Assembly (NCBI GenBank): GCA_020860565.1
Contig: JAJBUA010000009.1
Coordinates: 1 to 49,112 of the forward strand
Source of the DNA: Clostridiales bacterium
GTDB lineage: Bacteria > Bacillota > Clostridia > Lachnospirales > Lachnospiraceae
Length of the DNA: 49,112 nt
Direction: 5' to 3'
A program made the translations under genes and the position numbers. Each line of letters begins with the position of its first letter. The stretch's first letter is position 1. The notes under the pieces were generated by a model that saw only the letters and a list, made by a program, of their open reading frames with translations, searched no databases and had not been told where the DNA came from. Of the stretch, positions 1-49,112 are shown piece after piece.

Positions 1-405
1 GTAATTGATACGAATGTTATAGTCTCTGCGTTGATAACAAAAAATCCAAAGGCTCCTACGGTAGAAGTACTGCATGAGATATTTGGCGGACGTATTACAC
101 CGCTTTTTCATGAGGATATTTTAGCAGAGTACGAGGAAGTCCTGCGTCGGCCTAAATTTCACTTAAGGGATGAAACAATTCAGATTGTGCTTGCTGCAGT
201 CAGGCAGTTTGGCGTTGAGGTTCATCCGACACCTACAGGTGAAATCCTTCCAGATATGGATGACCTGATTTTTTACGAGGTTGCGATGGAGAAGAGGGAT
301 GATGATGCATGGCTTGTAACAGGAAATCAGAAACATTATCCTCCCAGGAAATATATTGTTACACCTGCGGAGATGATCAGGATTTTGAACGAGAAAAATG
401 AATAA
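1..405 (+). CDS. PIN-domain putative toxin (5' end cut off by window)
   Basis: The reading frame is open from base 1 and enters the window at the typical PIN opening VIDTNVIVSAL, so only a few N-terminal residues are missing. PIN domains are Mg-dependent ribonucleases; this subgroup (single-gene 'putative toxin-antitoxin component, PIN family') usually has a small antitoxin gene just upstream, which would lie outside the window. Visible acidic positions are the Asp of VIDTN, the Glu pair in AEYEEVLRRP and the Asp cluster in RDDDAWLVTGN, matching the expected catalytic layout. A strong terminator follows the stop at once, so it ends its own transcript. The fold is secure; toxin activity is inferred from the family. 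Confidence 0.8.
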   Translation, partial: VIDTNVIVSALITKNPKAPTVEVLHEIFGGRITPLFHEDILAEYEEVLRRPKFHLRDETIQIVLAAVRQFGVEVHPTPTGEILPDMDDLIFYEVAMEKRDDDAWLVTGNQKHYPPRKYIVTPAEMIRILNEKNE

Positions 406-414
406 CGATCTATG

Positions 415-446
415 AAAGGCACCTGTTTTCGACGGGTGCCTTTTTC
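415..446 (+). terminator. Intrinsic terminator after PIN gene
   Basis: Stem AAAGGCACC/GGTGCCTTT (GGCACC at 418-423, GGTGCC at 435-440) runs directly into a T tract at 441-445, ten bases after the PIN stop codon. Classic rho-independent layout. Confidence 0.85.
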
Positions 447-491
447 AGGTCAGTGAGATGTTTTGAAGAAATGAAATAACTGAATCAGTTT

Positions 492-533
492 AATCCCGTC
501 AGGTTGGAAAGAAGTAAGTTGCCTGACGGGATT
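492..533 (+). promoter_or_regulatory. 12-bp perfect inverted repeat in leader of XF1762-like operon
   Basis: AATCCCGTCAGG (492-503) and CCTGACGGGATT (522-533) are perfect reverse complements around an 18-nt loop. The second arm ends 8 bases before the AGGAGGT ribosome site (542-548) of the next gene and is followed by a T/A-rich run. It could be a read-through terminator or attenuator, or a protein-binding hairpin controlling the operon. No clear -35/-10 is visible between the PIN terminator and this hairpin. Confidence 0.5.
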
Positions 534-556
534 TATTTATCAGGAGGTGTTTATTT

Positions 557-1027
557 TTGCTTGAGTTAATACCAATTTCGCTGCGCGAAGCAAATGCTTT
601 TGTGCAGCAGTACCACAGGCATCACAAGCCGTCAGTCGGACATAAGTTTTCCATTGGCGTGTCTGATGGAGAAAAGCTGGTCGGTGTTGCGATCTGCGGC
701 AGGCCGGTCAGCCGCCGTATGGATGACGGTCATACGCTGGAGGTCAGCCGGGTTTGTACTGACGGAACGAAAAATGCCTGCAGCATTCTTTATGGGGCAG
801 CATACCGGGCGGCAAAGGCGATGGGTTACCAGAGGGTCATTACTTACATTCTGGAGAGTGAGCCGGGGACTTCATTAAAAGCTGCCGGGTACCGCTGTGA
901 GGGGCGGGCAGGAGGGCTTGAATGGAATGGAGACAGGAAACCAAAGGACAGCAATCAGTACCCACACGAATATAAGACGCGGTGGGTGAAAGAAACGGAG
1001 GTAAAGCCTTATGGCATCGAATCGTGA
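557..1027 (+). CDS. XF1762 family protein (GNAT-like, mobile-element associated)
   Basis: This 156-residue protein matches the XF1762 family, small acetyltransferase-like proteins of unknown role found in phages and conjugative elements. Visible features are the N-terminal YHRHHKPSVGHKFSIGV segment, a strand-loop with VGVAICGRPVSR, and LYGAAYRAAKAMGY followed by ITYI, which resembles the acetyl-CoA-binding half of a GNAT fold. The start is TTG at 557, chosen because AGGAGGT lies 8 nt upstream and homologs begin near this residue. Its last 17 bases overlap the next gene, so the two are translationally coupled. Family assignment is from recognised sequence character; substrate unknown. Confidence 0.72.
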   Translation: MLELIPISLREANAFVQQYHRHHKPSVGHKFSIGVSDGEKLVGVAICGRPVSRRMDDGHTLEVSRVCTDGTKNACSILYGAAYRAAKAMGYQRVITYILESEPGTSLKAAGYRCEGRAGGLEWNGDRKPKDSNQYPHEYKTRWVKETEVKPYGIES

Positions 1028-4000
1028 TGAAAAAATGAAGGAGATTACGGAGCGGCTGGAACAGGGTGTACAAGAGCTGTTTACATCAGAAAGATACACG
1101 GAGTATTTAAGAACGATGTCGCAGTTTCACAGCTACAGTTTTAATAACACGCTCCTGATTGCCATGCAGAAGCCGGACGCTACGCTTGTAGCAGGGTACC
1201 AGGCATGGCAGAAGAAATTCAACCGGCATGTAAAACGCGGGGAAAAGGGTATCCAGATCATTTCCCCTGCGCCTATCCGGGAGAAAGAAATACAGGAAAA
1301 GGTCGATGAGAAAACCGGGGAACTGGTATTAAGACCTGACGGACAGCCGGAGACGGAAGAGGTTGTCCATGTTATTCCGCGCTTCCGGGTGACGACGGTA
1401 TTTGATGTCAGCCAGACAGACGGCGAGCCGCTTCCGGATTTGGGTGTGGAAGAACTGACTGCGGATGTGGAGAATTACGAGGACTTTATGAGGGCGATTG
1501 AACAGGTTTCCCCTGTGCCGATCCGCTTCGGTGAAATCTCCAGCGGGGCGAAGGGCTACTATGATAACGGCTCTAAAGAGATTGTGCTCCAGAAGGATAT
1601 GAGTGAGAGCCAGACGATGAAAACGGCAATCCATGAGACCGCCCACGCGATTCTCCATGACCGCGATGTTATGCAGACACGGGGGATTCAGAAAGACCAG
1701 ATGACGAAGGAGTGTGAGGCAGAAAGCGTTGCTTTTACGGTATGCCAGCATTTTGGCATAGACACCTCGGATTATTCTTTCCCATACATTGCCAGTTGGA
1801 GCAGCAGCAAAGAAATGAAGGAGCTTCGTTCCTCCATGGATACAATCAGGCACACTGCCGCGGATATGATTGACGGAATCACCGAAGCTGCTCAGAACCT
1901 TCAAAAGGAACAGGCGCTATATACATCTGTAGAGCTTTTTGGGACACCGGCCTTGTTTGATATTGGGCGCGTTGCGGATGAAGATGTTCCGAGTGGCTTG
2001 TATCGGTATGAGCTGCGTGGGTCAGATGATGATCCTGCGGTTCCCGTTACAATAGAGAATCATGTTGTTGTGAATCATGCGGCTACTGTGCTGACTGCAT
2101 ATCCGATTCCCATTCCGGAGCGGAACTTTTTGCGGTTGGGAGAAGAACTGAATTTTGGGGCGGAAGGAATGATAACTGTGCAGGATTACCGGCAGATCAC
2201 AGCGGGACTTTCTTCTTTTGAGATGGGGCAGAGAATGCAGAATGCAGTCATCCGGGCAAATGAGGAGCTTCTATTCTCAGGAAATCAGGCTCAATATGCC
2301 ATTTACCAGATTGACAGTGAGGGAAGCGGCAGAGACTATATTTATATGAATATGGATTTTGTACAAAACCACGACATGACGGTAAAAGGAAGTGATTATA
2401 AGCTGGTCTACGGCGGCACACTGCAACCGACAGAGACACTGGATACTCTTTTTATGAAATTTAACATGGAGCGTCCGGATGATTTCACAGGGCATTCGCT
2501 TTCCGTCAGTGATGTGGTTGTGATGGCTCGTGATGGTGAGGCAAAAGCGCATTATGTGGACAGCATAGGCTTCACGGAACTGCCGGATTTTATTCAGGAG
2601 AGAAGAACGTTATGGGAACAGCAGTGGAGAGAAGTGACAGAGTTTACGGATTCCATAGAACTGGATGGACATGAGGGAACCTGGCATACTTCTGAACAGA
2701 TAGAACTGATGGGAGAGCCAATCTTTCTGATGGAGCATAATGAGTTTGGCAGCGACGTAGCGAAGGTTGCTGTGAATGCGAAGGGCGAGGTTGTGGCAGA
2801 GGATTTGTGGAATGGATTTGATGAAGGTTTCCATGAAGCGGCAGCTGAATATTTCGCAGGAAAGGGTGTGACTTACGAAAGACCGGAAGCACCTGTCGAG
2901 GAGCCTGTAAAAGAAGCGGCTGCTGAGACAGAAGAAAATATCACAGAAGAAACGATTAGCGAAGTCCGGGCGGTATCGGTTGAATCTGAAAAAACAGTGC
3001 AGGAGGATAAGGTGCCACTATATATGCAGAGTGCTTCCTATGCCCGTGAGCATGGGGAACTGGAGCAGTACCGACAGTCCCGGAATGCAAATATGGCTTG
3101 TAAAAGTGCGATAGAGCAATCGATCTTCGATAATTTCGATGGGATGCACTTAAAGAGTGGAGCGGTAAAGCCAGTCATGGAGCAGTTTGGCACGGAGCGT
3201 ACGGCCTATATCCTTGCAAACACAATCCGGCATAAGCCTTGGGATAAGCGTTTTTCTTTCAAGAATAAACAGTGGGCACAGACGGTTCCTGTGATGGCAG
3301 ATAGTACGGATGCATTTGGAAATGACGTGACCGCTGAATGGGTGGTGGATCGGCATTCCACTGTCTTGGACGGCTTTACCAGTATGTTCCGCCAGGAAAT
3401 ATTGGAGCAGAGCCGGGAAACAGAAAAAGAACTGACAGCGGAGGAGATTACCAATTTTCAAGAGATTGGCAGGCATTACTATCCGCACTTGAGGACAGCA
3501 GAGTATGAATTTTTCTGCGATGTACGCGGGGAGCGGGATTTGCTGACTTATGAAGTATCCCAACATGACGATGGAGAGGGCTATTCGCTCCATACAGAAA
3601 AGTTTGATATCTGGGATCGTATGAGCCAAAAGGAGTTAGATAAGCTTGAGACTATCGTGAGTCGTGAGGTGACGTTTGCCGGTTGGAAAAAAGAAATTGA
3701 ACAGGCAGAAACAGCGGCAGATTTGCGGGAAGTCAGCTATGGAATGATGGAAACAGAATACTTAAATCTTACTGACGAACAAAGAGAGCGCTTGTATCAG
3801 ATGATGGATGAAAAGGAGAAAAGTCTTCAAGACGGTCAGAGAGATGGCCAGAATCTGGAACAGAGCGAAGAAACCGCGCCGCCAACTGCATCGCAGGAGG
3901 AAAAGGTAAAAGTTGCGTTTTATTATGTAGACAGCGATCCGTTTGGAGATGAGGATGAGAGCGTTTATCATGAATTTCCCGATGTAGAGTCAGCAATCAG

Positions 4001-5567
4001 CGCCTATCATGAAATACCAAACCACTTTGAAAAAGAATTGGGTATGGAGAGTACGGAAGAACAGCCGTCGCGGATGGCACTGGTTCAGTGCAAAAATGGC
4101 ATAGACATCTTGTATGACATAGAAGCGGCTTCGCTCAGCGGAAAATGGGTTACTCCTGAAACGATGGAAGCACAGAAAAAAGTGCAGGATTCCCTTGCGG
4201 TTCATGATGTGAAGATCGCCTATCGGTTTGAAAAAGAAGATCAGTATCTCACGATTCAATCGGTATCAGAGGGATACGATTATACCTTCTATGACAGTTC
4301 TTTCCATGAGATTGATGGTGGCGTGTATGATAATCCGGATATTTCCGTGAAGGAAGCGGTGGAAGAGATTCTTTCAGACGCAGGAATTTCTTCCTGGCCA
4401 GCGCACCGTAAGGTTATGGATTATGAGAAAGTATCTGAAATGGTTCAGCTTGCAGAGCAGGAGGTAAATCGGGAAAAGAGTGAGAGCAGAAAAACTGTAC
4501 CGGAGGAACAGCAGATCGATGCCATATCACCCATCTCTGACCGGACGGAACCAACGGTTTCCCTGCATGGGAGGAGTATGGCTGACGTGGAAGAAACGGT
4601 TTTAAGTTATGCACAGGCAGAGATCGATGCAATGGGGCTGCATGATGAGGTGCAGCTGCACGGAGCTAGGGTTTATGGAAGCCGTAGCCGGGAGGGACTG
4701 TACACGGATGGTTCTGATCTGGATGTGGTGATTTCCTATTCTGGGAATATCCGTGAGGATGATTTTTTCAATGCGCTCCATGAATCAGGATTTTCAGTTG
4801 AGGGTATTCCGGTAGACATCAATCCAATCTCAACAGAGAAAACAGGAACGCTGGAAGAGTATCTTGCAACTGCCGAACAGTATCTGAACGCAAAAGAAGT
4901 CCAGGTGATAGCAGATGCAGCGCCGCAAAAGCCAGAAATGGAAGAGCAGAGCGCGACGATCAGTTTTTATGTAGCGGAATGCATGGAGTTTCCTGTTTTA
5001 GGAGAATATCACGAGGATGTCGGCAGCCTGCAGGAGGCAATGGCACTCTATGAGCAGATACCGGCGGAACGAATGAACGGCATTAAGGGAATCGGATTTA
5101 CCCTGACAGATGGAAGTATGTATGATGGGATGTCCTATGAACTGATGTCTGCAGGAATTGTAGACCGTGATCTGGTGGAAGAGATTCCTCATTTCAAGGT
5201 AAGCCCATTGGTACAGCAGGCATTGTCTGAGCTTGAAGAGGTTTACCAGCGCTCACGCGGCGCAGAACAGGCAAAGGAGCTGGAGGAGCGGGAGCCTGTT
5301 GAGATACCAAAAGAATCAATAAAGCTGGAACAAGACGCAAGGGAGTCTGCAGGGATGTCGCCTGAACTGCAAAAGCAGACGCAGGAAGATAACAAATCGG
5401 AACAGAGGGACAGAAGTGAGAAAGCCACAGTTGCCGCCGCACCTGGTGGTCGTAAGGAATCTGTACTTCAGGCCCTGCGTGAGCGTCAGGCAAAGCTTAA
5501 AACGCAGGAAACAGAAAAACCGAAACAGAATACACAAAGCCACAAGAAGGGAGATCAGGAACTATGA
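1011..5567 (+). CDS. Large polyvalent protein: ArdC-like, zinc peptidase, YodL, DUF3849, nucleotidyltransferase modules
   Basis: 1518 residues of stacked modules, typical of 'large polyvalent proteins' carried by clostridial conjugative elements and thought to enter the recipient with the DNA. In order: an ArdC-like N-terminal ssDNA-binding/antirestriction domain (about 7-90), a zinc-peptidase motif HETAHAILHD near 207, an LPD28-like domain (about 306-375), a YodL domain (about 428-525, with GHSLSVSDVVVM), a DUF3849-like domain (about 667-765), two further LPD-like alpha/beta repeats, a nucleotidyltransferase core near 1217-1241 (GSRSREG...SDLDVVIS), and a charged tail with RKESVLQALRERQA. 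ATG 1011 has GGAGGT 9 nt upstream and overlaps the gene before it. Domain names come from motif memory; the peptidase and nucleotidyltransferase motifs are directly visible. Confidence 0.8.
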   Translation: MASNRDEKMKEITERLEQGVQELFTSERYTEYLRTMSQFHSYSFNNTLLIAMQKPDATLVAGYQAWQKKFNRHVKRGEKGIQIISPAPIREKEIQEKVDEKTGELVLRPDGQPETEEVVHVIPRFRVTTVFDVSQTDGEPLPDLGVEELTADVENYEDFMRAIEQVSPVPIRFGEISSGAKGYYDNGSKEIVLQKDMSESQTMKTAIHETAHAILHDRDVMQTRGIQKDQMTKECEAESVAFTVCQHFGIDTSDYSFPYIASWSSSKEMKELRSSMDTIRHTAADMIDGITEAAQNLQKEQALYTSVELFGTPALFDIGRVADEDVPSGLYRYELRGSDDDPAVPVTIENHVVVNHAATVLTAYPIPIPERNFLRLGEELNFGAEGMITVQDYRQITAGLSSFEMGQRMQNAVIRANEELLFSGNQAQYAIYQIDSEGSGRDYIYMNMDFVQNHDMTVKGSDYKLVYGGTLQPTETLDTLFMKFNMERPDDFTGHSLSVSDVVVMARDGEAKAHYVDSIGFTELPDFIQERRTLWEQQWREVTEFTDSIELDGHEGTWHTSEQIELMGEPIFLMEHNEFGSDVAKVAVNAKGEVVAEDLWNGFDEGFHEAAAEYFAGKGVTYERPEAPVEEPVKEAAAETEENITEETISEVRAVSVESEKTVQEDKVPLYMQSASYAREHGELEQYRQSRNANMACKSAIEQSIFDNFDGMHLKSGAVKPVMEQFGTERTAYILANTIRHKPWDKRFSFKNKQWAQTVPVMADSTDAFGNDVTAEWVVDRHSTVLDGFTSMFRQEILEQSRETEKELTAEEITNFQEIGRHYYPHLRTAEYEFFCDVRGERDLLTYEVSQHDDGEGYSLHTEKFDIWDRMSQKELDKLETIVSREVTFAGWKKEIEQAETAADLREVSYGMMETEYLNLTDEQRERLYQMMDEKEKSLQDGQRDGQNLEQSEETAPPTASQEEKVKVAFYYVDSDPFGDEDESVYHEFPDVESAISAYHEIPNHFEKELGMESTEEQPSRMALVQCKNGIDILYDIEAASLSGKWVTPETMEAQKKVQDSLAVHDVKIAYRFEKEDQYLTIQSVSEGYDYTFYDSSFHEIDGGVYDNPDISVKEAVEEILSDAGISSWPAHRKVMDYEKVSEMVQLAEQEVNREKSESRKTVPEEQQIDAISPISDRTEPTVSLHGRSMADVEETVLSYAQAEIDAMGLHDEVQLHGARVYGSRSREGLYTDGSDLDVVISYSGNIREDDFFNALHESGFSVEGIPVDINPISTEKTGTLEEYLATAEQYLNAKEVQVIADAAPQKPEMEEQSATISFYVAECMEFPVLGEYHEDVGSLQEAMALYEQIPAERMNGIKGIGFTLTDGSMYDGMSYELMSAGIVDRDLVEEIPHFKVSPLVQQALSELEEVYQRSRGAEQAKELEEREPVEIPKESIKLEQDARESAGMSPELQKQTQEDNKSEQRDRSEKATVAAAPGGRKESVLQALRERQAKLKTQETEKPKQNTQSHKKGDQEL

Positions 5568-5794
5568 CGAGAATAACATTTGAGGAAGATGAGCTTATCG
5601 TGATTGCGATGTTTGAGGAGAAAACCCGGCAGGAGACAATCAAAGGGATAGAAGAAATCTTACCTTATATTAAAGGCGATACAGAATTGGAAGAGGTCGT
5701 GATTGGTACGGTGGAAAAGCTGAAGCGAATGCCGGACAAAGAATTTGCCAGGCTTGATCTGGAAGCATATCAGCAGGAGCCGGAGGACGAATGA
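5564..5794 (+). CDS. Transposon-transfer assisting family protein (TTRAP)
   Basis: A 76-residue acidic helical protein with the TTRAP look: MTRITFEEDELIVIAMF, a central stretch predicting pairwise negative helices, and KLKRMPDKEFARLDLEAYQ near the end. TTRAP proteins occur almost only in conjugative transposons, next to YodL proteins, and their biochemical role is not established. Start ATG 5564 overlaps the stop of the large polyvalent gene by four bases, and its stop overlaps the next ATG at 5791, so the three genes form one coupled translation unit. Confidence 0.75.
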   Translation: MTRITFEEDELIVIAMFEEKTRQETIKGIEEILPYIKGDTELEEVVIGTVEKLKRMPDKEFARLDLEAYQQEPEDE

Positions 5795-6639
5795 ATCTCA
5801 ACCAGTTCGCAGTCTACCAGGTAAAGATGGGCGCAGAGTTCCGGCCTCTGCGTTTCCGTCCTTACGCGGAGCTGCGGGAGAAACATCTGCGGGTTGATGT
5901 CAGCAATTACGAGCAGGTATATCTGTCACAGATGGCACCGGGAGATTCGGCTCAAACGATCCGGGAACGGCTTAAGAAGAAGATGCCGAAGTCTTCCAAA
6001 GGACACAGCCTCAGCGTCAGTGATGTGATTGTGATGAACAAGGCGGGAGTTATATCAGCCTATTATGTGGATAAGGACAGGTTGGTCTCCATTGCCGGTT
6101 TTCTCCGTTTGAATTCATCCGGTACTCTTGTCTCAATGGAAACAACAGGATTTAAGATTGATGGGAAACCGGGTACCTGGCTTGCCTGTGATGACACTGT
6201 TGTGGATGGGCGGCAGTTTTTCCTGATGCAGAATGAGCAGATGAAAAATTCCGCTGCCTGTACCATCGTAAATGAATCCGGCAAGATTGTTGTGAGCGAT
6301 GCCAGCCGATTTGACGAAGCTGCAATTCAGCAGATCAGGGAATTTCTTCATCCAGCAATAGAGGCACAACAGCCGCCACCGGCGCGTCCTCCGATGGAGA
6401 ACTGGCAGAAGCTCTATGAAAACGGTGAGTACCTTCGGAGCGTGGAAAGCTCAGAGGAACAGAATTATTCTTTTGTGGATGGAAGCAGAAATAACTTGAA
6501 GCAGCCGAAGCAGAAAACCGGCAAACGCGAGTCTGTCTTAAAAAAGCTGCATGACAAACAGGCGGCGATTGCCTTGCGGAGCGGCAAAGCAGTGCCGCAG
6601 GCGATGATGGAGCAGGAAGCGCAGCGCAACCGTAAATGA
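5791..6639 (+). CDS. YodL domain-containing protein with DUF4316-like tail
   Basis: 282 residues: an N-terminal YodL-type module beginning FAVYQVKMGAEFRPLRF, containing GHSLSVSDVIVM at about residue 70, which almost repeats the GHSLSVSDVVVM of the 1518-residue neighbour. A linker rich in Pro/Gln follows, then a basic tail with GKRESVLKKLHDKQAAI, again echoing the RKESVLQALRERQA tail of the large protein. Both proteins therefore share a domain and a C-terminal tag, suggesting recognition by the same partner. Last gene of the operon, followed directly by a terminator. No catalytic motif is visible; function unknown beyond association with element transfer. Confidence 0.7.
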   Translation: MNLNQFAVYQVKMGAEFRPLRFRPYAELREKHLRVDVSNYEQVYLSQMAPGDSAQTIRERLKKKMPKSSKGHSLSVSDVIVMNKAGVISAYYVDKDRLVSIAGFLRLNSSGTLVSMETTGFKIDGKPGTWLACDDTVVDGRQFFLMQNEQMKNSAACTIVNESGKIVVSDASRFDEAAIQQIREFLHPAIEAQQPPPARPPMENWQKLYENGEYLRSVESSEEQNYSFVDGSRNNLKQPKQKTGKRESVLKKLHDKQAAIALRSGKAVPQAMMEQEAQRNRK

Positions 6640-6645
6640 AAAAGG

Positions 6646-6687
6646 GAGAAGTCTTATGGCATGGGGCCGGAGACTTCTCTTTTTTTG
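6646..6687 (+). terminator. Intrinsic terminator of the polyvalent/TTRAP/YodL operon
   Basis: Perfect 9-bp stem GAGAAGTCT (6646-6654) / AGACTTCTC (6671-6679) followed by a run of T to 6686, seven bases after the YodL stop codon. Confidence 0.88.
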
Positions 6688-6837
6688 CTTCGACAGTTTA
6701 AGCGACGCGTGAGCTATTTCAGAAATCAGATCAAGCCAACCACTGGTAACTTCTTTTCTGTAATTAAGCAATAAACAACAGTTCGGTAGACAAAATGTTG
6801 ATTGAACGCCGATTGTTTTTCGAGTGCAGAAATGGAG

Positions 6838-6866
6838 TTGACTTTCAGTGCGAATTTGGGGATAAT
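6838..6866 (+). promoter_or_regulatory. Promoter candidate upstream of AlbA_2-type gene
   Basis: TTGACT (6838-6843), exactly 17 bp, GATAAT (6861-6866). The bases after the -10 read ATCTATGGGT, nearly the same as those after the -10 of the recombinase promoter at 11807. The rest of the 375-bp gap (6640-7014) holds the preceding terminator and AT-rich sequence; a second weaker -10-like TATAATC sits near 6930. The transcript would have a leader of about 140 nt before ATG 7015. Confidence 0.6.
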
Positions 6867-7014
6867 ATCTATGGGTGAGAAAGGGGGCTATCGTAGTACA
6901 CGCTATGAATGGAGCGTTTACATGGAAGTGATATAATCTTCACTTCTTTTATCTTGTATAGTGCAGAACGCTGTAATAATATAATAAGACCATTCTGAAT
7001 CAGGAGGAACGGCA

Positions 7015-8508
7015 ATGATTCCAACCATACCGGCAGAGCTGATTGCTCTGATAGAGCAGGGTGAATCCCTGACTGTGGAGTACAAAAAGTCCACGACGGA
7101 TATTACAAAAGATGTGTATGAGACGGTATGTTCCTTCTCCAACCGTGAAGGAGGTCATATCTTTTTAGGCGTTAAAGACGATGGAACGGTCCTTGGGATA
7201 CAAGAGGATAAGATTGAGGGTATGAAGAAAAATTTCGTTACCACAATCAACAATGGACAGAAAATATATCCCCCTATGTATCTGCAACCAATAGAGTACG
7301 ATGTTGACGGTAAGCGTGTCCTCTATGTTTATGTACCCGTCAATCCGAGTGTTTGTCGATGCGCGGGGCGCATATATGATCGCAACAATGATTCAGATAT
7401 TGATATAACCAATAATGAGTACCTTGTGTATCAGCTCTATGCAAGAAAGCAGGATACTTACTATGTCAACAAAGTATTCCCGATCTTCACTGCTGCTGAT
7501 TTGCGTCATGATCTGATGGATCGTGCGCGTAATATGACGAAAGTTCGGACGCAAAACCATCCGTGGAGAGATATGACGGATGAGGAAATGCTTCGCAGTG
7601 CTAAACTGATTTTATCCGACCCACAAACGGGAAAAGAAGGAATTACGTTGGCAGCTATCCTGTTATTCGGTTCCGATAACCTGATTGCATCGGTACTTGC
7701 TCATCATAAGACAGACGCCATTGTGCGGGTCTATAATATGGATCGGTATGATGACAGAGATGTGATCGTAACAAATCTGCTTGATAGCTATGATCGGTTG
7801 ATTGCGTTTGGCGAGAAACATTTAAATGACTCATTTACCATGGATGGGATTATCAGTGTCAGTTCCAGAGATAAAATCCTCAGAGAGATTGTATCGAATC
7901 TGCTTGCACATAGAGATTTTTCCAATGGTTATGTGGCGAAGATGGTCATTGAAAAAGACCGTATTTTTACAGAGAACGCAAATCGTTCGCATGGTCATGG
8001 AAGTTTGAACCTGGCTACGTTCAGACCTTTTCCGAAAAATCCGCCTATCTCCAGTATGTTCAGGGAGATTGGCTTAGCGGATGAATTGGGTTCAGGCATG
8101 AGGAACACATATAAATATACACGGCTTTATTCTGGCGCAGAACCTCGGTTTGTAGAGGGGGATGTGTTTCAAACGATTGTCCCGTTGAGCGAGGCTGCCA
8201 CCATGATAAAGGTGGGACCCTCTGGTGGCGAAGTTAGTGGTAGAGCTGGTGGTGAAGCTGGTGGTGAAGTTAGTGGTGAAGCTTTGCCAGAGTATGATAG
8301 TATAAAATTATCAGCTGAGATGTTGCAAGACCTTCTGACTTTTTGCGCACTACCCAAGACAAGAAATGAAATGAAACAATTCTGCAATATGAAAGCTGAT
8401 AGCTATTTCCGGGAAAAAGTTTTATTGCCAATGCTTGAAGAAGGATTAATTAAACGCACAATTCCGGATAAGCCAAAAAGTCCAAAGCAGAAATATGTAA
8501 AAATTTAA
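7015..8508 (+). CDS. AlbA_2 (Schlafen-like) ATP-binding regulator with winged-helix tail
   Basis: 497 residues. The N-terminal third is an AlbA_2/AAA_4 domain (ESLTVEYKKSTTD, then FSNREGGHIFLGVKDDGTVLGI), the middle carries a HATPase_c_4-type segment (REIVSNLLAHRDF...MVIEKDRIFTENAN), and the C-terminus resembles a winged helix (LLPMLEEGLIKRT). Between them is a Gly/Glu repeat linker near 402-421 with GGEVSG units, matching tandem DNA repeats at about 8223-8281. Such proteins are commonly annotated as putative transcriptional regulators; some AlbA_2/Schlafen relatives act in defence or RNA metabolism. ATG 7015 follows AGGAGG at about 7002. It is a monocistronic gene between two mobilization blocks; a role in controlling element genes is inference. 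Confidence 0.75.
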   Translation: MIPTIPAELIALIEQGESLTVEYKKSTTDITKDVYETVCSFSNREGGHIFLGVKDDGTVLGIQEDKIEGMKKNFVTTINNGQKIYPPMYLQPIEYDVDGKRVLYVYVPVNPSVCRCAGRIYDRNNDSDIDITNNEYLVYQLYARKQDTYYVNKVFPIFTAADLRHDLMDRARNMTKVRTQNHPWRDMTDEEMLRSAKLILSDPQTGKEGITLAAILLFGSDNLIASVLAHHKTDAIVRVYNMDRYDDRDVIVTNLLDSYDRLIAFGEKHLNDSFTMDGIISVSSRDKILREIVSNLLAHRDFSNGYVAKMVIEKDRIFTENANRSHGHGSLNLATFRPFPKNPPISSMFREIGLADELGSGMRNTYKYTRLYSGAEPRFVEGDVFQTIVPLSEAATMIKVGPSGGEVSGRAGGEAGGEVSGEALPEYDSIKLSAEMLQDLLTFCALPKTRNEMKQFCNMKADSYFREKVLLPMLEEGLIKRTIPDKPKSPKQKYVKI

Positions 8509-8569
8509 AATCAGTTCTTTACAGGAAGATAGATAAAAACGCAGCTGGAGTGTTGTGTGTGAGTGTGCG

Positions 8570-8763
8570 AATATTTCGCTTGATATCGAAGAAAGTCAGG
8601 AGTTGGGATGTGCAAAGCGTGGAGAGAAGAATCAATTTTAGCTACGATTGAAGCATGGCGTGAAGTTGAAATTCCTGAGGCAGACATTAAGAAGAGAATC
8701 ATGGCTAAGTATGATCTTACTGAAAAGGAAGCCGCAGAATACATGTTAAAAAAGAGCGCCTGA
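8570..8763 (+). pseudogene. C-terminal remnant of an Rpn-type PD-(D/E)XK nuclease
   Basis: The frame from 8570 reads NISLDIEESQELG and then hits a frameshift; the next frame continues from ATG 8608 as MCKAWREESILATIEAWREVE, ending KKSA at 8761-8763. Together these give the DIEESQEL-MCKAW end plus helical tail typical of Rpn family recombination-promoting nucleases. The catalytic N-terminal part is absent, so this is a scar. The 51-residue piece from ATG 8608 could still be translated as a small peptide (GGGATG context, poor ribosome site). Confidence 0.6.
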
Positions 8764-8783
8764 CAGATGAGCAAAATTGAAAA

Positions 8784-8840
8784 GCCCAGACGGTTATTAT
8801 TCCACTGCATATATGCAGTAGTGGTAATAACCGCCTGGGC
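8784..8840. terminator. 57-nt near-perfect palindrome, bidirectional terminator
   Basis: GCCCAG (8784-8789) pairs with CTGGGC (8835-8840), CGGTTATTA with TAATAACCG, and the centre contains the self-complementary CTGCATATATGCAG. T-rich runs follow on both strands (TTATTTTTAT to the right, TTTTCAATTTT to the left on the minus strand). It separates the plus-strand regulator/Rpn remnant from the minus-strand relaxase, as expected for a shared terminator of convergent units. Confidence 0.85.
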
Positions 8841-8851
8841 TTATTTTTATG

Positions 8852-10549
8852 TCATGAAATTTCTTGTGGCCGGGTACGCTCAGTTCCTTTCGTCTGTGGC
8901 GAATCCAGAATTGCGTCCACGTTGGCACAGACGGTCTTCAGTTCCTTCGCATAATCCTTGAAGTACTGGTAGGTCTCCTGCTGCGCATTCCTGCGGATGG
9001 TCAGGCTCTCTTTTTCCTGCTGCAGGGATTTCATAGAAGGAATCTTACCGTCAGGGGAATGCTCTTTCAAAAACTTCACAGCAGCTTCGTAAAGGGCAAT
9101 CTCAGAAGAATGTTCCTGACGGAACTTCTTTTTGTTCTTTGCTTTCAGCATCTCACCATAAGTTTTTTTGTTGGAGAGGTACTGCCCGGTGTAATGTATT
9201 TTTTCGTTGACTGCTTTCAGCCCGTCTTCTGTGGCCCGGAGAGTTTTACGCGCTTCATTACGCTTAACGACGATCTCTTCGTAGGAGGAGCGGAGATCAT
9301 CCCTGGAACCATAACCCTGTTCCTGAACATAGGCAACGGTCTTTGCCATCTGTTTCAGGTTGGAGAGTTTGACCTTCTGCATATAGGCACGGCTCTGCTG
9401 GGCTTTGACATTGTTCTGCAGATCAACAACCAGACGGAGATCAGACTTCACAAAGAAAATAGCTGCATAGTCGGGCAAAGGTTCACCGAAGATGGCAGAG
9501 GAAATTGGTTCAGCATTAGAATCCGTTCTGGTATTCTGTGCAGTCCCCTGCTGGATTTCGCTATGTTCGGGAGATTCGCCAGCGGCGCGGTTTTGCATCG
9601 CGAGAAGATTCTCTTCAAACATCTTTCTCAGATGTTCTTTTCCGTAGTCCGTTCCCAGGACGAGCTCCGTCATATTTTTATTCCGATCCGGATGGAGATA
9701 GGAGTAACGGACTTTTTTGTCCGTAACTCGGATGGAATATTTTTCCCACAATGATTTCTGAAATTCTTCAAATGAGGTTGCTGTGCGGGAGACATCAGAA
9801 ATCGCGTCACGGAGAAATTGCTTCTGCGTCTGGAAACGAGTCTTCGCAGGGGTAAGCCCGAAGGCAACGACTTCCTCATTCGTCTTATCAAGAGCCTCCT
9901 GTCCACGCTTCTGCGCCCAATACTCGCGCTCTGTGATCTTATTTTCCGATGGAGTCAGCAGGTCAACCTGATGGAGTCCTTCATGGTTGCAGATTTCCAT
10001 GAGCGACTTTTGCAGATAGGTCAGCAGGCTTCGTGTCTGGTGATGCTTGTATCCGGCGCGGCTGTCACAAGGCCGCTCCATAAAATCCTGCGGCTCCACA
10101 TCCAGCTTACGCAGACTGTTGATTACGATATGGACATGGATGTTGCCGCTGCCGTTATGACCGTCCGTGTGGGTGCAGATAATCGCCTGGTGGCCGGGAA
10201 AGTTTTTCTGTGCGTACTCCATCCCGATGGCCTGTGCGCGTTCTGCTGTCAGCCCACACTCATCCTGATCGTGCGGGTCAAAGCTGATGATGTAGTGATG
10301 GGCTTTGATTTCGCCGGGGGTCTGGTTCTTGTGGTACTGCTCATTTAACTCTCTGCATTCCTCCGCATAAGTGAACGGATTGCAGTTCATCCCGTCGAGC
10401 AAGTAGCTTTGTCTGCGCACCATCTTTCCTTTTTCATCAAGGATGGGCTTCATGGTATAGCCATCATGTTCAAATAAAAGATAAAACAGTGCATCATTGT
10501 AGTTGGAGTTTTTACTTGTAGTGTGTTTTAAGATTGCCATGTACTTCAT
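8852..10549 (-). CDS. Relaxase / mobilization nuclease (MOBP-like, PF03432 type)
   Basis: 565 residues. The relaxase nicks oriT and stays covalently bound to the 5' end of the transferred strand. Near the N-terminus are ALFYLLFEHDGYTMKP and HHYIISFDP; the metal-binding three-histidine motif is seen as GHNGSGNIHVHIVINSLRK (HxHxxxN). The C-terminal half (from about residue 330) is a charged, coiled-coil-rich region (KNKKKFRQEHSSEIALYEAAVK) as in clostridial relaxases. Start ATG 10549 has AAGGATGG upstream and overlaps the mobC 3' end by 38 bp, implying translational coupling. Downstream lies the palindromic terminator. No coupling protein or type IV secretion genes are in view, so within this window the element is mobilizable rather than self-transmissible. 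Confidence 0.88.
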   Translation of the reverse strand: MKYMAILKHTTSKNSNYNDALFYLLFEHDGYTMKPILDEKGKMVRRQSYLLDGMNCNPFTYAEECRELNEQYHKNQTPGEIKAHHYIISFDPHDQDECGLTAERAQAIGMEYAQKNFPGHQAIICTHTDGHNGSGNIHVHIVINSLRKLDVEPQDFMERPCDSRAGYKHHQTRSLLTYLQKSLMEICNHEGLHQVDLLTPSENKITEREYWAQKRGQEALDKTNEEVVAFGLTPAKTRFQTQKQFLRDAISDVSRTATSFEEFQKSLWEKYSIRVTDKKVRYSYLHPDRNKNMTELVLGTDYGKEHLRKMFEENLLAMQNRAAGESPEHSEIQQGTAQNTRTDSNAEPISSAIFGEPLPDYAAIFFVKSDLRLVVDLQNNVKAQQSRAYMQKVKLSNLKQMAKTVAYVQEQGYGSRDDLRSSYEEIVVKRNEARKTLRATEDGLKAVNEKIHYTGQYLSNKKTYGEMLKAKNKKKFRQEHSSEIALYEAAVKFLKEHSPDGKIPSMKSLQQEKESLTIRRNAQQETYQYFKDYAKELKTVCANVDAILDSPQTKGTERTRPQEIS

Positions 10550-10916
10550 TCACCATCCTTGTCACATCCACCTGGATTTGAAGAACCGCATCCAGGGCTT
10601 TTTCCAATTCCGCAGTGATTGCCTGGGAACGCAGACCGCCCGTGTTAAAGTATTTGGCGATCTGGTTGATGTTGTTTGAGATGTTACTAAGCAGCCAGCT
10701 GATCCGCTTCATCTCTTCCCGAAGCTCCGGAAACTCCGCTGTGATTTTGTGGAAGACGGTGATCTTCCCACCGAGAAGAGATTTGCGTATATACTCCGAA
10801 CGAGATAGTCCGGCGGCATCTGCATTCTTATTGACCAGCTCCAGTTCTACGTCCGTAAGGCGGACGGTAATGATGTGCTGGTGGGTCAGTTCATTTTCTT
10901 TTTTGGGTCTTGCCAT
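10512..10916 (-). CDS. mobC: MobC-like relaxosome accessory protein
   Basis: 134 residues starting MARPKKENELTHQHIITVRLTDVE, a ribbon-helix-helix-type N-terminus (VRLTDVELELVNKNADAAGLSRSEYIRKSLL), followed by the MobC segment LLSNISNNINQIAKYFNTGG and a helical tail. MobC proteins bind oriT and help the relaxase open the nick region. The frame is open 40 codons further upstream, but ATG 10916 is chosen because AAAGGAGA precedes it and the RHH domain starts there; the upstream codons lie in the hairpin-rich region. It is first in the mobC-relaxase operon. Confidence 0.85.
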   Translation of the reverse strand: MARPKKENELTHQHIITVRLTDVELELVNKNADAAGLSRSEYIRKSLLGGKITVFHKITAEFPELREEMKRISWLLSNISNNINQIAKYFNTGGLRSQAITAELEKALDAVLQIQVDVTRMVNEVHGNLKTHYK

Positions 10917-10962
10917 ATCTGTTTTCTCCTTTAACGCTTTTTCAATTTGCCGCAGGCAGCAA

Positions 10963-11137
10963 TCACGGGAACCGTGACCGGGGCTGTGAAACACAGCGCC
11001 GCTGCGACCGTTTTGAACGGGAGCCAAATAGCACAATTCTCCGATTGTGCGTCAGCCGAGGGCATGGGAAAACGGAATTCCCATCAAGGACGCCCGTAAT
11101 CGGGAACCACGGTAGTGGTTTCTGTATTACAGGGCGT
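10963..11137. other. Candidate origin of transfer (oriT): cluster of hairpins upstream of mobC
   Basis: Immediately upstream of mobC are several perfect short hairpins: TCACGG/CCGTGA (10963-10977), GCTGTG/CACAGC (10983-10997), GCACAAT/ATTGTGC (11031-11050), ATGGGAA/TTCCCAT (11064-11084), and a nested pair ACGCCC-GTAAT (11090-11100) with ATTAC-GGGCGT (11126-11137) enclosing AACCAC/GTGGTT (11105-11120). Dense inverted repeats beside mobC are the usual look of oriT, with the nick expected beside one arm. The exact nick cannot be assigned by eye. The intergenic stretch 10917-11483 otherwise holds only the fold-back repeat and the leader of the next gene. Confidence 0.55.
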
Positions 11138-11157
11138 ATCTTGCTTTTATGATTACT

Positions 11158-11427
11158 CCCCTCACTAACCTGTGGTTCCAAACCCCATAGGACAAGCTTG
11201 CTGAAAAAATTTCCAGGATGAATGTTTGCTTTTGTGCTCTCACCTGATGAAATAGAAGCGAGAAAGTAAGGTGGTGGAAATGCTTGTTGAAAATAAAACT
11301 CAATCGCTTCCTTCTCAAAAATGAGAAGCGAGTTTTATCCTTTCTGAAGCCGCCCACAAAAACATTTTGAGAAATCTATGATAACAGCTTGTCTGGAGCC
11401 TCTTCTAACCACAGGTTAGTGAAGGGG
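11158..11427. repeat. 270-bp fold-back / MITE-like inverted-repeat element
   Basis: Outer arms CCCC-TCACTAACCTGTGGTT (11158-11177) and AACCACAGGTTAGTGA-GGGG (11407-11427) match over a perfect 16-bp core. Inside are a second nested pair GACAAGCT (11191-11198) / AGCTTGTC (11386-11393) and a central hairpin ATAAAACTC/GAGTTTTAT (11293-11338) with CTTCTCA/TGAGAAG in its loop. The nested symmetry extends over the whole stretch. No open reading frame of note and no obvious target-site duplication. It may be a non-autonomous element, a recombination site or part of a larger transfer origin. Confidence 0.55.
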
Positions 11428-11483
11428 AAAATATTTTTCGGAGATCTTTTCTCTTTCGATTTCAGGATAAGGAGACGAGACAA

Positions 11484-11762
11484 ATGGAAAAAAGGACAGA
11501 GGAACAGAAGCGGGAGTGTGTTTTGACGCTGGCAGAGCTGAAAGAAAAGGCGGCGGTAGACCCTCTGACGGTAGAGAGGGAGAGCCTGGTTGATGTCGCT
11601 GATGTGACGATCCGGACGGACCTGGACACCAGGGAGCGGATGTTGGATTATATCCGGCAGATAAAAAATCCGTACTGCTATCTCAGTAACGGCATGGTTG
11701 TGAAAATCAGCTTTGCAGGAAAAAAGTCTTTGCAGGACTGCCTGAAGGAAAGCCTGTTCTAA
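11484..11762 (+). CDS. DUF6870-like small protein preceding the recombinase operon
   Basis: 92 residues with a charged N-terminus (MEKRTEEQKRECVL) and the segment LVDVADVTIRTDLDTRERM followed by YIRQIKNPYCYLSNGMVVKISFA, which I recognise as the DUF6870 pattern: short proteins in clostridial mobile elements, commonly beside serine recombinases. No catalytic motif; function unknown. Start ATG 11484 follows AAGGAG at about 11469. The recombinase promoter lies just after its stop, so it is a separate or overlapping transcript. A role such as recombination directionality factor is conceivable from position only. Confidence 0.7.
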   Translation: MEKRTEEQKRECVLTLAELKEKAAVDPLTVERESLVDVADVTIRTDLDTRERMLDYIRQIKNPYCYLSNGMVVKISFAGKKSLQDCLKESLF

Positions 11763-11806
11763 AAGTGAAAAGAGAAAGAAAATTTACACTTTAGCGCTTT
11801 AAAGTG

Positions 11807-11835
11807 TTGACATGAGACCGGAACTGTGGGATAAT
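11807..11835 (+). promoter_or_regulatory. Strong promoter of the four-recombinase operon
   Basis: TTGACA (11807-11812), 17-bp spacer, GATAAT (11830-11835). It is preceded by TTTAGCGCTTTAAAG, a partial palindrome. The promoter lies inside the longest possible reading frame of the first recombinase, which supports using the later start at 11929. Confidence 0.75.
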
Positions 11836-11928
11836 GTCTCTGGGTCAAAACGAAACAGAGCAACCAAAAGCCAAGAATTTCCTGGTTTATTGTCGCATGG
11901 ACAAATAAAGAAGGGAGTTGTTGGCTAT

Positions 11929-13581
11929 ATGTATTTTCAGACAACAAAACAAATCTTGTGTGGAGACTACGTGCGACTTTCCAGAGAGGACGGAGACAAA
12001 CTGGAGAGCGATAGCATCCACAATCAAAAAGAACTGATTGCTGATTACCATCAGAAGCATCCGGAACTGAAATATGTGAAGGAGTATGTTGATGATGGAT
12101 TCAGCGGGACAGACTTCGACCGCCCTGGTTTCAAGAGAATGATGGACGATGCCGGGAAAGGGAAAATTAACTGTATTATAGTTAAAGACCTTTCCAGGCT
12201 CGGTCGTAACTATATCGAGACAGGTCGGTATCTTGAAAGAATATTCCCATCTATGGGTGTCCGCTTCATCGCCATTAACGATCACTATGACAGTGCAGAA
12301 GAAAATGGTGACAGCGACCAAATTATCATTCCTTTTAAAAACTTAATCAATGACGCTTACTGCCGGGATATCTCCATTAAGATACGGAGCCAGTTGGATG
12401 TGAAGCGCAAGAACGGGCAATTTATTGGAAGTTTTGCCGGGTATGGATATTTGAAAGACCCGCAGGATAAAAACCATCTGGTTGTTGACGAATATGCGGC
12501 TAACATCGTCCGGCTGATCTTTAAGTGGAAACTGGACGGCATGAGTTCTCAGCATATCGCGGCGCAACTGGATGAGATGGGCGCGCTGCCACCGCTGGAG
12601 TACAAGCGAATGTGCGGGCTGAATTTTAACAGCGGATTCAGGGCCGGGAAAAATCCAAAGTGGTCAGTGGTTTCTGTAAACCGTATCATGCGGAACGAGC
12701 TTTACACCGGAGTCATGGTGCAGGGAAAGCGAAAAAAGATTACCTATAAGCTGAAAGAGAGCCATGCGGTAGATGAGCGTGACTGGATCAAAGTACCCGG
12801 AACCCATGATGCGATCATCCCCCGGCCAGTCTTCGATCAGGTGCAGAAGCTGTTAGAACTGGACACACGGACTTCACCGGATGAGGACACTGTTTATCTG
12901 TTCTCCGGTTTTCTTCAGTGCGGTAGCTGCGGCCAGAACATGGTCAAACGGTGTAGCTGCAAGGGCGGGAAAAAATATCATTATTACCATTGCTCTACTT
13001 ATAAAAATGGAGATGGCTGTTCTTCCCATCTGATCAGCGAAAGCAGATTGACGCAGGCAGTCCTTGCGGCAGTCCAGAACCAGGTGGCGTTGTTGATGGA
13101 CGCGGAAAAGATGATAGCTGCTGTCGGCCAGAACGCGCAGGAGGATTACAGTGTAAAAGCGGTGGACACGCAGCTTATGAAGCTGGAAGAAGAGGTAAAC
13201 CGCTATCAGGATTTGAAGACGCATCTTTATGAGGATATGAAGGATGGCGTTATCAGCCGGGAAGAGTTTAAGGATTTGAACAGCCGTTTCACTAAGCAGA
13301 TGAAGGCGTCGCAGGAAAAAGTCGTGCAGATGAAAGAAAAAAGAGAGCGGCTGCTCTCACAGAAAAACGAACTGCAGCCGTGGCTGGAAGGGTTCCGTGA
13401 ATACCGCAGCATCGATCATTTGGAGCGGAAAGTCCTGACATCCATTGTGGATCATATCACGGTGAACGGGAAGGACAATATTGAAATCCATTTCCGTTAT
13501 GAGGATGAGATCAGGGAATTGTTGGAGCGGAGTGAAATGTGTAAGCGGATTGGTTTCGCTGGCGAGGAGTCGAAAGCATGA
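11929..13581 (+). CDS. Large serine recombinase 1
   Basis: 550 residues. Serine recombinases cut all four strands through a 5' phosphoserine and rotate subunits to integrate or excise elements. Catalytic Ser18 lies in YVRLSRED; the DLSRLGRNY helix carries the conserved Arg residues; YVDDGFSGTDFDRPGF is the usual resolvase strand. A Recombinase domain (about 165-280) and a zinc ribbon near 330 (CGSCGQNM...HCSTYKNGDGC) are followed by a coiled-coil (ETHLYEDMK/EEFKDLNSR type). ATG 11929 is chosen over the upstream frame because AAGGGAG precedes it and the promoter -10 is at 11830. Stop overlaps the next start by four bases. Confidence 0.85.
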   Translation: MYFQTTKQILCGDYVRLSREDGDKLESDSIHNQKELIADYHQKHPELKYVKEYVDDGFSGTDFDRPGFKRMMDDAGKGKINCIIVKDLSRLGRNYIETGRYLERIFPSMGVRFIAINDHYDSAEENGDSDQIIIPFKNLINDAYCRDISIKIRSQLDVKRKNGQFIGSFAGYGYLKDPQDKNHLVVDEYAANIVRLIFKWKLDGMSSQHIAAQLDEMGALPPLEYKRMCGLNFNSGFRAGKNPKWSVVSVNRIMRNELYTGVMVQGKRKKITYKLKESHAVDERDWIKVPGTHDAIIPRPVFDQVQKLLELDTRTSPDEDTVYLFSGFLQCGSCGQNMVKRCSCKGGKKYHYYHCSTYKNGDGCSSHLISESRLTQAVLAAVQNQVALLMDAEKMIAAVGQNAQEDYSVKAVDTQLMKLEEEVNRYQDLKTHLYEDMKDGVISREEFKDLNSRFTKQMKASQEKVVQMKEKRERLLSQKNELQPWLEGFREYRSIDHLERKVLTSIVDHITVNGKDNIEIHFRYEDEIRELLERSEMCKRIGFAGEESKA

Positions 13582-15098
13582 GATGGGTAAGTTATACAAG
13601 GGCGGTGTCCAGCAGGAAGGATGAAGAAAATCCTCCGGATATTATCAGCAGGCAGAACGCCCACATAGAAACATATATGAAAGAGCATGGCTTCAAAGTC
13701 AGCAGGAAATACAGTGACCGTAAATATTCTGTTGATGAGACAGAGTCTTTCAACCAGATGGTTCAGGATGGCATGAAAAGAGAATTTGATGGAGTTGTTG
13801 TCGAGTCTGTTTTCCGGTGCGGGAGGGATTTGTGGACAGCGATTGAAATACTCTACGAGACGTTTTATCCTGCCGGAATCCACTTTGCTGTTGTGGAAGA
13901 TGACTTCTGTAGCATGGGAAAAGACAAACAGAAGGTGACGGAGTATTTCACTGAGAAACGTTCCGAGTGGTATGCAAATGACAGTGCACTTAAAAATAAG
14001 AGGGTTTCTGACAGCGGAAAGATAAATCCAACACTGATACGGTATGGATTTGTTTTGTCAGAAGATCACAGCAGCCTTGAAATCGAGGAAGAGGGAGCAT
14101 CCATAGTACGTCAGATATACCAGATGTTCCTGGACGGGAAGAACTATTCCGTCATTGCAAAAGAGTTAAATGAACGGGGCGTTACTCCACCGCAGGAACA
14201 AAAGGCAATCGTGGCGGGGAAAGTGCCAAATGTGATTGTTCCCGCCAAGTGGATAGGAAGTTCGATACGAAAAATACTGGAGAGCCCTATTTATATGGGA
14301 CAGGCTACCCGTAAGGTGAAAGAGGTTACGGTAAATTATTCGGTTCCGCAGATCGTCTCTGAGGAAACCTTTGCGGCGGCGCAGGAGCGTATTGGAGGTT
14401 TGAAAAGTGAATCGAATGAGCAACAGAGGAAACCAACACAGACAAGCTTGCTTTACAAACGGATTTATTCTAAGGAAACCGGAATTGCATTGAGAAAAAT
14501 ACTGTCCCCGTTGGGAACCGGAGAAATGGTTTATGTCTTCAGTAAAAGCAAACGGGATCGCAGGGAAAACCATATACCATGCGAGACCGTGCATTCAGCT
14601 GTCAGAAATGCAATTTCAACCGCTGTCAGACAGGCCCGTTATATCAACCGGCTGCTGCAGGAAGAGGAACGCGAAGAAGTGGTTGAGGCAGAATTGAAAC
14701 CGTTACGGGAAAAAGCGCAATCTCTATTCAACAGGATGAATGATCTCTATTTGGAGAGGATGGATTTTTACCGCACTCATAACACTCAGGAGGATGATGC
14801 CGCAGCAATTACAGAGGTGGAGCAGGTGTATCAGGAACAGTTTCTGGAATGTGAAGCGCAGTTTAAAGCTGTAATGAACGAAGTGGAGATCGTGCGAAAG
14901 ACATTTAGCACAGCAAATCCGTGGGTGGCTTTATACAGAGAAATTGAAATGCCGGAAAGCCTTGAGCATGAGCATATCGTAAAGTGGATTGGTATCGTCC
15001 GGGTGGATAACGAGAAAAATATCGAAGTCACCCTGAAAGAATCTGAATGGATGGACAGACTTCCGGAAAAATGGCTTAAGGAAGGAGCAAGAGAATAG
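13578..15098 (+). CDS. Divergent serine recombinase 2 (shifted Ser, no zinc ribbon)
   Basis: 506 residues, clearly of the recombinase family but unusual. The catalytic motif reads YTRAVSSRKD: the Tyr-x-Arg pair is present, but the Ser expected two residues after Arg is Val10, with Ser11 and Ser12 next. The Arg helix is kept as SVFRCGRDL. A Recombinase domain is recognisable (IVRQIYQMFLDGKNYSVIAKEL; IRKILESPIYMG), but where the zinc ribbon should be (about 290-345) the CxxC pairs are missing. A coiled-coil near 350-440 remains. ATGA overlap with recombinase 1 and two-base spacing to recombinase 3 show co-translation. It may be a structural partner or target-selectivity subunit, or active with a re-registered Ser. 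Confidence 0.75.
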   Translation: MRWVSYTRAVSSRKDEENPPDIISRQNAHIETYMKEHGFKVSRKYSDRKYSVDETESFNQMVQDGMKREFDGVVVESVFRCGRDLWTAIEILYETFYPAGIHFAVVEDDFCSMGKDKQKVTEYFTEKRSEWYANDSALKNKRVSDSGKINPTLIRYGFVLSEDHSSLEIEEEGASIVRQIYQMFLDGKNYSVIAKELNERGVTPPQEQKAIVAGKVPNVIVPAKWIGSSIRKILESPIYMGQATRKVKEVTVNYSVPQIVSEETFAAAQERIGGLKSESNEQQRKPTQTSLLYKRIYSKETGIALRKILSPLGTGEMVYVFSKSKRDRRENHIPCETVHSAVRNAISTAVRQARYINRLLQEEEREEVVEAELKPLREKAQSLFNRMNDLYLERMDFYRTHNTQEDDAAAITEVEQVYQEQFLECEAQFKAVMNEVEIVRKTFSTANPWVALYREIEMPESLEHEHIVKWIGIVRVDNEKNIEVTLKESEWMDRLPEKWLKEGARE

Positions 15099-15099
15099 G

Positions 15100-16797
15100 A
15101 TGGCACGGAAAAGCAGAAAAAAGCCGGTTGGTTTATTGCCGGAAGTTCAACAGGCGCTGGATGTGGCAGCACTGGAAGTGAAATTACCGACAGCGGCATA
15201 TGCAAGGCTGTCCTCGGGAAACAGCGGTAATGAAACCGATGATTCCATACAGACACAAGTCATGCTGATTCATGATTTTATACGGGAACACAAAGATTTG
15301 CAGCTCATAGATACATATGTGGATAACGGTTATTCAGGGATGAACTTTGACCGCCCGGAGTTTGAGCGCCTGATGGGTGATGTGCGAAGTGGAAAGATAA
15401 AGTGCATTGTAGTAAAAGACCTCTCGCGCTTTGGTCGTGATTATCTGGAGACGGGGTATTATCTCGAAACAATTTTTCCACACTTGAAAGTGCGGTTTAT
15501 TGCTGTAACTGACGACTTTGATAATTCCCGTCAGGAGGATATGGAGAGCCTGGCTGTACCGATTAAGAACATGGTAAACGGTATGTACGCACGGGATATA
15601 TCCAAAAAGCTCGTTTCGGTTTATGAAATGAAGCGCGAACGAGGGGATTTGCTGAACGGCTTCCCTCCATATGGCTATGTCATTGACGAGGAAAAAAATA
15701 ATTATGCCGTTGACGAGAGTAAGGCGTGTTATATACGGGTGATGTATCAGTGGTTTTTGATGGGCGTCTCTAAATATGAGATCACAAAACGGCTTGATCT
15801 GTTGAAAGCGCCAAGGCCGCGGGAAAAGCGTCTGGACGAGACTCTGGAAGAAAACAATGGGCCATGGCAGACAAGCACCATCGGTCGATACCTTGAAAAT
15901 CCGATTTTTGCTGGCGACCTTGCATCCGGGAAAACAAAGCGTGCTGCGTATAAAGGGCTTAAGCCGCAGCCGGTGGAAAGGGACGATTGGGTGCTCCATC
16001 GTGATCATCATGAGGCTGTCGTACTCCGGTCGGATTATGATGCGGTTCAGAAAATTCTGGCAGGAAATAAACGTACCCGTAAAGAGCGGTTGGCAAAAAG
16101 TGAAAAAGAACGCGCTGAAACAACAAACGTTTTCCGCGGGATCATTTACTGCGGCTGCTGTGGGAGGCATATGACATTTATGCGATGTAAACATACTGTG
16201 GGGGCGGATACTTCATACGGAACATATTTTTGCAAATCAAAGGATGAAACTGCCCTATGCAGAAACCATTCCATCCCGGATAAGCTTTTACGAATCCTGG
16301 TGATGGATCAGATCAACCTGATGATTAAGGCAATGTGCGACAGAGGGCGTATGGTGAAATGCCTGATGGATGGAAAGGACGAAGGGAGCAAGGTTGCTTC
16401 AATACAGAAGAAGATAACCTCGCTTTCCTATCGGATAGAGCAAACCGAAGAGCGTAAAACGGTTTTATATGAAGATTATGTTGGCGGCCTTCTCGAAAAA
16501 GAAGAATACCAGTGTATGAAAGAGCGTTATATTTCCGAGCGGCAGAAGCTTGAAGAACGGCTCAGGGAGGCTTCACAGACGTTACAGAGTATGCAGAAAA
16601 AGGCTCGGCTTATAGATGAACAGGTGAAGCACCTGGAACATTATCTTGACTGCAGGGAGTTTGATGAGGGGCTTGTCAGGGAGCTGGTAGATGCGATTTA
16701 TATCGGCATTGATAATTCGATTGAGATTCGCTTCAAATGTAATGACGCTTATCAGCAATGGCTGGATTGTACGGAGGTTGATGAGGATGTTAGCTAA
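15100..16797 (+). CDS. Large serine recombinase 3
   Basis: 565 residues with a basic N-terminal extension of about 30 residues (MARKSRKKPVGLLPE) before the catalytic motif AAYARLSSGN, nucleophile Ser38. DLSRFGRDYLETG provides the conserved Arg helix. A Recombinase domain follows (WFLMGVSKYEITKRL; STIGRYLENPIFAGD), then a zinc ribbon (IYCGCCGRHMTFM...YFCKSK...C) and a coiled-coil (about 425-525). Start ATG 15100 is one base after the stop of recombinase 2, with AAGGAG 10 nt upstream. All expected residues are present, so it should be active. It probably acts together with recombinases 1 and 4 for integration and excision of the element. Confidence 0.85.
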   Translation: MARKSRKKPVGLLPEVQQALDVAALEVKLPTAAYARLSSGNSGNETDDSIQTQVMLIHDFIREHKDLQLIDTYVDNGYSGMNFDRPEFERLMGDVRSGKIKCIVVKDLSRFGRDYLETGYYLETIFPHLKVRFIAVTDDFDNSRQEDMESLAVPIKNMVNGMYARDISKKLVSVYEMKRERGDLLNGFPPYGYVIDEEKNNYAVDESKACYIRVMYQWFLMGVSKYEITKRLDLLKAPRPREKRLDETLEENNGPWQTSTIGRYLENPIFAGDLASGKTKRAAYKGLKPQPVERDDWVLHRDHHEAVVLRSDYDAVQKILAGNKRTRKERLAKSEKERAETTNVFRGIIYCGCCGRHMTFMRCKHTVGADTSYGTYFCKSKDETALCRNHSIPDKLLRILVMDQINLMIKAMCDRGRMVKCLMDGKDEGSKVASIQKKITSLSYRIEQTEERKTVLYEDYVGGLLEKEEYQCMKERYISERQKLEERLREASQTLQSMQKKARLIDEQVKHLEHYLDCREFDEGLVRELVDAIYIGIDNSIEIRFKCNDAYQQWLDCTEVDEDVS

Positions 16798-18496
16798 AGT
16801 GAATGCATTATATCTGCGTCTTTCCATGTCGGACGGCGACCTGGGCAGGGACAATAAGGATGAGAGCAACAGTATTGAGAACCAGCGTCAGCTGCTGCTG
16901 AACTATATCGAAGACAGGGATGATCTGGAATGTGACACCAGGGAGTATGTCGATGATGGTTATACCGGGACAAATTTTGAAAGACCCGAATTCCAGCAGA
17001 TGATGAAAGATGTCCAAAGCGGCGAGATAGCCTGTATCCTCGTCAAAGACCTTTCCCGGCTTGGCAGGGATTATATCGGCGTCGGAGATTATATTGAACA
17101 GATCTTTCCTTTGCTTGGAGTCAGGTTTATTGCTGTCAATAACAATTTTGACAGTGCAAAATTTACAGGGGCGACAATGGGCCTTGACCTTGCTATGAGC
17201 AACCTGGTTAACAGCCTGTACAGCCGGGATGTATCGAAAAAAATTCGGTCGACTTTTGAAACAAAATGGAAACAGGGGTGCCCCACTGCTTCGAGGGTGC
17301 CATTTGGCTATCTCTGGGATAGAACAAGCAAACAGCGCTGGGTGATTGATCCCGTTGCCTCTAAGTATGTAAGAAAGGTGTTTGATCTTGCGCTGGAGGG
17401 AAAGAACACGACTCAGATTGCGGCTGATCTGAACAGGGAACGGATTCCCACACCGGGATTGTACGCAAAGATGACAAAAAAACAGATCGCAGAGTCAGCG
17501 TTGATTGCTCCTGACAGTGAAATGCTGTGGAAACCGCCTATTGTAATTAATACGCTCAGAAGATATGAATACACCGGGGCTTTGGTTATGAGGAAAAATA
17601 AGACAATTTCTCTGGGAAGCCGCGCTGTCAGGAGCGTTAAGGAGAAAGACCGTATTATTACAGAAAATGCCCATGAAGCGATAGTGACCCATGAGGAATT
17701 TGAGCAAGCACAAGGAGCAATTCGTACAGTCAGCCCTATGACGTATAAAACAGAGTGGGATTATCCTTTAAAGAAGATTGTCCGCTGCGGCAACTGTAAT
17801 AGGCTGTTGACATATGGCACACGACATGGTGAAGGCTGTTTTGTGTGCTCCAGTAAAAGAGCTGTGGGCAGCTTTTCCAAATGCTATAACGGATTTTATA
17901 GAGAAGCCATAATCAATGCGAGAGTGGCTTATGCAATCCAAAATGTAATCCGGTCAGCTTATTTTTTACAGGAAAAGTTACAGGACAGGAACGCCAGGAG
18001 GACAGTGCAGCTTGATATACCTGAACCGGAGGAAAAACTGGTCAGTGATATGGAGATATTGAAAGCGGAACGGATGCGGCAGTACGAAGCATACGCTGAC
18101 GGCGTGATAGATAAAACTGCGTACCTCAAAAAGAAAAAAGAACTGACAGAAAAGATTGAGGCGATAGAAAATAAGATTTGGGAGGTAAGGGAAATACTCC
18201 GCGTGGAGAATGAACCTGTGGATTGCCTTCGGGAAGTTACTGAAAAGGCTTCTGCATACCCGCAGATGAACCGGTTGTCGCAGGAATTAGTACAGGCTTT
18301 TGTAGAAGCAGTGTATTTGGATGGTGACAGCATGAGGATTGTTTTTAAGTGTGAAGATTTGTTTCAGGAAGCACTGGAAAAGTATTTCCTGGACTCTGGC
18401 ATGACAAAAGATGAGGACGGAAGCTGGGTATATCCTGCGGAGAATGGAACGAATGACAGAGACATGGGTGTATACCGAAGAAGATGGAGGGAATGA
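16787..18496 (+). CDS. Large serine recombinase 4
   Basis: 569 residues. The motif ALYLRLSMSDGD places the nucleophile at Ser13; DLSRLGRDYIGVGDYIE carries the Arg helix and YVDDGYTGTNFERPEF the typical strand. The Recombinase domain (FDLALEGKNTTQIAADL; INTLRRYEYTGALVM), zinc ribbon (VRCGNCNRLLTYG...CFVCSSKR) and coiled-coil (MEILKAERMRQYEAYADG) follow in order. ATG 16787 overlaps the end of recombinase 3 and has CGGAGG 9 nt upstream; an in-frame ATG at 16781 is too close to that site. It is most similar in layout to recombinases 1 and 3. Confidence 0.85.
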   Translation: MLAKVNALYLRLSMSDGDLGRDNKDESNSIENQRQLLLNYIEDRDDLECDTREYVDDGYTGTNFERPEFQQMMKDVQSGEIACILVKDLSRLGRDYIGVGDYIEQIFPLLGVRFIAVNNNFDSAKFTGATMGLDLAMSNLVNSLYSRDVSKKIRSTFETKWKQGCPTASRVPFGYLWDRTSKQRWVIDPVASKYVRKVFDLALEGKNTTQIAADLNRERIPTPGLYAKMTKKQIAESALIAPDSEMLWKPPIVINTLRRYEYTGALVMRKNKTISLGSRAVRSVKEKDRIITENAHEAIVTHEEFEQAQGAIRTVSPMTYKTEWDYPLKKIVRCGNCNRLLTYGTRHGEGCFVCSSKRAVGSFSKCYNGFYREAIINARVAYAIQNVIRSAYFLQEKLQDRNARRTVQLDIPEPEEKLVSDMEILKAERMRQYEAYADGVIDKTAYLKKKKELTEKIEAIENKIWEVREILRVENEPVDCLREVTEKASAYPQMNRLSQELVQAFVEAVYLDGDSMRIVFKCEDLFQEALEKYFLDSGMTKDEDGSWVYPAENGTNDRDMGVYRRRWRE

Positions 18497-18498
18497 CA

Positions 18499-18798
18499 GT
18501 GAGACTGATTAGATTGGGATTGAAACTGATACTTTTACCGATAATGTTCGTGGCGTGGGTGATAAAGTGGATTGGGAACTTCTGTGTATTCTGCTCTGCG
18601 TGGATTTTTTATGTGTTGGCATTTATCGTCGCCATGACAGCGGCGCTGAGCTTTGGTTTCGGACTTGAGGATGGGGCAACCGTGGTGCGGATGCTGGGAG
18701 GCGGCTTTTTCCTGTCCTTGATTCCGCATGTCGCGGCGTACTTTGTGGCCGTTGTATCGACACTGCACTCGGCGCTGCATAATTTTATCTGGTCGTGA
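18499..18798 (+). CDS. Small membrane protein (CD1845-like), end of recombinase operon
   Basis: About 99 residues with three hydrophobic stretches: LGLKLILLPIMFVAWVIKWI, FCVFCSAWIFYVLAFIVAM and FFLSLIPHVAAYFVAVVSTL. It resembles the CD1845-like small membrane proteins common in clostridial conjugative elements. The GTG at 18499 is preferred because GGAGGGA (18486-18492) is 6 nt upstream; ATG 18484 and ATG 18493 are in frame but badly placed. It overlaps or abuts recombinase 4, so it belongs to the same operon. Role unknown. Confidence 0.6.
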   Translation: MRLIRLGLKLILLPIMFVAWVIKWIGNFCVFCSAWIFYVLAFIVAMTAALSFGFGLEDGATVVRMLGGGFFLSLIPHVAAYFVAVVSTLHSALHNFIWS

Positions 18799-18865
18799 AA
18801 GAGAGAGGCAGAACCGCAGGAAAGATGTTCAGACAGATGATATCTGGTGAGGAATAGCAGGGATG

Positions 18866-18903
18866 ATTGAAAATTATTGCCCATATGGGCGATAATTTTC
18901 AAT
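18866..18903. repeat. 38-bp palindrome, copy 1
   Basis: Near-perfect palindrome: ATTGAAAATTAT, centre GCCCATATGGGC, then ATAATTTTCAAT. Same length and core plan as two further copies at 19126 and 19201, upstream of the AAA_14 ATPase gene. In RNA it would form a long AU-rich hairpin capped by a GC stem; as DNA it could be an operator for a dimeric protein. Confidence 0.75.
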
Positions 18904-19012
18904 GGATATGATTTTCAACTTTAAGAGATATTCTCTGAGATTGCTTCTTGAACGCTTCTCGATATTGTTTAAATTTTGCTCAAAATTTTTCCCAAAAGAG
19001 TGCTAAAATACG

Positions 19013-19041
19013 TTGACTTTAGGGCTGTATTTGCATATTAT
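19013..19041 (+). promoter_or_regulatory. Promoter for a short RNA
   Basis: TTGACT (19013-19018), 17 bp, TATTAT (19036-19041). Transcription would begin near 19048, only about 7 nt before a stable hairpin. Confidence 0.55.
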
Positions 19042-19047
19042 AACAAT

Positions 19048-19108
19048 AACAGGACTCCCCACACCTCTCACTTAGTGATGTGCCCCATGGGGAGACATTT
19101 TTGTTTTA
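19048..19108 (+). ncRNA. Predicted ~60-nt small RNA with terminator hairpin
   Basis: Directly after the promoter comes CTCCCC (19055-19060), an inner TCACTTAGTGA hairpin, and GGGGAG (19089-19094), then ACATTTTTGTTTT. The whole would-be transcript is one stem with an inner helix and a U-rich 3' end. No ribosome site or open frame is inside. It could be an independent sRNA, or a leader/attenuator for the AAA_14 gene 150 bp downstream. Confidence 0.45.
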
Positions 19109-19125
19109 GTATTAAATTAGAGGTG

Positions 19126-19162
19126 ATTGAAAATTCCAGCCCAAATGGGCGATAATTATCAA
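19126..19162. repeat. 38-bp palindrome, copy 2
   Basis: Starts ATTGAAAATTCC, core AGCCCAAATGGGCG, ends ATAATTATCAAC. The left half is identical to copy 3; the right arm matches copy 1 except for one or two bases. Confidence 0.7.
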
Positions 19163-19200
19163 CACAAGACTTGCGGTTCTTTGCTAGACATGTTATAATA

Positions 19201-19238
19201 ATTGAAAATTCCAGCCCAAATGGGCAAAATATTTCAAT
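19201..19238. repeat. 38-bp palindrome, copy 3, ending at the AAA_14 start
   Basis: ATTGAAAATTCC, core AGCCCAAATGGGC, then AAAATATTTCAAT. It ends 16 bases before the GTG start chosen for the ATPase gene, so in RNA it would form a hairpin that could control ribosome access. Confidence 0.7.
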
Positions 19239-19254
19239 GAAGGGACGCGCGAAC

Positions 19255-20544
19255 GTGGAAATTAAAAGAGATTCTTATCTGCAGGAATTGATTTCGTATC
19301 AATGGGATGGACAGGTCAAGGTGATAACCGGCATACGCCGCTGCGGAAAATCGTATCTGTTGAAAATTTTATATAAGAATTACCTGATTGCGAATGGGGT
19401 GAATGAGGAACAGATCATTACGATTGAGCTTGATCTTGCGAAGGACATTAGATACCGCAATCCCCTGGAGATGGCATCGTATGTCAGGAGCATGGTTGAG
19501 GGGAAACAGCAGCAATTTTATCTGTTCGTAGATGAGATACAGATGTCTGATCCGGTTCCGAATCCTTACAATCCTGACGGAAAAAAGATCACGTTTTACG
19601 ATGCGTTAAATGATTTGAAGGGACTTTCTAATTTAGATGTATATGTAACTGGCAGCAACTCGAAAATGCTGTCTTCAGATATATTGACCGAGTTCAGGGG
19701 ACGCAGTGATGAAATAAGGATGCATCCGCTGAGTTTTGCGGAATACTACTCAGCCGTGGGCGGGGATAAAAACGAGGCGTTTGACGATTACGCGTTTTAT
19801 GGCGGCATGCCGCTGATTTTATCAAGACCGACAGATGCGGCGAAGATGAATTATCTGAAGGCGCTTTTCACTGAGGTATATATCAAGGACATTGTTGAGC
19901 GTAAAAACATAGAACGACAGGATGTCCTGGAACAGATTATTGATTTGCTGTGTTCTTCTATTGGTTCCTTGACCAATCCAACGCGGGTCGCCAACACATT
20001 GCGGTCAAAGCAGGACGCACAGGTTTCGCCGAACACAATACGTTCATATATCGGACATCTTGAAGATGCATTCCTTTTTTCAGAGAGCAAGCGGTATGAT
20101 GTCAGAGGAAAGGCCTATTTTGACTCACCGAGCAAGTACTACAGCGAAGATATCGGACTGCGGAATGCACGGATTGGGTTTCGACAGCAGGAGATGACGC
20201 ACATCATGGAAAATATTATATACAACGAGCTGGTTATCCGGCAGTTTTCCGTAGATGTAGGGGTTGTATATGAGCGGGAATTAAATGAAAATAAAAACTG
20301 TGTTCGTATACCAAGAGAAATTGATTTCGTTGCGACTACTGGTGGTAAAAAGGTATATATACAATCTGCATATGCATTGCCTACGGAGGATAAGCAGCAG
20401 ACGGAACTGAAACCTTTCTCTCTAACAGGGGATGCTTTTCCCAAGATGATTATCCGCAAGGATATAGGGAAAAGATGGTATGATGAAAACGGAATTTTAA
20501 ATGTCAATGTAATTGATTTCCTGTTAGATAAAGATATCATCTGA
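19255..20544 (+). CDS. AAA_14 / DUF4143 ATPase (first of two)
   Basis: About 429 residues. Walker A GIRRCGKSYL near residues 26-35, Walker B YLFVDEIQ, a sensor strand VYVTGSNSKML, the LSFAEYYSAVGG motif of this family, and the DUF4143 C-terminal half with a nuclease-like strand PREIDFVATTGGKKVYIQ. These ATPases are abundant in gut bacteria; their job is unknown, and defence or DNA-processing roles have been suggested because of the C-terminal restriction-nuclease-like fold. GTG 19255 is chosen since homologs start EIKRDSYLQEL and AAGGGA lies upstream; ATG 19237 is possible but would lie inside palindrome copy 3. Its paralogue is at 31953. Confidence 0.82.
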   Translation: MEIKRDSYLQELISYQWDGQVKVITGIRRCGKSYLLKILYKNYLIANGVNEEQIITIELDLAKDIRYRNPLEMASYVRSMVEGKQQQFYLFVDEIQMSDPVPNPYNPDGKKITFYDALNDLKGLSNLDVYVTGSNSKMLSSDILTEFRGRSDEIRMHPLSFAEYYSAVGGDKNEAFDDYAFYGGMPLILSRPTDAAKMNYLKALFTEVYIKDIVERKNIERQDVLEQIIDLLCSSIGSLTNPTRVANTLRSKQDAQVSPNTIRSYIGHLEDAFLFSESKRYDVRGKAYFDSPSKYYSEDIGLRNARIGFRQQEMTHIMENIIYNELVIRQFSVDVGVVYERELNENKNCVRIPREIDFVATTGGKKVYIQSAYALPTEDKQQTELKPFSLTGDAFPKMIIRKDIGKRWYDENGILNVNVIDFLLDKDII

Positions 20545-20627
20545 AGAAACCTGGAGTACAGGACAGTGGAATTGCCCCAAGTTGGTGTCCAAGAGGGTGA
20601 CAAGAAAATAATGGAAGGGGAATTTAC

Positions 20628-21170
20628 ATGGCGAGGTGGGATAAGGCAGGGATACCACATAAAGGCTGGACAGAAATCGGAATGGAAGATTTGGGCGAAG
20701 AGACAGAGCCGGGAGAGGATATTCAATATGAACAGTGTGAAATGTGCGGGAATGAAAAAATCCGGTATATACATATCTTGACTCATCCAGATGTTCCTCA
20801 TGAGATGCGTGTGGGCTGCGTATGTGCAGAAAAGATGACGGTCGATTATGAGAATCCGGATGCACGGGAACGGGATTTACGGAATCGGGTTAACCGAAAG
20901 AAAAACTTCATGAAGCAGGAATGGCGTCGTAAGCCAGATACAGGCAATTATACGTTGCGCTACAAAGGTGATCAAATAACCATCGTAAGAAGCAGGTACG
21001 GCAGCTGGGGAGTCGTCTATATGGGTGAGTGGAGATGGGATTACCACGGGAAAAAGATCACCGATCTTAATACGGCAAAACTGGTGGCTTTTAATCTGTT
21101 TGACGATCTGCATGAATCGAGATCGAAGGCGCAGCCATATTGGGACAATGGAAGGTGGCTGTACTATTAG
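20628..21170 (+). CDS. Hypothetical zinc-finger-like protein
   Basis: 180 residues. The middle carries CEMCGNEKIRYIHILTHPD followed by HEMRVGCVCAEKMT: two Cys pairs and His residues spaced like a treble-clef zinc site. The C-terminal part is basic then aromatic (RSRYGSWGVVYMGEWRWDY; WDNGRWLYY). I recall similar hypothetical proteins in phages and mobile elements, but know no function. ATG 20628 has GGAAGGGG 7 nt upstream. It follows the AAA_14 ATPase by 83 bp with no terminator between, so they may be co-transcribed; a bidirectional terminator lies after it. Confidence 0.6.
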   Translation: MARWDKAGIPHKGWTEIGMEDLGEETEPGEDIQYEQCEMCGNEKIRYIHILTHPDVPHEMRVGCVCAEKMTVDYENPDARERDLRNRVNRKKNFMKQEWRRKPDTGNYTLRYKGDQITIVRSRYGSWGVVYMGEWRWDYHGKKITDLNTAKLVAFNLFDDLHESRSKAQPYWDNGRWLYY

Positions 21171-21234
21171 AGTTATAAGCCGTAATGCTGGAAGTCTCGG
21201 TAGAAGGCTGTTTGCCTGCTGAAATTATGATATA

Positions 21235-21296
21235 CCCGCATAAGTCAGTGACTGTACTTTGAATAAATTCAAGGTACAGTCAGGGGCTTATGCGGG
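21235..21296. terminator. Long bidirectional terminator hairpin
   Basis: CCCGCATAAG (21235-21244) pairs with CTTATGCGGG (21287-21296), and TGACTGTAC with GTACAGTCA inside, looped by GAATAAATTC. T-rich sequence follows on the plus side. It sits between convergent units: the zinc-finger-like gene and the minus-strand XRE gene. Confidence 0.85.
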
Positions 21297-21311
21297 CATT
21301 TTATTTACTGA

Positions 21312-21653
21312 TCAGATTCCAAGTCCGTAAAGGATTGCTTTCAATTCCTTCACGGTACGGGTGAGAATCTCTTCTTCGATTTCATTACAGTCCAACAAAA
21401 GGCGGTGTAGTTCACTGCCGGATGTTGAAGTTGGATGCTCCAGACTGTCTACCAACAGATCATCAGATGAAGTGCCGAGAGCATTTGCAATAGCAACAAG
21501 AGAATCCAGGCTGAGAGTTCTCTTGCCGACTTCTACCTTGTAGATATGGTCACGGGACAGATTGGATTTTTCCGCGAGATCATCCTGTGTCAAACCTTGT
21601 TTTGTGCGGAAGCTACAGATGCGCTTCCCTAATTTGTCATAATCAATGGACAT
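21312..21653 (-). CDS. XRE-family helix-turn-helix regulator
   Basis: 113 residues. The N-terminal HTH reads KRICSFRTKQGLTQDDLAEKSNLSRDHIYKVEVGKRTLSLDSL in pattern, i.e. the classic Cro/CI five-helix domain, followed by ALGTSSDDLL and an acidic C-terminal helix probably for dimerisation. The start ATG 21653 is favoured because AGAGAGG sits 9 nt upstream; ATG 21659 is too near. It is divergent from the RepA-like/recombinase operon starting at 21937, so it is the likely repressor of that operon, binding in the 280-bp gap that holds two GCGGAC palindromes. Confidence 0.82.
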   Translation of the reverse strand: MSIDYDKLGKRICSFRTKQGLTQDDLAEKSNLSRDHIYKVEVGKRTLSLDSLVAIANALGTSSDDLLVDSLEHPTSTSGSELHRLLLDCNEIEEEILTRTVKELKAILYGLGI

Positions 21654-21798
21654 AAGCATTGCCTCTCTTTCTTACTTATTGCCCGCATGAAACACAACAA
21701 TTATTAGCTTTGAAAAAGCCTATAGCAACGGGTTTTAGAATATTTTTGAAGTAAGACTGCAAAGAAAAACCTTCCTATCAGCATTGCATTCTTAAGCA

Positions 21799-21856
21799 AA
21801 AAAGCGGACTGATTGTCCGCTTTTTCGGCGTCAAGCGGACAACCAGTCCGATGTAA
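21799..21856. promoter_or_regulatory. Paired GCGGAC palindromes between XRE gene and recombinase operon
   Basis: AAAGCGGAC/GTCCGCTTT (21801-21822) forms a perfect 9-bp hairpin followed by T; shortly after comes CGGAC-AACCA-GTCCG (21836-21850). Both share the GCGGAC half-site in inverted orientation, as expected for operators of the divergent XRE protein. The first also looks like a terminator. A weak -10 (TACAAT, 21874-21879) is nearby. The gap 21654-21936 holds nothing else I can name. Confidence 0.45.
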
Positions 21857-21936
21857 TTTCGCAATCACTGGTGTACAATAAAGAAATAAAAAGAAAAGCG
21901 ATAACAACATCTATGTCAGCAGGACAGGGAGACAAA

Positions 21937-22929
21937 ATGAGCGAGAATAGCTGCAGTGGGATAAAATTATACAGTGATGTCTGTACTACGCAGGTGCGGT
22001 GGCTGTGGTATCCATTCATCGCACTTGGGAAATTGACGCTTCTTCAGGGCGATCCGGGAGATGGAAAATCCACGATGATGCTGAATTTGATTGCTGCGAT
22101 TTCAAATGGCGGTACTACCCCTGATGGACAAGCATTCGGACGACCTCATCGTGTAATCTACCAGTGTTCAGAAGATGGCGTGGAAGATACCATAAAGCCT
22201 CGGTTGGAAAGCTGTGGGGCTAATTGTGGAAATGTTGCATTCATTGATGAAGAAACACATGGAGGATTGACGTTGGATGACGAGCGCATCCGGCAGTCGA
22301 TTGCCAGCTTTCGTCCCTGGCTTGTTGTAATTGATCCAGTGCAGGCTTACGTTGGGAATGATGCTGATCTTCAGGTCGCGGGCAGAGCAAGGAAACTGAT
22401 GCACAGGCTCGGAATCTGGGCATCAACTTATGACTGCGCTATTGTACTTATCGGCCATTTAAATAAGAAGGAAGGCTCTAAAAATATTTATCGCAGCTTG
22501 GGAAGCATTGATGTGGTGGCAGCGGCGAGAAGCGTACTGCAGGTAGAACGTGACGAGGAAGATGAGGATATTCGGATTGTCCGTCAGATTAAGAACAGTT
22601 TGGCTCCGGTGGGGGACGAAATACGATATGAAATACGTCCGGGAAGTGGATTTAAATGGCTTGTGAGCAGTACGAGTTCATGTGCTGTTCATGTCCCGGA
22701 TAGAAATGCGATACCTCAATTTGAAACCAAGCAGGACAAAGCTGTTTTTCTCATCAAAAAATATCTGACAGATGGGGATATGAGGTCAAAAGAAATATTT
22801 ATGCGTCTTCATGATGAGGGGATTGGCCGGAGAACTGCGCAGATGGCAAAACAGGAAATGGGGGTTCAAAGTTACCGTACAAGGCAGGAATGGTACTGGA
22901 CTTTAGGACAGAAGCAAAATACTGAATAA
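21937..22929 (+). CDS. RepA-like AAA_25 ATPase
   Basis: 330 residues. Walker A GDPGDGKST at about 38-46, Walker B LVVIDPVQAYVG, then VLIGHLNKKEGSKNIYRSLGS, the DnaB/RecA-like motif of RepA replicative helicases and their element-borne relatives. The C-terminal 70 residues resemble a winged helix (SKEIFMRLHDEGIGRRTAQMAK). Such ATPases accompany recombinases in several Firmicute elements and may allow replication of the excised circle. ATG 21937 has AGGGAG upstream; the frame is open back to GTG 21871 but without ribosome site. It is the first gene of a five-gene operon reaching 26805. Confidence 0.78.
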   Translation: MSENSCSGIKLYSDVCTTQVRWLWYPFIALGKLTLLQGDPGDGKSTMMLNLIAAISNGGTTPDGQAFGRPHRVIYQCSEDGVEDTIKPRLESCGANCGNVAFIDEETHGGLTLDDERIRQSIASFRPWLVVIDPVQAYVGNDADLQVAGRARKLMHRLGIWASTYDCAIVLIGHLNKKEGSKNIYRSLGSIDVVAAARSVLQVERDEEDEDIRIVRQIKNSLAPVGDEIRYEIRPGSGFKWLVSSTSSCAVHVPDRNAIPQFETKQDKAVFLIKKYLTDGDMRSKEIFMRLHDEGIGRRTAQMAKQEMGVQSYRTRQEWYWTLGQKQNTE

Positions 22930-22989
22930 GCGTCATTAGCATTTTGCGCTATCAGGAGTGTGCGTACTACAAGGAGAGATAAGCGATAA

Positions 22990-23469
22990 ATGGCAGACAG
23001 GATTAAACTCGCCGGATACGTGAAACTGGCTAAGCTGTGGGAGAGAAATGCGGAGCAGGCGATTTTGTATCACCGTGAGTATTACGAGAAGAAATATGCG
23101 GATGACAACAGAGTAATTCTTGTTGGTGTGTACATAGATATCACAGGCCAGAAGATGATTCCGAAGCGCCCGGAAATGGTGCGGCTGCTGAAGGACTGTA
23201 CGTTGGGAAAAATCAGCTGCATTGAGGCTCAGACCAAAGGTTATTTTGCTGCGAATACGCAGGAATTGTGTTTTCTGTTGAAATATATTTTCGATCTGCC
23301 ATATCAGATAGATTTGCTGACAGAGGACAGGGAATACCATATTGACACAATCCGGAACGAGGATGGTCAGAAGCAGGCTCTTAAAAAGATGGCGGATGAT
23401 TACGTGGGTCTATACTCCGATGATTATACGAAGTGGAAGAAGAGGCTTCTGCTTGAAATAGAGAAATAA
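22990..23469 (+). CDS. Stand-alone resolvase-like domain lacking catalytic residues
   Basis: 159 residues that align with only the N-terminal catalytic domain of serine recombinases: strand 1 LAGYVKLAKL (usual YARVS), VILVGVYIDITG (usual VGVYADEGISG), RPEMVRLLKDCTLGKISC (usual RPGFQRLLEDCRAGKID), and a helix TKGYFAANTQEL in place of SRFARNTxDL. The nucleophilic Ser is Ala14, the neighbouring Arg is Lys12, and the Arg residues of the SRFARN helix are gone, so it cannot cut DNA. It has no DNA-binding domain. Start ATG 22990 follows AGGAGAGATAAG. Placed 18 bp before an intact recombinase, it is best seen as a regulatory or structural subunit of it. Confidence 0.65.
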   Translation: MADRIKLAGYVKLAKLWERNAEQAILYHREYYEKKYADDNRVILVGVYIDITGQKMIPKRPEMVRLLKDCTLGKISCIEAQTKGYFAANTQELCFLLKYIFDLPYQIDLLTEDREYHIDTIRNEDGQKQALKKMADDYVGLYSDDYTKWKKRLLLEIEK

Positions 23470-23487
23470 CAGGAGGAAAGGACGGAT

Positions 23488-25452
23488 ATGGAACAAGAAG
23501 AGCTGCATAAAGAATTGTCTGAAGATGAGGAGAAGAGCCGTATCGGGGAAACCGATGAGGAGAATGAACAGTCAGACTCCATGAAGTCTGCTCATCTAAG
23601 TGACTGGCAGCGGCGGCACGAAGAACTGGCAGCGAATAAGGAGGAAATTCGCAACAGAATACGGAATACACAGACCGGAAATGTGACATTGCATCCAGCA
23701 AAACCTCAGCCTTCAATCACAGATGGGGATATGTCAGTGGCTGTTTACGCCCGCGTCAGCACAAAGAGTGAAGAACAGGTTTCATCTATAGAAAATCAGA
23801 CATTGTACTATTCGAAAAAAATCGAGGATACTCCGAACTGGACGATGCAGAAAATATATAGTGATGAAGGTAAGTCTGGTACTTCCATGAAGCACAGAAC
23901 CGCATTTAACCAGATGATAGAGGATGCCGGAAAAAAGGATTTTGATCTGATTATCTGCGCCAGTGTTTCCCGATTTGCAAGGAATATGTCAGATTGCATG
24001 AATGTGATCAGGCAATTAAAAACGAAAAATCCGTCACATCCGGTAGGAGTGTACTTTGAGACTGAAAATATTTATACTCTGAAAGAGGATTCCATGCAGA
24101 GCCTTTCCATCCATGCGATGCTGGCCGATTGGGAATCCGCTACGAAGAGCAGCCGCATGTTTTTATCTTATGACCAGAGAATTATTATGGGGCAGTATCC
24201 GGTTTCAGATTTGCTGGGCTATCGGCACACAAAAGACGGGAGGCTTATCATTCAAGAGGATGAAGCTGTGACTGTAAGGTTTATTTACATGGCGGCTTTG
24301 GCCGGGTATGGCCTTACGAGAATTGCGGAAATTCTGACAGAGAAAAAACGCCCGACTCTGAAAGGAAGGACGGAGTGGAATGCGGGGATGGTCAGCAGCA
24401 TTTTATCGAATGAGCGGCGCTGGGGTGATCTGGAAGCGAGAAAAACGGTTGTCGTTGACTATGTAGATCATAAGTCTAAGAAAAATGAGGGAGAACGGGT
24501 ATCTGCATATGTAGAGGGACATCATGAAGGAATTGTGACACCAGAGATCGCAAAGGCTGCGAAGCTGGCAGTTACGAGCAGGGCTACCGGTTATAGTATC
24601 CCGGATGTGAGAGTGATTTGTTCCGGTGGACTGCAGGGGTTTGTCAGTGTAAATCCGTGCTTCAGTGGTGTAAACAGGGATATGATGAAAAATTTGTCCC
24701 GTATTGCTTACAGTGACGAGGAATATGCTGCGATTGAACAGGAAGCGCGCATCATTAGCGGCGATGAACACTGTAAGGTTATGTCTATGGATTTCAGCGG
24801 TTATTATGTCCCGTACAGCGCCTACTTTATCGGTAGAGATACCCCAACCCTTACAAATTCGCAGTCTCGGATAAAGTTCAACAGTAAATGTCTGGAACGC
24901 TTTGCAGGAGTTCAATTTGTAGAACTGTTGTATCATCCGCTTCTGCAGATGATTGTTATCAGGGATAGCGATGCAACCTGTGGATTTAATATATTCACGG
25001 ACGACGGCAGTACAATTTCTTCATTCAGTACAAAAGCATTCTGTCAGGCGGTATATGAAGAAATGGACTGGATTCAGGATTACAGCTTCCGTTTTCGAGG
25101 CATTATGCGGGAACGCGGGAGCCATAAGGCCATGGCTTTTTACCTTGACGAACCGCAGGTGGTAAAGAATAAGGCTTCACAGAAGGCTGCTGAGTCTGTT
25201 GGTGAGAAGCAGGCGGAACTGTCTTCGAGATTTATCCCGATTACAAACAGCGAATTAAAAAATCCTTCAGAGACAAAAAGGCGTAAGGGTTCCCTTTACC
25301 CGATCAGAAAGCGCAGAGATTCTATTTTAGATTCGCTTACATATGAGGATATTTCCGGATGTGGAACGCTTGTTGATAATCCTGTCATTGGAACGATTCC
25401 GACCAGGCAGGATATTTTGGATGAGATCGATGATTTATTAATGTCTATGTAG
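23488..25452 (+). CDS. Serine recombinase with novel C-terminal domain
   Basis: 654 residues. An acidic, coiled-coil N-terminal extension of 85 residues precedes the catalytic motif VAVYARVSTKSEEQ with nucleophile Ser91; SVSRFARNMSD gives the Arg helix. A Recombinase domain follows (FIYMAALAGYGLTRIAEIL; VSSILSNERRWGDL). No zinc ribbon with paired Cys is present. Instead the region about 452-560 (KFNSKCLERFAGVQF ... KAMAFYLDEP) resembles the next two proteins. The tail is basic (TKRRKGSLYPIRKRRDSILD). ATG 23488 has AGGAGG 12 nt upstream. Likely the integrase of a separate element from the four-recombinase one. Confidence 0.8.
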   Translation: MEQEELHKELSEDEEKSRIGETDEENEQSDSMKSAHLSDWQRRHEELAANKEEIRNRIRNTQTGNVTLHPAKPQPSITDGDMSVAVYARVSTKSEEQVSSIENQTLYYSKKIEDTPNWTMQKIYSDEGKSGTSMKHRTAFNQMIEDAGKKDFDLIICASVSRFARNMSDCMNVIRQLKTKNPSHPVGVYFETENIYTLKEDSMQSLSIHAMLADWESATKSSRMFLSYDQRIIMGQYPVSDLLGYRHTKDGRLIIQEDEAVTVRFIYMAALAGYGLTRIAEILTEKKRPTLKGRTEWNAGMVSSILSNERRWGDLEARKTVVVDYVDHKSKKNEGERVSAYVEGHHEGIVTPEIAKAAKLAVTSRATGYSIPDVRVICSGGLQGFVSVNPCFSGVNRDMMKNLSRIAYSDEEYAAIEQEARIISGDEHCKVMSMDFSGYYVPYSAYFIGRDTPTLTNSQSRIKFNSKCLERFAGVQFVELLYHPLLQMIVIRDSDATCGFNIFTDDGSTISSFSTKAFCQAVYEEMDWIQDYSFRFRGIMRERGSHKAMAFYLDEPQVVKNKASQKAAESVGEKQAELSSRFIPITNSELKNPSETKRRKGSLYPIRKRRDSILDSLTYEDISGCGTLVDNPVIGTIPTRQDILDEIDDLLMSM

Positions 25453-25471
25453 GGGACGAAAGGATATTGAC

Positions 25472-26398
25472 ATGGAAAATATCGGGCAGACAGAAAATGT
25501 GAATAATATAGAGGAAAAGGCTGCAGCCGGTTCTGCGGAAAAACAAAAATCAGGAGAATCCTATAATATCAGTGACCAGGAGTTGATTCGCTTGCTTGTT
25601 AAATCCAGACAGGCACAGGACAGAAAATTGGAATATGAAGATTTGGATGGTTATGAAATGCCTCCCCGCACACAGTTTTCTATGCTGAAAAAGCCGGCGG
25701 TCAGTATTAAGAGGGGGAAACTGACATTTAATATGGCGTGTATCCGTCTGTTTGAGGGAGTTGAATTTATTCTTCCTCTTATTCATGTCGGCAAAAAGAA
25801 ATTGACCATCGTAATGTGCGCAGAAGAAGAAAGCGCTTCTGTGGCATGGGCCAGAAAACGGCAGAGAGATGGACAGTGGACGAACAGGGATATTACTTCG
25901 CCTGATTTTGTTTACAATATTTATCGGATGATGAACTGGAAAGAAGACTGCCGGTATAAAGTTCTGGGGTATGTAGCAAATTCTGCCCAAGGATTAGTGC
26001 TGGTTTTTGAACTGGAAGAGGCGATAATGTTCTCATCTGTACCGGAGGAATATGTTGATAAGGAGACTGGAGAGACGAAGAAACGTCAGGTGAAATATTA
26101 TCCGGATTTCTATAAAAACAGGATTGGAAAATCCTACAATGATTACATGGAGACCAGACAGATTAACATGTTCGAATACCTCGAAGAATATAGGGGAAAG
26201 ACTTATGCCGATCTGATTGCAGATGAGAAGGCAGCTGCGGAAACGGCTTCTGTGGAAAATTACGGAGAGGAGCGGGAAACTGCCTCAGCCGTTATAGATA
26301 ATGGTATGATATCTAATGCTGATACCCGTGAAGAAATACATAGAGAGCTTCAAACGGAACCGGAAACCAAAAATAAAGAAACAGGGGTGTGGAAGTGA
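25472..26398 (+). CDS. Free copy of the recombinase C-terminal domain (protein A)
   Basis: 308 residues. A charged N-terminus leads to a core at about 75-190: SIKRGKLTFNMACIRLFEGVEF, then KKLTIVMCAEE, FVYNIYRMMNWKEDCRYKVLGY and LVFELEEAIMF. These line up with the C-terminal domain of the preceding recombinase (FNSKCLERFAGVQF, QMIVIRDSD, FCQAVYEEMDWIQDYSFRFRG, MAFYLDEPQVV). It has no catalytic resolvase part. The acidic tail includes YGEERETASA. It is 19 bp after the recombinase, same operon. I infer it forms part of a multi-subunit recombinase or DNA-binding complex; the function has not been described to my knowledge. Confidence 0.6.
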   Translation: MENIGQTENVNNIEEKAAAGSAEKQKSGESYNISDQELIRLLVKSRQAQDRKLEYEDLDGYEMPPRTQFSMLKKPAVSIKRGKLTFNMACIRLFEGVEFILPLIHVGKKKLTIVMCAEEESASVAWARKRQRDGQWTNRDITSPDFVYNIYRMMNWKEDCRYKVLGYVANSAQGLVLVFELEEAIMFSSVPEEYVDKETGETKKRQVKYYPDFYKNRIGKSYNDYMETRQINMFEYLEEYRGKTYADLIADEKAAAETASVENYGEERETASAVIDNGMISNADTREEIHRELQTEPETKNKETGVWK

Positions 26399-26805
26399 CA
26401 GAGACAATAAGCAATGCGCAGGAAAAACTCTGGAAAACAAAAACGACACGCGTAAATCTGCAGATGAGTATCTATGGGAGACGTGCGCGCATTTTTCTGA
26501 CAAAAGATGTGATTCGTGTTCTGGGTGTGCCAGGATATGTCTGTTTTAAAGTCAATGAGGCATGGGATTCCATCATGGTAATGCCATGTGCCGATAAAGA
26601 GCAGATGTCGTTTAAGGTTCCGGATAATATTTTATTTTCAGAAAAAAAGATGGAATTTAAAAGCAAGGCGTTTACTGATACGCTGATGGACCGGAACGTC
26701 CTCGATCATCAAGGGACATACCATGTCCCTGGGCTGTATTTTGAGAATTACAATGTTGTCGTTTTTGATTTGAAAAACAACAGTTTGTATAGCATAGACA
26801 AATAA
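26389..26805 (+). CDS. Free copy of the recombinase C-terminal domain (protein B)
   Basis: 138 residues. It appears to be a shorter, more divergent version of the same domain: RRARIFLTKDVIRVLGVPGYV, DSIMVMPCADKEQ, a KSKAFTD helix, and YNVVVFDLKNNSLY as the last strand, matching in order the strands of protein A and of the recombinase C-terminus. Start GTG 26389 (or GTG 26395, 6 nt after GGGGT) overlaps the stop of protein A, so the two are coupled. Last gene of the operon; an orphan SOS-like box and a terminator follow. Confidence 0.55.
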   Translation: MEVTETISNAQEKLWKTKTTRVNLQMSIYGRRARIFLTKDVIRVLGVPGYVCFKVNEAWDSIMVMPCADKEQMSFKVPDNILFSEKKMEFKSKAFTDTLMDRNVLDHQGTYHVPGLYFENYNVVVFDLKNNSLYSIDK

Positions 26806-26840
26806 GAGAATTTCACTATCCTGCATTTGTATAGGAAAAT

Positions 26841-26854
26841 AGAACATTTGTTCT
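26841..26854. promoter_or_regulatory. SOS-like palindrome (GAAC-N4-GTTC)
   Basis: AGAACATTTGTTCT is a perfect palindrome fitting the GAAC-N4-GTTC LexA box of Bacillus and clostridia. It overlaps a -10-like TAAAAT. No gene follows before the terminator at 26878, so the box may be orphaned by a deletion, or may control read-through. Confidence 0.4.
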
Positions 26855-26877
26855 AAAATGAATATAGAAAAAACTTT

Positions 26878-26909
26878 GAGCTTCTGAGGGATCAGAGGCT
26901 CTTTTTTTT
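26878..26909 (+). terminator. Intrinsic terminator
   Basis: GAGC-TT-CTGA, loop GGGA, TCAG-AG-GCTC then eight T (26902-26909). Ends the RepA-like/recombinase operon or a short transcript from the SOS-like site. Confidence 0.85.
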
Positions 26910-26930
26910 GCAAAAAAAGTTGTTCCTTAG

Positions 26931-27509
26931 TTGACAACAGGAGGATATGTGGGATTGTCGCTTGCCGTCCTTCTGGCACAGCATAACACAGTTACGGCGG
27001 TGGATATTGTGGCTGATAAGGTTGAAAAAATCAATAATAGGATACGAATTAGAGGAAATAATAATCAAATTGAATTTGGCGAAAATTGTATAGTTGGACC
27101 AAATTGTTCCTTCTGGATGGAAGGTAATAATATATCAATTACTATCGGTCAGTATACTACATTCACAAGACAATGCCATCTTAACGCTCAAGAAGATGGA
27201 GCAAAAATAGTAATTGGGAAAGATTGTATGTTTTCCAACCAAATTGTGGTAAGGACATCAGATTCACATGCAATCTATAACATTGAATCTGGTGAAAGAG
27301 TTAATAATTCGAAAGATGTTATCGTAGAAGATCACGTTTGGATTGCTCCGAATACAAAAATAATGAAGGGTGCTTGTATTGGCACAGGAGCCATAATTGG
27401 TTCAGACACTACTGTTTCTAAAAAAATCCCTTCTAATGTGTTGGCAGTAGGGCGCCCTTCAAAGGTTGTTAAAGAAAATGTTGAATGGACTAGAGAAAAG
27501 TTATTTTAA
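26931..27509 (+). pseudogene. In-frame chimera: UDP-sugar dehydrogenase fragment + hexapeptide acyltransferase
   Basis: The first 36 codons (26931-27038) encode TTGGYVGLSLAVLLAQHN and VDIVADKVEKINNR, the Rossmann start of a UDP-glucose/UDP-mannuronic dehydrogenase (ugd-like), lacking its real N-terminus. Without a break the frame continues into a left-handed beta-helix acyltransferase (GNNNQIEFGENCIVGPNC; VIVEDHVWIAPNTKIMKGACIG; SNVLAVGRPSKVVKE) down to residue 192. The acyltransferase part has intact hexapeptide rungs and catalytic-type His (SDSHAIYN), as in capsule O-acetyltransferases. There is no ribosome site at the TTG start, so it is probably silent. It is a scar from a surface-polysaccharide cluster. 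Confidence 0.65.
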
Positions 27510-27516
27510 AATCGAA

Positions 27517-27648
27517 ATGAAAATATTTGTAACAGGTGTCGGTGGTCAACTCGGACATAATGTGATGAATTATTTGTATCTGAGCGATAAAGACCAGAAG
27601 TGGGTAGGATTAAAAGAAATATTCAGTTTTGATTATAAAGCGAGATAA
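27517..27648 (+). pseudogene. In-frame chimera: RmlD start + RmlC-like end
   Basis: 43 codons. MKIFVTGVGGQLGHNVMN is the N-terminus of dTDP-4-dehydrorhamnose reductase (RmlD); the rest, LSDKDQKWVGLKEIFSFDY, looks like the C-terminal end of a dTDP-4-dehydrorhamnose 3,5-epimerase (RmlC). Both enzymes act in dTDP-rhamnose synthesis. The join inside one frame suggests a deletion between neighbouring genes. Not expected to be functional. Confidence 0.55.
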
Positions 27649-27659
27649 TGCAGAGGAGG

Positions 27660-27690
27660 AAAACGGCGTGAAATCCGTTTTGGTTTTACT
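27660..27690 (+). terminator. Terminator-like hairpin after the rml chimera
   Basis: AAAACGG (27660-27666) / CCGTTTT (27675-27681) with an 8-nt loop, followed by GGTTTTACTAT. Modest T tract, 12 bases after the stop. Confidence 0.5.
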
Positions 27691-27732
27691 ATACGCTATA
27701 TTAAGTTGAAAAAAAATGGAGGAGCATGACAG

Positions 27733-27921
27733 ATGAACGAGGAAATTCAAGTGTCAACAAGAGCTAAGGACGAAGCGGGCATAGAGGAATTTTGCATTCG
27801 TGGAAATCCGTGCGTAACAGCTTTGTTGAGAGATGCTGTTTCTGATGAGTCAAGGCTGGTTAACTTAGCACAAGTGAGGAGACGTACGTGCCTTGGGGGT
27901 CGGCCCCGGAAAAAAGAGTGA
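27733..27921 (+). CDS. Small unrecognised ORF (62 aa)
   Basis: Opens with ATG behind GGAGGAGCATGACAG and encodes MNEEIQVSTRAKDEAGIEE, a middle with GNPCVTALLRDAVSDESRL and a basic end (VRRRTCLGGRPRKKE). I do not recognise it with confidence; the sequence style resembles leading fragments of larger mobile-element ORFs such as group II intron proteins, which would make it a remnant. The rest of the 27649-28047 gap contains the preceding hairpin and the promoter of the next gene. Confidence 0.3.
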   Translation: MNEEIQVSTRAKDEAGIEEFCIRGNPCVTALLRDAVSDESRLVNLAQVRRRTCLGGRPRKKE

Positions 27922-27956
27922 ATTTTATTAAAAAAGTATAAACTGAAAAAATGCAG

Positions 27957-27985
27957 TTGACGAAACTGTGTTTTGAACATATAAT
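27957..27985 (+). promoter_or_regulatory. Strong promoter of XRE gene
   Basis: TTGACG (27957-27962), 17 bp, TATAAT (27980-27985); 62 bp before ATG 28048. Confidence 0.75.
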
Positions 27986-28047
27986 TCGCATAAACGGATT
28001 TAGTTCGGCAAAACGATTGAAGACAAAAATCGGATGGTAAGTATATT

Positions 28048-28401
28048 ATGATTATAAGCGAACGAATATTTGAATTATTGGAAAAACGTGGGATGACGCA
28101 AAGAGAATTTTCTGAAAGGACTGGAATAGCGCAGAGTGCAATCAGTGATTGGAAGCGGAAAAAGACGAATCCGGTGTCTGAAAAGATTATGATAATTTGT
28201 GAGGTGCTGGATGTCCCGCCGGAAGAATTACTATCCGGAGTGGATTTTCCGGATGGAAGGAGTCGGGCACAGGATAATTTAATCATTGGCAGAAATACTG
28301 AGCTTGGCATCTTAGTAGAGAAATACCAGAGATTGTCTCCCCAGTTGCGGGGGCGTATTATGGGGTATCTGGAGGCAATAGCGGCAATAGAAGGCAAATA
28401 A
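28048..28401 (+). CDS. XRE-family helix-turn-helix regulator
   Basis: 117 residues. The HTH occupies about 5-62: RIFELLEKRGMTQREFSERTG, then IAQSAISDWKRKKTNPVSEK and VPPEELLSG. The C-terminal part (LVEKYQRLSPQLRGRIMGYLEAIAAIEG) is the dimerisation helix found in many clostridial XRE regulators. Transcribed from a near-consensus promoter and probably monocistronic, since a new promoter lies at 28480. Targets unknown; the neighbouring Rpn nuclease gene is one candidate. Confidence 0.85.
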   Translation: MIISERIFELLEKRGMTQREFSERTGIAQSAISDWKRKKTNPVSEKIMIICEVLDVPPEELLSGVDFPDGRSRAQDNLIIGRNTELGILVEKYQRLSPQLRGRIMGYLEAIAAIEGK

Positions 28402-28479
28402 TTTTTTGCTTAGAAATTCGTTTAAACGTAATATAACGTAATTACGGATATTTGACGGGATTTCTTTGTTACCGCTGGG

Positions 28480-28508
28480 TTGTAAAAAGGATTTTTGCAT
28501 GGTATCAT
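28480..28508 (+). promoter_or_regulatory. Promoter of Rpn gene (copy A of a repeated 41-bp promoter)
   Basis: TTGTAA (28480-28485), 17 bp, TATCAT (28503-28508) with TGG just before. The surrounding 41 bp (28472-28512) differ at four positions from 38552-38592, which precedes the LVIVD gene. Confidence 0.6.
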
Positions 28509-28585
28509 GAAGGTATCCGAAAGGAACCATTCCTTCTGATGAACGAGACAGAAAATCCAATTTATCATAGGGGATGGTGATTGTG

Positions 28586-29533
28586 ATGGGCGTAAAAGAT
28601 ACCATAACTGTGAAATATATGCAGCGAAATGAAATATTTGCAGATGCGTTCAATTTTTATGTATATGGCGGGAGGCAGGTTATTGATCCAGACAGCCTTG
28701 AGGAACTGGACACACGGGAGGTTGGTGTACCGTATGGTAGCCCGGAAGATGTGGAGCAGCCGGTTCAGAGAATTCGCGATGTCATAAAGTCTGTTACAGC
28801 AATGACGGATAAAAAGACAGCGTTTCTGGTGTTGGCTGCTGAAAATCAAAGTTATGTGCATTATGCCATGGCTGTGAGGAATATGGTTTATGATGCTTTA
28901 CAGTACGCGAAGCAGGTTGAAAAGGCAGTTGCATCGCATAAAAAGGCGGGAGATTATAAGGGCTCGGACAGTGACGAATATCTTTCCGGGTTTATGAGAG
29001 ATGACAGATTGATGCCGGTAGCGACACTTGTAATCTACTTTGGACCGAAAGCATGGGATGGACCGAAGTCCATTCACGAGATGTTTGAGTATGATGATGA
29101 AGAGATGCTCGCGGTTGTCCCGGACTATAAAATCAATCTGATAGCTCCGGAGGCATTAAGCGATGATGATTTTGATAAATTCAATACTTCACTGAAAGAG
29201 GTACTGACTTTTATCAAGTATTCCGGAGATGCAGATAAGCTGGAAGATGCAGTGAATTCTGATGAAGGATTTCGGCATCTTGGAAGAACAGAAGTAGATG
29301 TATTGAACGTTTGCGTAAATGCAAGTTTGACGATGGGCGAAAGCGAGGTGGAATTAAACGTGTGTCAGGCAATTCAGACATTAAATCAGAGGGCCGAAGA
29401 AAAGGGGCGGATTGAAAACCTCATCCAGAACATCAGAAATTTGATGGAAAGTATGGGATGGACAGCGGAAGAAACCATGAATAATTTAAAGGTTTCGGAG
29501 AGTGATCGAAAGACGATTGCGCTAAGATTCTAA
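28586..29533 (+). CDS. Rpn family recombination-promoting nuclease/putative transposase
   Basis: About 315 residues starting MGVKDTITVKYMQRNEIFADAFNF. The PD-(D/E)XK features are the N-terminal helix, then DKKTAFLVLAAENQSYVHYAMAVRNM (usual ExQ strand: AAENQS), YDALQY and PVATLVIYFGPKAWDGPKSI. The C-terminus carries the helical AEEKGRIENLIQNIRNLMES and MGWTAEETMNNLKVSESDR tail. Rpn proteins are DNA endonucleases that stimulate recA-independent recombination in E. coli; in Lachnospiraceae they are highly multiplied. ATG 28586 is chosen with GGTG/AGGGG upstream; ATG 28574 is possible. Two decayed relatives are in the window (8570, 29862). Confidence 0.8.
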   Translation: MGVKDTITVKYMQRNEIFADAFNFYVYGGRQVIDPDSLEELDTREVGVPYGSPEDVEQPVQRIRDVIKSVTAMTDKKTAFLVLAAENQSYVHYAMAVRNMVYDALQYAKQVEKAVASHKKAGDYKGSDSDEYLSGFMRDDRLMPVATLVIYFGPKAWDGPKSIHEMFEYDDEEMLAVVPDYKINLIAPEALSDDDFDKFNTSLKEVLTFIKYSGDADKLEDAVNSDEGFRHLGRTEVDVLNVCVNASLTMGESEVELNVCQAIQTLNQRAEEKGRIENLIQNIRNLMESMGWTAEETMNNLKVSESDRKTIALRF

Positions 29534-29623
29534 GGAGAATTATGATTATCAGTGAATGGATATTTTTGCCGTTTGAGCTGTTAGGGCTTTTGCCTTTACC
29601 AGTTCAGCGAATATCCGCTTACG

Positions 29624-29878
29624 ATGAGGCAGTACGAGTGGTTGAAGAAATATGATTCGTTTTATCAGGGAGCAGGAGGAATTAGAGGAAAAGCAGAGAG
29701 ACCTAAAAAGCTGACGGATGAAAACAGGATGTTGCTTGTCGGTCATGGAAAAAGAAAGCAAAGAACGCCTGGAAGTATATTAAAGACGAATTATGCGAAA
29801 GATCAGATACGCCCCAGGCATTTCAATTTACTTGATAAGATGTTTTCGGTAGATCAGATGAATATCAGAAATCGTTGA
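29624..29878 (+). pseudogene. Degenerate ORF before Rpn fragment
   Basis: 84 codons with some coding character (MRQYEWLKKYDSFYQGAGG; KKLTDENRMLLVGHGKRKQ) but no ribosome site, and the other frames also show protein-like pieces (FIREQEELEEKQRDLK; YIKDELCERSDTPQAFQF), as expected of a frameshifted gene. I cannot name the family. It sits between an intact Rpn gene and the end of a second one. Confidence 0.3.
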
Positions 29879-30251
29879 AGGTGATGGGCGTGATATCATA
29901 AATCAATACATTCTTTTTTCAAAGGTGATTGACGAGCAGATAAAGATTCATGGCAAGGAGCATAAAGCCGAGGCTGTGAGAGAAACATTCCGTATTTGTA
30001 AAGACAGAAACATTTTGAAGGAATTTATTGAAAGCCACGAAAAGGAGGCGGTTGATATTATGGTACAGCTTTACGATCAAAGGGAAGCCGTTGAAAATTA
30101 CGGCAAGAGCCAGTATGCTGAAGGCGAAACCAAAGCGACGCTTTCGCTTATTCGAAATCTTATGAAGAGTATGAAAATGACGGCGGAGCAGGCTATGCAG
30201 GCGCTGGGGATTCCAACAGCAGAGCAGTCGCGCTACCAGACAATGTTGTAA
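29862..30251 (+). pseudogene. C-terminal fragment of a second Rpn-family nuclease
   Basis: After a TGA at 29859 the frame is open for 129 codons: EIVEGDGRDIINQYILFSKV, DEQIKIHGKEHKAEAVRE, TFRICKDRNILKEFIESHEK, EAVDIMVQLYDQREAV, then the helical tail MTAEQAMQALGIPTAEQSR. This is the C-terminal half of Rpn/PD-(D/E)XK proteins; homology begins upstream of any start codon (the first candidate, GTG 29925, is mid-domain). The nuclease core is missing. Confidence 0.55.
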
Positions 30252-30414
30252 ATCAAAAAGAACTTATTCAGCCCATCTGGTTGCTATCCAACTGTGTGAA
30301 TCCTACACAGCAGGACAGTGACCCGGTGGGTTGTTTTTATGCCCTTTGACAGGAAGGAGAAGACGGTGACCAGGAGTTCTGTATAGATTGAAATGAGTTC
30401 AAAATGATGTAATG

Positions 30415-30470
30415 AGTAAAACTCCTGTGGAAAAATCCCGGAAAGCTCCGACAAATATCCCACAGGGGAT
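30415..30470 (-). terminator. Terminator of the Fic gene
   Basis: CTCCTGTGG (30422-30430) pairs with CCACAGGGG (30460-30468), with an inner CGGA/TCCG hairpin. Read on the minus strand the stem is followed by a short T run (GTTTTACTC). It lies just after the Fic stop codon. Confidence 0.6.
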
Positions 30471-30473
30471 TAT

Positions 30474-31517
30474 TTAATTTCGCGTGTAAAATGTCCCTTT
30501 TCCTTTGCCGTGCCGAGTCAAAAACCCTTCGTCTACGAGTTTTTTCAGCGAGTTTTCTACGGATGCCTTTCCGATACTGGGAACAAGCTCCATAATCTCA
30601 CTCTTTGTAAATTTTCCAATTTTTTCATTTGTTGCATTTCTTACAAGTTCGATAGCGGGCAGTTTTTCATCCAACAGGCTGACACGCTTTTCAAAATCAC
30701 GGTAAGCTGAAAGCACAACTCTTAAAATATATTTGACAAATGGTGTGGGATCGTTTGTCCCTTCGTGCCAATTTACACCGGCTTGCTCAAGCACATCGTA
30801 GTAGGTGGCTTTTGTTATTTCAATCTTGCTTTCAATGCTGATATAGCGTCCAACGACATAGCCACACTGGTAAAGAAGGAGCGTGGTCAGGAGTCTCGAC
30901 ATTCTGCCGTTACCGTCGTTGAATGGATGGATGCAAAGAAAGTCATTGATGAAAATGGGGATCAATACGAGCGGGTCAACAGTGCAGGCATCGATTGCAT
31001 GGTTGAAACTTGCGCAGATAGCATCAATTGCGTCCGGTGTTTCGTAGGGTGCAAGGGGCATGAAGCGGACAAACTGCGTACCGTCAGCATGTGTTTCGGC
31101 AATGAAATTCTGAGTATTTTTGAACCTCCCGCCGATGGTTTTCTCGGAATACTTGTACAGATCCCTATGCAATTGCAGAATGTAAGACGCGCGGATAGGA
31201 ATGTACTCGTAGTTTTCATGGATGGTGTTCAATACATCACGATATCCAAGAATCTCTTCCTCATCCCGGTTGCGGGGTGTGGTTTTTTCGTTGCAGAGCT
31301 GCTGTATCCTGGTGTTGGTAGTCACGATTCCCTCAATCTTATTGGATGCCTCGGTGCTTTGGATTTTTGCGATTTCCACCAGCTTATCAAGGACTGCCGG
31401 CTTCTGTTTCAAAAACATTTCCTGGCGTCCTTTGAACTCGTGTATCTGTGCAACAAGCCCCAGCGTCTCGCTGTCCCACTGCCTTGATGCAAGCTGCGTG
31501 TAATCAAAGGCTCTCAT
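30474..31517 (-). CDS. Fic family protein (AMP transferase)
   Basis: 347 residues. The Fic core motif HPFNDGNGRMSR at 197-208 has every catalytic residue; Fic enzymes transfer AMP (or another nucleotide part) to hydroxyls of target proteins. The inhibitory motif [S/T]xxxE[G/N] is present at 58-63 (SNKIEG), making it an auto-inhibited class II Fic. The C-terminal 90 residues look like a winged helix (FTKSEIMELVPSIGKASVENSLKKLVDEGFLTR in pattern), typical for Fic-DOC plus HTH proteins that may regulate themselves. ATG 31517 follows AGAAGGGAAAGC. A clear promoter and palindromes lie upstream. Confidence 0.9.
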   Translation of the reverse strand: MRAFDYTQLASRQWDSETLGLVAQIHEFKGRQEMFLKQKPAVLDKLVEIAKIQSTEASNKIEGIVTTNTRIQQLCNEKTTPRNRDEEEILGYRDVLNTIHENYEYIPIRASYILQLHRDLYKYSEKTIGGRFKNTQNFIAETHADGTQFVRFMPLAPYETPDAIDAICASFNHAIDACTVDPLVLIPIFINDFLCIHPFNDGNGRMSRLLTTLLLYQCGYVVGRYISIESKIEITKATYYDVLEQAGVNWHEGTNDPTPFVKYILRVVLSAYRDFEKRVSLLDEKLPAIELVRNATNEKIGKFTKSEIMELVPSIGKASVENSLKKLVDEGFLTRHGKGKGTFYTRN

Positions 31518-31556
31518 TGCTTTCCCTTCTTTCTATTACAATATTCTATACGCCTA

Positions 31557-31585
31557 ATTATAGAAGAAAATTAGGGGAAAGTCAA
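31557..31585 (-). promoter_or_regulatory. Promoter of the Fic gene with overlapping operator
   Basis: On the minus strand: TTGACT (31585-31580), 17 bp, TATAAT (31562-31557). CCTAATT...AATTAGG (31554-31576) overlaps the -10 and spacer, which fits repression by a dimer. Confidence 0.7.
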
Positions 31586-31592
31586 GGCGGCC

Positions 31593-31630
31593 AGGAGAAT
31601 AATCTCCTAAATTAGATAGAAAATTAGGAG
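31593..31630. promoter_or_regulatory. Second operator-like palindrome set upstream of Fic gene
   Basis: CTCCTAA...TTAGGAG (31604-31630) has the same AATTAGG/CCTAATT-type half sites and spacing as the site over the Fic promoter; AGGAGA-ATAA-TCTCCT (31593-31608) overlaps it. The remainder of the gap 31631-31899 has no convincing gene. Confidence 0.5.
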
Positions 31631-31847
31631 AAAGAGTTTTCCGTTAGGCGAATAATAGTATACCCGTGTGAGGCAGAGACTATTCAGGGGAAGGTTGTTA
31701 ATCGCCACAGTCTTTACAATTTCGCCCTTATCACCCATCTCAAGCATTTCCAACCGTGCTAATTTTGCGATTCCTATTAGCATGAATGGGTCTGATTTGG
31801 TTACGATAGCATTGACCAAAGTTCTACCATTTACTAATTGTCTAATT

Positions 31848-31885
31848 TGGGAACATTCTGTTTGATTTTCATATTTTTGTTCCCA
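31848..31885. promoter_or_regulatory. Inverted repeat upstream of second AAA_14 gene
   Basis: TGGGAACA (31848-31855) and TGTTCCCA (31878-31885), perfect 8-bp arms, just upstream of the -35. Candidate operator. Confidence 0.45.
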
Positions 31886-31899
31886 TTTCGGATTTTTAT

Positions 31900-31928
31900 T
31901 TGACCTTCACCCGTGTTCGCGCTATAAT
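31900..31928 (+). promoter_or_regulatory. Promoter of AAA_14 / metalloprotease operon
   Basis: TTGACC (31900-31905), 17 bp, TATAAT (31923-31928), 24 bp before the GTG start. Confidence 0.75.
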
Positions 31929-31952
31929 CGGATTAAAAACGGAGGTGTTACT

Positions 31953-33173
31953 GTGATCGAACGTACAGAATATCTGCAGCAGCTGCTTTCCTGGAAAGAT
32001 GAGATGGTCATCAAAGTTGTTACCGGCCTGCGGAGATGCGGAAAATCTACACTGCTGAAGCAATATCAAAATCTTCTGCTCGATAGCGGCGTTGATGATA
32101 CCCAGATTATCTCCATCAATTTTGAGGAATTGGAGAATGAACCCCTCTTAGATTATAAAGTCTTGTACCAGTATATTAAGGAAAGGCTATGTCAGGACAA
32201 AACAACCTATATCTTCCTTGATGAGATTCAGAAGGTACTCTCTTATGAAAAGGTCGTGGACAGTCTCTATGTAAAGCCCGGAGTGGACATATACATTTCC
32301 GGCTCTAACTCCTATATGCTGTCCGGCGATCTTGCCACTCTTTTGTCCGGACGGTATGTGGAGCTTTCCATGCTCCCCCTTTCCTTCCGTGAATACTGTC
32401 AGGCAACAAAACTGAAAGATGAGTCTGCCTTTGCAGATTATATGAAATACGGTGGTCTTCCCTATCTGGCAGTCATGGAGAAAACCGATGAAAAAGCAGA
32501 GGTGTATCTGGAAGGAATCTACAACACAGTCATCGTGAAGGACATCGAGGAACGCCAGAACCGCCGGGAAAGCGAAACAGCCAGGAGAAAGGTCACTGAC
32601 ATTTCACTCCTGAAGAATATTGCAAAATTCCTTGCGGGTTCCGTGGGCAGCCCAATTTCCGCCCGGAGCATCGCAGATTATCTGGTGTCTAATGGCCGAA
32701 AAGTATCTGCCAATACAGTATCCGATTATATGCTGGCTTTATCGGAATCCTTTGTGTTCTACCCTGCCGAAAGATATGATATTGTCGGTAAACAGATCCT
32801 CAAATCAAACAAAAAGTGGTATATCGTGGATATGGGACTTCGGAACCATATCCTTCTCAAACGGAATTATGATCTCGGTTTTACCATTGAGAATATTGTA
32901 TTTCTAGAACTGCTGCGGCGTGACTACACCGTTTATATCGGCAAATATGAAACCACGGAGATTGATTTTGTGGCTCGTAAACATGGTGTTTACACTTACT
33001 TTCAGGTTACATCCGACATGACTTCGGAAGCCACCTTTGAACGGGAAATGCGTCCTCTCCGCAGGATTAAAGACAATTATGAAAAAATTGTCCTGACGCT
33101 GGACCGTTTTACTGTGGGGAACTATGATGGAATCAAGATCATAAATGTGATAGATTGGCTCTTGAATAACTAA
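31953..33173 (+). CDS. AAA_14 / DUF4143 ATPase (second)
   Basis: 406 residues. Walker A TGLRRCGKSTLL at 24-35, Walker B TYIFLDEIQKV, sensor IYISGSNSYML, then LPLSFREYCQATK and the DUF4143 half with TEIDFVARKHGVYTYFQV, a nuclease-like strand with Asp. Same family as the protein at 19255 but not a close copy. Start is GTG 31953 with GGAGGT 6 nt upstream. The gene is followed after 27 bp by a zinc metalloprotease gene and shares its promoter, so the two likely work together. Biochemical role is unknown; the pairing with a peptidase is suggestive of a defence or stress module. Confidence 0.85.
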   Translation: MIERTEYLQQLLSWKDEMVIKVVTGLRRCGKSTLLKQYQNLLLDSGVDDTQIISINFEELENEPLLDYKVLYQYIKERLCQDKTTYIFLDEIQKVLSYEKVVDSLYVKPGVDIYISGSNSYMLSGDLATLLSGRYVELSMLPLSFREYCQATKLKDESAFADYMKYGGLPYLAVMEKTDEKAEVYLEGIYNTVIVKDIEERQNRRESETARRKVTDISLLKNIAKFLAGSVGSPISARSIADYLVSNGRKVSANTVSDYMLALSESFVFYPAERYDIVGKQILKSNKKWYIVDMGLRNHILLKRNYDLGFTIENIVFLELLRRDYTVYIGKYETTEIDFVARKHGVYTYFQVTSDMTSEATFEREMRPLRRIKDNYEKIVLTLDRFTVGNYDGIKIINVIDWLLNN

Positions 33174-33200
33174 AGAGCCAAGGCAAAGGAGGGAAGTATT

Positions 33201-34787
33201 GTGCTGCAAAATGTTATGATCTGGACACAAGAGAAAGCCAATGATATCGGCTCCATGATAGAATTGCTAAATTCTACCGAAAAAGAAAATGCGATTCGCC
33301 GCTTAAAAACGAATGATGCAAAATGGGGCTTTGACCTTGAACGGGAGTATAGTTTCCGAAATCGTTATGATAATGATGATTATATTTTTGTAGCAGATAT
33401 GCTCGAAGATGTCAGAAACATCCACAAGACAATCTACTATAATCCATATGAGAAAACTTGGATTCGTGACAATAGAGAAATACCCTACATCCACCTTGAA
33501 TTTTATGAACAGCTTATTGCAACAAAAGGAGATAACGGTGAATTGCTCAAGGATGAAAATGACGTATATATTCTTGACGATAAAAAGATAAATATGGGAG
33601 TTAAACCTCCTTTGAAAAACGGAACACATGTGCTTACATTTAACTACTATTGGCTGCAGAGATACTTAGTCTTTCTTCAGAAGATATTTGATTGCAATGA
33701 AGAATTAGTGCTCCAAATTCCGGAAACAGTTTCCCATGAACCTCACTATGGAACAAAGGAAGATATTTTGAAACTAATATCTAATCTGAATCGACTGGGA
33801 CTAAAGGCTCAGGCCCAATCGCTTCGATTATATCTAAACAGTTCCTATGATCCACAGTATATTCTTATACCAGATCTCTGCTTCTTAGAAAGCCTCAATG
33901 AAAAGCAGCAAATTGTGTGGGGATTTCCAAGCAACGAAAAACACTCTGTTTCAATTCCTCTGAAAAAAGGAATCTATAATACGTCTGGCTTTGCTGCATT
34001 GTTTTCGGAGCGCACTACTTTAATATCAGAGCTATTCATTAATTCCCTAAAAATGGTTTTGGCGCATGAGGTCGCACATGTCGCAAGAGGTCATTGGAAT
34101 CTCAGGATTAAGGAACCAGAATACTCTCAGCAACGGAACGTAATGATGAACTGTGAAATTCAAGCAGATCACACTGCAATGCGCTGGCTTTTAAATGAAT
34201 TACTTTATGACACTGTCGATGGAAACCCATACTCTCCTATTCTCGCTTATACACGAGAGACACTTATCAAGTTATGGGCGATTCGCATTTTTTCGGCCTA
34301 CCTATCTCTAAGTTGGGGATTTCGGGAAGATGATCGGGTGTGGGATATTCAAACTATTGAGGAATTTCGTGCGAAGCGGGATGCCACCCATCCGATATAC
34401 CAATTTCGCTTATTCTGTGTTTTAAATCACGCAATGGATCATTTAAACCACATGGCGAACGAATGCAGAAAAGCACCATTACTCACTGCTGATAACACAC
34501 GAATAGATGATAATCTTTTTGATGCGGTCTTAAAAAAAGCATTGGACATGATTTATTCTTTTGAAGCTTCTTTTCGCGTTGATTGGAACGAGGACGAACG
34601 AACGACAATTCAAAAACTTTCTGATAGTCTTCGTATTGAAAAGCAAAGTCAGCCGAAAGATATAAAAGATGTACCTTTTATGATTGGATATATGAATCAG
34701 GCCAAAAAAGAATTGGAAGAATATGAACGTCAATGGCCGGAAATCCTATCCAAGTTAAAGGAATACGGCATGTATTTTGTTTGCTGA
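33201..34787 (+). CDS. Zinc metallopeptidase-like protein (HExxH) downstream of AAA_14 ATPase
   Basis: 528 residues. The zinc site is LAHEVAHVARGHW, followed about 30 residues later by NCEIQADHTAMRW, giving a third acidic ligand as in gluzincin/M48-type peptidases. There are no clear membrane segments, so it is probably cytoplasmic, unlike HtpX-type M48 enzymes. The N-terminal 270 residues are not recognisable; SRLYLNSSYDPQYILIPDL precedes the catalytic domain. The C-terminus is a charged helix (QAKKELEEYERQWPEILSK). Start GTG 33201 follows GGAGGGAAG; ATG 33216 is an alternative. Strong terminator downstream. Substrate unknown; the operon partner is the ATPase. Confidence 0.65.
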   Translation: MLQNVMIWTQEKANDIGSMIELLNSTEKENAIRRLKTNDAKWGFDLEREYSFRNRYDNDDYIFVADMLEDVRNIHKTIYYNPYEKTWIRDNREIPYIHLEFYEQLIATKGDNGELLKDENDVYILDDKKINMGVKPPLKNGTHVLTFNYYWLQRYLVFLQKIFDCNEELVLQIPETVSHEPHYGTKEDILKLISNLNRLGLKAQAQSLRLYLNSSYDPQYILIPDLCFLESLNEKQQIVWGFPSNEKHSVSIPLKKGIYNTSGFAALFSERTTLISELFINSLKMVLAHEVAHVARGHWNLRIKEPEYSQQRNVMMNCEIQADHTAMRWLLNELLYDTVDGNPYSPILAYTRETLIKLWAIRIFSAYLSLSWGFREDDRVWDIQTIEEFRAKRDATHPIYQFRLFCVLNHAMDHLNHMANECRKAPLLTADNTRIDDNLFDAVLKKALDMIYSFEASFRVDWNEDERTTIQKLSDSLRIEKQSQPKDIKDVPFMIGYMNQAKKELEEYERQWPEILSKLKEYGMYFVC

Positions 34788-34845
34788 TTGCATACATTCT
34801 GGGGGTAAGACCGCAAGGCTACAACGAAAAATGATTTTTGAAAAC

Positions 34846-34887
34846 GCTCGAAACCTGAGCAAAATGCATGGTTTTGGGCTTTTTTTA
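34846..34887 (+). terminator. Intrinsic terminator after metallopeptidase
   Basis: GCTCGAAACC (34846-34855) pairs with GGTTTTGGGC (34870-34879, two G-U pairs), then seven T. Confidence 0.75.
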
Positions 34888-34962
34888 AATTTTTGAATAT
34901 CCGCAAAACCATTTTAATTACACTTGCTTTGCTCTATAATAAAAACGAAGGGAGGGACCGCA

Positions 34963-35730
34963 ATGGATGTGTATAAAGAATTAGCTGCTTTGTGTTGCTT
35001 TACCCACAGTGACATGGTTCAAATTACTGGTTCTGAAAGTGCAGCACAATGGCAGATAAAGAACTATCTCAAAAAGGGATATATCGAAAGAGTACGCCGT
35101 AACTTGTATGTTGTCATCAGTATGGAGACGGAACAGCCGATACCGAGCTGCTTTCAAATCGCATCGCGTATAGCAGATGATGCCTGTATATCACACCATA
35201 GTGCATTTGAATTTTATGGATATGCCAATCGGGTGTTTTATGATGTGTATTTTACAACAGATCGAAAAGTACGTCCATTCGATTACGATAGTGTGCATTA
35301 TCAGCCGACAACATGGCGAGGCAGCACCGGTATTGTGGAAATGAATAATGGGGTAAGAATAACGTCACTTGAACGGACTGTAATAGATAGCATAGTCGAT
35401 TTCACAAGAATTGGAGGATTGGAAGAATTGCTGCGTTGCCTTACTCTGATACCTTCCCTTGACGAAAAAAGCTTCTTGAAGCTTTAGAAATTTATGACTG
35501 GGGACGGTTCTATCAGAAAGCGGGATATATCCTTGAGGCGTATACGGATGAACTGGCATGATCGGATACATTTTTCCTTGAATGCATGTCTAAATCATCC
35601 AACAGCAAAACTTATCTGTTTGATAAACAGGATGATTTCATTTTTCATGAAAAATGGTTGCTATATGCGCCTGCGGAGCTGAAAAAACTCATTGATAAGG
35701 AGATTGACATAGATGAAAGCAATGAATCGA
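34963..35730 (+). pseudogene. AbiEi-type antitoxin, broken by frameshift and stop
   Basis: The first frame (34963-35487) encodes a winged-helix start (MDVYKELAALCCFTHSDMVQ; YLKKGYIERVRRNLYVV) and the AbiEi core (SHHSAFEFYGYANRVFYDVY; ITSLERTVIDSIVDF), stopping at KSFLKL. The next frame continues the expected protein: LEALEIYDWGRFYQKAGY, an in-frame TGA at 35559-35561, then SDTFFLECMSKSSNSKTYLF and FHEKWLLYAPAELKKLIDKE. So there is one frameshift near 35475 plus a nonsense codon. AbiEi is the antitoxin and transcriptional repressor of type IV toxin-antitoxin/abortive-infection systems; the AbiEii nucleotidyltransferase toxin that should follow is absent. Confidence 0.75.
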
Positions 35731-38565
35731 TTTATCAAACTATTTATTTTCTCAACCGGCAGGAAGGACAACGTGCCTCCGGTCCTGCTTTATGGCTTCA
35801 GCATCGAAACCTTCCGTCCTACGCATCCGTGGAAATGGAGCGGGGACCAAAAGGACCAGAAACGGATCGGCAGGGTGATTATGTCAGAGCAGGAGGCAGC
35901 AGAGTTCCTGGAGTCGTTGACGCTTCCGGGGATGATTTCGATGGGAAAAGTGGCGTTTCCTTCGCCGGAGCTTTACAAAAGGGCACCGGTTCTGTCTGAG
36001 GATACGGAAGTCAGACCGGCTCAGCCGGTTTCCGGGTATCAGAAGCTGATCGAATATTGGAATATCCATAAAAAGGACACTCTCGGGCGGGCCAGAGAGA
36101 TTCTGGGAGGGGACGGCCGTGAGCTTTATGAACGGGAGAAAGAGCTGCTTTCCTGGATGTGCAGGGAGAGCGGCGTTAATTTTATCCGCGAGGGTCGTCG
36201 CTTTGGCAATGTGGAAGTTTATTTTCCGCCTGTGTATCAGGACGGGTTTCGGATTAAGATTCATAAAGAAGATGGCTTAAAGAGAACGACTGTCAGGAAG
36301 GTCATCCCTGTTATGGAGGATCTTATCGTAAACTGCACGGCTGAATGTCGGGGACGATGCATTCTGAATCAGACCAGACTTTTCCCATCGAAAGCAGGAA
36401 CGGATATTCTGGAGTTTTGGGCAGAGGAGCCAATGAGTCACGTAGAGATCCGGATCTGGGATCAGAGCTCTGGAGAACTTGTTTTCTCGGAGAAAAGTAC
36501 GCTAATGATGAGGGTTGTGGTGGGGGTGAACATTGGCTCGACGACTTACCACATCCAGGACCCGTGGTCGGAAAAGCTGCTGAAAGCCGCCTCGAACCGC
36601 AGAAATGTGATTAAAAAGAAGATCGAGACGGTTATGCGGACGTCATCGGATCGCCCGATCGATATAAAAAGTAAGACGCATACTTTTCTAGATGACGCGA
36701 TGGAGGAAGGAAGGCAATTGTTTGCCGGATATTCGCTAAAGCCGGCGAAAGGCGCGTTCATTCCCGTGAAGGAAAAGGATGGAGAGATCGAAAGCTTTTT
36801 AAAGATCCGGGAATATATCGATGAAGATTCGGTCAGGGAGGTGCTTCTCGCGGATCCCTATTTCTCTGTTCAGGCAGCGGTGAAGGTGCTGCCGAGGATT
36901 CGGCATATGGATGTTTCACTGACGATCCTTACCTCGCTGGGTGATAAGGATCCGGATACCGATGACGACAGGAATTCGAACGGTTGCAAAGATTCGGATA
37001 CGAAACAGAAAACGGACATTGTCGAGGAGTATAAAGAAATTCTGCGAAAAAATGCGGCAATTATGCCGGGAAAGCTGCGCATCTATAACCTGCGCAGAGG
37101 GAAAAGTCAGGTTTTCCATGATCGTTACCTGATCCGTACGCGGAAGGACGGGACGATAGAAGGTTTCCTGCTGAGCAATTCGTTAAATTCGATGGGGCAG
37201 TTTTATCCGTTTGTGATTACGCCCATGGAGAGGGAAGTATGTCTGGATGTGTGGGAGTATCTGAATTCACTGGCAGATCCGGAGATACAAAAGGGAGTAC
37301 CGGCGAAGCAGAGGATCAGCCGGGAGACTTTGTTTGATTCTTCTGTGCGGCTTGCTGCTTCCGGGAGTGACAGAAAACCGGAGGAAGACCAGCCGCAGAT
37401 GCCGGACATATCGCAGGAACAGTGGAAGATCTGGTGCAGCGGGGAGCATCCTGGAGACATGCTGGACGCGATCCGGGGTACGGAAGGCGGAGAGGAGCTC
37501 TTCCTTGCCGGGTTTATCCCGGCTGCGAGAGAAGAGGAGACCAGGCAGAAGCGGGAGCACCGGGGAAGGGGACTTGAGGATCCGGAGTATATGATATGGG
37601 CGCTGCTGCAGGGAAGAGCGAAGCCCGATCGCCAGGGATTTTCCCGGTTGTTTGAGTCGGCCGGACATATCTGGTACTCGCAGGGCCGATGGCTGGCTGG
37701 AGGATACCGGATTTTGTTGAGTCTCTGTCCGGAAGCGTATCTTGACCTGATGAAGGAGACTTCGTCTCCGCTGATGTTTGATCAATTGGCGAAGAGAATG
37801 TTATTTGACAACTGGTCGGACGACCTTTATCGGATGGTGGCGGGAGCGGATGCCCTGTGTCTGCGCCTTCTTGGCGCGGAGTGGCTGGATCGGGAGGTTC
37901 GGCTGGGAAAGATATCGACGGAGCAGGTGACCTCGGTCTGGGAGCGTCTTACCGGTGAAAAAAGACTTTTTCAGGCTGTGCGGCTGTTATCAAGGCTTAC
38001 CTTTTCCTTCCGGACACATCCTTCGACGAAGAAGGAAATCCCGGAGGGAGAGAGCATATGCAAGTGGCTTGAGGAGACGATCGCCCGGGAACTGCCGGGT
38101 TGTCCGGAGGATTGCCGTAAGGAGGCGCTTGATTGGTTACATGACTGTAAGGCGGTATCCCGTGTGGAGCTTCATCTGCGCGTGGCTGAAAGGATAACGG
38201 AACCATCTGTCCGCGGAGAGGTTCTGGACAGCGCGATTGAGATCGCTAAGCGGGAGCTTTTCAAAATTTCTTTTCGTGCGGACTGGTCAGAGCTGATTGA
38301 ATTGTATCTGCGTGGGATGGAGGAACGGTACGGTTCGCAGGCGGAGACGCAGATCCTGAAGACGGTGATGTCGTGGGAGGCGTTTGAGACGGCTGCGGAG
38401 CCCGGCTTAAAAGATTATGACTATCATAAGTGGAGCCGGGCGTCGCTCAGGGCGGAGTGGCAGATGAAGATTTTGCGAAGCTTTTGCCAGAACCATCCGG
38501 AAAGCATTGAGATGAAGAAATGGCTGGAGGAATGGCAGGGGGTCTTAGCTGCCGCTGGCTTGTAA
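35713..38565 (+). CDS. VPA1262-like protein with PLD-like motif
   Basis: 950 residues. I recognise it as VPA1262-like: an N-terminal domain (MNRFIKLFIFSTGRKDN; FPSPELYKR), then a middle with VREVLLADPYFSVQAAVKVL, and near residue 465 VFHDRYLIRTRKDGTIEGFLLSNSLNSMG in pattern, the single HxR/N motif of PLD-like nuclease folds. The C-terminal 400 residues are helical and repeat-like. Family members occur in defence-rich regions; function untested as far as I know. ATG 35713 has AAGGAG 11 nt upstream but lies inside the decayed AbiEi gene, so the 5' end may be truncated. The gene has higher GC than its left neighbours, a sign of separate origin. Confidence 0.55.
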   Translation: MKAMNRFIKLFIFSTGRKDNVPPVLLYGFSIETFRPTHPWKWSGDQKDQKRIGRVIMSEQEAAEFLESLTLPGMISMGKVAFPSPELYKRAPVLSEDTEVRPAQPVSGYQKLIEYWNIHKKDTLGRAREILGGDGRELYEREKELLSWMCRESGVNFIREGRRFGNVEVYFPPVYQDGFRIKIHKEDGLKRTTVRKVIPVMEDLIVNCTAECRGRCILNQTRLFPSKAGTDILEFWAEEPMSHVEIRIWDQSSGELVFSEKSTLMMRVVVGVNIGSTTYHIQDPWSEKLLKAASNRRNVIKKKIETVMRTSSDRPIDIKSKTHTFLDDAMEEGRQLFAGYSLKPAKGAFIPVKEKDGEIESFLKIREYIDEDSVREVLLADPYFSVQAAVKVLPRIRHMDVSLTILTSLGDKDPDTDDDRNSNGCKDSDTKQKTDIVEEYKEILRKNAAIMPGKLRIYNLRRGKSQVFHDRYLIRTRKDGTIEGFLLSNSLNSMGQFYPFVITPMEREVCLDVWEYLNSLADPEIQKGVPAKQRISRETLFDSSVRLAASGSDRKPEEDQPQMPDISQEQWKIWCSGEHPGDMLDAIRGTEGGEELFLAGFIPAAREEETRQKREHRGRGLEDPEYMIWALLQGRAKPDRQGFSRLFESAGHIWYSQGRWLAGGYRILLSLCPEAYLDLMKETSSPLMFDQLAKRMLFDNWSDDLYRMVAGADALCLRLLGAEWLDREVRLGKISTEQVTSVWERLTGEKRLFQAVRLLSRLTFSFRTHPSTKKEIPEGESICKWLEETIARELPGCPEDCRKEALDWLHDCKAVSRVELHLRVAERITEPSVRGEVLDSAIEIAKRELFKISFRADWSELIELYLRGMEERYGSQAETQILKTVMSWEAFETAAEPGLKDYDYHKWSRASLRAEWQMKILRSFCQNHPESIEMKKWLEEWQGVLAAAGL

Positions 38566-38588
38566 AAAGGCTTTTTGCGTGGTATCAT
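38560..38588 (+). promoter_or_regulatory. Promoter of LVIVD gene (copy B of the repeated 41-bp promoter)
   Basis: TTGTAA (38560-38565), 17 bp, TATCAT (38583-38588). The -35 overlaps the stop codon of the VPA1262-like gene. The 41-bp context matches 28472-28512 except at four positions. Confidence 0.6.
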
Positions 38589-38662
38589 GGAGACATTATT
38601 CTTGATTTTTACAAGGTGCTGTGATCTCGGGAAGAAATAACAGATAGAAACAGGAGGAGAAC

Positions 38663-40201
38663 ATGAATTACCATAGGCGCGGGGGCATTCCCGCATATGT
38701 ACAGGTGATCTTTCTTATTGCAGCCTGCCTGGCATTAGGCGGTATATTTTTGTATGCCAATGTTCAGGACAAAAAAGAAAGTGAGCGCCTGAAGCAGGTC
38801 GCTGAGGAATACAGGAAAGACGAGGCGGCCAGGGCAGCGGAATCCAGGAAAGATGAGACAGCCGGGGCGGAGGAATCCGGTTTGACTCTGTCCGATGGGG
38901 AGGCGGCAGAGGAGGACGATACTCTTATAAAATATGAGAATCTTATTGTTACAAATCTCAGGACAGGTGTCTCTTCAGAATTTGCATGCAGCACGACAGC
39001 CCTGGAGGCTGAGAATTATGAGATTGATGAAAAGGCGACACAATGCCTTGTGAATGATGGATATTTATATGCCTTGTCCGACGGCAGTCTTGTCGTTTAC
39101 CACATTCTTGATACTGGCTATGAGGAGGCTGCGGAGTACCCGGGGCTGGGCGACACGATGGATATGTCGTTCACGGATGATAAAAAGGGCATCGTGGTTT
39201 CTGCCGGACAGAATGGTATGTACATATTTGATGTGTCCGAACCGGAAAAGATTACCCTGGCGTCGCAATATGCCGTACCGGAACAGAGTTCCGGGAGCAG
39301 CAGCGTGTTTGTAACGGGAGATTATGCTTTTATAAGCAATGGATATGCCGGCATTGAAATTGTAGACATTTCTGATGTCGACAATCCCGTATTTGTGAAT
39401 CAGATTGGAGAAGACTCGGAGTATCAGGATTGTTTCGTAACAGGCGGTTATCTTTATGCCGGCGCCTGTGAGCAGAAACGGATTGATCTGTATGATATCA
39501 GCGATCTAAGCAATCCATCGTTGCGTTCGCAGATCACTCTTGAGGGAAATGCACAGGGAGTGTTTGTCTCGGATGGAATTTTGTATGCGGCAACCGGAGT
39601 GGATGCGGCGGATGAGGATAATCAGTCTTCAGATTTGCCTGATGATGGTAAGGATATGGGTAATGGTCTGGAGATTTATGACGTGAGTGATCCGGAAGTT
39701 CCGGTTCCTCTGTCTGTCGTGAAAACGTTGGGTCAGGAGAATTACCGTGATGATGATGTGTGGGATGTTGCTGCGGCGGGTGATTATGCGTATCTGAGCG
39801 GCCGGTATAAGGGATTGTATGTATTTGACGTGAGTGATCCGGAGAATCCGGCCTGCGTAGATATTTATCAGATCGAGGCAGAAAATGATTTGTCTTCTGA
39901 TCCGGGCATGGACGCGGAAACAGATGCTTCCGCCTATGACACAGAATCGGCAGCAGGAGGGTGTATTGGCCATGTCTGGCTGCAGGACGGCTGTTTCTAT
40001 GCAGCGGCATCCAATATGGGGATATATAAGATAGAAGCAGATTATATCACTGCGCCGGATGAGGCAGATAGCTTTGAATATTCCATATCTGCTGAGGCAG
40101 AAGGCGAGGGTGATGATACGGAATGGAACCTCGCCAGTGAGAGCGACAGCTCTGCAGATATCGGCTGGGAGATCGCGAGTGAGAGCGACAGTTCAATTTA
40201 A
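38663..40201 (+). CDS. Membrane-anchored LVIVD-repeat (beta-propeller) protein
   Basis: 512 residues. One N-terminal transmembrane segment (VQVIFLIAACLALGGIFLY, about 14-32) anchors it with the rest outside. A charged spacer follows, then LVIVD-type repeats, each ending in a strand such as GMYIFDVSEPEKI, GIEIVDISDVDNP, RIDLYDISDLSNP, GLEIYDVSDPEVP and GLYVFDVSDPENP: five or more blades of a propeller. The C-terminus has repeated ASESDSS units. Such proteins are surface proteins of unknown ligand. ATG 38663 follows AGGAGG. It precedes the polysaccharide operon, consistent with a cell-surface role. Confidence 0.8.
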   Translation: MNYHRRGGIPAYVQVIFLIAACLALGGIFLYANVQDKKESERLKQVAEEYRKDEAARAAESRKDETAGAEESGLTLSDGEAAEEDDTLIKYENLIVTNLRTGVSSEFACSTTALEAENYEIDEKATQCLVNDGYLYALSDGSLVVYHILDTGYEEAAEYPGLGDTMDMSFTDDKKGIVVSAGQNGMYIFDVSEPEKITLASQYAVPEQSSGSSSVFVTGDYAFISNGYAGIEIVDISDVDNPVFVNQIGEDSEYQDCFVTGGYLYAGACEQKRIDLYDISDLSNPSLRSQITLEGNAQGVFVSDGILYAATGVDAADEDNQSSDLPDDGKDMGNGLEIYDVSDPEVPVPLSVVKTLGQENYRDDDVWDVAAAGDYAYLSGRYKGLYVFDVSDPENPACVDIYQIEAENDLSSDPGMDAETDASAYDTESAAGGCIGHVWLQDGCFYAAASNMGIYKIEADYITAPDEADSFEYSISAEAEGEGDDTEWNLASESDSSADIGWEIASESDSSI

Positions 40202-40228
40202 ATACAGAGCTTTTTTGCGTGCTTTGTA

Positions 40229-40257
40229 TTGACTTCTCAGCCAGAGAAGAGTAAAAT
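40229..40257 (+). promoter_or_regulatory. Promoter of the cps-type operon with palindrome in spacer
   Basis: TTGACT (40229-40234), 17 bp, TAAAAT (40252-40257). The spacer holds CTTCTC-AGCCA-GAGAAG (40233-40249). Upstream, AATACAGAGC (40201-40210) pairs with GCTTTGTATT (40221-40230), a possible terminator of the LVIVD gene overlapping the -35. Confidence 0.65.
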
Positions 40258-40318
40258 AGCTTTTATGATTGTGAATATTCCATGTATATTGTAAAATACA
40301 ACAGGAGAATAGCATCAT

Positions 40319-41068
40319 ATGCAGGAACAGAGTACTTGCGTCAGCACAGCCAGAGGAGATATTATTGATGTTCATGCCCATGTCCTGCCGGGGGTAGACG
40401 ATGGCGCCCGCGACAGGGAGGAGTCCATAAGACTTCTGGAGATGGCTTACAGTCAGGGTGTGCGCGCAGTGATAGCAACGCCGCATTACTCCAGGCGAGG
40501 CAGGAACCAGGGTTATGAGGAGATTGCGGTCGGGCTGGAAGAGTGCTTCCGGCAGAAGCATCCGGATTTTCGGATCTGGGTCGGTCAGGAGACCTACTAC
40601 CATGAGGAACTGGCGGAGCGGTTAAGACAGGGGCTGGGTCATACGATGGCGGGAAGCCGGTATGTCCTGGTGGAATATGATACCGGCGTTTCTTTTCAGA
40701 CTCTCTGCCGTGGACTGCGTCAGCTGACGGACGCTGGCTATATCCCGATTCTGGCTCATCTGGAACGATATTCGTGTCTGTATGAAAAGGGAAGAGTGGA
40801 AGAACTGATCAGTCATGGCAGTAAGATGCAGATGAACTATGAAAGCCTGACCGGTCATTTTTATGACAGGCAGACACGGTGGTGCCGCAAACAGGTCCTG
40901 GAAGGACATATTCATTTATTAGGGAGTGATATGCATCGTCTGGATTTCAGGCCGCCGGAGATTACAGAGGCGCTTGCATGGCTGAAAAAGCATACAGATG
41001 CCGCAGTATGGGATCTTCTGGTCAGGAAAAATGCGGAGCGCATCATTCGTGATGAAATGATTCCGTGA
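40319..41068 (+). CDS. CpsB/CapC-type tyrosine-protein phosphatase (PHP family)
   Basis: 249 residues. Metal-binding PHP motifs are all visible: DVHAHVLPGVDDGA near the N-terminus, AVIATPHYS, LAHLERY in the middle and LGSDMHRLDFRPPE near the end. CpsB/YwqE phosphatases remove phosphate from the tyrosine tail of the CpsD kinase and so control capsule or exopolysaccharide export. Start ATG 40319 follows CAGGAGAATAGC. First gene of the operon with cpsC, cpsD and an LCP gene, the classical Gram-positive polysaccharide control order. Confidence 0.9.
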   Translation: MQEQSTCVSTARGDIIDVHAHVLPGVDDGARDREESIRLLEMAYSQGVRAVIATPHYSRRGRNQGYEEIAVGLEECFRQKHPDFRIWVGQETYYHEELAERLRQGLGHTMAGSRYVLVEYDTGVSFQTLCRGLRQLTDAGYIPILAHLERYSCLYEKGRVEELISHGSKMQMNYESLTGHFYDRQTRWCRKQVLEGHIHLLGSDMHRLDFRPPEITEALAWLKKHTDAAVWDLLVRKNAERIIRDEMIP

Positions 41069-41135
41069 GGGGATGATTTGTGAAATCCCTAAAATTAGAG
41101 AGGAGTAACGGTATCGTTACGCAAGATAAAGGGAA

Positions 41136-41924
41136 ATGGACAATAAGGACAGTATAAGAAACGGAGGAGATGATGTCATTGAGATTGATCTCCTGCAGCT
41201 TCTTCTGGAATTCAGAAAACGGATTGTGATGATCCTGATTGCGATTGCGGTGGGCGGCGTACTTGCGGGTGCGTTCAGTGTGTTTGCGCTGACGCCGCAG
41301 TATACGTCTTCCGCAATGGTATACATATTATCAAAGGAGACAACGCTGACGTCACTGGCAGATCTTCAGATCGGCAGCCAGCTGACGCAGGATTACAAAG
41401 TCATTGTGACAAGCCGGCCGGTGCTGCAGGATGTGATTGACCATCTGAGCCTGGATATGACTTATGAAGAGCTGGGTAAAAAGCTCACAATTGACAATCC
41501 GACGAATACGCGTATCCTGACCATTGAGGCGACGGATCCGGATCCGGAGATGGCAAAGAAAATTGTTGATGAAGTTGCGGCTACCTCGGCAGATTATATC
41601 GCGGACATCATGGAGATGACGCCGCCGAAGATTATTGAGAATGGTGTGGTACCGACAGAAAAAACCAGTCCGAGCAACACCAGGAATACGCTGATCGGAA
41701 TGCTGGCCGGTATGATTATTGTATGCGGGCTGATTACTCTGGAAGTAGTTATGAATGATTCCGTGCGTACAGAAGAGGACGTTACCAGATATCTGGAACT
41801 GTCTGTGCTTGCGTCGGTTCCGCTGCGTGAAAACGAAGTCGCAGAAGATAAAGAGGCGATGGCAAAAAACAAGCCTTCTTTGTCGGATAACGGCGGGACG
41901 AAGGGGAAACGGAGGAAGAACTGA
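41136..41924 (+). CDS. CpsC/Wzz-type polysaccharide co-polymerase and kinase activator
   Basis: 262 residues with the Wzz topology: a short cytoplasmic start (EIDLLQLLLEFRKR), transmembrane segment 1 (VMILIAIAVGGVLAGAFSV, about 31-49), an extracellular domain with YTSSAMVYILSKE, and transmembrane segment 2 (NTLIGMLAGMIIVCGLITL, about 188-206) preceded by PSNTRN. The C-terminal cytoplasmic tail activates the CpsD tyrosine kinase. The ribosome site is weak (GGGAAATGG). Its stop overlaps the ATG of cpsD (TGATG). Confidence 0.88.
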   Translation: MDNKDSIRNGGDDVIEIDLLQLLLEFRKRIVMILIAIAVGGVLAGAFSVFALTPQYTSSAMVYILSKETTLTSLADLQIGSQLTQDYKVIVTSRPVLQDVIDHLSLDMTYEELGKKLTIDNPTNTRILTIEATDPDPEMAKKIVDEVAATSADYIADIMEMTPPKIIENGVVPTEKTSPSNTRNTLIGMLAGMIIVCGLITLEVVMNDSVRTEEDVTRYLELSVLASVPLRENEVAEDKEAMAKNKPSLSDNGGTKGKRRKN

Positions 41925-42682
41925 TGCAGAAGCAGATGGTGACGCTGAAAAGCGAGAATCCGGATGATTATAATTATAATGAAGCAATCAAGACACTGAG
42001 GACCAATCTTCAGTTCTGCGGCAACAATATCCGTTCGGTGATGTTTACCAGTGCCATGCCGGATGAGGGAAAGAGTAATGTATCATTTTCCGCGGCTCAG
42101 TCGCTGGCGCAGATTGGCAAGAAAACACTGGTAATTGACTGCGATATCCGTAAGAGCATTCTGGTAACGCGCTATCATGTGGAGGCCGAAGTGAATGGCC
42201 TGACCCATTATCTGACGGGGCAGAAGCCGCTGAATGATATCGTGTACGGAACCAACGTAGAAAATATGGATGTGATTTTCGCGGGTCCGTATTCACCGAA
42301 GCCGACGGAGCTCCTGGAGGAGAATCTTTTTGCTGAGCTTATGGTTTACGCCAGACAGAACTATGATTATGTGATCCTTGACACTCCCCCGATGGCAAAT
42401 CTGATTGATGGAGCGATTGTGGCGCGTCAGTGCGACGGCGCGGTGATGGTGATTGAGAGCGGAGCGATCAGTTACCGGCTGGAACAAAGGGTCAAGGAGC
42501 AGCTTGTGAGGACAGGCTGTCCGATTCTGGGAGTAGTATTAAATAAGGTTGATATTTACCACGATTCCTATTATGACCGTTACGGAAAATATGGAAAGTA
42601 CGCAAAATATGGGAAATACGGTAAGTATGAAAAATACAGCAGATACGAGCGTTACGGGCAGGGGGATAAGACGCAGTCATGA
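41924..42682 (+). CDS. CpsD-type tyrosine-protein kinase (BY-kinase)
   Basis: 252 residues. Walker A SAMPDEGKSNVSF, Walker A' LVIDCDIRKS and Walker B YVILDTPP are present. The C-terminal 40 residues are a tyrosine cluster with repeated GKYGKY units (DRYGKYGKYAKYGKYG and onward), the autophosphorylation tail that CpsB dephosphorylates. At more than ten tyrosines the tail is longer and more regular than the usual 3-7. Overlaps cpsC upstream and the LCP gene downstream by four bases. Confidence 0.9.
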   Translation: MQKQMVTLKSENPDDYNYNEAIKTLRTNLQFCGNNIRSVMFTSAMPDEGKSNVSFSAAQSLAQIGKKTLVIDCDIRKSILVTRYHVEAEVNGLTHYLTGQKPLNDIVYGTNVENMDVIFAGPYSPKPTELLEENLFAELMVYARQNYDYVILDTPPMANLIDGAIVARQCDGAVMVIESGAISYRLEQRVKEQLVRTGCPILGVVLNKVDIYHDSYYDRYGKYGKYAKYGKYGKYEKYSRYERYGQGDKTQS

Positions 42683-43848
42683 GCTGGTTTCGCGACCACT
42701 ATATTCAGATAAGAAACACGCTGATTGGCGTGATCATGGTGGCGATCGTCCTGTTTGTCTGGTATGGCGTTGGGAAATACAGAGAACGCAGGGCTGTGGA
42801 AGAACTGGCTGCCATGCAGACGGAACAGTCCTCACAGCTTGCAGCGGAGGAGACATTTCCGGAGAACGCCGGATCAGAAACGCTTCAGACAGAAGAACCG
42901 GCAGGGGATGAACCGGTTCTGACACAGTCGGAACAGCTGTACCTCGCAGGACTCAATCAGAAGGAGCAGTTGATCCATCAGGAAGATGACACAGTGGTCT
43001 GGCAGGATAAAACCTATCGGCGCAACAGCTATATGAAAGCGATCCTCTGCATGGGAGTGGATCGCTCAGATACGATGACAGGGACAAGGAAGGTTGGAGA
43101 AGCCGGACAGGCAGACGGACTCTTCCTGATCGCGCAGGATACCGCGCGCAATCAGATCCGGATCCTGATGATTCCCAGAGATACGATGACGATGATCAAC
43201 GAGACCGATGATGAGGGAAATGACCTCGGCTGGTGGCTGGATCATCTGACGCTGGCCTTTGGTTTTGGCGATGGCAGTACGGACAGCTGTGAGAGGATGA
43301 CGGCGGCCGTTTCCGATCTGCTTTGTGATCTGGAGATCGACCATTACCTGGCAGTCAATACAGCGGTGATCGCGGATTTAAATGATGCGGTCGGCGGTGT
43401 GACGGTTACCATTCCGACAGAAGGAATGGAGAAAAAAGATCCGGCATTTATTATGGGAAGTCAGGTTACCCTGCATGGAAGCCAGGCAGAGGCATTTGTC
43501 CGCTACCGGGATATCGAAAAGGACAACAGCGCGATCAATCGTATGGATCAGCATAAAGAATATATCCGGCAGTACTTTCAGACGCTGCAGGAAAAATCCA
43601 GAGAGGACAGTAATATCGTCCCTGAACTTTTTGACAGGATCCAGGATTATATGGTCACGGATATGGATAAAGCGGAATACCTTAAGATCGCGGTGGATGC
43701 GCTGAGCAGCAGCGGTCTGGATGATGATTCCTTCTATGTATTGCCGGGGATCGGGATTACAACGGATCGGTTTGACGAATATTATGTGACCTTTAATCAG
43801 GCGATCCCGATGATATTACAGCTGTTTTACCGGGAAACAGCGTCATAA
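42679..43848 (+). CDS. LCP family (LytR-CpsA-Psr) glycopolymer ligase
   Basis: 389 residues. One N-terminal transmembrane segment (TLIGVIMVAIVLFVWYGVG, about 13-31), a Ser/Glu-rich spacer, then the LCP domain: AILCMGVDRSD, GQADGLFLIAQD, ILMIPRDTMT and AEAFVRYRDIEKD. Conserved Arg and Asp residues that hold the pyrophosphate-lipid are present. LCP enzymes attach polysaccharide or teichoic acid from a lipid carrier to peptidoglycan, on the outer face of the membrane. ATGA overlap with the kinase gene. Confidence 0.88.
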   Translation: MSWFRDHYIQIRNTLIGVIMVAIVLFVWYGVGKYRERRAVEELAAMQTEQSSQLAAEETFPENAGSETLQTEEPAGDEPVLTQSEQLYLAGLNQKEQLIHQEDDTVVWQDKTYRRNSYMKAILCMGVDRSDTMTGTRKVGEAGQADGLFLIAQDTARNQIRILMIPRDTMTMINETDDEGNDLGWWLDHLTLAFGFGDGSTDSCERMTAAVSDLLCDLEIDHYLAVNTAVIADLNDAVGGVTVTIPTEGMEKKDPAFIMGSQVTLHGSQAEAFVRYRDIEKDNSAINRMDQHKEYIRQYFQTLQEKSREDSNIVPELFDRIQDYMVTDMDKAEYLKIAVDALSSSGLDDDSFYVLPGIGITTDRFDEYYVTFNQAIPMILQLFYRETAS

Positions 43849-43902
43849 GCGCAATATACGGCACAGAGCAGCCGTTTATTGAAAATAAAAAAAGGATGGT
43901 GA

Positions 43903-44622
43903 ATGAAAATGAAAAAGTCATTGAAGGCTCTGCTTCTCGCCATGGTTCTGGTAATGGTGCCGGTAGCGTCATTTGCGGCAAGTTCCAGCACTACCACTAC
44001 AACCAGTGCAAGCAGAGACAACAGCAACAACGCGAGCGGTCACAGCAGCAGCGGTGGCGGCGGCGGAAGCTCCAGCAGCAGCTCGAGCAGCTCTTCCAGC
44101 ACAGTAGTTGCCGGCAGCAGCTCTTCGACCAGCAGCGGTATCGTTGAGGCGACGTATACGTCGGTAACAAACGGCCAGAGCGAGACCTGGAGTGTAGGCG
44201 CAACCTATACCAGACTGAACGACGGTGTTGTTACGGCTCTGGTTGGTGATGTAGCGACGGATGAACTCGAAGCAGCAAATCCGAGTACTGCATATGCGGC
44301 AGTAGGTATCTGCAAGCTGGCTGGTCTTCCGGAGTATGTGAAGACAATCATCGGGCAGGTAGATTATGGCGATATGAGTGCAGTTCCGGGAGTGGATCTT
44401 ACCGGTTACCAGACCTACGGCACAACGATCGCTGTAAGATCTGAGGCTGGCAGCGTAGCTACGATTTATTGCTCTGAACTTCCGGCAAGCGGCGCGAAGA
44501 TCCTGTTCTATAACAACTGGACTCAGACATGGTCGCTGATTGACTGCACAGTAGATGCAGAAGCTGGTACGGTTACCTTTGTGGCACCGACGTCCGGCAC
44601 AGCACAGATTGTTGGCGCGTAA
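43903..44622 (+). CDS. Secreted Ser/Gly-rich protein
   Basis: 239 residues. Signal peptide at 1-26 (MKMKKSLKALLLAMVLVMV, then VASFAA). A low-complexity linker of Ser/Thr/Asn/Gly follows (about 27-75), then a compact domain (YTSVTNGQSETWSVGATY; AVRSEAGSVATIYCSELP; YNNWTQTWSLIDCTVD). Homologous proteins often follow LCP or polysaccharide operons in Lachnospiraceae and may be surface-displayed; no catalytic motif is visible. ATG 43903 with AAAGGA 6 nt upstream. Terminator downstream. Confidence 0.6.
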   Translation: MKMKKSLKALLLAMVLVMVPVASFAASSSTTTTTSASRDNSNNASGHSSSGGGGGSSSSSSSSSSSTVVAGSSSSTSSGIVEATYTSVTNGQSETWSVGATYTRLNDGVVTALVGDVATDELEAANPSTAYAAVGICKLAGLPEYVKTIIGQVDYGDMSAVPGVDLTGYQTYGTTIAVRSEAGSVATIYCSELPASGAKILFYNNWTQTWSLIDCTVDAEAGTVTFVAPTSGTAQIVGA

Positions 44623-44684
44623 TCGGTCAACGATCCGTAAAGAATAATCGGTTTATGCTGATTAGGAAAACAGATAATGTAAGG

Positions 44685-44728
44685 AAGACGCCCCTGACGG
44701 TACCTGAGTGCCGCGGGACGTCTTTTTA
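44685..44728 (+). terminator. Terminator of the cps-type operon
   Basis: AAGACG-CCC...CGG pairs with CCG...GGG-CGTCTT (44685-44724), followed by TTTT. Confidence 0.75.
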
Positions 44729-44877
44729 CGTTATTTTTGCTGTTTTAATTTTTGCTGTTTGTGCAAAATATGCTTTTCTTTTTTGCTTCTATATACTAAA
44801 ATGATACTCAGTGATTTCGTGTGGCGGAGTGTCTTTATTGTACCGCCGCTTGATTACAGGCAGAGAGGTGGGCGTAT

Positions 44878-45738
44878 ATGTGGACAGCAGAGGGCTGGAA
44901 GGATTATGAGGTGATTGACTGCTCCGGCGGAGAGAAACTGGAGCGGTGGGGAGATTATCTTCTGATCCGCCCGGATCCGCAGGTGATCTGGAATACACCG
45001 AAGGAGCATCGCGGATGGACGCATCCGGACGGACATTATCACCGCAGTGCAAAGGGCGGAGGCGAGTGGGAGTTCTTTGGACTTCCGCAGCAGTGGACGA
45101 TCCGTTATCGGGAGCTTACCTTCCATTTAAAACCATTCAGCTTCAAGCATACGGGACTTTTCCCGGAGCAGGCGGTCAACTGGGACTGGTTTGCTGCCCG
45201 GATCCGTAGTGCGGGACGCCCGGTGAAGGTGCTAAATCTCTTTGCTTATACCGGAGGCGCGACGATCGCGGCGGCAAAGGCCGGAGCGGCGGTTACACAC
45301 GTCGATGCGTCAAAGGGGATGGTCTCCTGGGCGCGGGAAAACGCGGCCTCCAGCGGCCTCGCGGATGCGCCGATCCGCTGGCTGGTGGACGACTGCCGCA
45401 AATTTGTCGAGCGTGAGATCCGGCGCGGAAACCATTATGACGCGGTGATCATGGATCCGCCCTCTTACGGGCGTGGGCCGAAGGGAGAGATCTGGAAGAT
45501 CGAGGATTCGATTCATTCCTTTGTGCAGCTGTGCGCGCAGGTACTGACCGATGCTCCGCTGTTTTTCCTGATTAATTCTTATACGACCGGATTGGCGCCG
45601 GCGGTGCTCAGTTATCTGATATCAACGGAGCTGGTCCCGCGTTATGGCGGACATGTGATCTCCGATGAAATCGGGCTCCCGGTCAAAGAGAGCGGATTGA
45701 TCCTTCCGTGCGGCGCGTCGGGGCGATGGGAAAAATGA
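44878..45738 (+). CDS. Class I SAM-dependent methyltransferase (RlmI-like, rRNA)
   Basis: 286 residues with the layout of 23S rRNA m5C methyltransferase relatives: N-terminal strand domain (RWGDYLLIRPDPQ; KHTGLFPEQAVNW), SAM motif I VLNLFAYTGGATIAAAKAGA, motif II THVDASKGMVSWARENA, and catalytic-type motif IV VIMDPPSYGRGPKGEIW. Target base cannot be fixed from sequence. Start ATG 44878 follows GAGAGGTGGGCGT. Chromosomal housekeeping-type gene. Confidence 0.8.
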   Translation: MWTAEGWKDYEVIDCSGGEKLERWGDYLLIRPDPQVIWNTPKEHRGWTHPDGHYHRSAKGGGEWEFFGLPQQWTIRYRELTFHLKPFSFKHTGLFPEQAVNWDWFAARIRSAGRPVKVLNLFAYTGGATIAAAKAGAAVTHVDASKGMVSWARENAASSGLADAPIRWLVDDCRKFVEREIRRGNHYDAVIMDPPSYGRGPKGEIWKIEDSIHSFVQLCAQVLTDAPLFFLINSYTTGLAPAVLSYLISTELVPRYGGHVISDEIGLPVKESGLILPCGASGRWEK

Positions 45739-45775
45739 GTTCACAACGAAGCAGAGTGAGGGAGGGCAAATCTGT

Positions 45776-46939
45776 ATGAAATTATCCGAATTATACGAAT
45801 ATATTGATTCACAGGAGAGACAGATGATGAATCTGTGGCGCCATCTGGTAGAGATGGAGAGCTGGTCACAGGATGTGCAGGGGGTAAAGCAGCTGGCTGC
45901 TCATCTGGATACTTATTTCAGCGCGATGGGACTGAATACCCGCCAGTATATCTTTGAGAACAGCGGTCCGAGTCTGGTCGCATTTAACCGGGCGGCGGAT
46001 CTCCCGTCGGTCATACTGATGGCTCATATGGATACCGTTCATCGTCCGGGAAGCTTCGGGAAAGATCTGTTCCGCCGGGATGGAGATTTTATCTGTGGCC
46101 CCGGTGTGTATGACTGTAAGGGCGGCATCGTGATCGCGATCCTGGCGATGAAGGCGCTGCAGAGATTTGGTTACGACAGACGTCAGATCAAGATCGTTCT
46201 CTCCGGAGATGAAGAAGTCGCTCATGAGCTGTCAAATGGAAAGGGAGCGGAGGTCTATCAGCAGGAAGCAGAAGGATGTGCGCTGGCTTTTAACTGTGAG
46301 AGCGGCATGATGAACGGCGACGTCGTCACGCAGCGCAAGGGCGGCGCGATTGTGAAGATCCAGGTTCATGGGATCGCGGCACATTCCGGAAGAAATCCTC
46401 TGGATGGAGCGAGCGCTGTCAAAGAAGCGGCCCGCATGGTTCTCGCAATCGAGGAACTGAACGATTATAATGATACCTATTTTAACTGCGGCAAGATCAC
46501 AGGCGGCGACGGAGCCAATGTGATCCCGGCTGAGTGCGAGCTCACAGTGGGTGCGCGTTTCTCAACAAACGCGGGATTTGACGTAGCGATCGAAAAACTC
46601 AAAAAGATCTGCGAGACCTGCAGCGATCCACGGATCACGGCGGAGATGAAAGTAACGGCGACCTTCCGCGCGATGGAGCTGACGCCAAAGACAGACCGGC
46701 TTTTTGCTGAATATAAAAAAGCCTGTGTCGAACTCGGCTTTGCGGAGCCGCAGGCACTGGTCTCAGGCGGATGCTCCGACGCGGCTTATATCACGATGGA
46801 GGGGATCCCCGTGCTGTGCGGAGTAGGCGCGCGCGGACGGGACAATCACGCGCTCACCGAACGTGCGGTAGCCGCCTCTATCCGCGAACAGGCAAAGAAA
46901 CTGGTGACGACGATAATCGGATTGCCGGACGACTTCTGA
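45776..46939 (+). CDS. M20-family metallopeptidase (carboxypeptidase G2-like)
   Basis: 387 residues. Di-zinc ligands are visible: MAHMDTVHRPG, GPGVYDCKGG, SGDEEVAHE with the catalytic Glu, FNCESG, and the C-terminal SGGCSDAAY. The dimerisation insert starts KIQVHGIAAHSGRNP. M20 enzymes split acyl-amino-acid or dipeptide substrates; the specific substrate is not evident. Separate unit between the methyltransferase gene and a terminator. Confidence 0.88.
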   Translation: MKLSELYEYIDSQERQMMNLWRHLVEMESWSQDVQGVKQLAAHLDTYFSAMGLNTRQYIFENSGPSLVAFNRAADLPSVILMAHMDTVHRPGSFGKDLFRRDGDFICGPGVYDCKGGIVIAILAMKALQRFGYDRRQIKIVLSGDEEVAHELSNGKGAEVYQQEAEGCALAFNCESGMMNGDVVTQRKGGAIVKIQVHGIAAHSGRNPLDGASAVKEAARMVLAIEELNDYNDTYFNCGKITGGDGANVIPAECELTVGARFSTNAGFDVAIEKLKKICETCSDPRITAEMKVTATFRAMELTPKTDRLFAEYKKACVELGFAEPQALVSGGCSDAAYITMEGIPVLCGVGARGRDNHALTERAVAASIREQAKKLVTTIIGLPDDF

Positions 46940-46950
46940 TCCCATAGGAA

Positions 46951-46985
46951 ATGCGTCCTGCGAAGGCAGGATGCATTCTTTATTC
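46951..46985 (+). terminator. Intrinsic terminator after M20 peptidase
   Basis: ATGCGTCCTGC (46951-46961), loop GAAG, GCAGGATGCAT (46966-46976), then TCTTTATTCTT. Confidence 0.85.
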
Positions 46986-47035
46986 TTAATCGTATAATCG
47001 TAATGAAAACGTAAAGGTTCCGTGTCAGATTTTAG

Positions 47036-47064
47036 TTGAATAATCTCCAAGATGTTGTTAAAAT
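47036..47064 (+). promoter_or_regulatory. Promoter of the cell-wall-binding-repeat gene
   Basis: TTGAAT (47036-47041), 17 bp, TAAAAT (47059-47064), about 80 bp before the start. Confidence 0.6.
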
Positions 47065-47142
47065 AAAAATCAGGTGTAACCGTTTGCTATAAATTTACCG
47101 GACGGTTACGTGATGGATGAAGCAAAGGAGACGGGGAACGAT

Positions 47143-48531
47143 ATGAAGAAAAGCTATATGGCAATGTCCCTGCTGGCACTGGCTCTGACGTTTGGCGTCG
47201 CTGTGCCGGACTGCTACGCGGCCGAGGGCTGGGTGCAGGAAAGCGGCGGCTGGGTATATTATAAGGCAGACGGCACAAAGGTTACCGATGGCTGGCGGAA
47301 AGGCGCCGATGATAAATGGCGTTATCTCAACAGTTACGGTTATATGGCAGTCAGCAGTTGGGTGGACGACGACGAATATTACGTGGACAGCAGTGGGATC
47401 ATGCTGGAAAATCAATGGCTGCAGGTGGCCAACAGCGAGAGTGACAGCGGCTACGATTATTATTATTTTTCGAGTACAGGAAAGGTCGTAAAAGACAAAT
47501 GGTCCAAGATCAATGACAACTGGTATCATTTTGACGACGAAGGCGTGATGGAAACCGGCTGGATCCTGGATGATATGTATTATTGCGATGAGAACGGCGT
47601 GATGCTGACCGGCTGGCAGAGACTGTATCCGCCGGAGGATTATGAGGACGACAGCACGAGCAACCCTTCTCCTTATGATGTAGATCTGGACGACGGAAAA
47701 TACTGGTATTACTTTTCCTCCAGCGGCAAAAAGACTGTCCCCAGTGATGACAGTGATACCGAGGTCGTTACCAAGAAAATCAACGGCACCTACTATGCGA
47801 TTGATGAGAGCGGAGCACTGCAGTATGGCTGGGTGTGCACGACCGGAGACGAGTCCGATGACATAGCAGATTACCGTTTCGTAAACAGCGACGGCACCGT
47901 CCGCACCGGCTGGTATTCCCTGGAGCCGCCGGAGGACCTGCGCAACAATTACGAACATGACGTCGAGTGGTTTTACTTTACCAGCAAGGGCGTCCCGACC
48001 GTAGGACCGGAAAAAGGCGAAGCGACAACCAGCGACTTAAAGAAGATCAACGGCAATACCTACTTATTTAATATATACGGCAATCCGGTATACGGCCTGC
48101 AGAAGGTCTACACAAACTCAAGCAGCGGCGAATATACTGCCTATTACTTCGGAACTTATGAGCAGAGCTCGATGCTGAAAGGCAAATATACGATCGACAT
48201 CGGCGGAGACAAGGAACAGTATTATTTCACGAGCACCGGCAAGGGTTATACCGGTGTATCCAGCAACTACCTGTATTACATGGGTAAGCTGCAGAAGGCA
48301 GATTCCGACACAAGATATATGGTCTATTCCATTGAGGAAAGCGACGGAAGCTATAAAAATTATGTCGTAAACACCTCAGGTAAAATTGCCAAGAGCACGA
48401 CTGTCAAAGATAAGAGCGGGACAAAGTACAAGACCAACTCCAGCGGCATCCTGATCGAGGAGGACGATGAAACCGACGTAGATGGAGTCTACAACCTGCC
48501 GGAAGAACCGGACTGGGGTTGGGACGACTGA
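47143..48531 (+). CDS. Secreted protein with cell-wall-binding (choline-binding-like) repeats
   Basis: About 462 residues. Signal peptide MKKSYMAMSLLALALTFGVA ending near CYAAEG, then many aromatic/Gly repeats such as WVYYKADGTKVTDGWRK, WYHFDDEGVMETGWI, YYCDENGVMLTGW and YFTSKGVPTVGPE, the pattern of cell-wall-binding repeats that fold into beta-hairpins and bind teichoic-acid choline or polysaccharide. There is no obvious enzymatic domain; the acidic tail DETDVDGVYNLPEEPDWGWDD ends it. ATG 47143 is chosen for the signal peptide and preceding GGGGA/AGGAG; ATG 47110 is earlier without a ribosome site. Confidence 0.75.
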   Translation: MKKSYMAMSLLALALTFGVAVPDCYAAEGWVQESGGWVYYKADGTKVTDGWRKGADDKWRYLNSYGYMAVSSWVDDDEYYVDSSGIMLENQWLQVANSESDSGYDYYYFSSTGKVVKDKWSKINDNWYHFDDEGVMETGWILDDMYYCDENGVMLTGWQRLYPPEDYEDDSTSNPSPYDVDLDDGKYWYYFSSSGKKTVPSDDSDTEVVTKKINGTYYAIDESGALQYGWVCTTGDESDDIADYRFVNSDGTVRTGWYSLEPPEDLRNNYEHDVEWFYFTSKGVPTVGPEKGEATTSDLKKINGNTYLFNIYGNPVYGLQKVYTNSSSGEYTAYYFGTYEQSSMLKGKYTIDIGGDKEQYYFTSTGKGYTGVSSNYLYYMGKLQKADSDTRYMVYSIEESDGSYKNYVVNTSGKIAKSTTVKDKSGTKYKTNSSGILIEEDDETDVDGVYNLPEEPDWGWDD

Positions 48532-48555
48532 TAAACAAAAGATGTTTTATAAATG

Positions 48556-48590
48556 AACAGGACAGACGGTTTCTCCGCCTGCCCTGTTTG
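48556..48590 (+). terminator. Terminator-like hairpin
   Basis: AACAGG-ACAG-ACGG pairs with CCG-CCTG-CCCTGTT (48556-48588). T tract weak. Follows the repeat-protein stop by 24 bases. Confidence 0.5.
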
Positions 48591-48731
48591 CGAAATGGAA
48601 GAGAAAATCAGAGGAATCTATTCGCGTAAAACTCTGTGATCGAATGACAGAGCTGATATCTCTTATATTAATAATTGCCAGTATAGCTCCTGATGAGTTA
48701 AGCATTATTCTATATGCCAATAAAGTAGTCC

Positions 48732-48911
48732 CCGAGCGAAAAGAATCTCCGCAGAGGACATTTTTCACGTCGGCACTTAGTGAGCAGGATGCTTTTCCTG
48801 CGAGCTTATGCCTTAGTATCCCTATGACGTGCCGGTGACAACGTCATAGGGAGTACCGCTACGTGAAAATCTAAGCGCAAGCGGTCCTCGGAGGAGATTC
48901 TTTTCGCTCAG
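48732..48911. repeat. ~180-nt multi-helix palindromic element (possible structured RNA)
   Basis: Nested helices: GAGCGAAAAGAATCTCC (48734-48750) with GGAGATTCTTTTCGCTC (48893-48909); GAGGAC (48754-48759) with GTCCTC (48884-48889); TTTTCACGT (48762-48770) with ACGTGAAAA (48861-48869); GCAGGA/TCCTGC (48784-48801); CCCTATGACGT (48820-48830) with ACGTCATAGGG (48841-48851). A further CGGCAC (48771-48776) is complementary to GTGCCG (48829-48834), so a pseudoknot is possible. No protein frame explains it. Sits in 580 bp without a gene. Confidence 0.6.
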
Positions 48912-48976
48912 GGACGGACGGGTTACCAATATGATTACTCTTGCAGCATTTCCTGCCAAATTTCCGAAAAAAACAC

Positions 48977-49005
48977 TTGCATTTAAAAACAGAATATGGT
49001 AAGCT
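48977..49005 (+). promoter_or_regulatory. Promoter near right edge
   Basis: TTGCAT (48977-48982), 17 bp, TAAGCT with TGG before it (extended -10; 49000-49005). Points right, toward a gene outside the window. Confidence 0.5.
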
Positions 49006-49011
49006 ACAAAG

Positions 49012-49112
49012 GCTGTGACATGATAGCTGAGAAGCGTGAGGTTGCTGCCCGCCGTGGCAGGTTTTCCGTGGAGCGAATGTCAAGTTAGGAAACTGACGAC
49101 AAGTCACTGTAC
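49012..49112 (+). promoter_or_regulatory. Structured 5' leader (possible ribosomal-protein operon leader), runs off window
   Basis: After the promoter come several local hairpins: CTGCC/GGCAG, an imperfect GTCAAGTT/AACTGAC, and GTGAC...GTCAC closing the whole. No start codon with ribosome site is present. From memory it resembles leaders before clostridial ribosomal-protein operons such as S10 (rpsJ), but I cannot verify this; the downstream gene is not in view. Confidence 0.35.

Follow-up and report, generated by a model that had tools for sequence, protein, structure and literature searches.

To our knowledge, most descriptions of serine recombinases present them as single proteins with at most one directionality factor. 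The Clostridia large serine recombinases 3g13, TnpX of Tn4451, and TP901-1 integrase have the catalytic and Recombinase domains that are also present in P0002, the 654-aa recombinase analyzed here, and the putative conjugative transposon recombinase 3g13 was the best PDB sequence match of our recombinase profile (E 1.7e-55). Unlike these proteins, P0002 has no zinc ribbon that we could find, and its operon also encodes an apparently dead subunit, tail-only subunits, and an NTPase. The integrase YokA of SPbeta is, by the PDB titles (PDB 9dxd), likewise a catalytic recombinase aided by a small partner, the recombination directionality factor YotN, whereas the partners in the present locus are paralogues of the recombinase's own parts. 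SCC cassettes carry more than one recombinase each, and CcrA, CcrB, and CcrC were the best NCBIfam matches of P0002 (CcrB, E 1.1e-24); the CcrB score of 87 bits lies below the cut-off of 900, which leaves P0002 outside the Ccr family, and we know of no dead subunit or tail-only protein in Ccr systems. Transposition of Mu and Tn7 uses a DDE transposase and an AAA regulator, and these systems resemble the present one, by analogy only, in combining a recombinase with an NTPase, the chemistry here being that of serine instead of DDE. Two Ca. Heliusvirales gut phages (PV036410 and PV036458) carry the recombinase, a tail copy, a short tail, and a ParB-fold pair, annotated as hypothetical proteins, and further Ca. 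Heliusvirales records gave matches to the recombinase and tail. The accessible text on this group gives nine core genes, seven of them by name and none of these a recombinase, the other two being unnamed (PMC9226167). The first-pass annotation of this DNA knew of no described system of such make-up, and we found none in the titles and abstract openings of the open-access papers retrieved, nor any account there of capsule elements like those described below.

The window, which is the whole contig of 49,112 bases, contains five same-strand genes (21937-26805) behind an oppositely oriented XRE gene. The first of the five encodes an AAA_25 (RepA/RadA-like) ATPase (21937..22929, + strand; PF13481, E 5.9e-23) that also matches phrog_296, a DNA transposition protein (E 1.8e-13), and the XRE regulator (21312..21659, - strand; HTH_3, E 3.2e-14) is transcribed away from the operon; the arrangement agrees with the five-gene operon with a RepA-like ATPase and a divergent XRE gene proposed from the first reading. 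The module as a whole (21217..26944) forms a conserved block that aligned with loci L031 (96.7%) and L032 (83.1%), and this similarity has its left limit just beyond the block and its right limit at the right end of a larger element. Although the block resembled a unit, we rejected the possibility that the module is a small transposon of its own, as it is bounded on the left by a hairpin past the XRE gene and on the right by the terminus of the larger element. Between the XRE gene and the ATPase gene lie two dyads, GCGGAC-N5-GTCCGC and GCGGAC-N5-GTCCG (21799..21850), both of which read GCGTAC-N5-GTACGC in L032. They are probably operators of the XRE protein, which fits them better than a recombination site, and they were the only two dyads obtained in the search for such a site near the operon; arm-8 dyads were absent from the tested regions of L038, L047, L048, and L214, and one was present in L043. 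A terminator-like hairpin followed by a T run was recognized from the sequence between the module and the element end (26878..26909, + strand), and hairpins resembling it were judged by eye to be present at other right ends.

P0002 (23488..25452, + strand) matched the resolvase domain (PF00239, E 1.4e-22) and, above the cut-off, the Recombinase domain (PF07508, E 1.5e-14). Its residues R89, S91, R162, and R165 were retained in all 86 P0002-type recombinases, which were selected by length and score with identical ones counted once. The claim that this protein is intact, with Ser91, and lacks a zinc ribbon was therefore borne out: no zinc-ribbon Pfam match was obtained at E<=1, and the position taken by the zinc ribbon in other recombinases is occupied by a tail domain (residues ~431-560) that is common to two smaller proteins of the operon, P0003 and P0004. 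This domain had no match among PDB sequences (best E 0.59). By its catalytic and Recombinase domains, P0002 is thus classed as a large serine recombinase with no detected zinc ribbon, and its residues indicate that it is the active catalytic subunit.

The relationships among the small proteins and P0002 were determined by comparing alignments of relatives, family versus family, with HH-align. The family of P0003, a 308-aa protein (25472..26398, + strand), matched the recombinase tail with a probability of 99.9 (E 2.5e-36), and that of P0004, a 138-aa protein (26389..26805, + strand), matched both the recombinase tail and the P0003 family (98.2, E 3.8e-14; 98.0, E 1.5e-13), in accordance with the strong and the weaker recurrence of the C-terminal domain noticed initially. 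The family of P0001, a 159-aa protein (22990..23469, + strand), matched the catalytic domain (95.6, E 1.2e-8). Ten control pairings gave probabilities of just 0.1-0.3. Pairwise searches with P0001 and P0004 gave no matches to the expected domains. A tree of the tail domain was calculated from 105 columns and 267 sequences, after 14 short copies among the initial 281 had been removed because of their coverage. In it, the recombinase tails (86 of 86, support 0.89), the short copies (74 of 74, 0.98), and the free tail proteins (107 of 107, with a support of only 0.36) form separate groups. A second free tail copy, also short, is present in some viral contigs, and 13 such copies formed one clade (0.998). 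Because the three tail paralogues fall into separate groups, the duplications are old and predate the spread of the family. For the P0003 core, an AbrB/MraZ-like swapped-hairpin fold and a DNA sliding clamp fold are candidates only. These sequence comparisons identify P0003 and P0004 as free copies of the P0002 tail domain and support the earlier suggestion that one recombinase was split and duplicated into catalytic, pseudo-catalytic, and tail parts.

P0001 was assigned a resolvase fold, and structure also supported its resolvase identity. The first-pass annotation had read it as a resolvase domain with Ser replaced by Ala (A14) and Arg by Lys (K12) and had named catalytic Ser or Arg in close homologues as evidence that would speak against this. 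None was found: K12 and A14 were present in 9 of 9 P0001 sequences, and the catalytic Ser and Arg are accordingly missing. The loci encode a further 15 small resolvase proteins, 11 of them immediately upstream of the recombinase, and Ser was found in 0 of the 13 in which its column was readable. That residue count left out three of 12 P0001 homologues for coverage as well as two fragments (of L212 and L156), and three of the nine P0001 rows retained in it were gapped at the Ser column. In contrast, Ser was kept in 125 of 125 readable full-length neighboring recombinases. The dN/dS values between the window and L032 were 0.075 for P0001, 0.064 for P0002, 0.128 for P0003, and 0.056 for P0004, suggesting that P0001 is constrained about as much as P0002. 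P0001 is thus, as judged from its sequence, a resolvase-fold subunit that lacks the catalytic residues and is maintained under selection.

The tail protein was present in 15 of 299 genomes of the family, the window's own genome included, and a profile search across the class recovered it from 9 of 391 genomes. A protein-based scan of viral contigs gave 115 stretches with relatives of the tail protein, 80 of which were retained, and the protein was also found in 20 phage records and one plasmid record. The set is widespread and recurs in many phages and mobile elements of related bacteria. The synteny search suggested by the first reading showed that the recombinase and tail copy recur with one of two partners. 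In a table of 90 loci, which excludes 16 that were short or duplicated and any with a tail protein identical to another's, the ATPase only was present in 35, a ParB-fold pair only in 46, where it sits downstream, both in 0, and neither in 9. In support of co-inheritance, distances between recombinases correlated with those between free tails (0.955, n=84), short tails (0.868, n=77), ParB2 proteins (0.761, n=43), and ATPases (0.665, n=36), values that were assessed by a permutation test only and are otherwise uncorrected for shared ancestry. ParB2 of L043 is a DUF6551 protein (E 3.6e-35); ParB1 of L043 had no Pfam match and was named by reading. The accessible text of one study states that phage DUF6551 ParB-fold proteins bind CTP or ATP and that the ParB-fold family has other roles as well (PMC12704722).

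The larger element to which the module of the window belongs was delimited on one side by a right end (RE), GTTGTTCC-N4-TTGACA-N2-AGGAGG (26919..26944, + strand), with crossover after 26944; the module stops 114 bp short of it. The 26-base end, in the form GTTGTTCC-N4-TTGACA-N2-AGNAGG, abuts differing sequence in the window, L031, L032, L033, L034, and L036, and in five of these six, L032 being the exception, the sequence past RE reads as a 5'-truncated polysaccharide gene. By reading, this gene encodes a flippase in L031 and a sugar transferase in L033, L034, and L036, with a match to PF02397 at the position of the L034 sugar transferase. The interrupted target in the window is a 5'-truncated UDP-glucose dehydrogenase (ugd) fragment (26945..27034, + strand; PF03721, E 5.8e-4), identified by both Pfam and NCBIfam and fused to an acetyltransferase frame. 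A left end (LE), consisting of GG, 9 bases, and TATAATAGGGACAACC, occurred 9 times in 5 of 10 genomes, versus once for the reversed pattern, and in all 9 LEs the GG lies exactly 9 bases ahead of TATAAT. With up to one mismatch allowed, the genome to which the window belongs gave no match to LE, and of the two ends the window has RE only. An array of RE sites in that genome was considered and rejected, as there was one exact site and, at two mismatches, six more versus four for the reversed control. Relatives G300 and G301 have the GG core and one interrupted gene each that rejoins in frame. The interrupted gene of G300:C11 is a sugar-transferase gene with an insert of ~38 kb, in which four serine recombinases, a relaxase, and polysaccharide genes were recognized by reading and an actin-like gene close to RE by Pfam; when the flanks of this gene, or those of the G301 flippase gene, whose halves lie on two contigs, were rejoined, an open frame spanned the junction. 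Joining of the ends places TTGACA 17 bases from TATAAT (18 in C11, with TTGACC), and since TTGACA-N17-TATAAT is thereby rebuilt, promoter formation is expected in the circle alone. The circular form of Tn4451 reportedly also forms a promoter. Searches of public viral contigs gave no match to the circle junction or to the RE motif and one match to LE (L238), in which the dinucleotide is GA, not GG. In the window, the same element carries four tandem serine recombinases, named by reading, that are probable integration genes (11812..18496, + strand), a MobA/VirD2-type relaxase (8852..10549, - strand; PF03432, E 3e-18), and a NikA-like gene (10512-11036). By these genes, the carrier is a mobilizable element with its own relaxase, which distinguishes it from Ca. 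Heliusvirales, and a Pfam scan of 29 window ORFs gave no match to a capsid, terminase, or phage structural gene.

Other recombinases commonly accompany the set. Within the stretch examined at each of the 90 loci, other serine recombinases were present in 70, a tyrosine recombinase in 1, and neither in 19. Two full serine recombinases lie beside the set in phages and many viral contigs. The L044 element has a ParB-type set and another recombinase that continues in frame into an end that reads as SpoVT-like; by reading, the set of L217 comes after an integrase-like frame, and the G239 element combines the set with restriction-modification-like genes and adjoins a truncated CpaF-like frame. The G239 element also has three tyrosine recombinases (PF00589) further along. 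Because the set is accompanied by several unrelated integration systems, it most likely acts on the element's own DNA and not in integration, and we regard it with moderate confidence as an accessory recombination module that is probably distinct from the carrier's integrase. The recombinase subunits are accompanied by the ATPase or, in other lineages, by the ParB-fold pair, and the chances seem to us about even that the operon encodes an NTPase-coupled, hetero-oligomeric serine recombinase. In such a machine, P0001 through P0004 would assemble on DNA, with P0001 and P0002 paired in the catalytic dimer or tetramer and the noncutting P0001 limiting or steering strand exchange. By binding to DNA or to the P0002 tail, P0003 and P0004 would take the place of the coiled coil that other large serine recombinases use for assembly and direction. 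Licensing of the reaction would fall to the NTPase and repression of the operon to the divergent XRE protein. The target would be the element's own DNA, through resolution or rearrangement of its circular form. More tentatively, the set may represent a new class of site-specific recombination machine, built from active, dead, and tail-only subunits, switched by either an AAA ATPase or a ParB-fold NTPase pair, and used for purposes other than integration by gut phages and capsule-carrying elements.

The set could instead be the integrase and excisionase of the capsule-carrying element, acting on LE and RE with the free tails as directionality factors. Its position argues for this: seven genomes have the strict RE motif, and in six of them the set lies 111-270 bp from RE. 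The G243 genome, where RE adjoins the set, lacks the four-recombinase marker at E<=1e-30, and everything upstream of the set in G300:C14, as far as the contig end, consists by reading of ORFs for a ribokinase and for sugar transport, without a further recombinase. However, the G300:C11 element has both LE and RE with no set between them, just the four other serine recombinases, and the RE motif was absent from viral contigs that yielded 115 stretches with tail-protein relatives, and for these two reasons we rank this reading as a rival and consider it rather unlikely. Two further findings also weigh against it: the G027 genome has RE but yielded no P0003 homologue, and conservation is far higher in RE, where the window and L036 share 23 of 26 bases, than in their recombinases, which are 33% identical.

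A slightly less probable proposal is that the set serves to maintain phages and mobilizable elements as circles, by multimer resolution and partition. The ParB-fold pair in 46 of the 90 loci, the actin/ParM-like gene that occupies the slot beside RE in the C11 element, and a Subdoligranulum 247-kb circular record in which the set is near a ParA-like reading frame (ParA by reading) would all suit such a function, but the ParB-fold family has other roles too, and, as far as we know, ordinary multimer resolution needs neither a dead subunit nor tail copies. We think it improbable that the set is a defense or lysogeny-control module directing recombination against incoming or competing DNA: although some copies adjoin restriction-modification-like genes (by reading) or XRE regulators near phage ends, PADLOC gave no match for P0001 to P0004 or the ParB pair and a weak one for the ATPase (mad8, E 2.9e-4). 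That the small proteins are unrelated to the recombinase and resemble it by chance, as the negative pairwise searches with P0001 and P0004 might suggest, is contradicted by the profile scores with their controls, the tree groups, the synteny, and the P0001 structure, and is very improbable.

Joint inheritance, in one conserved operon, of a recombinase, its dead paralogue, its free tails, and an NTPase would demonstrate another way of controlling strand exchange, and such an operon could yield more tightly controlled recombination tools. Relatives were found in Clostridia genomes and their phages, and the function is therefore testable. The accessible part of one report describes capsule loci on elements of Bacteroidetes, enriched only there (PMC6907783). 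Relatives of the window's element carry capsule genes, and the carrier offers a concrete explanation of how Lachnospiraceae capsule loci may change, namely, by serial insertion. In G302:C19, there were nine matches to the start of one glycosyltransferase gene, including one full gene and three that are cut off at LE, the pattern to be expected if elements inserted one after another, each into the first gene of one already present.

The element carrying the recombinase set belongs to a mobile-element family that has a GG core and inserts into capsule and polysaccharide genes. The right end of this family is located at window positions 26919-26944 and likewise at seven loci of relatives (L031, L032, L033, L034, L036, L092, and L093), and left ends of the same family are located at eight loci (L101 to L105 and L107 to L109). 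When joined, the element ends would create TTGACA-N17-TATAAT, a predicted promoter that would be present in the circle only. The leader, approximately 250 bases downstream of the left ends, was alike between loci (for example, L103, L104, and L105) and contained a hairpin-like stretch and TTGTCGT, followed by the first capsule gene. This leader could be a target of a NusG/LoaP-type regulator.

In one relative (L110; G302:C19, about 9198-16930), the start of a single glycosyltransferase gene was found nine times in an array, with one of the nine being a full copy and three of the nine gene starts being terminated by a left end. This array looks like the trace of serial insertions that swapped out the capsule gene set. 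In another relative (L093-L094; G300:C11, about 808-39056), a sugar-transferase gene was split by a 38-kb element that, by reading, contains polysaccharide genes, a relaxase, and four serine recombinases, with an actin-like (ParM/Alp) gene close to its right end. To the right of the element in the window, positions 27520-27650, beside the acetyltransferase, read as an rmlD-like gene remnant plus a piece of another gene, the picture of a polysaccharide locus that has eroded. The stretch 40319-43848 carries genes for CpsB/CapC, Wzz, and LytR-type proteins.

Two dyads at window positions 21799-21850 read GCGGAC/GTCCG, and their counterparts in the relative L032 read GCGTAC/GTACGC. The divergent XRE proteins of the two loci also differ, which suggests that the dyads are operators that co-evolved with their regulators.

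The second of the four tandem serine recombinases (506 aa; window 13578-15098) reads Y-T-R-A-V-S, a spacing shifted by one residue compared to the usual Y-x-R-x-S, and is possibly another altered catalytic subunit. In L044, a serine recombinase frame at the element end (11379-13730) was, by reading, joined in frame to an apparent SpoVT end. Free copies of the recombinase tail also occur as a pair, of about 200 and 148 aa, in a lineage of viral contigs (L123, L124, L132, L143, L164, L165, L172, L175, L181, L182, L183, L186, L188, and L192), most of which additionally carry a short copy; one or two further recombinases adjoin these tail copies.
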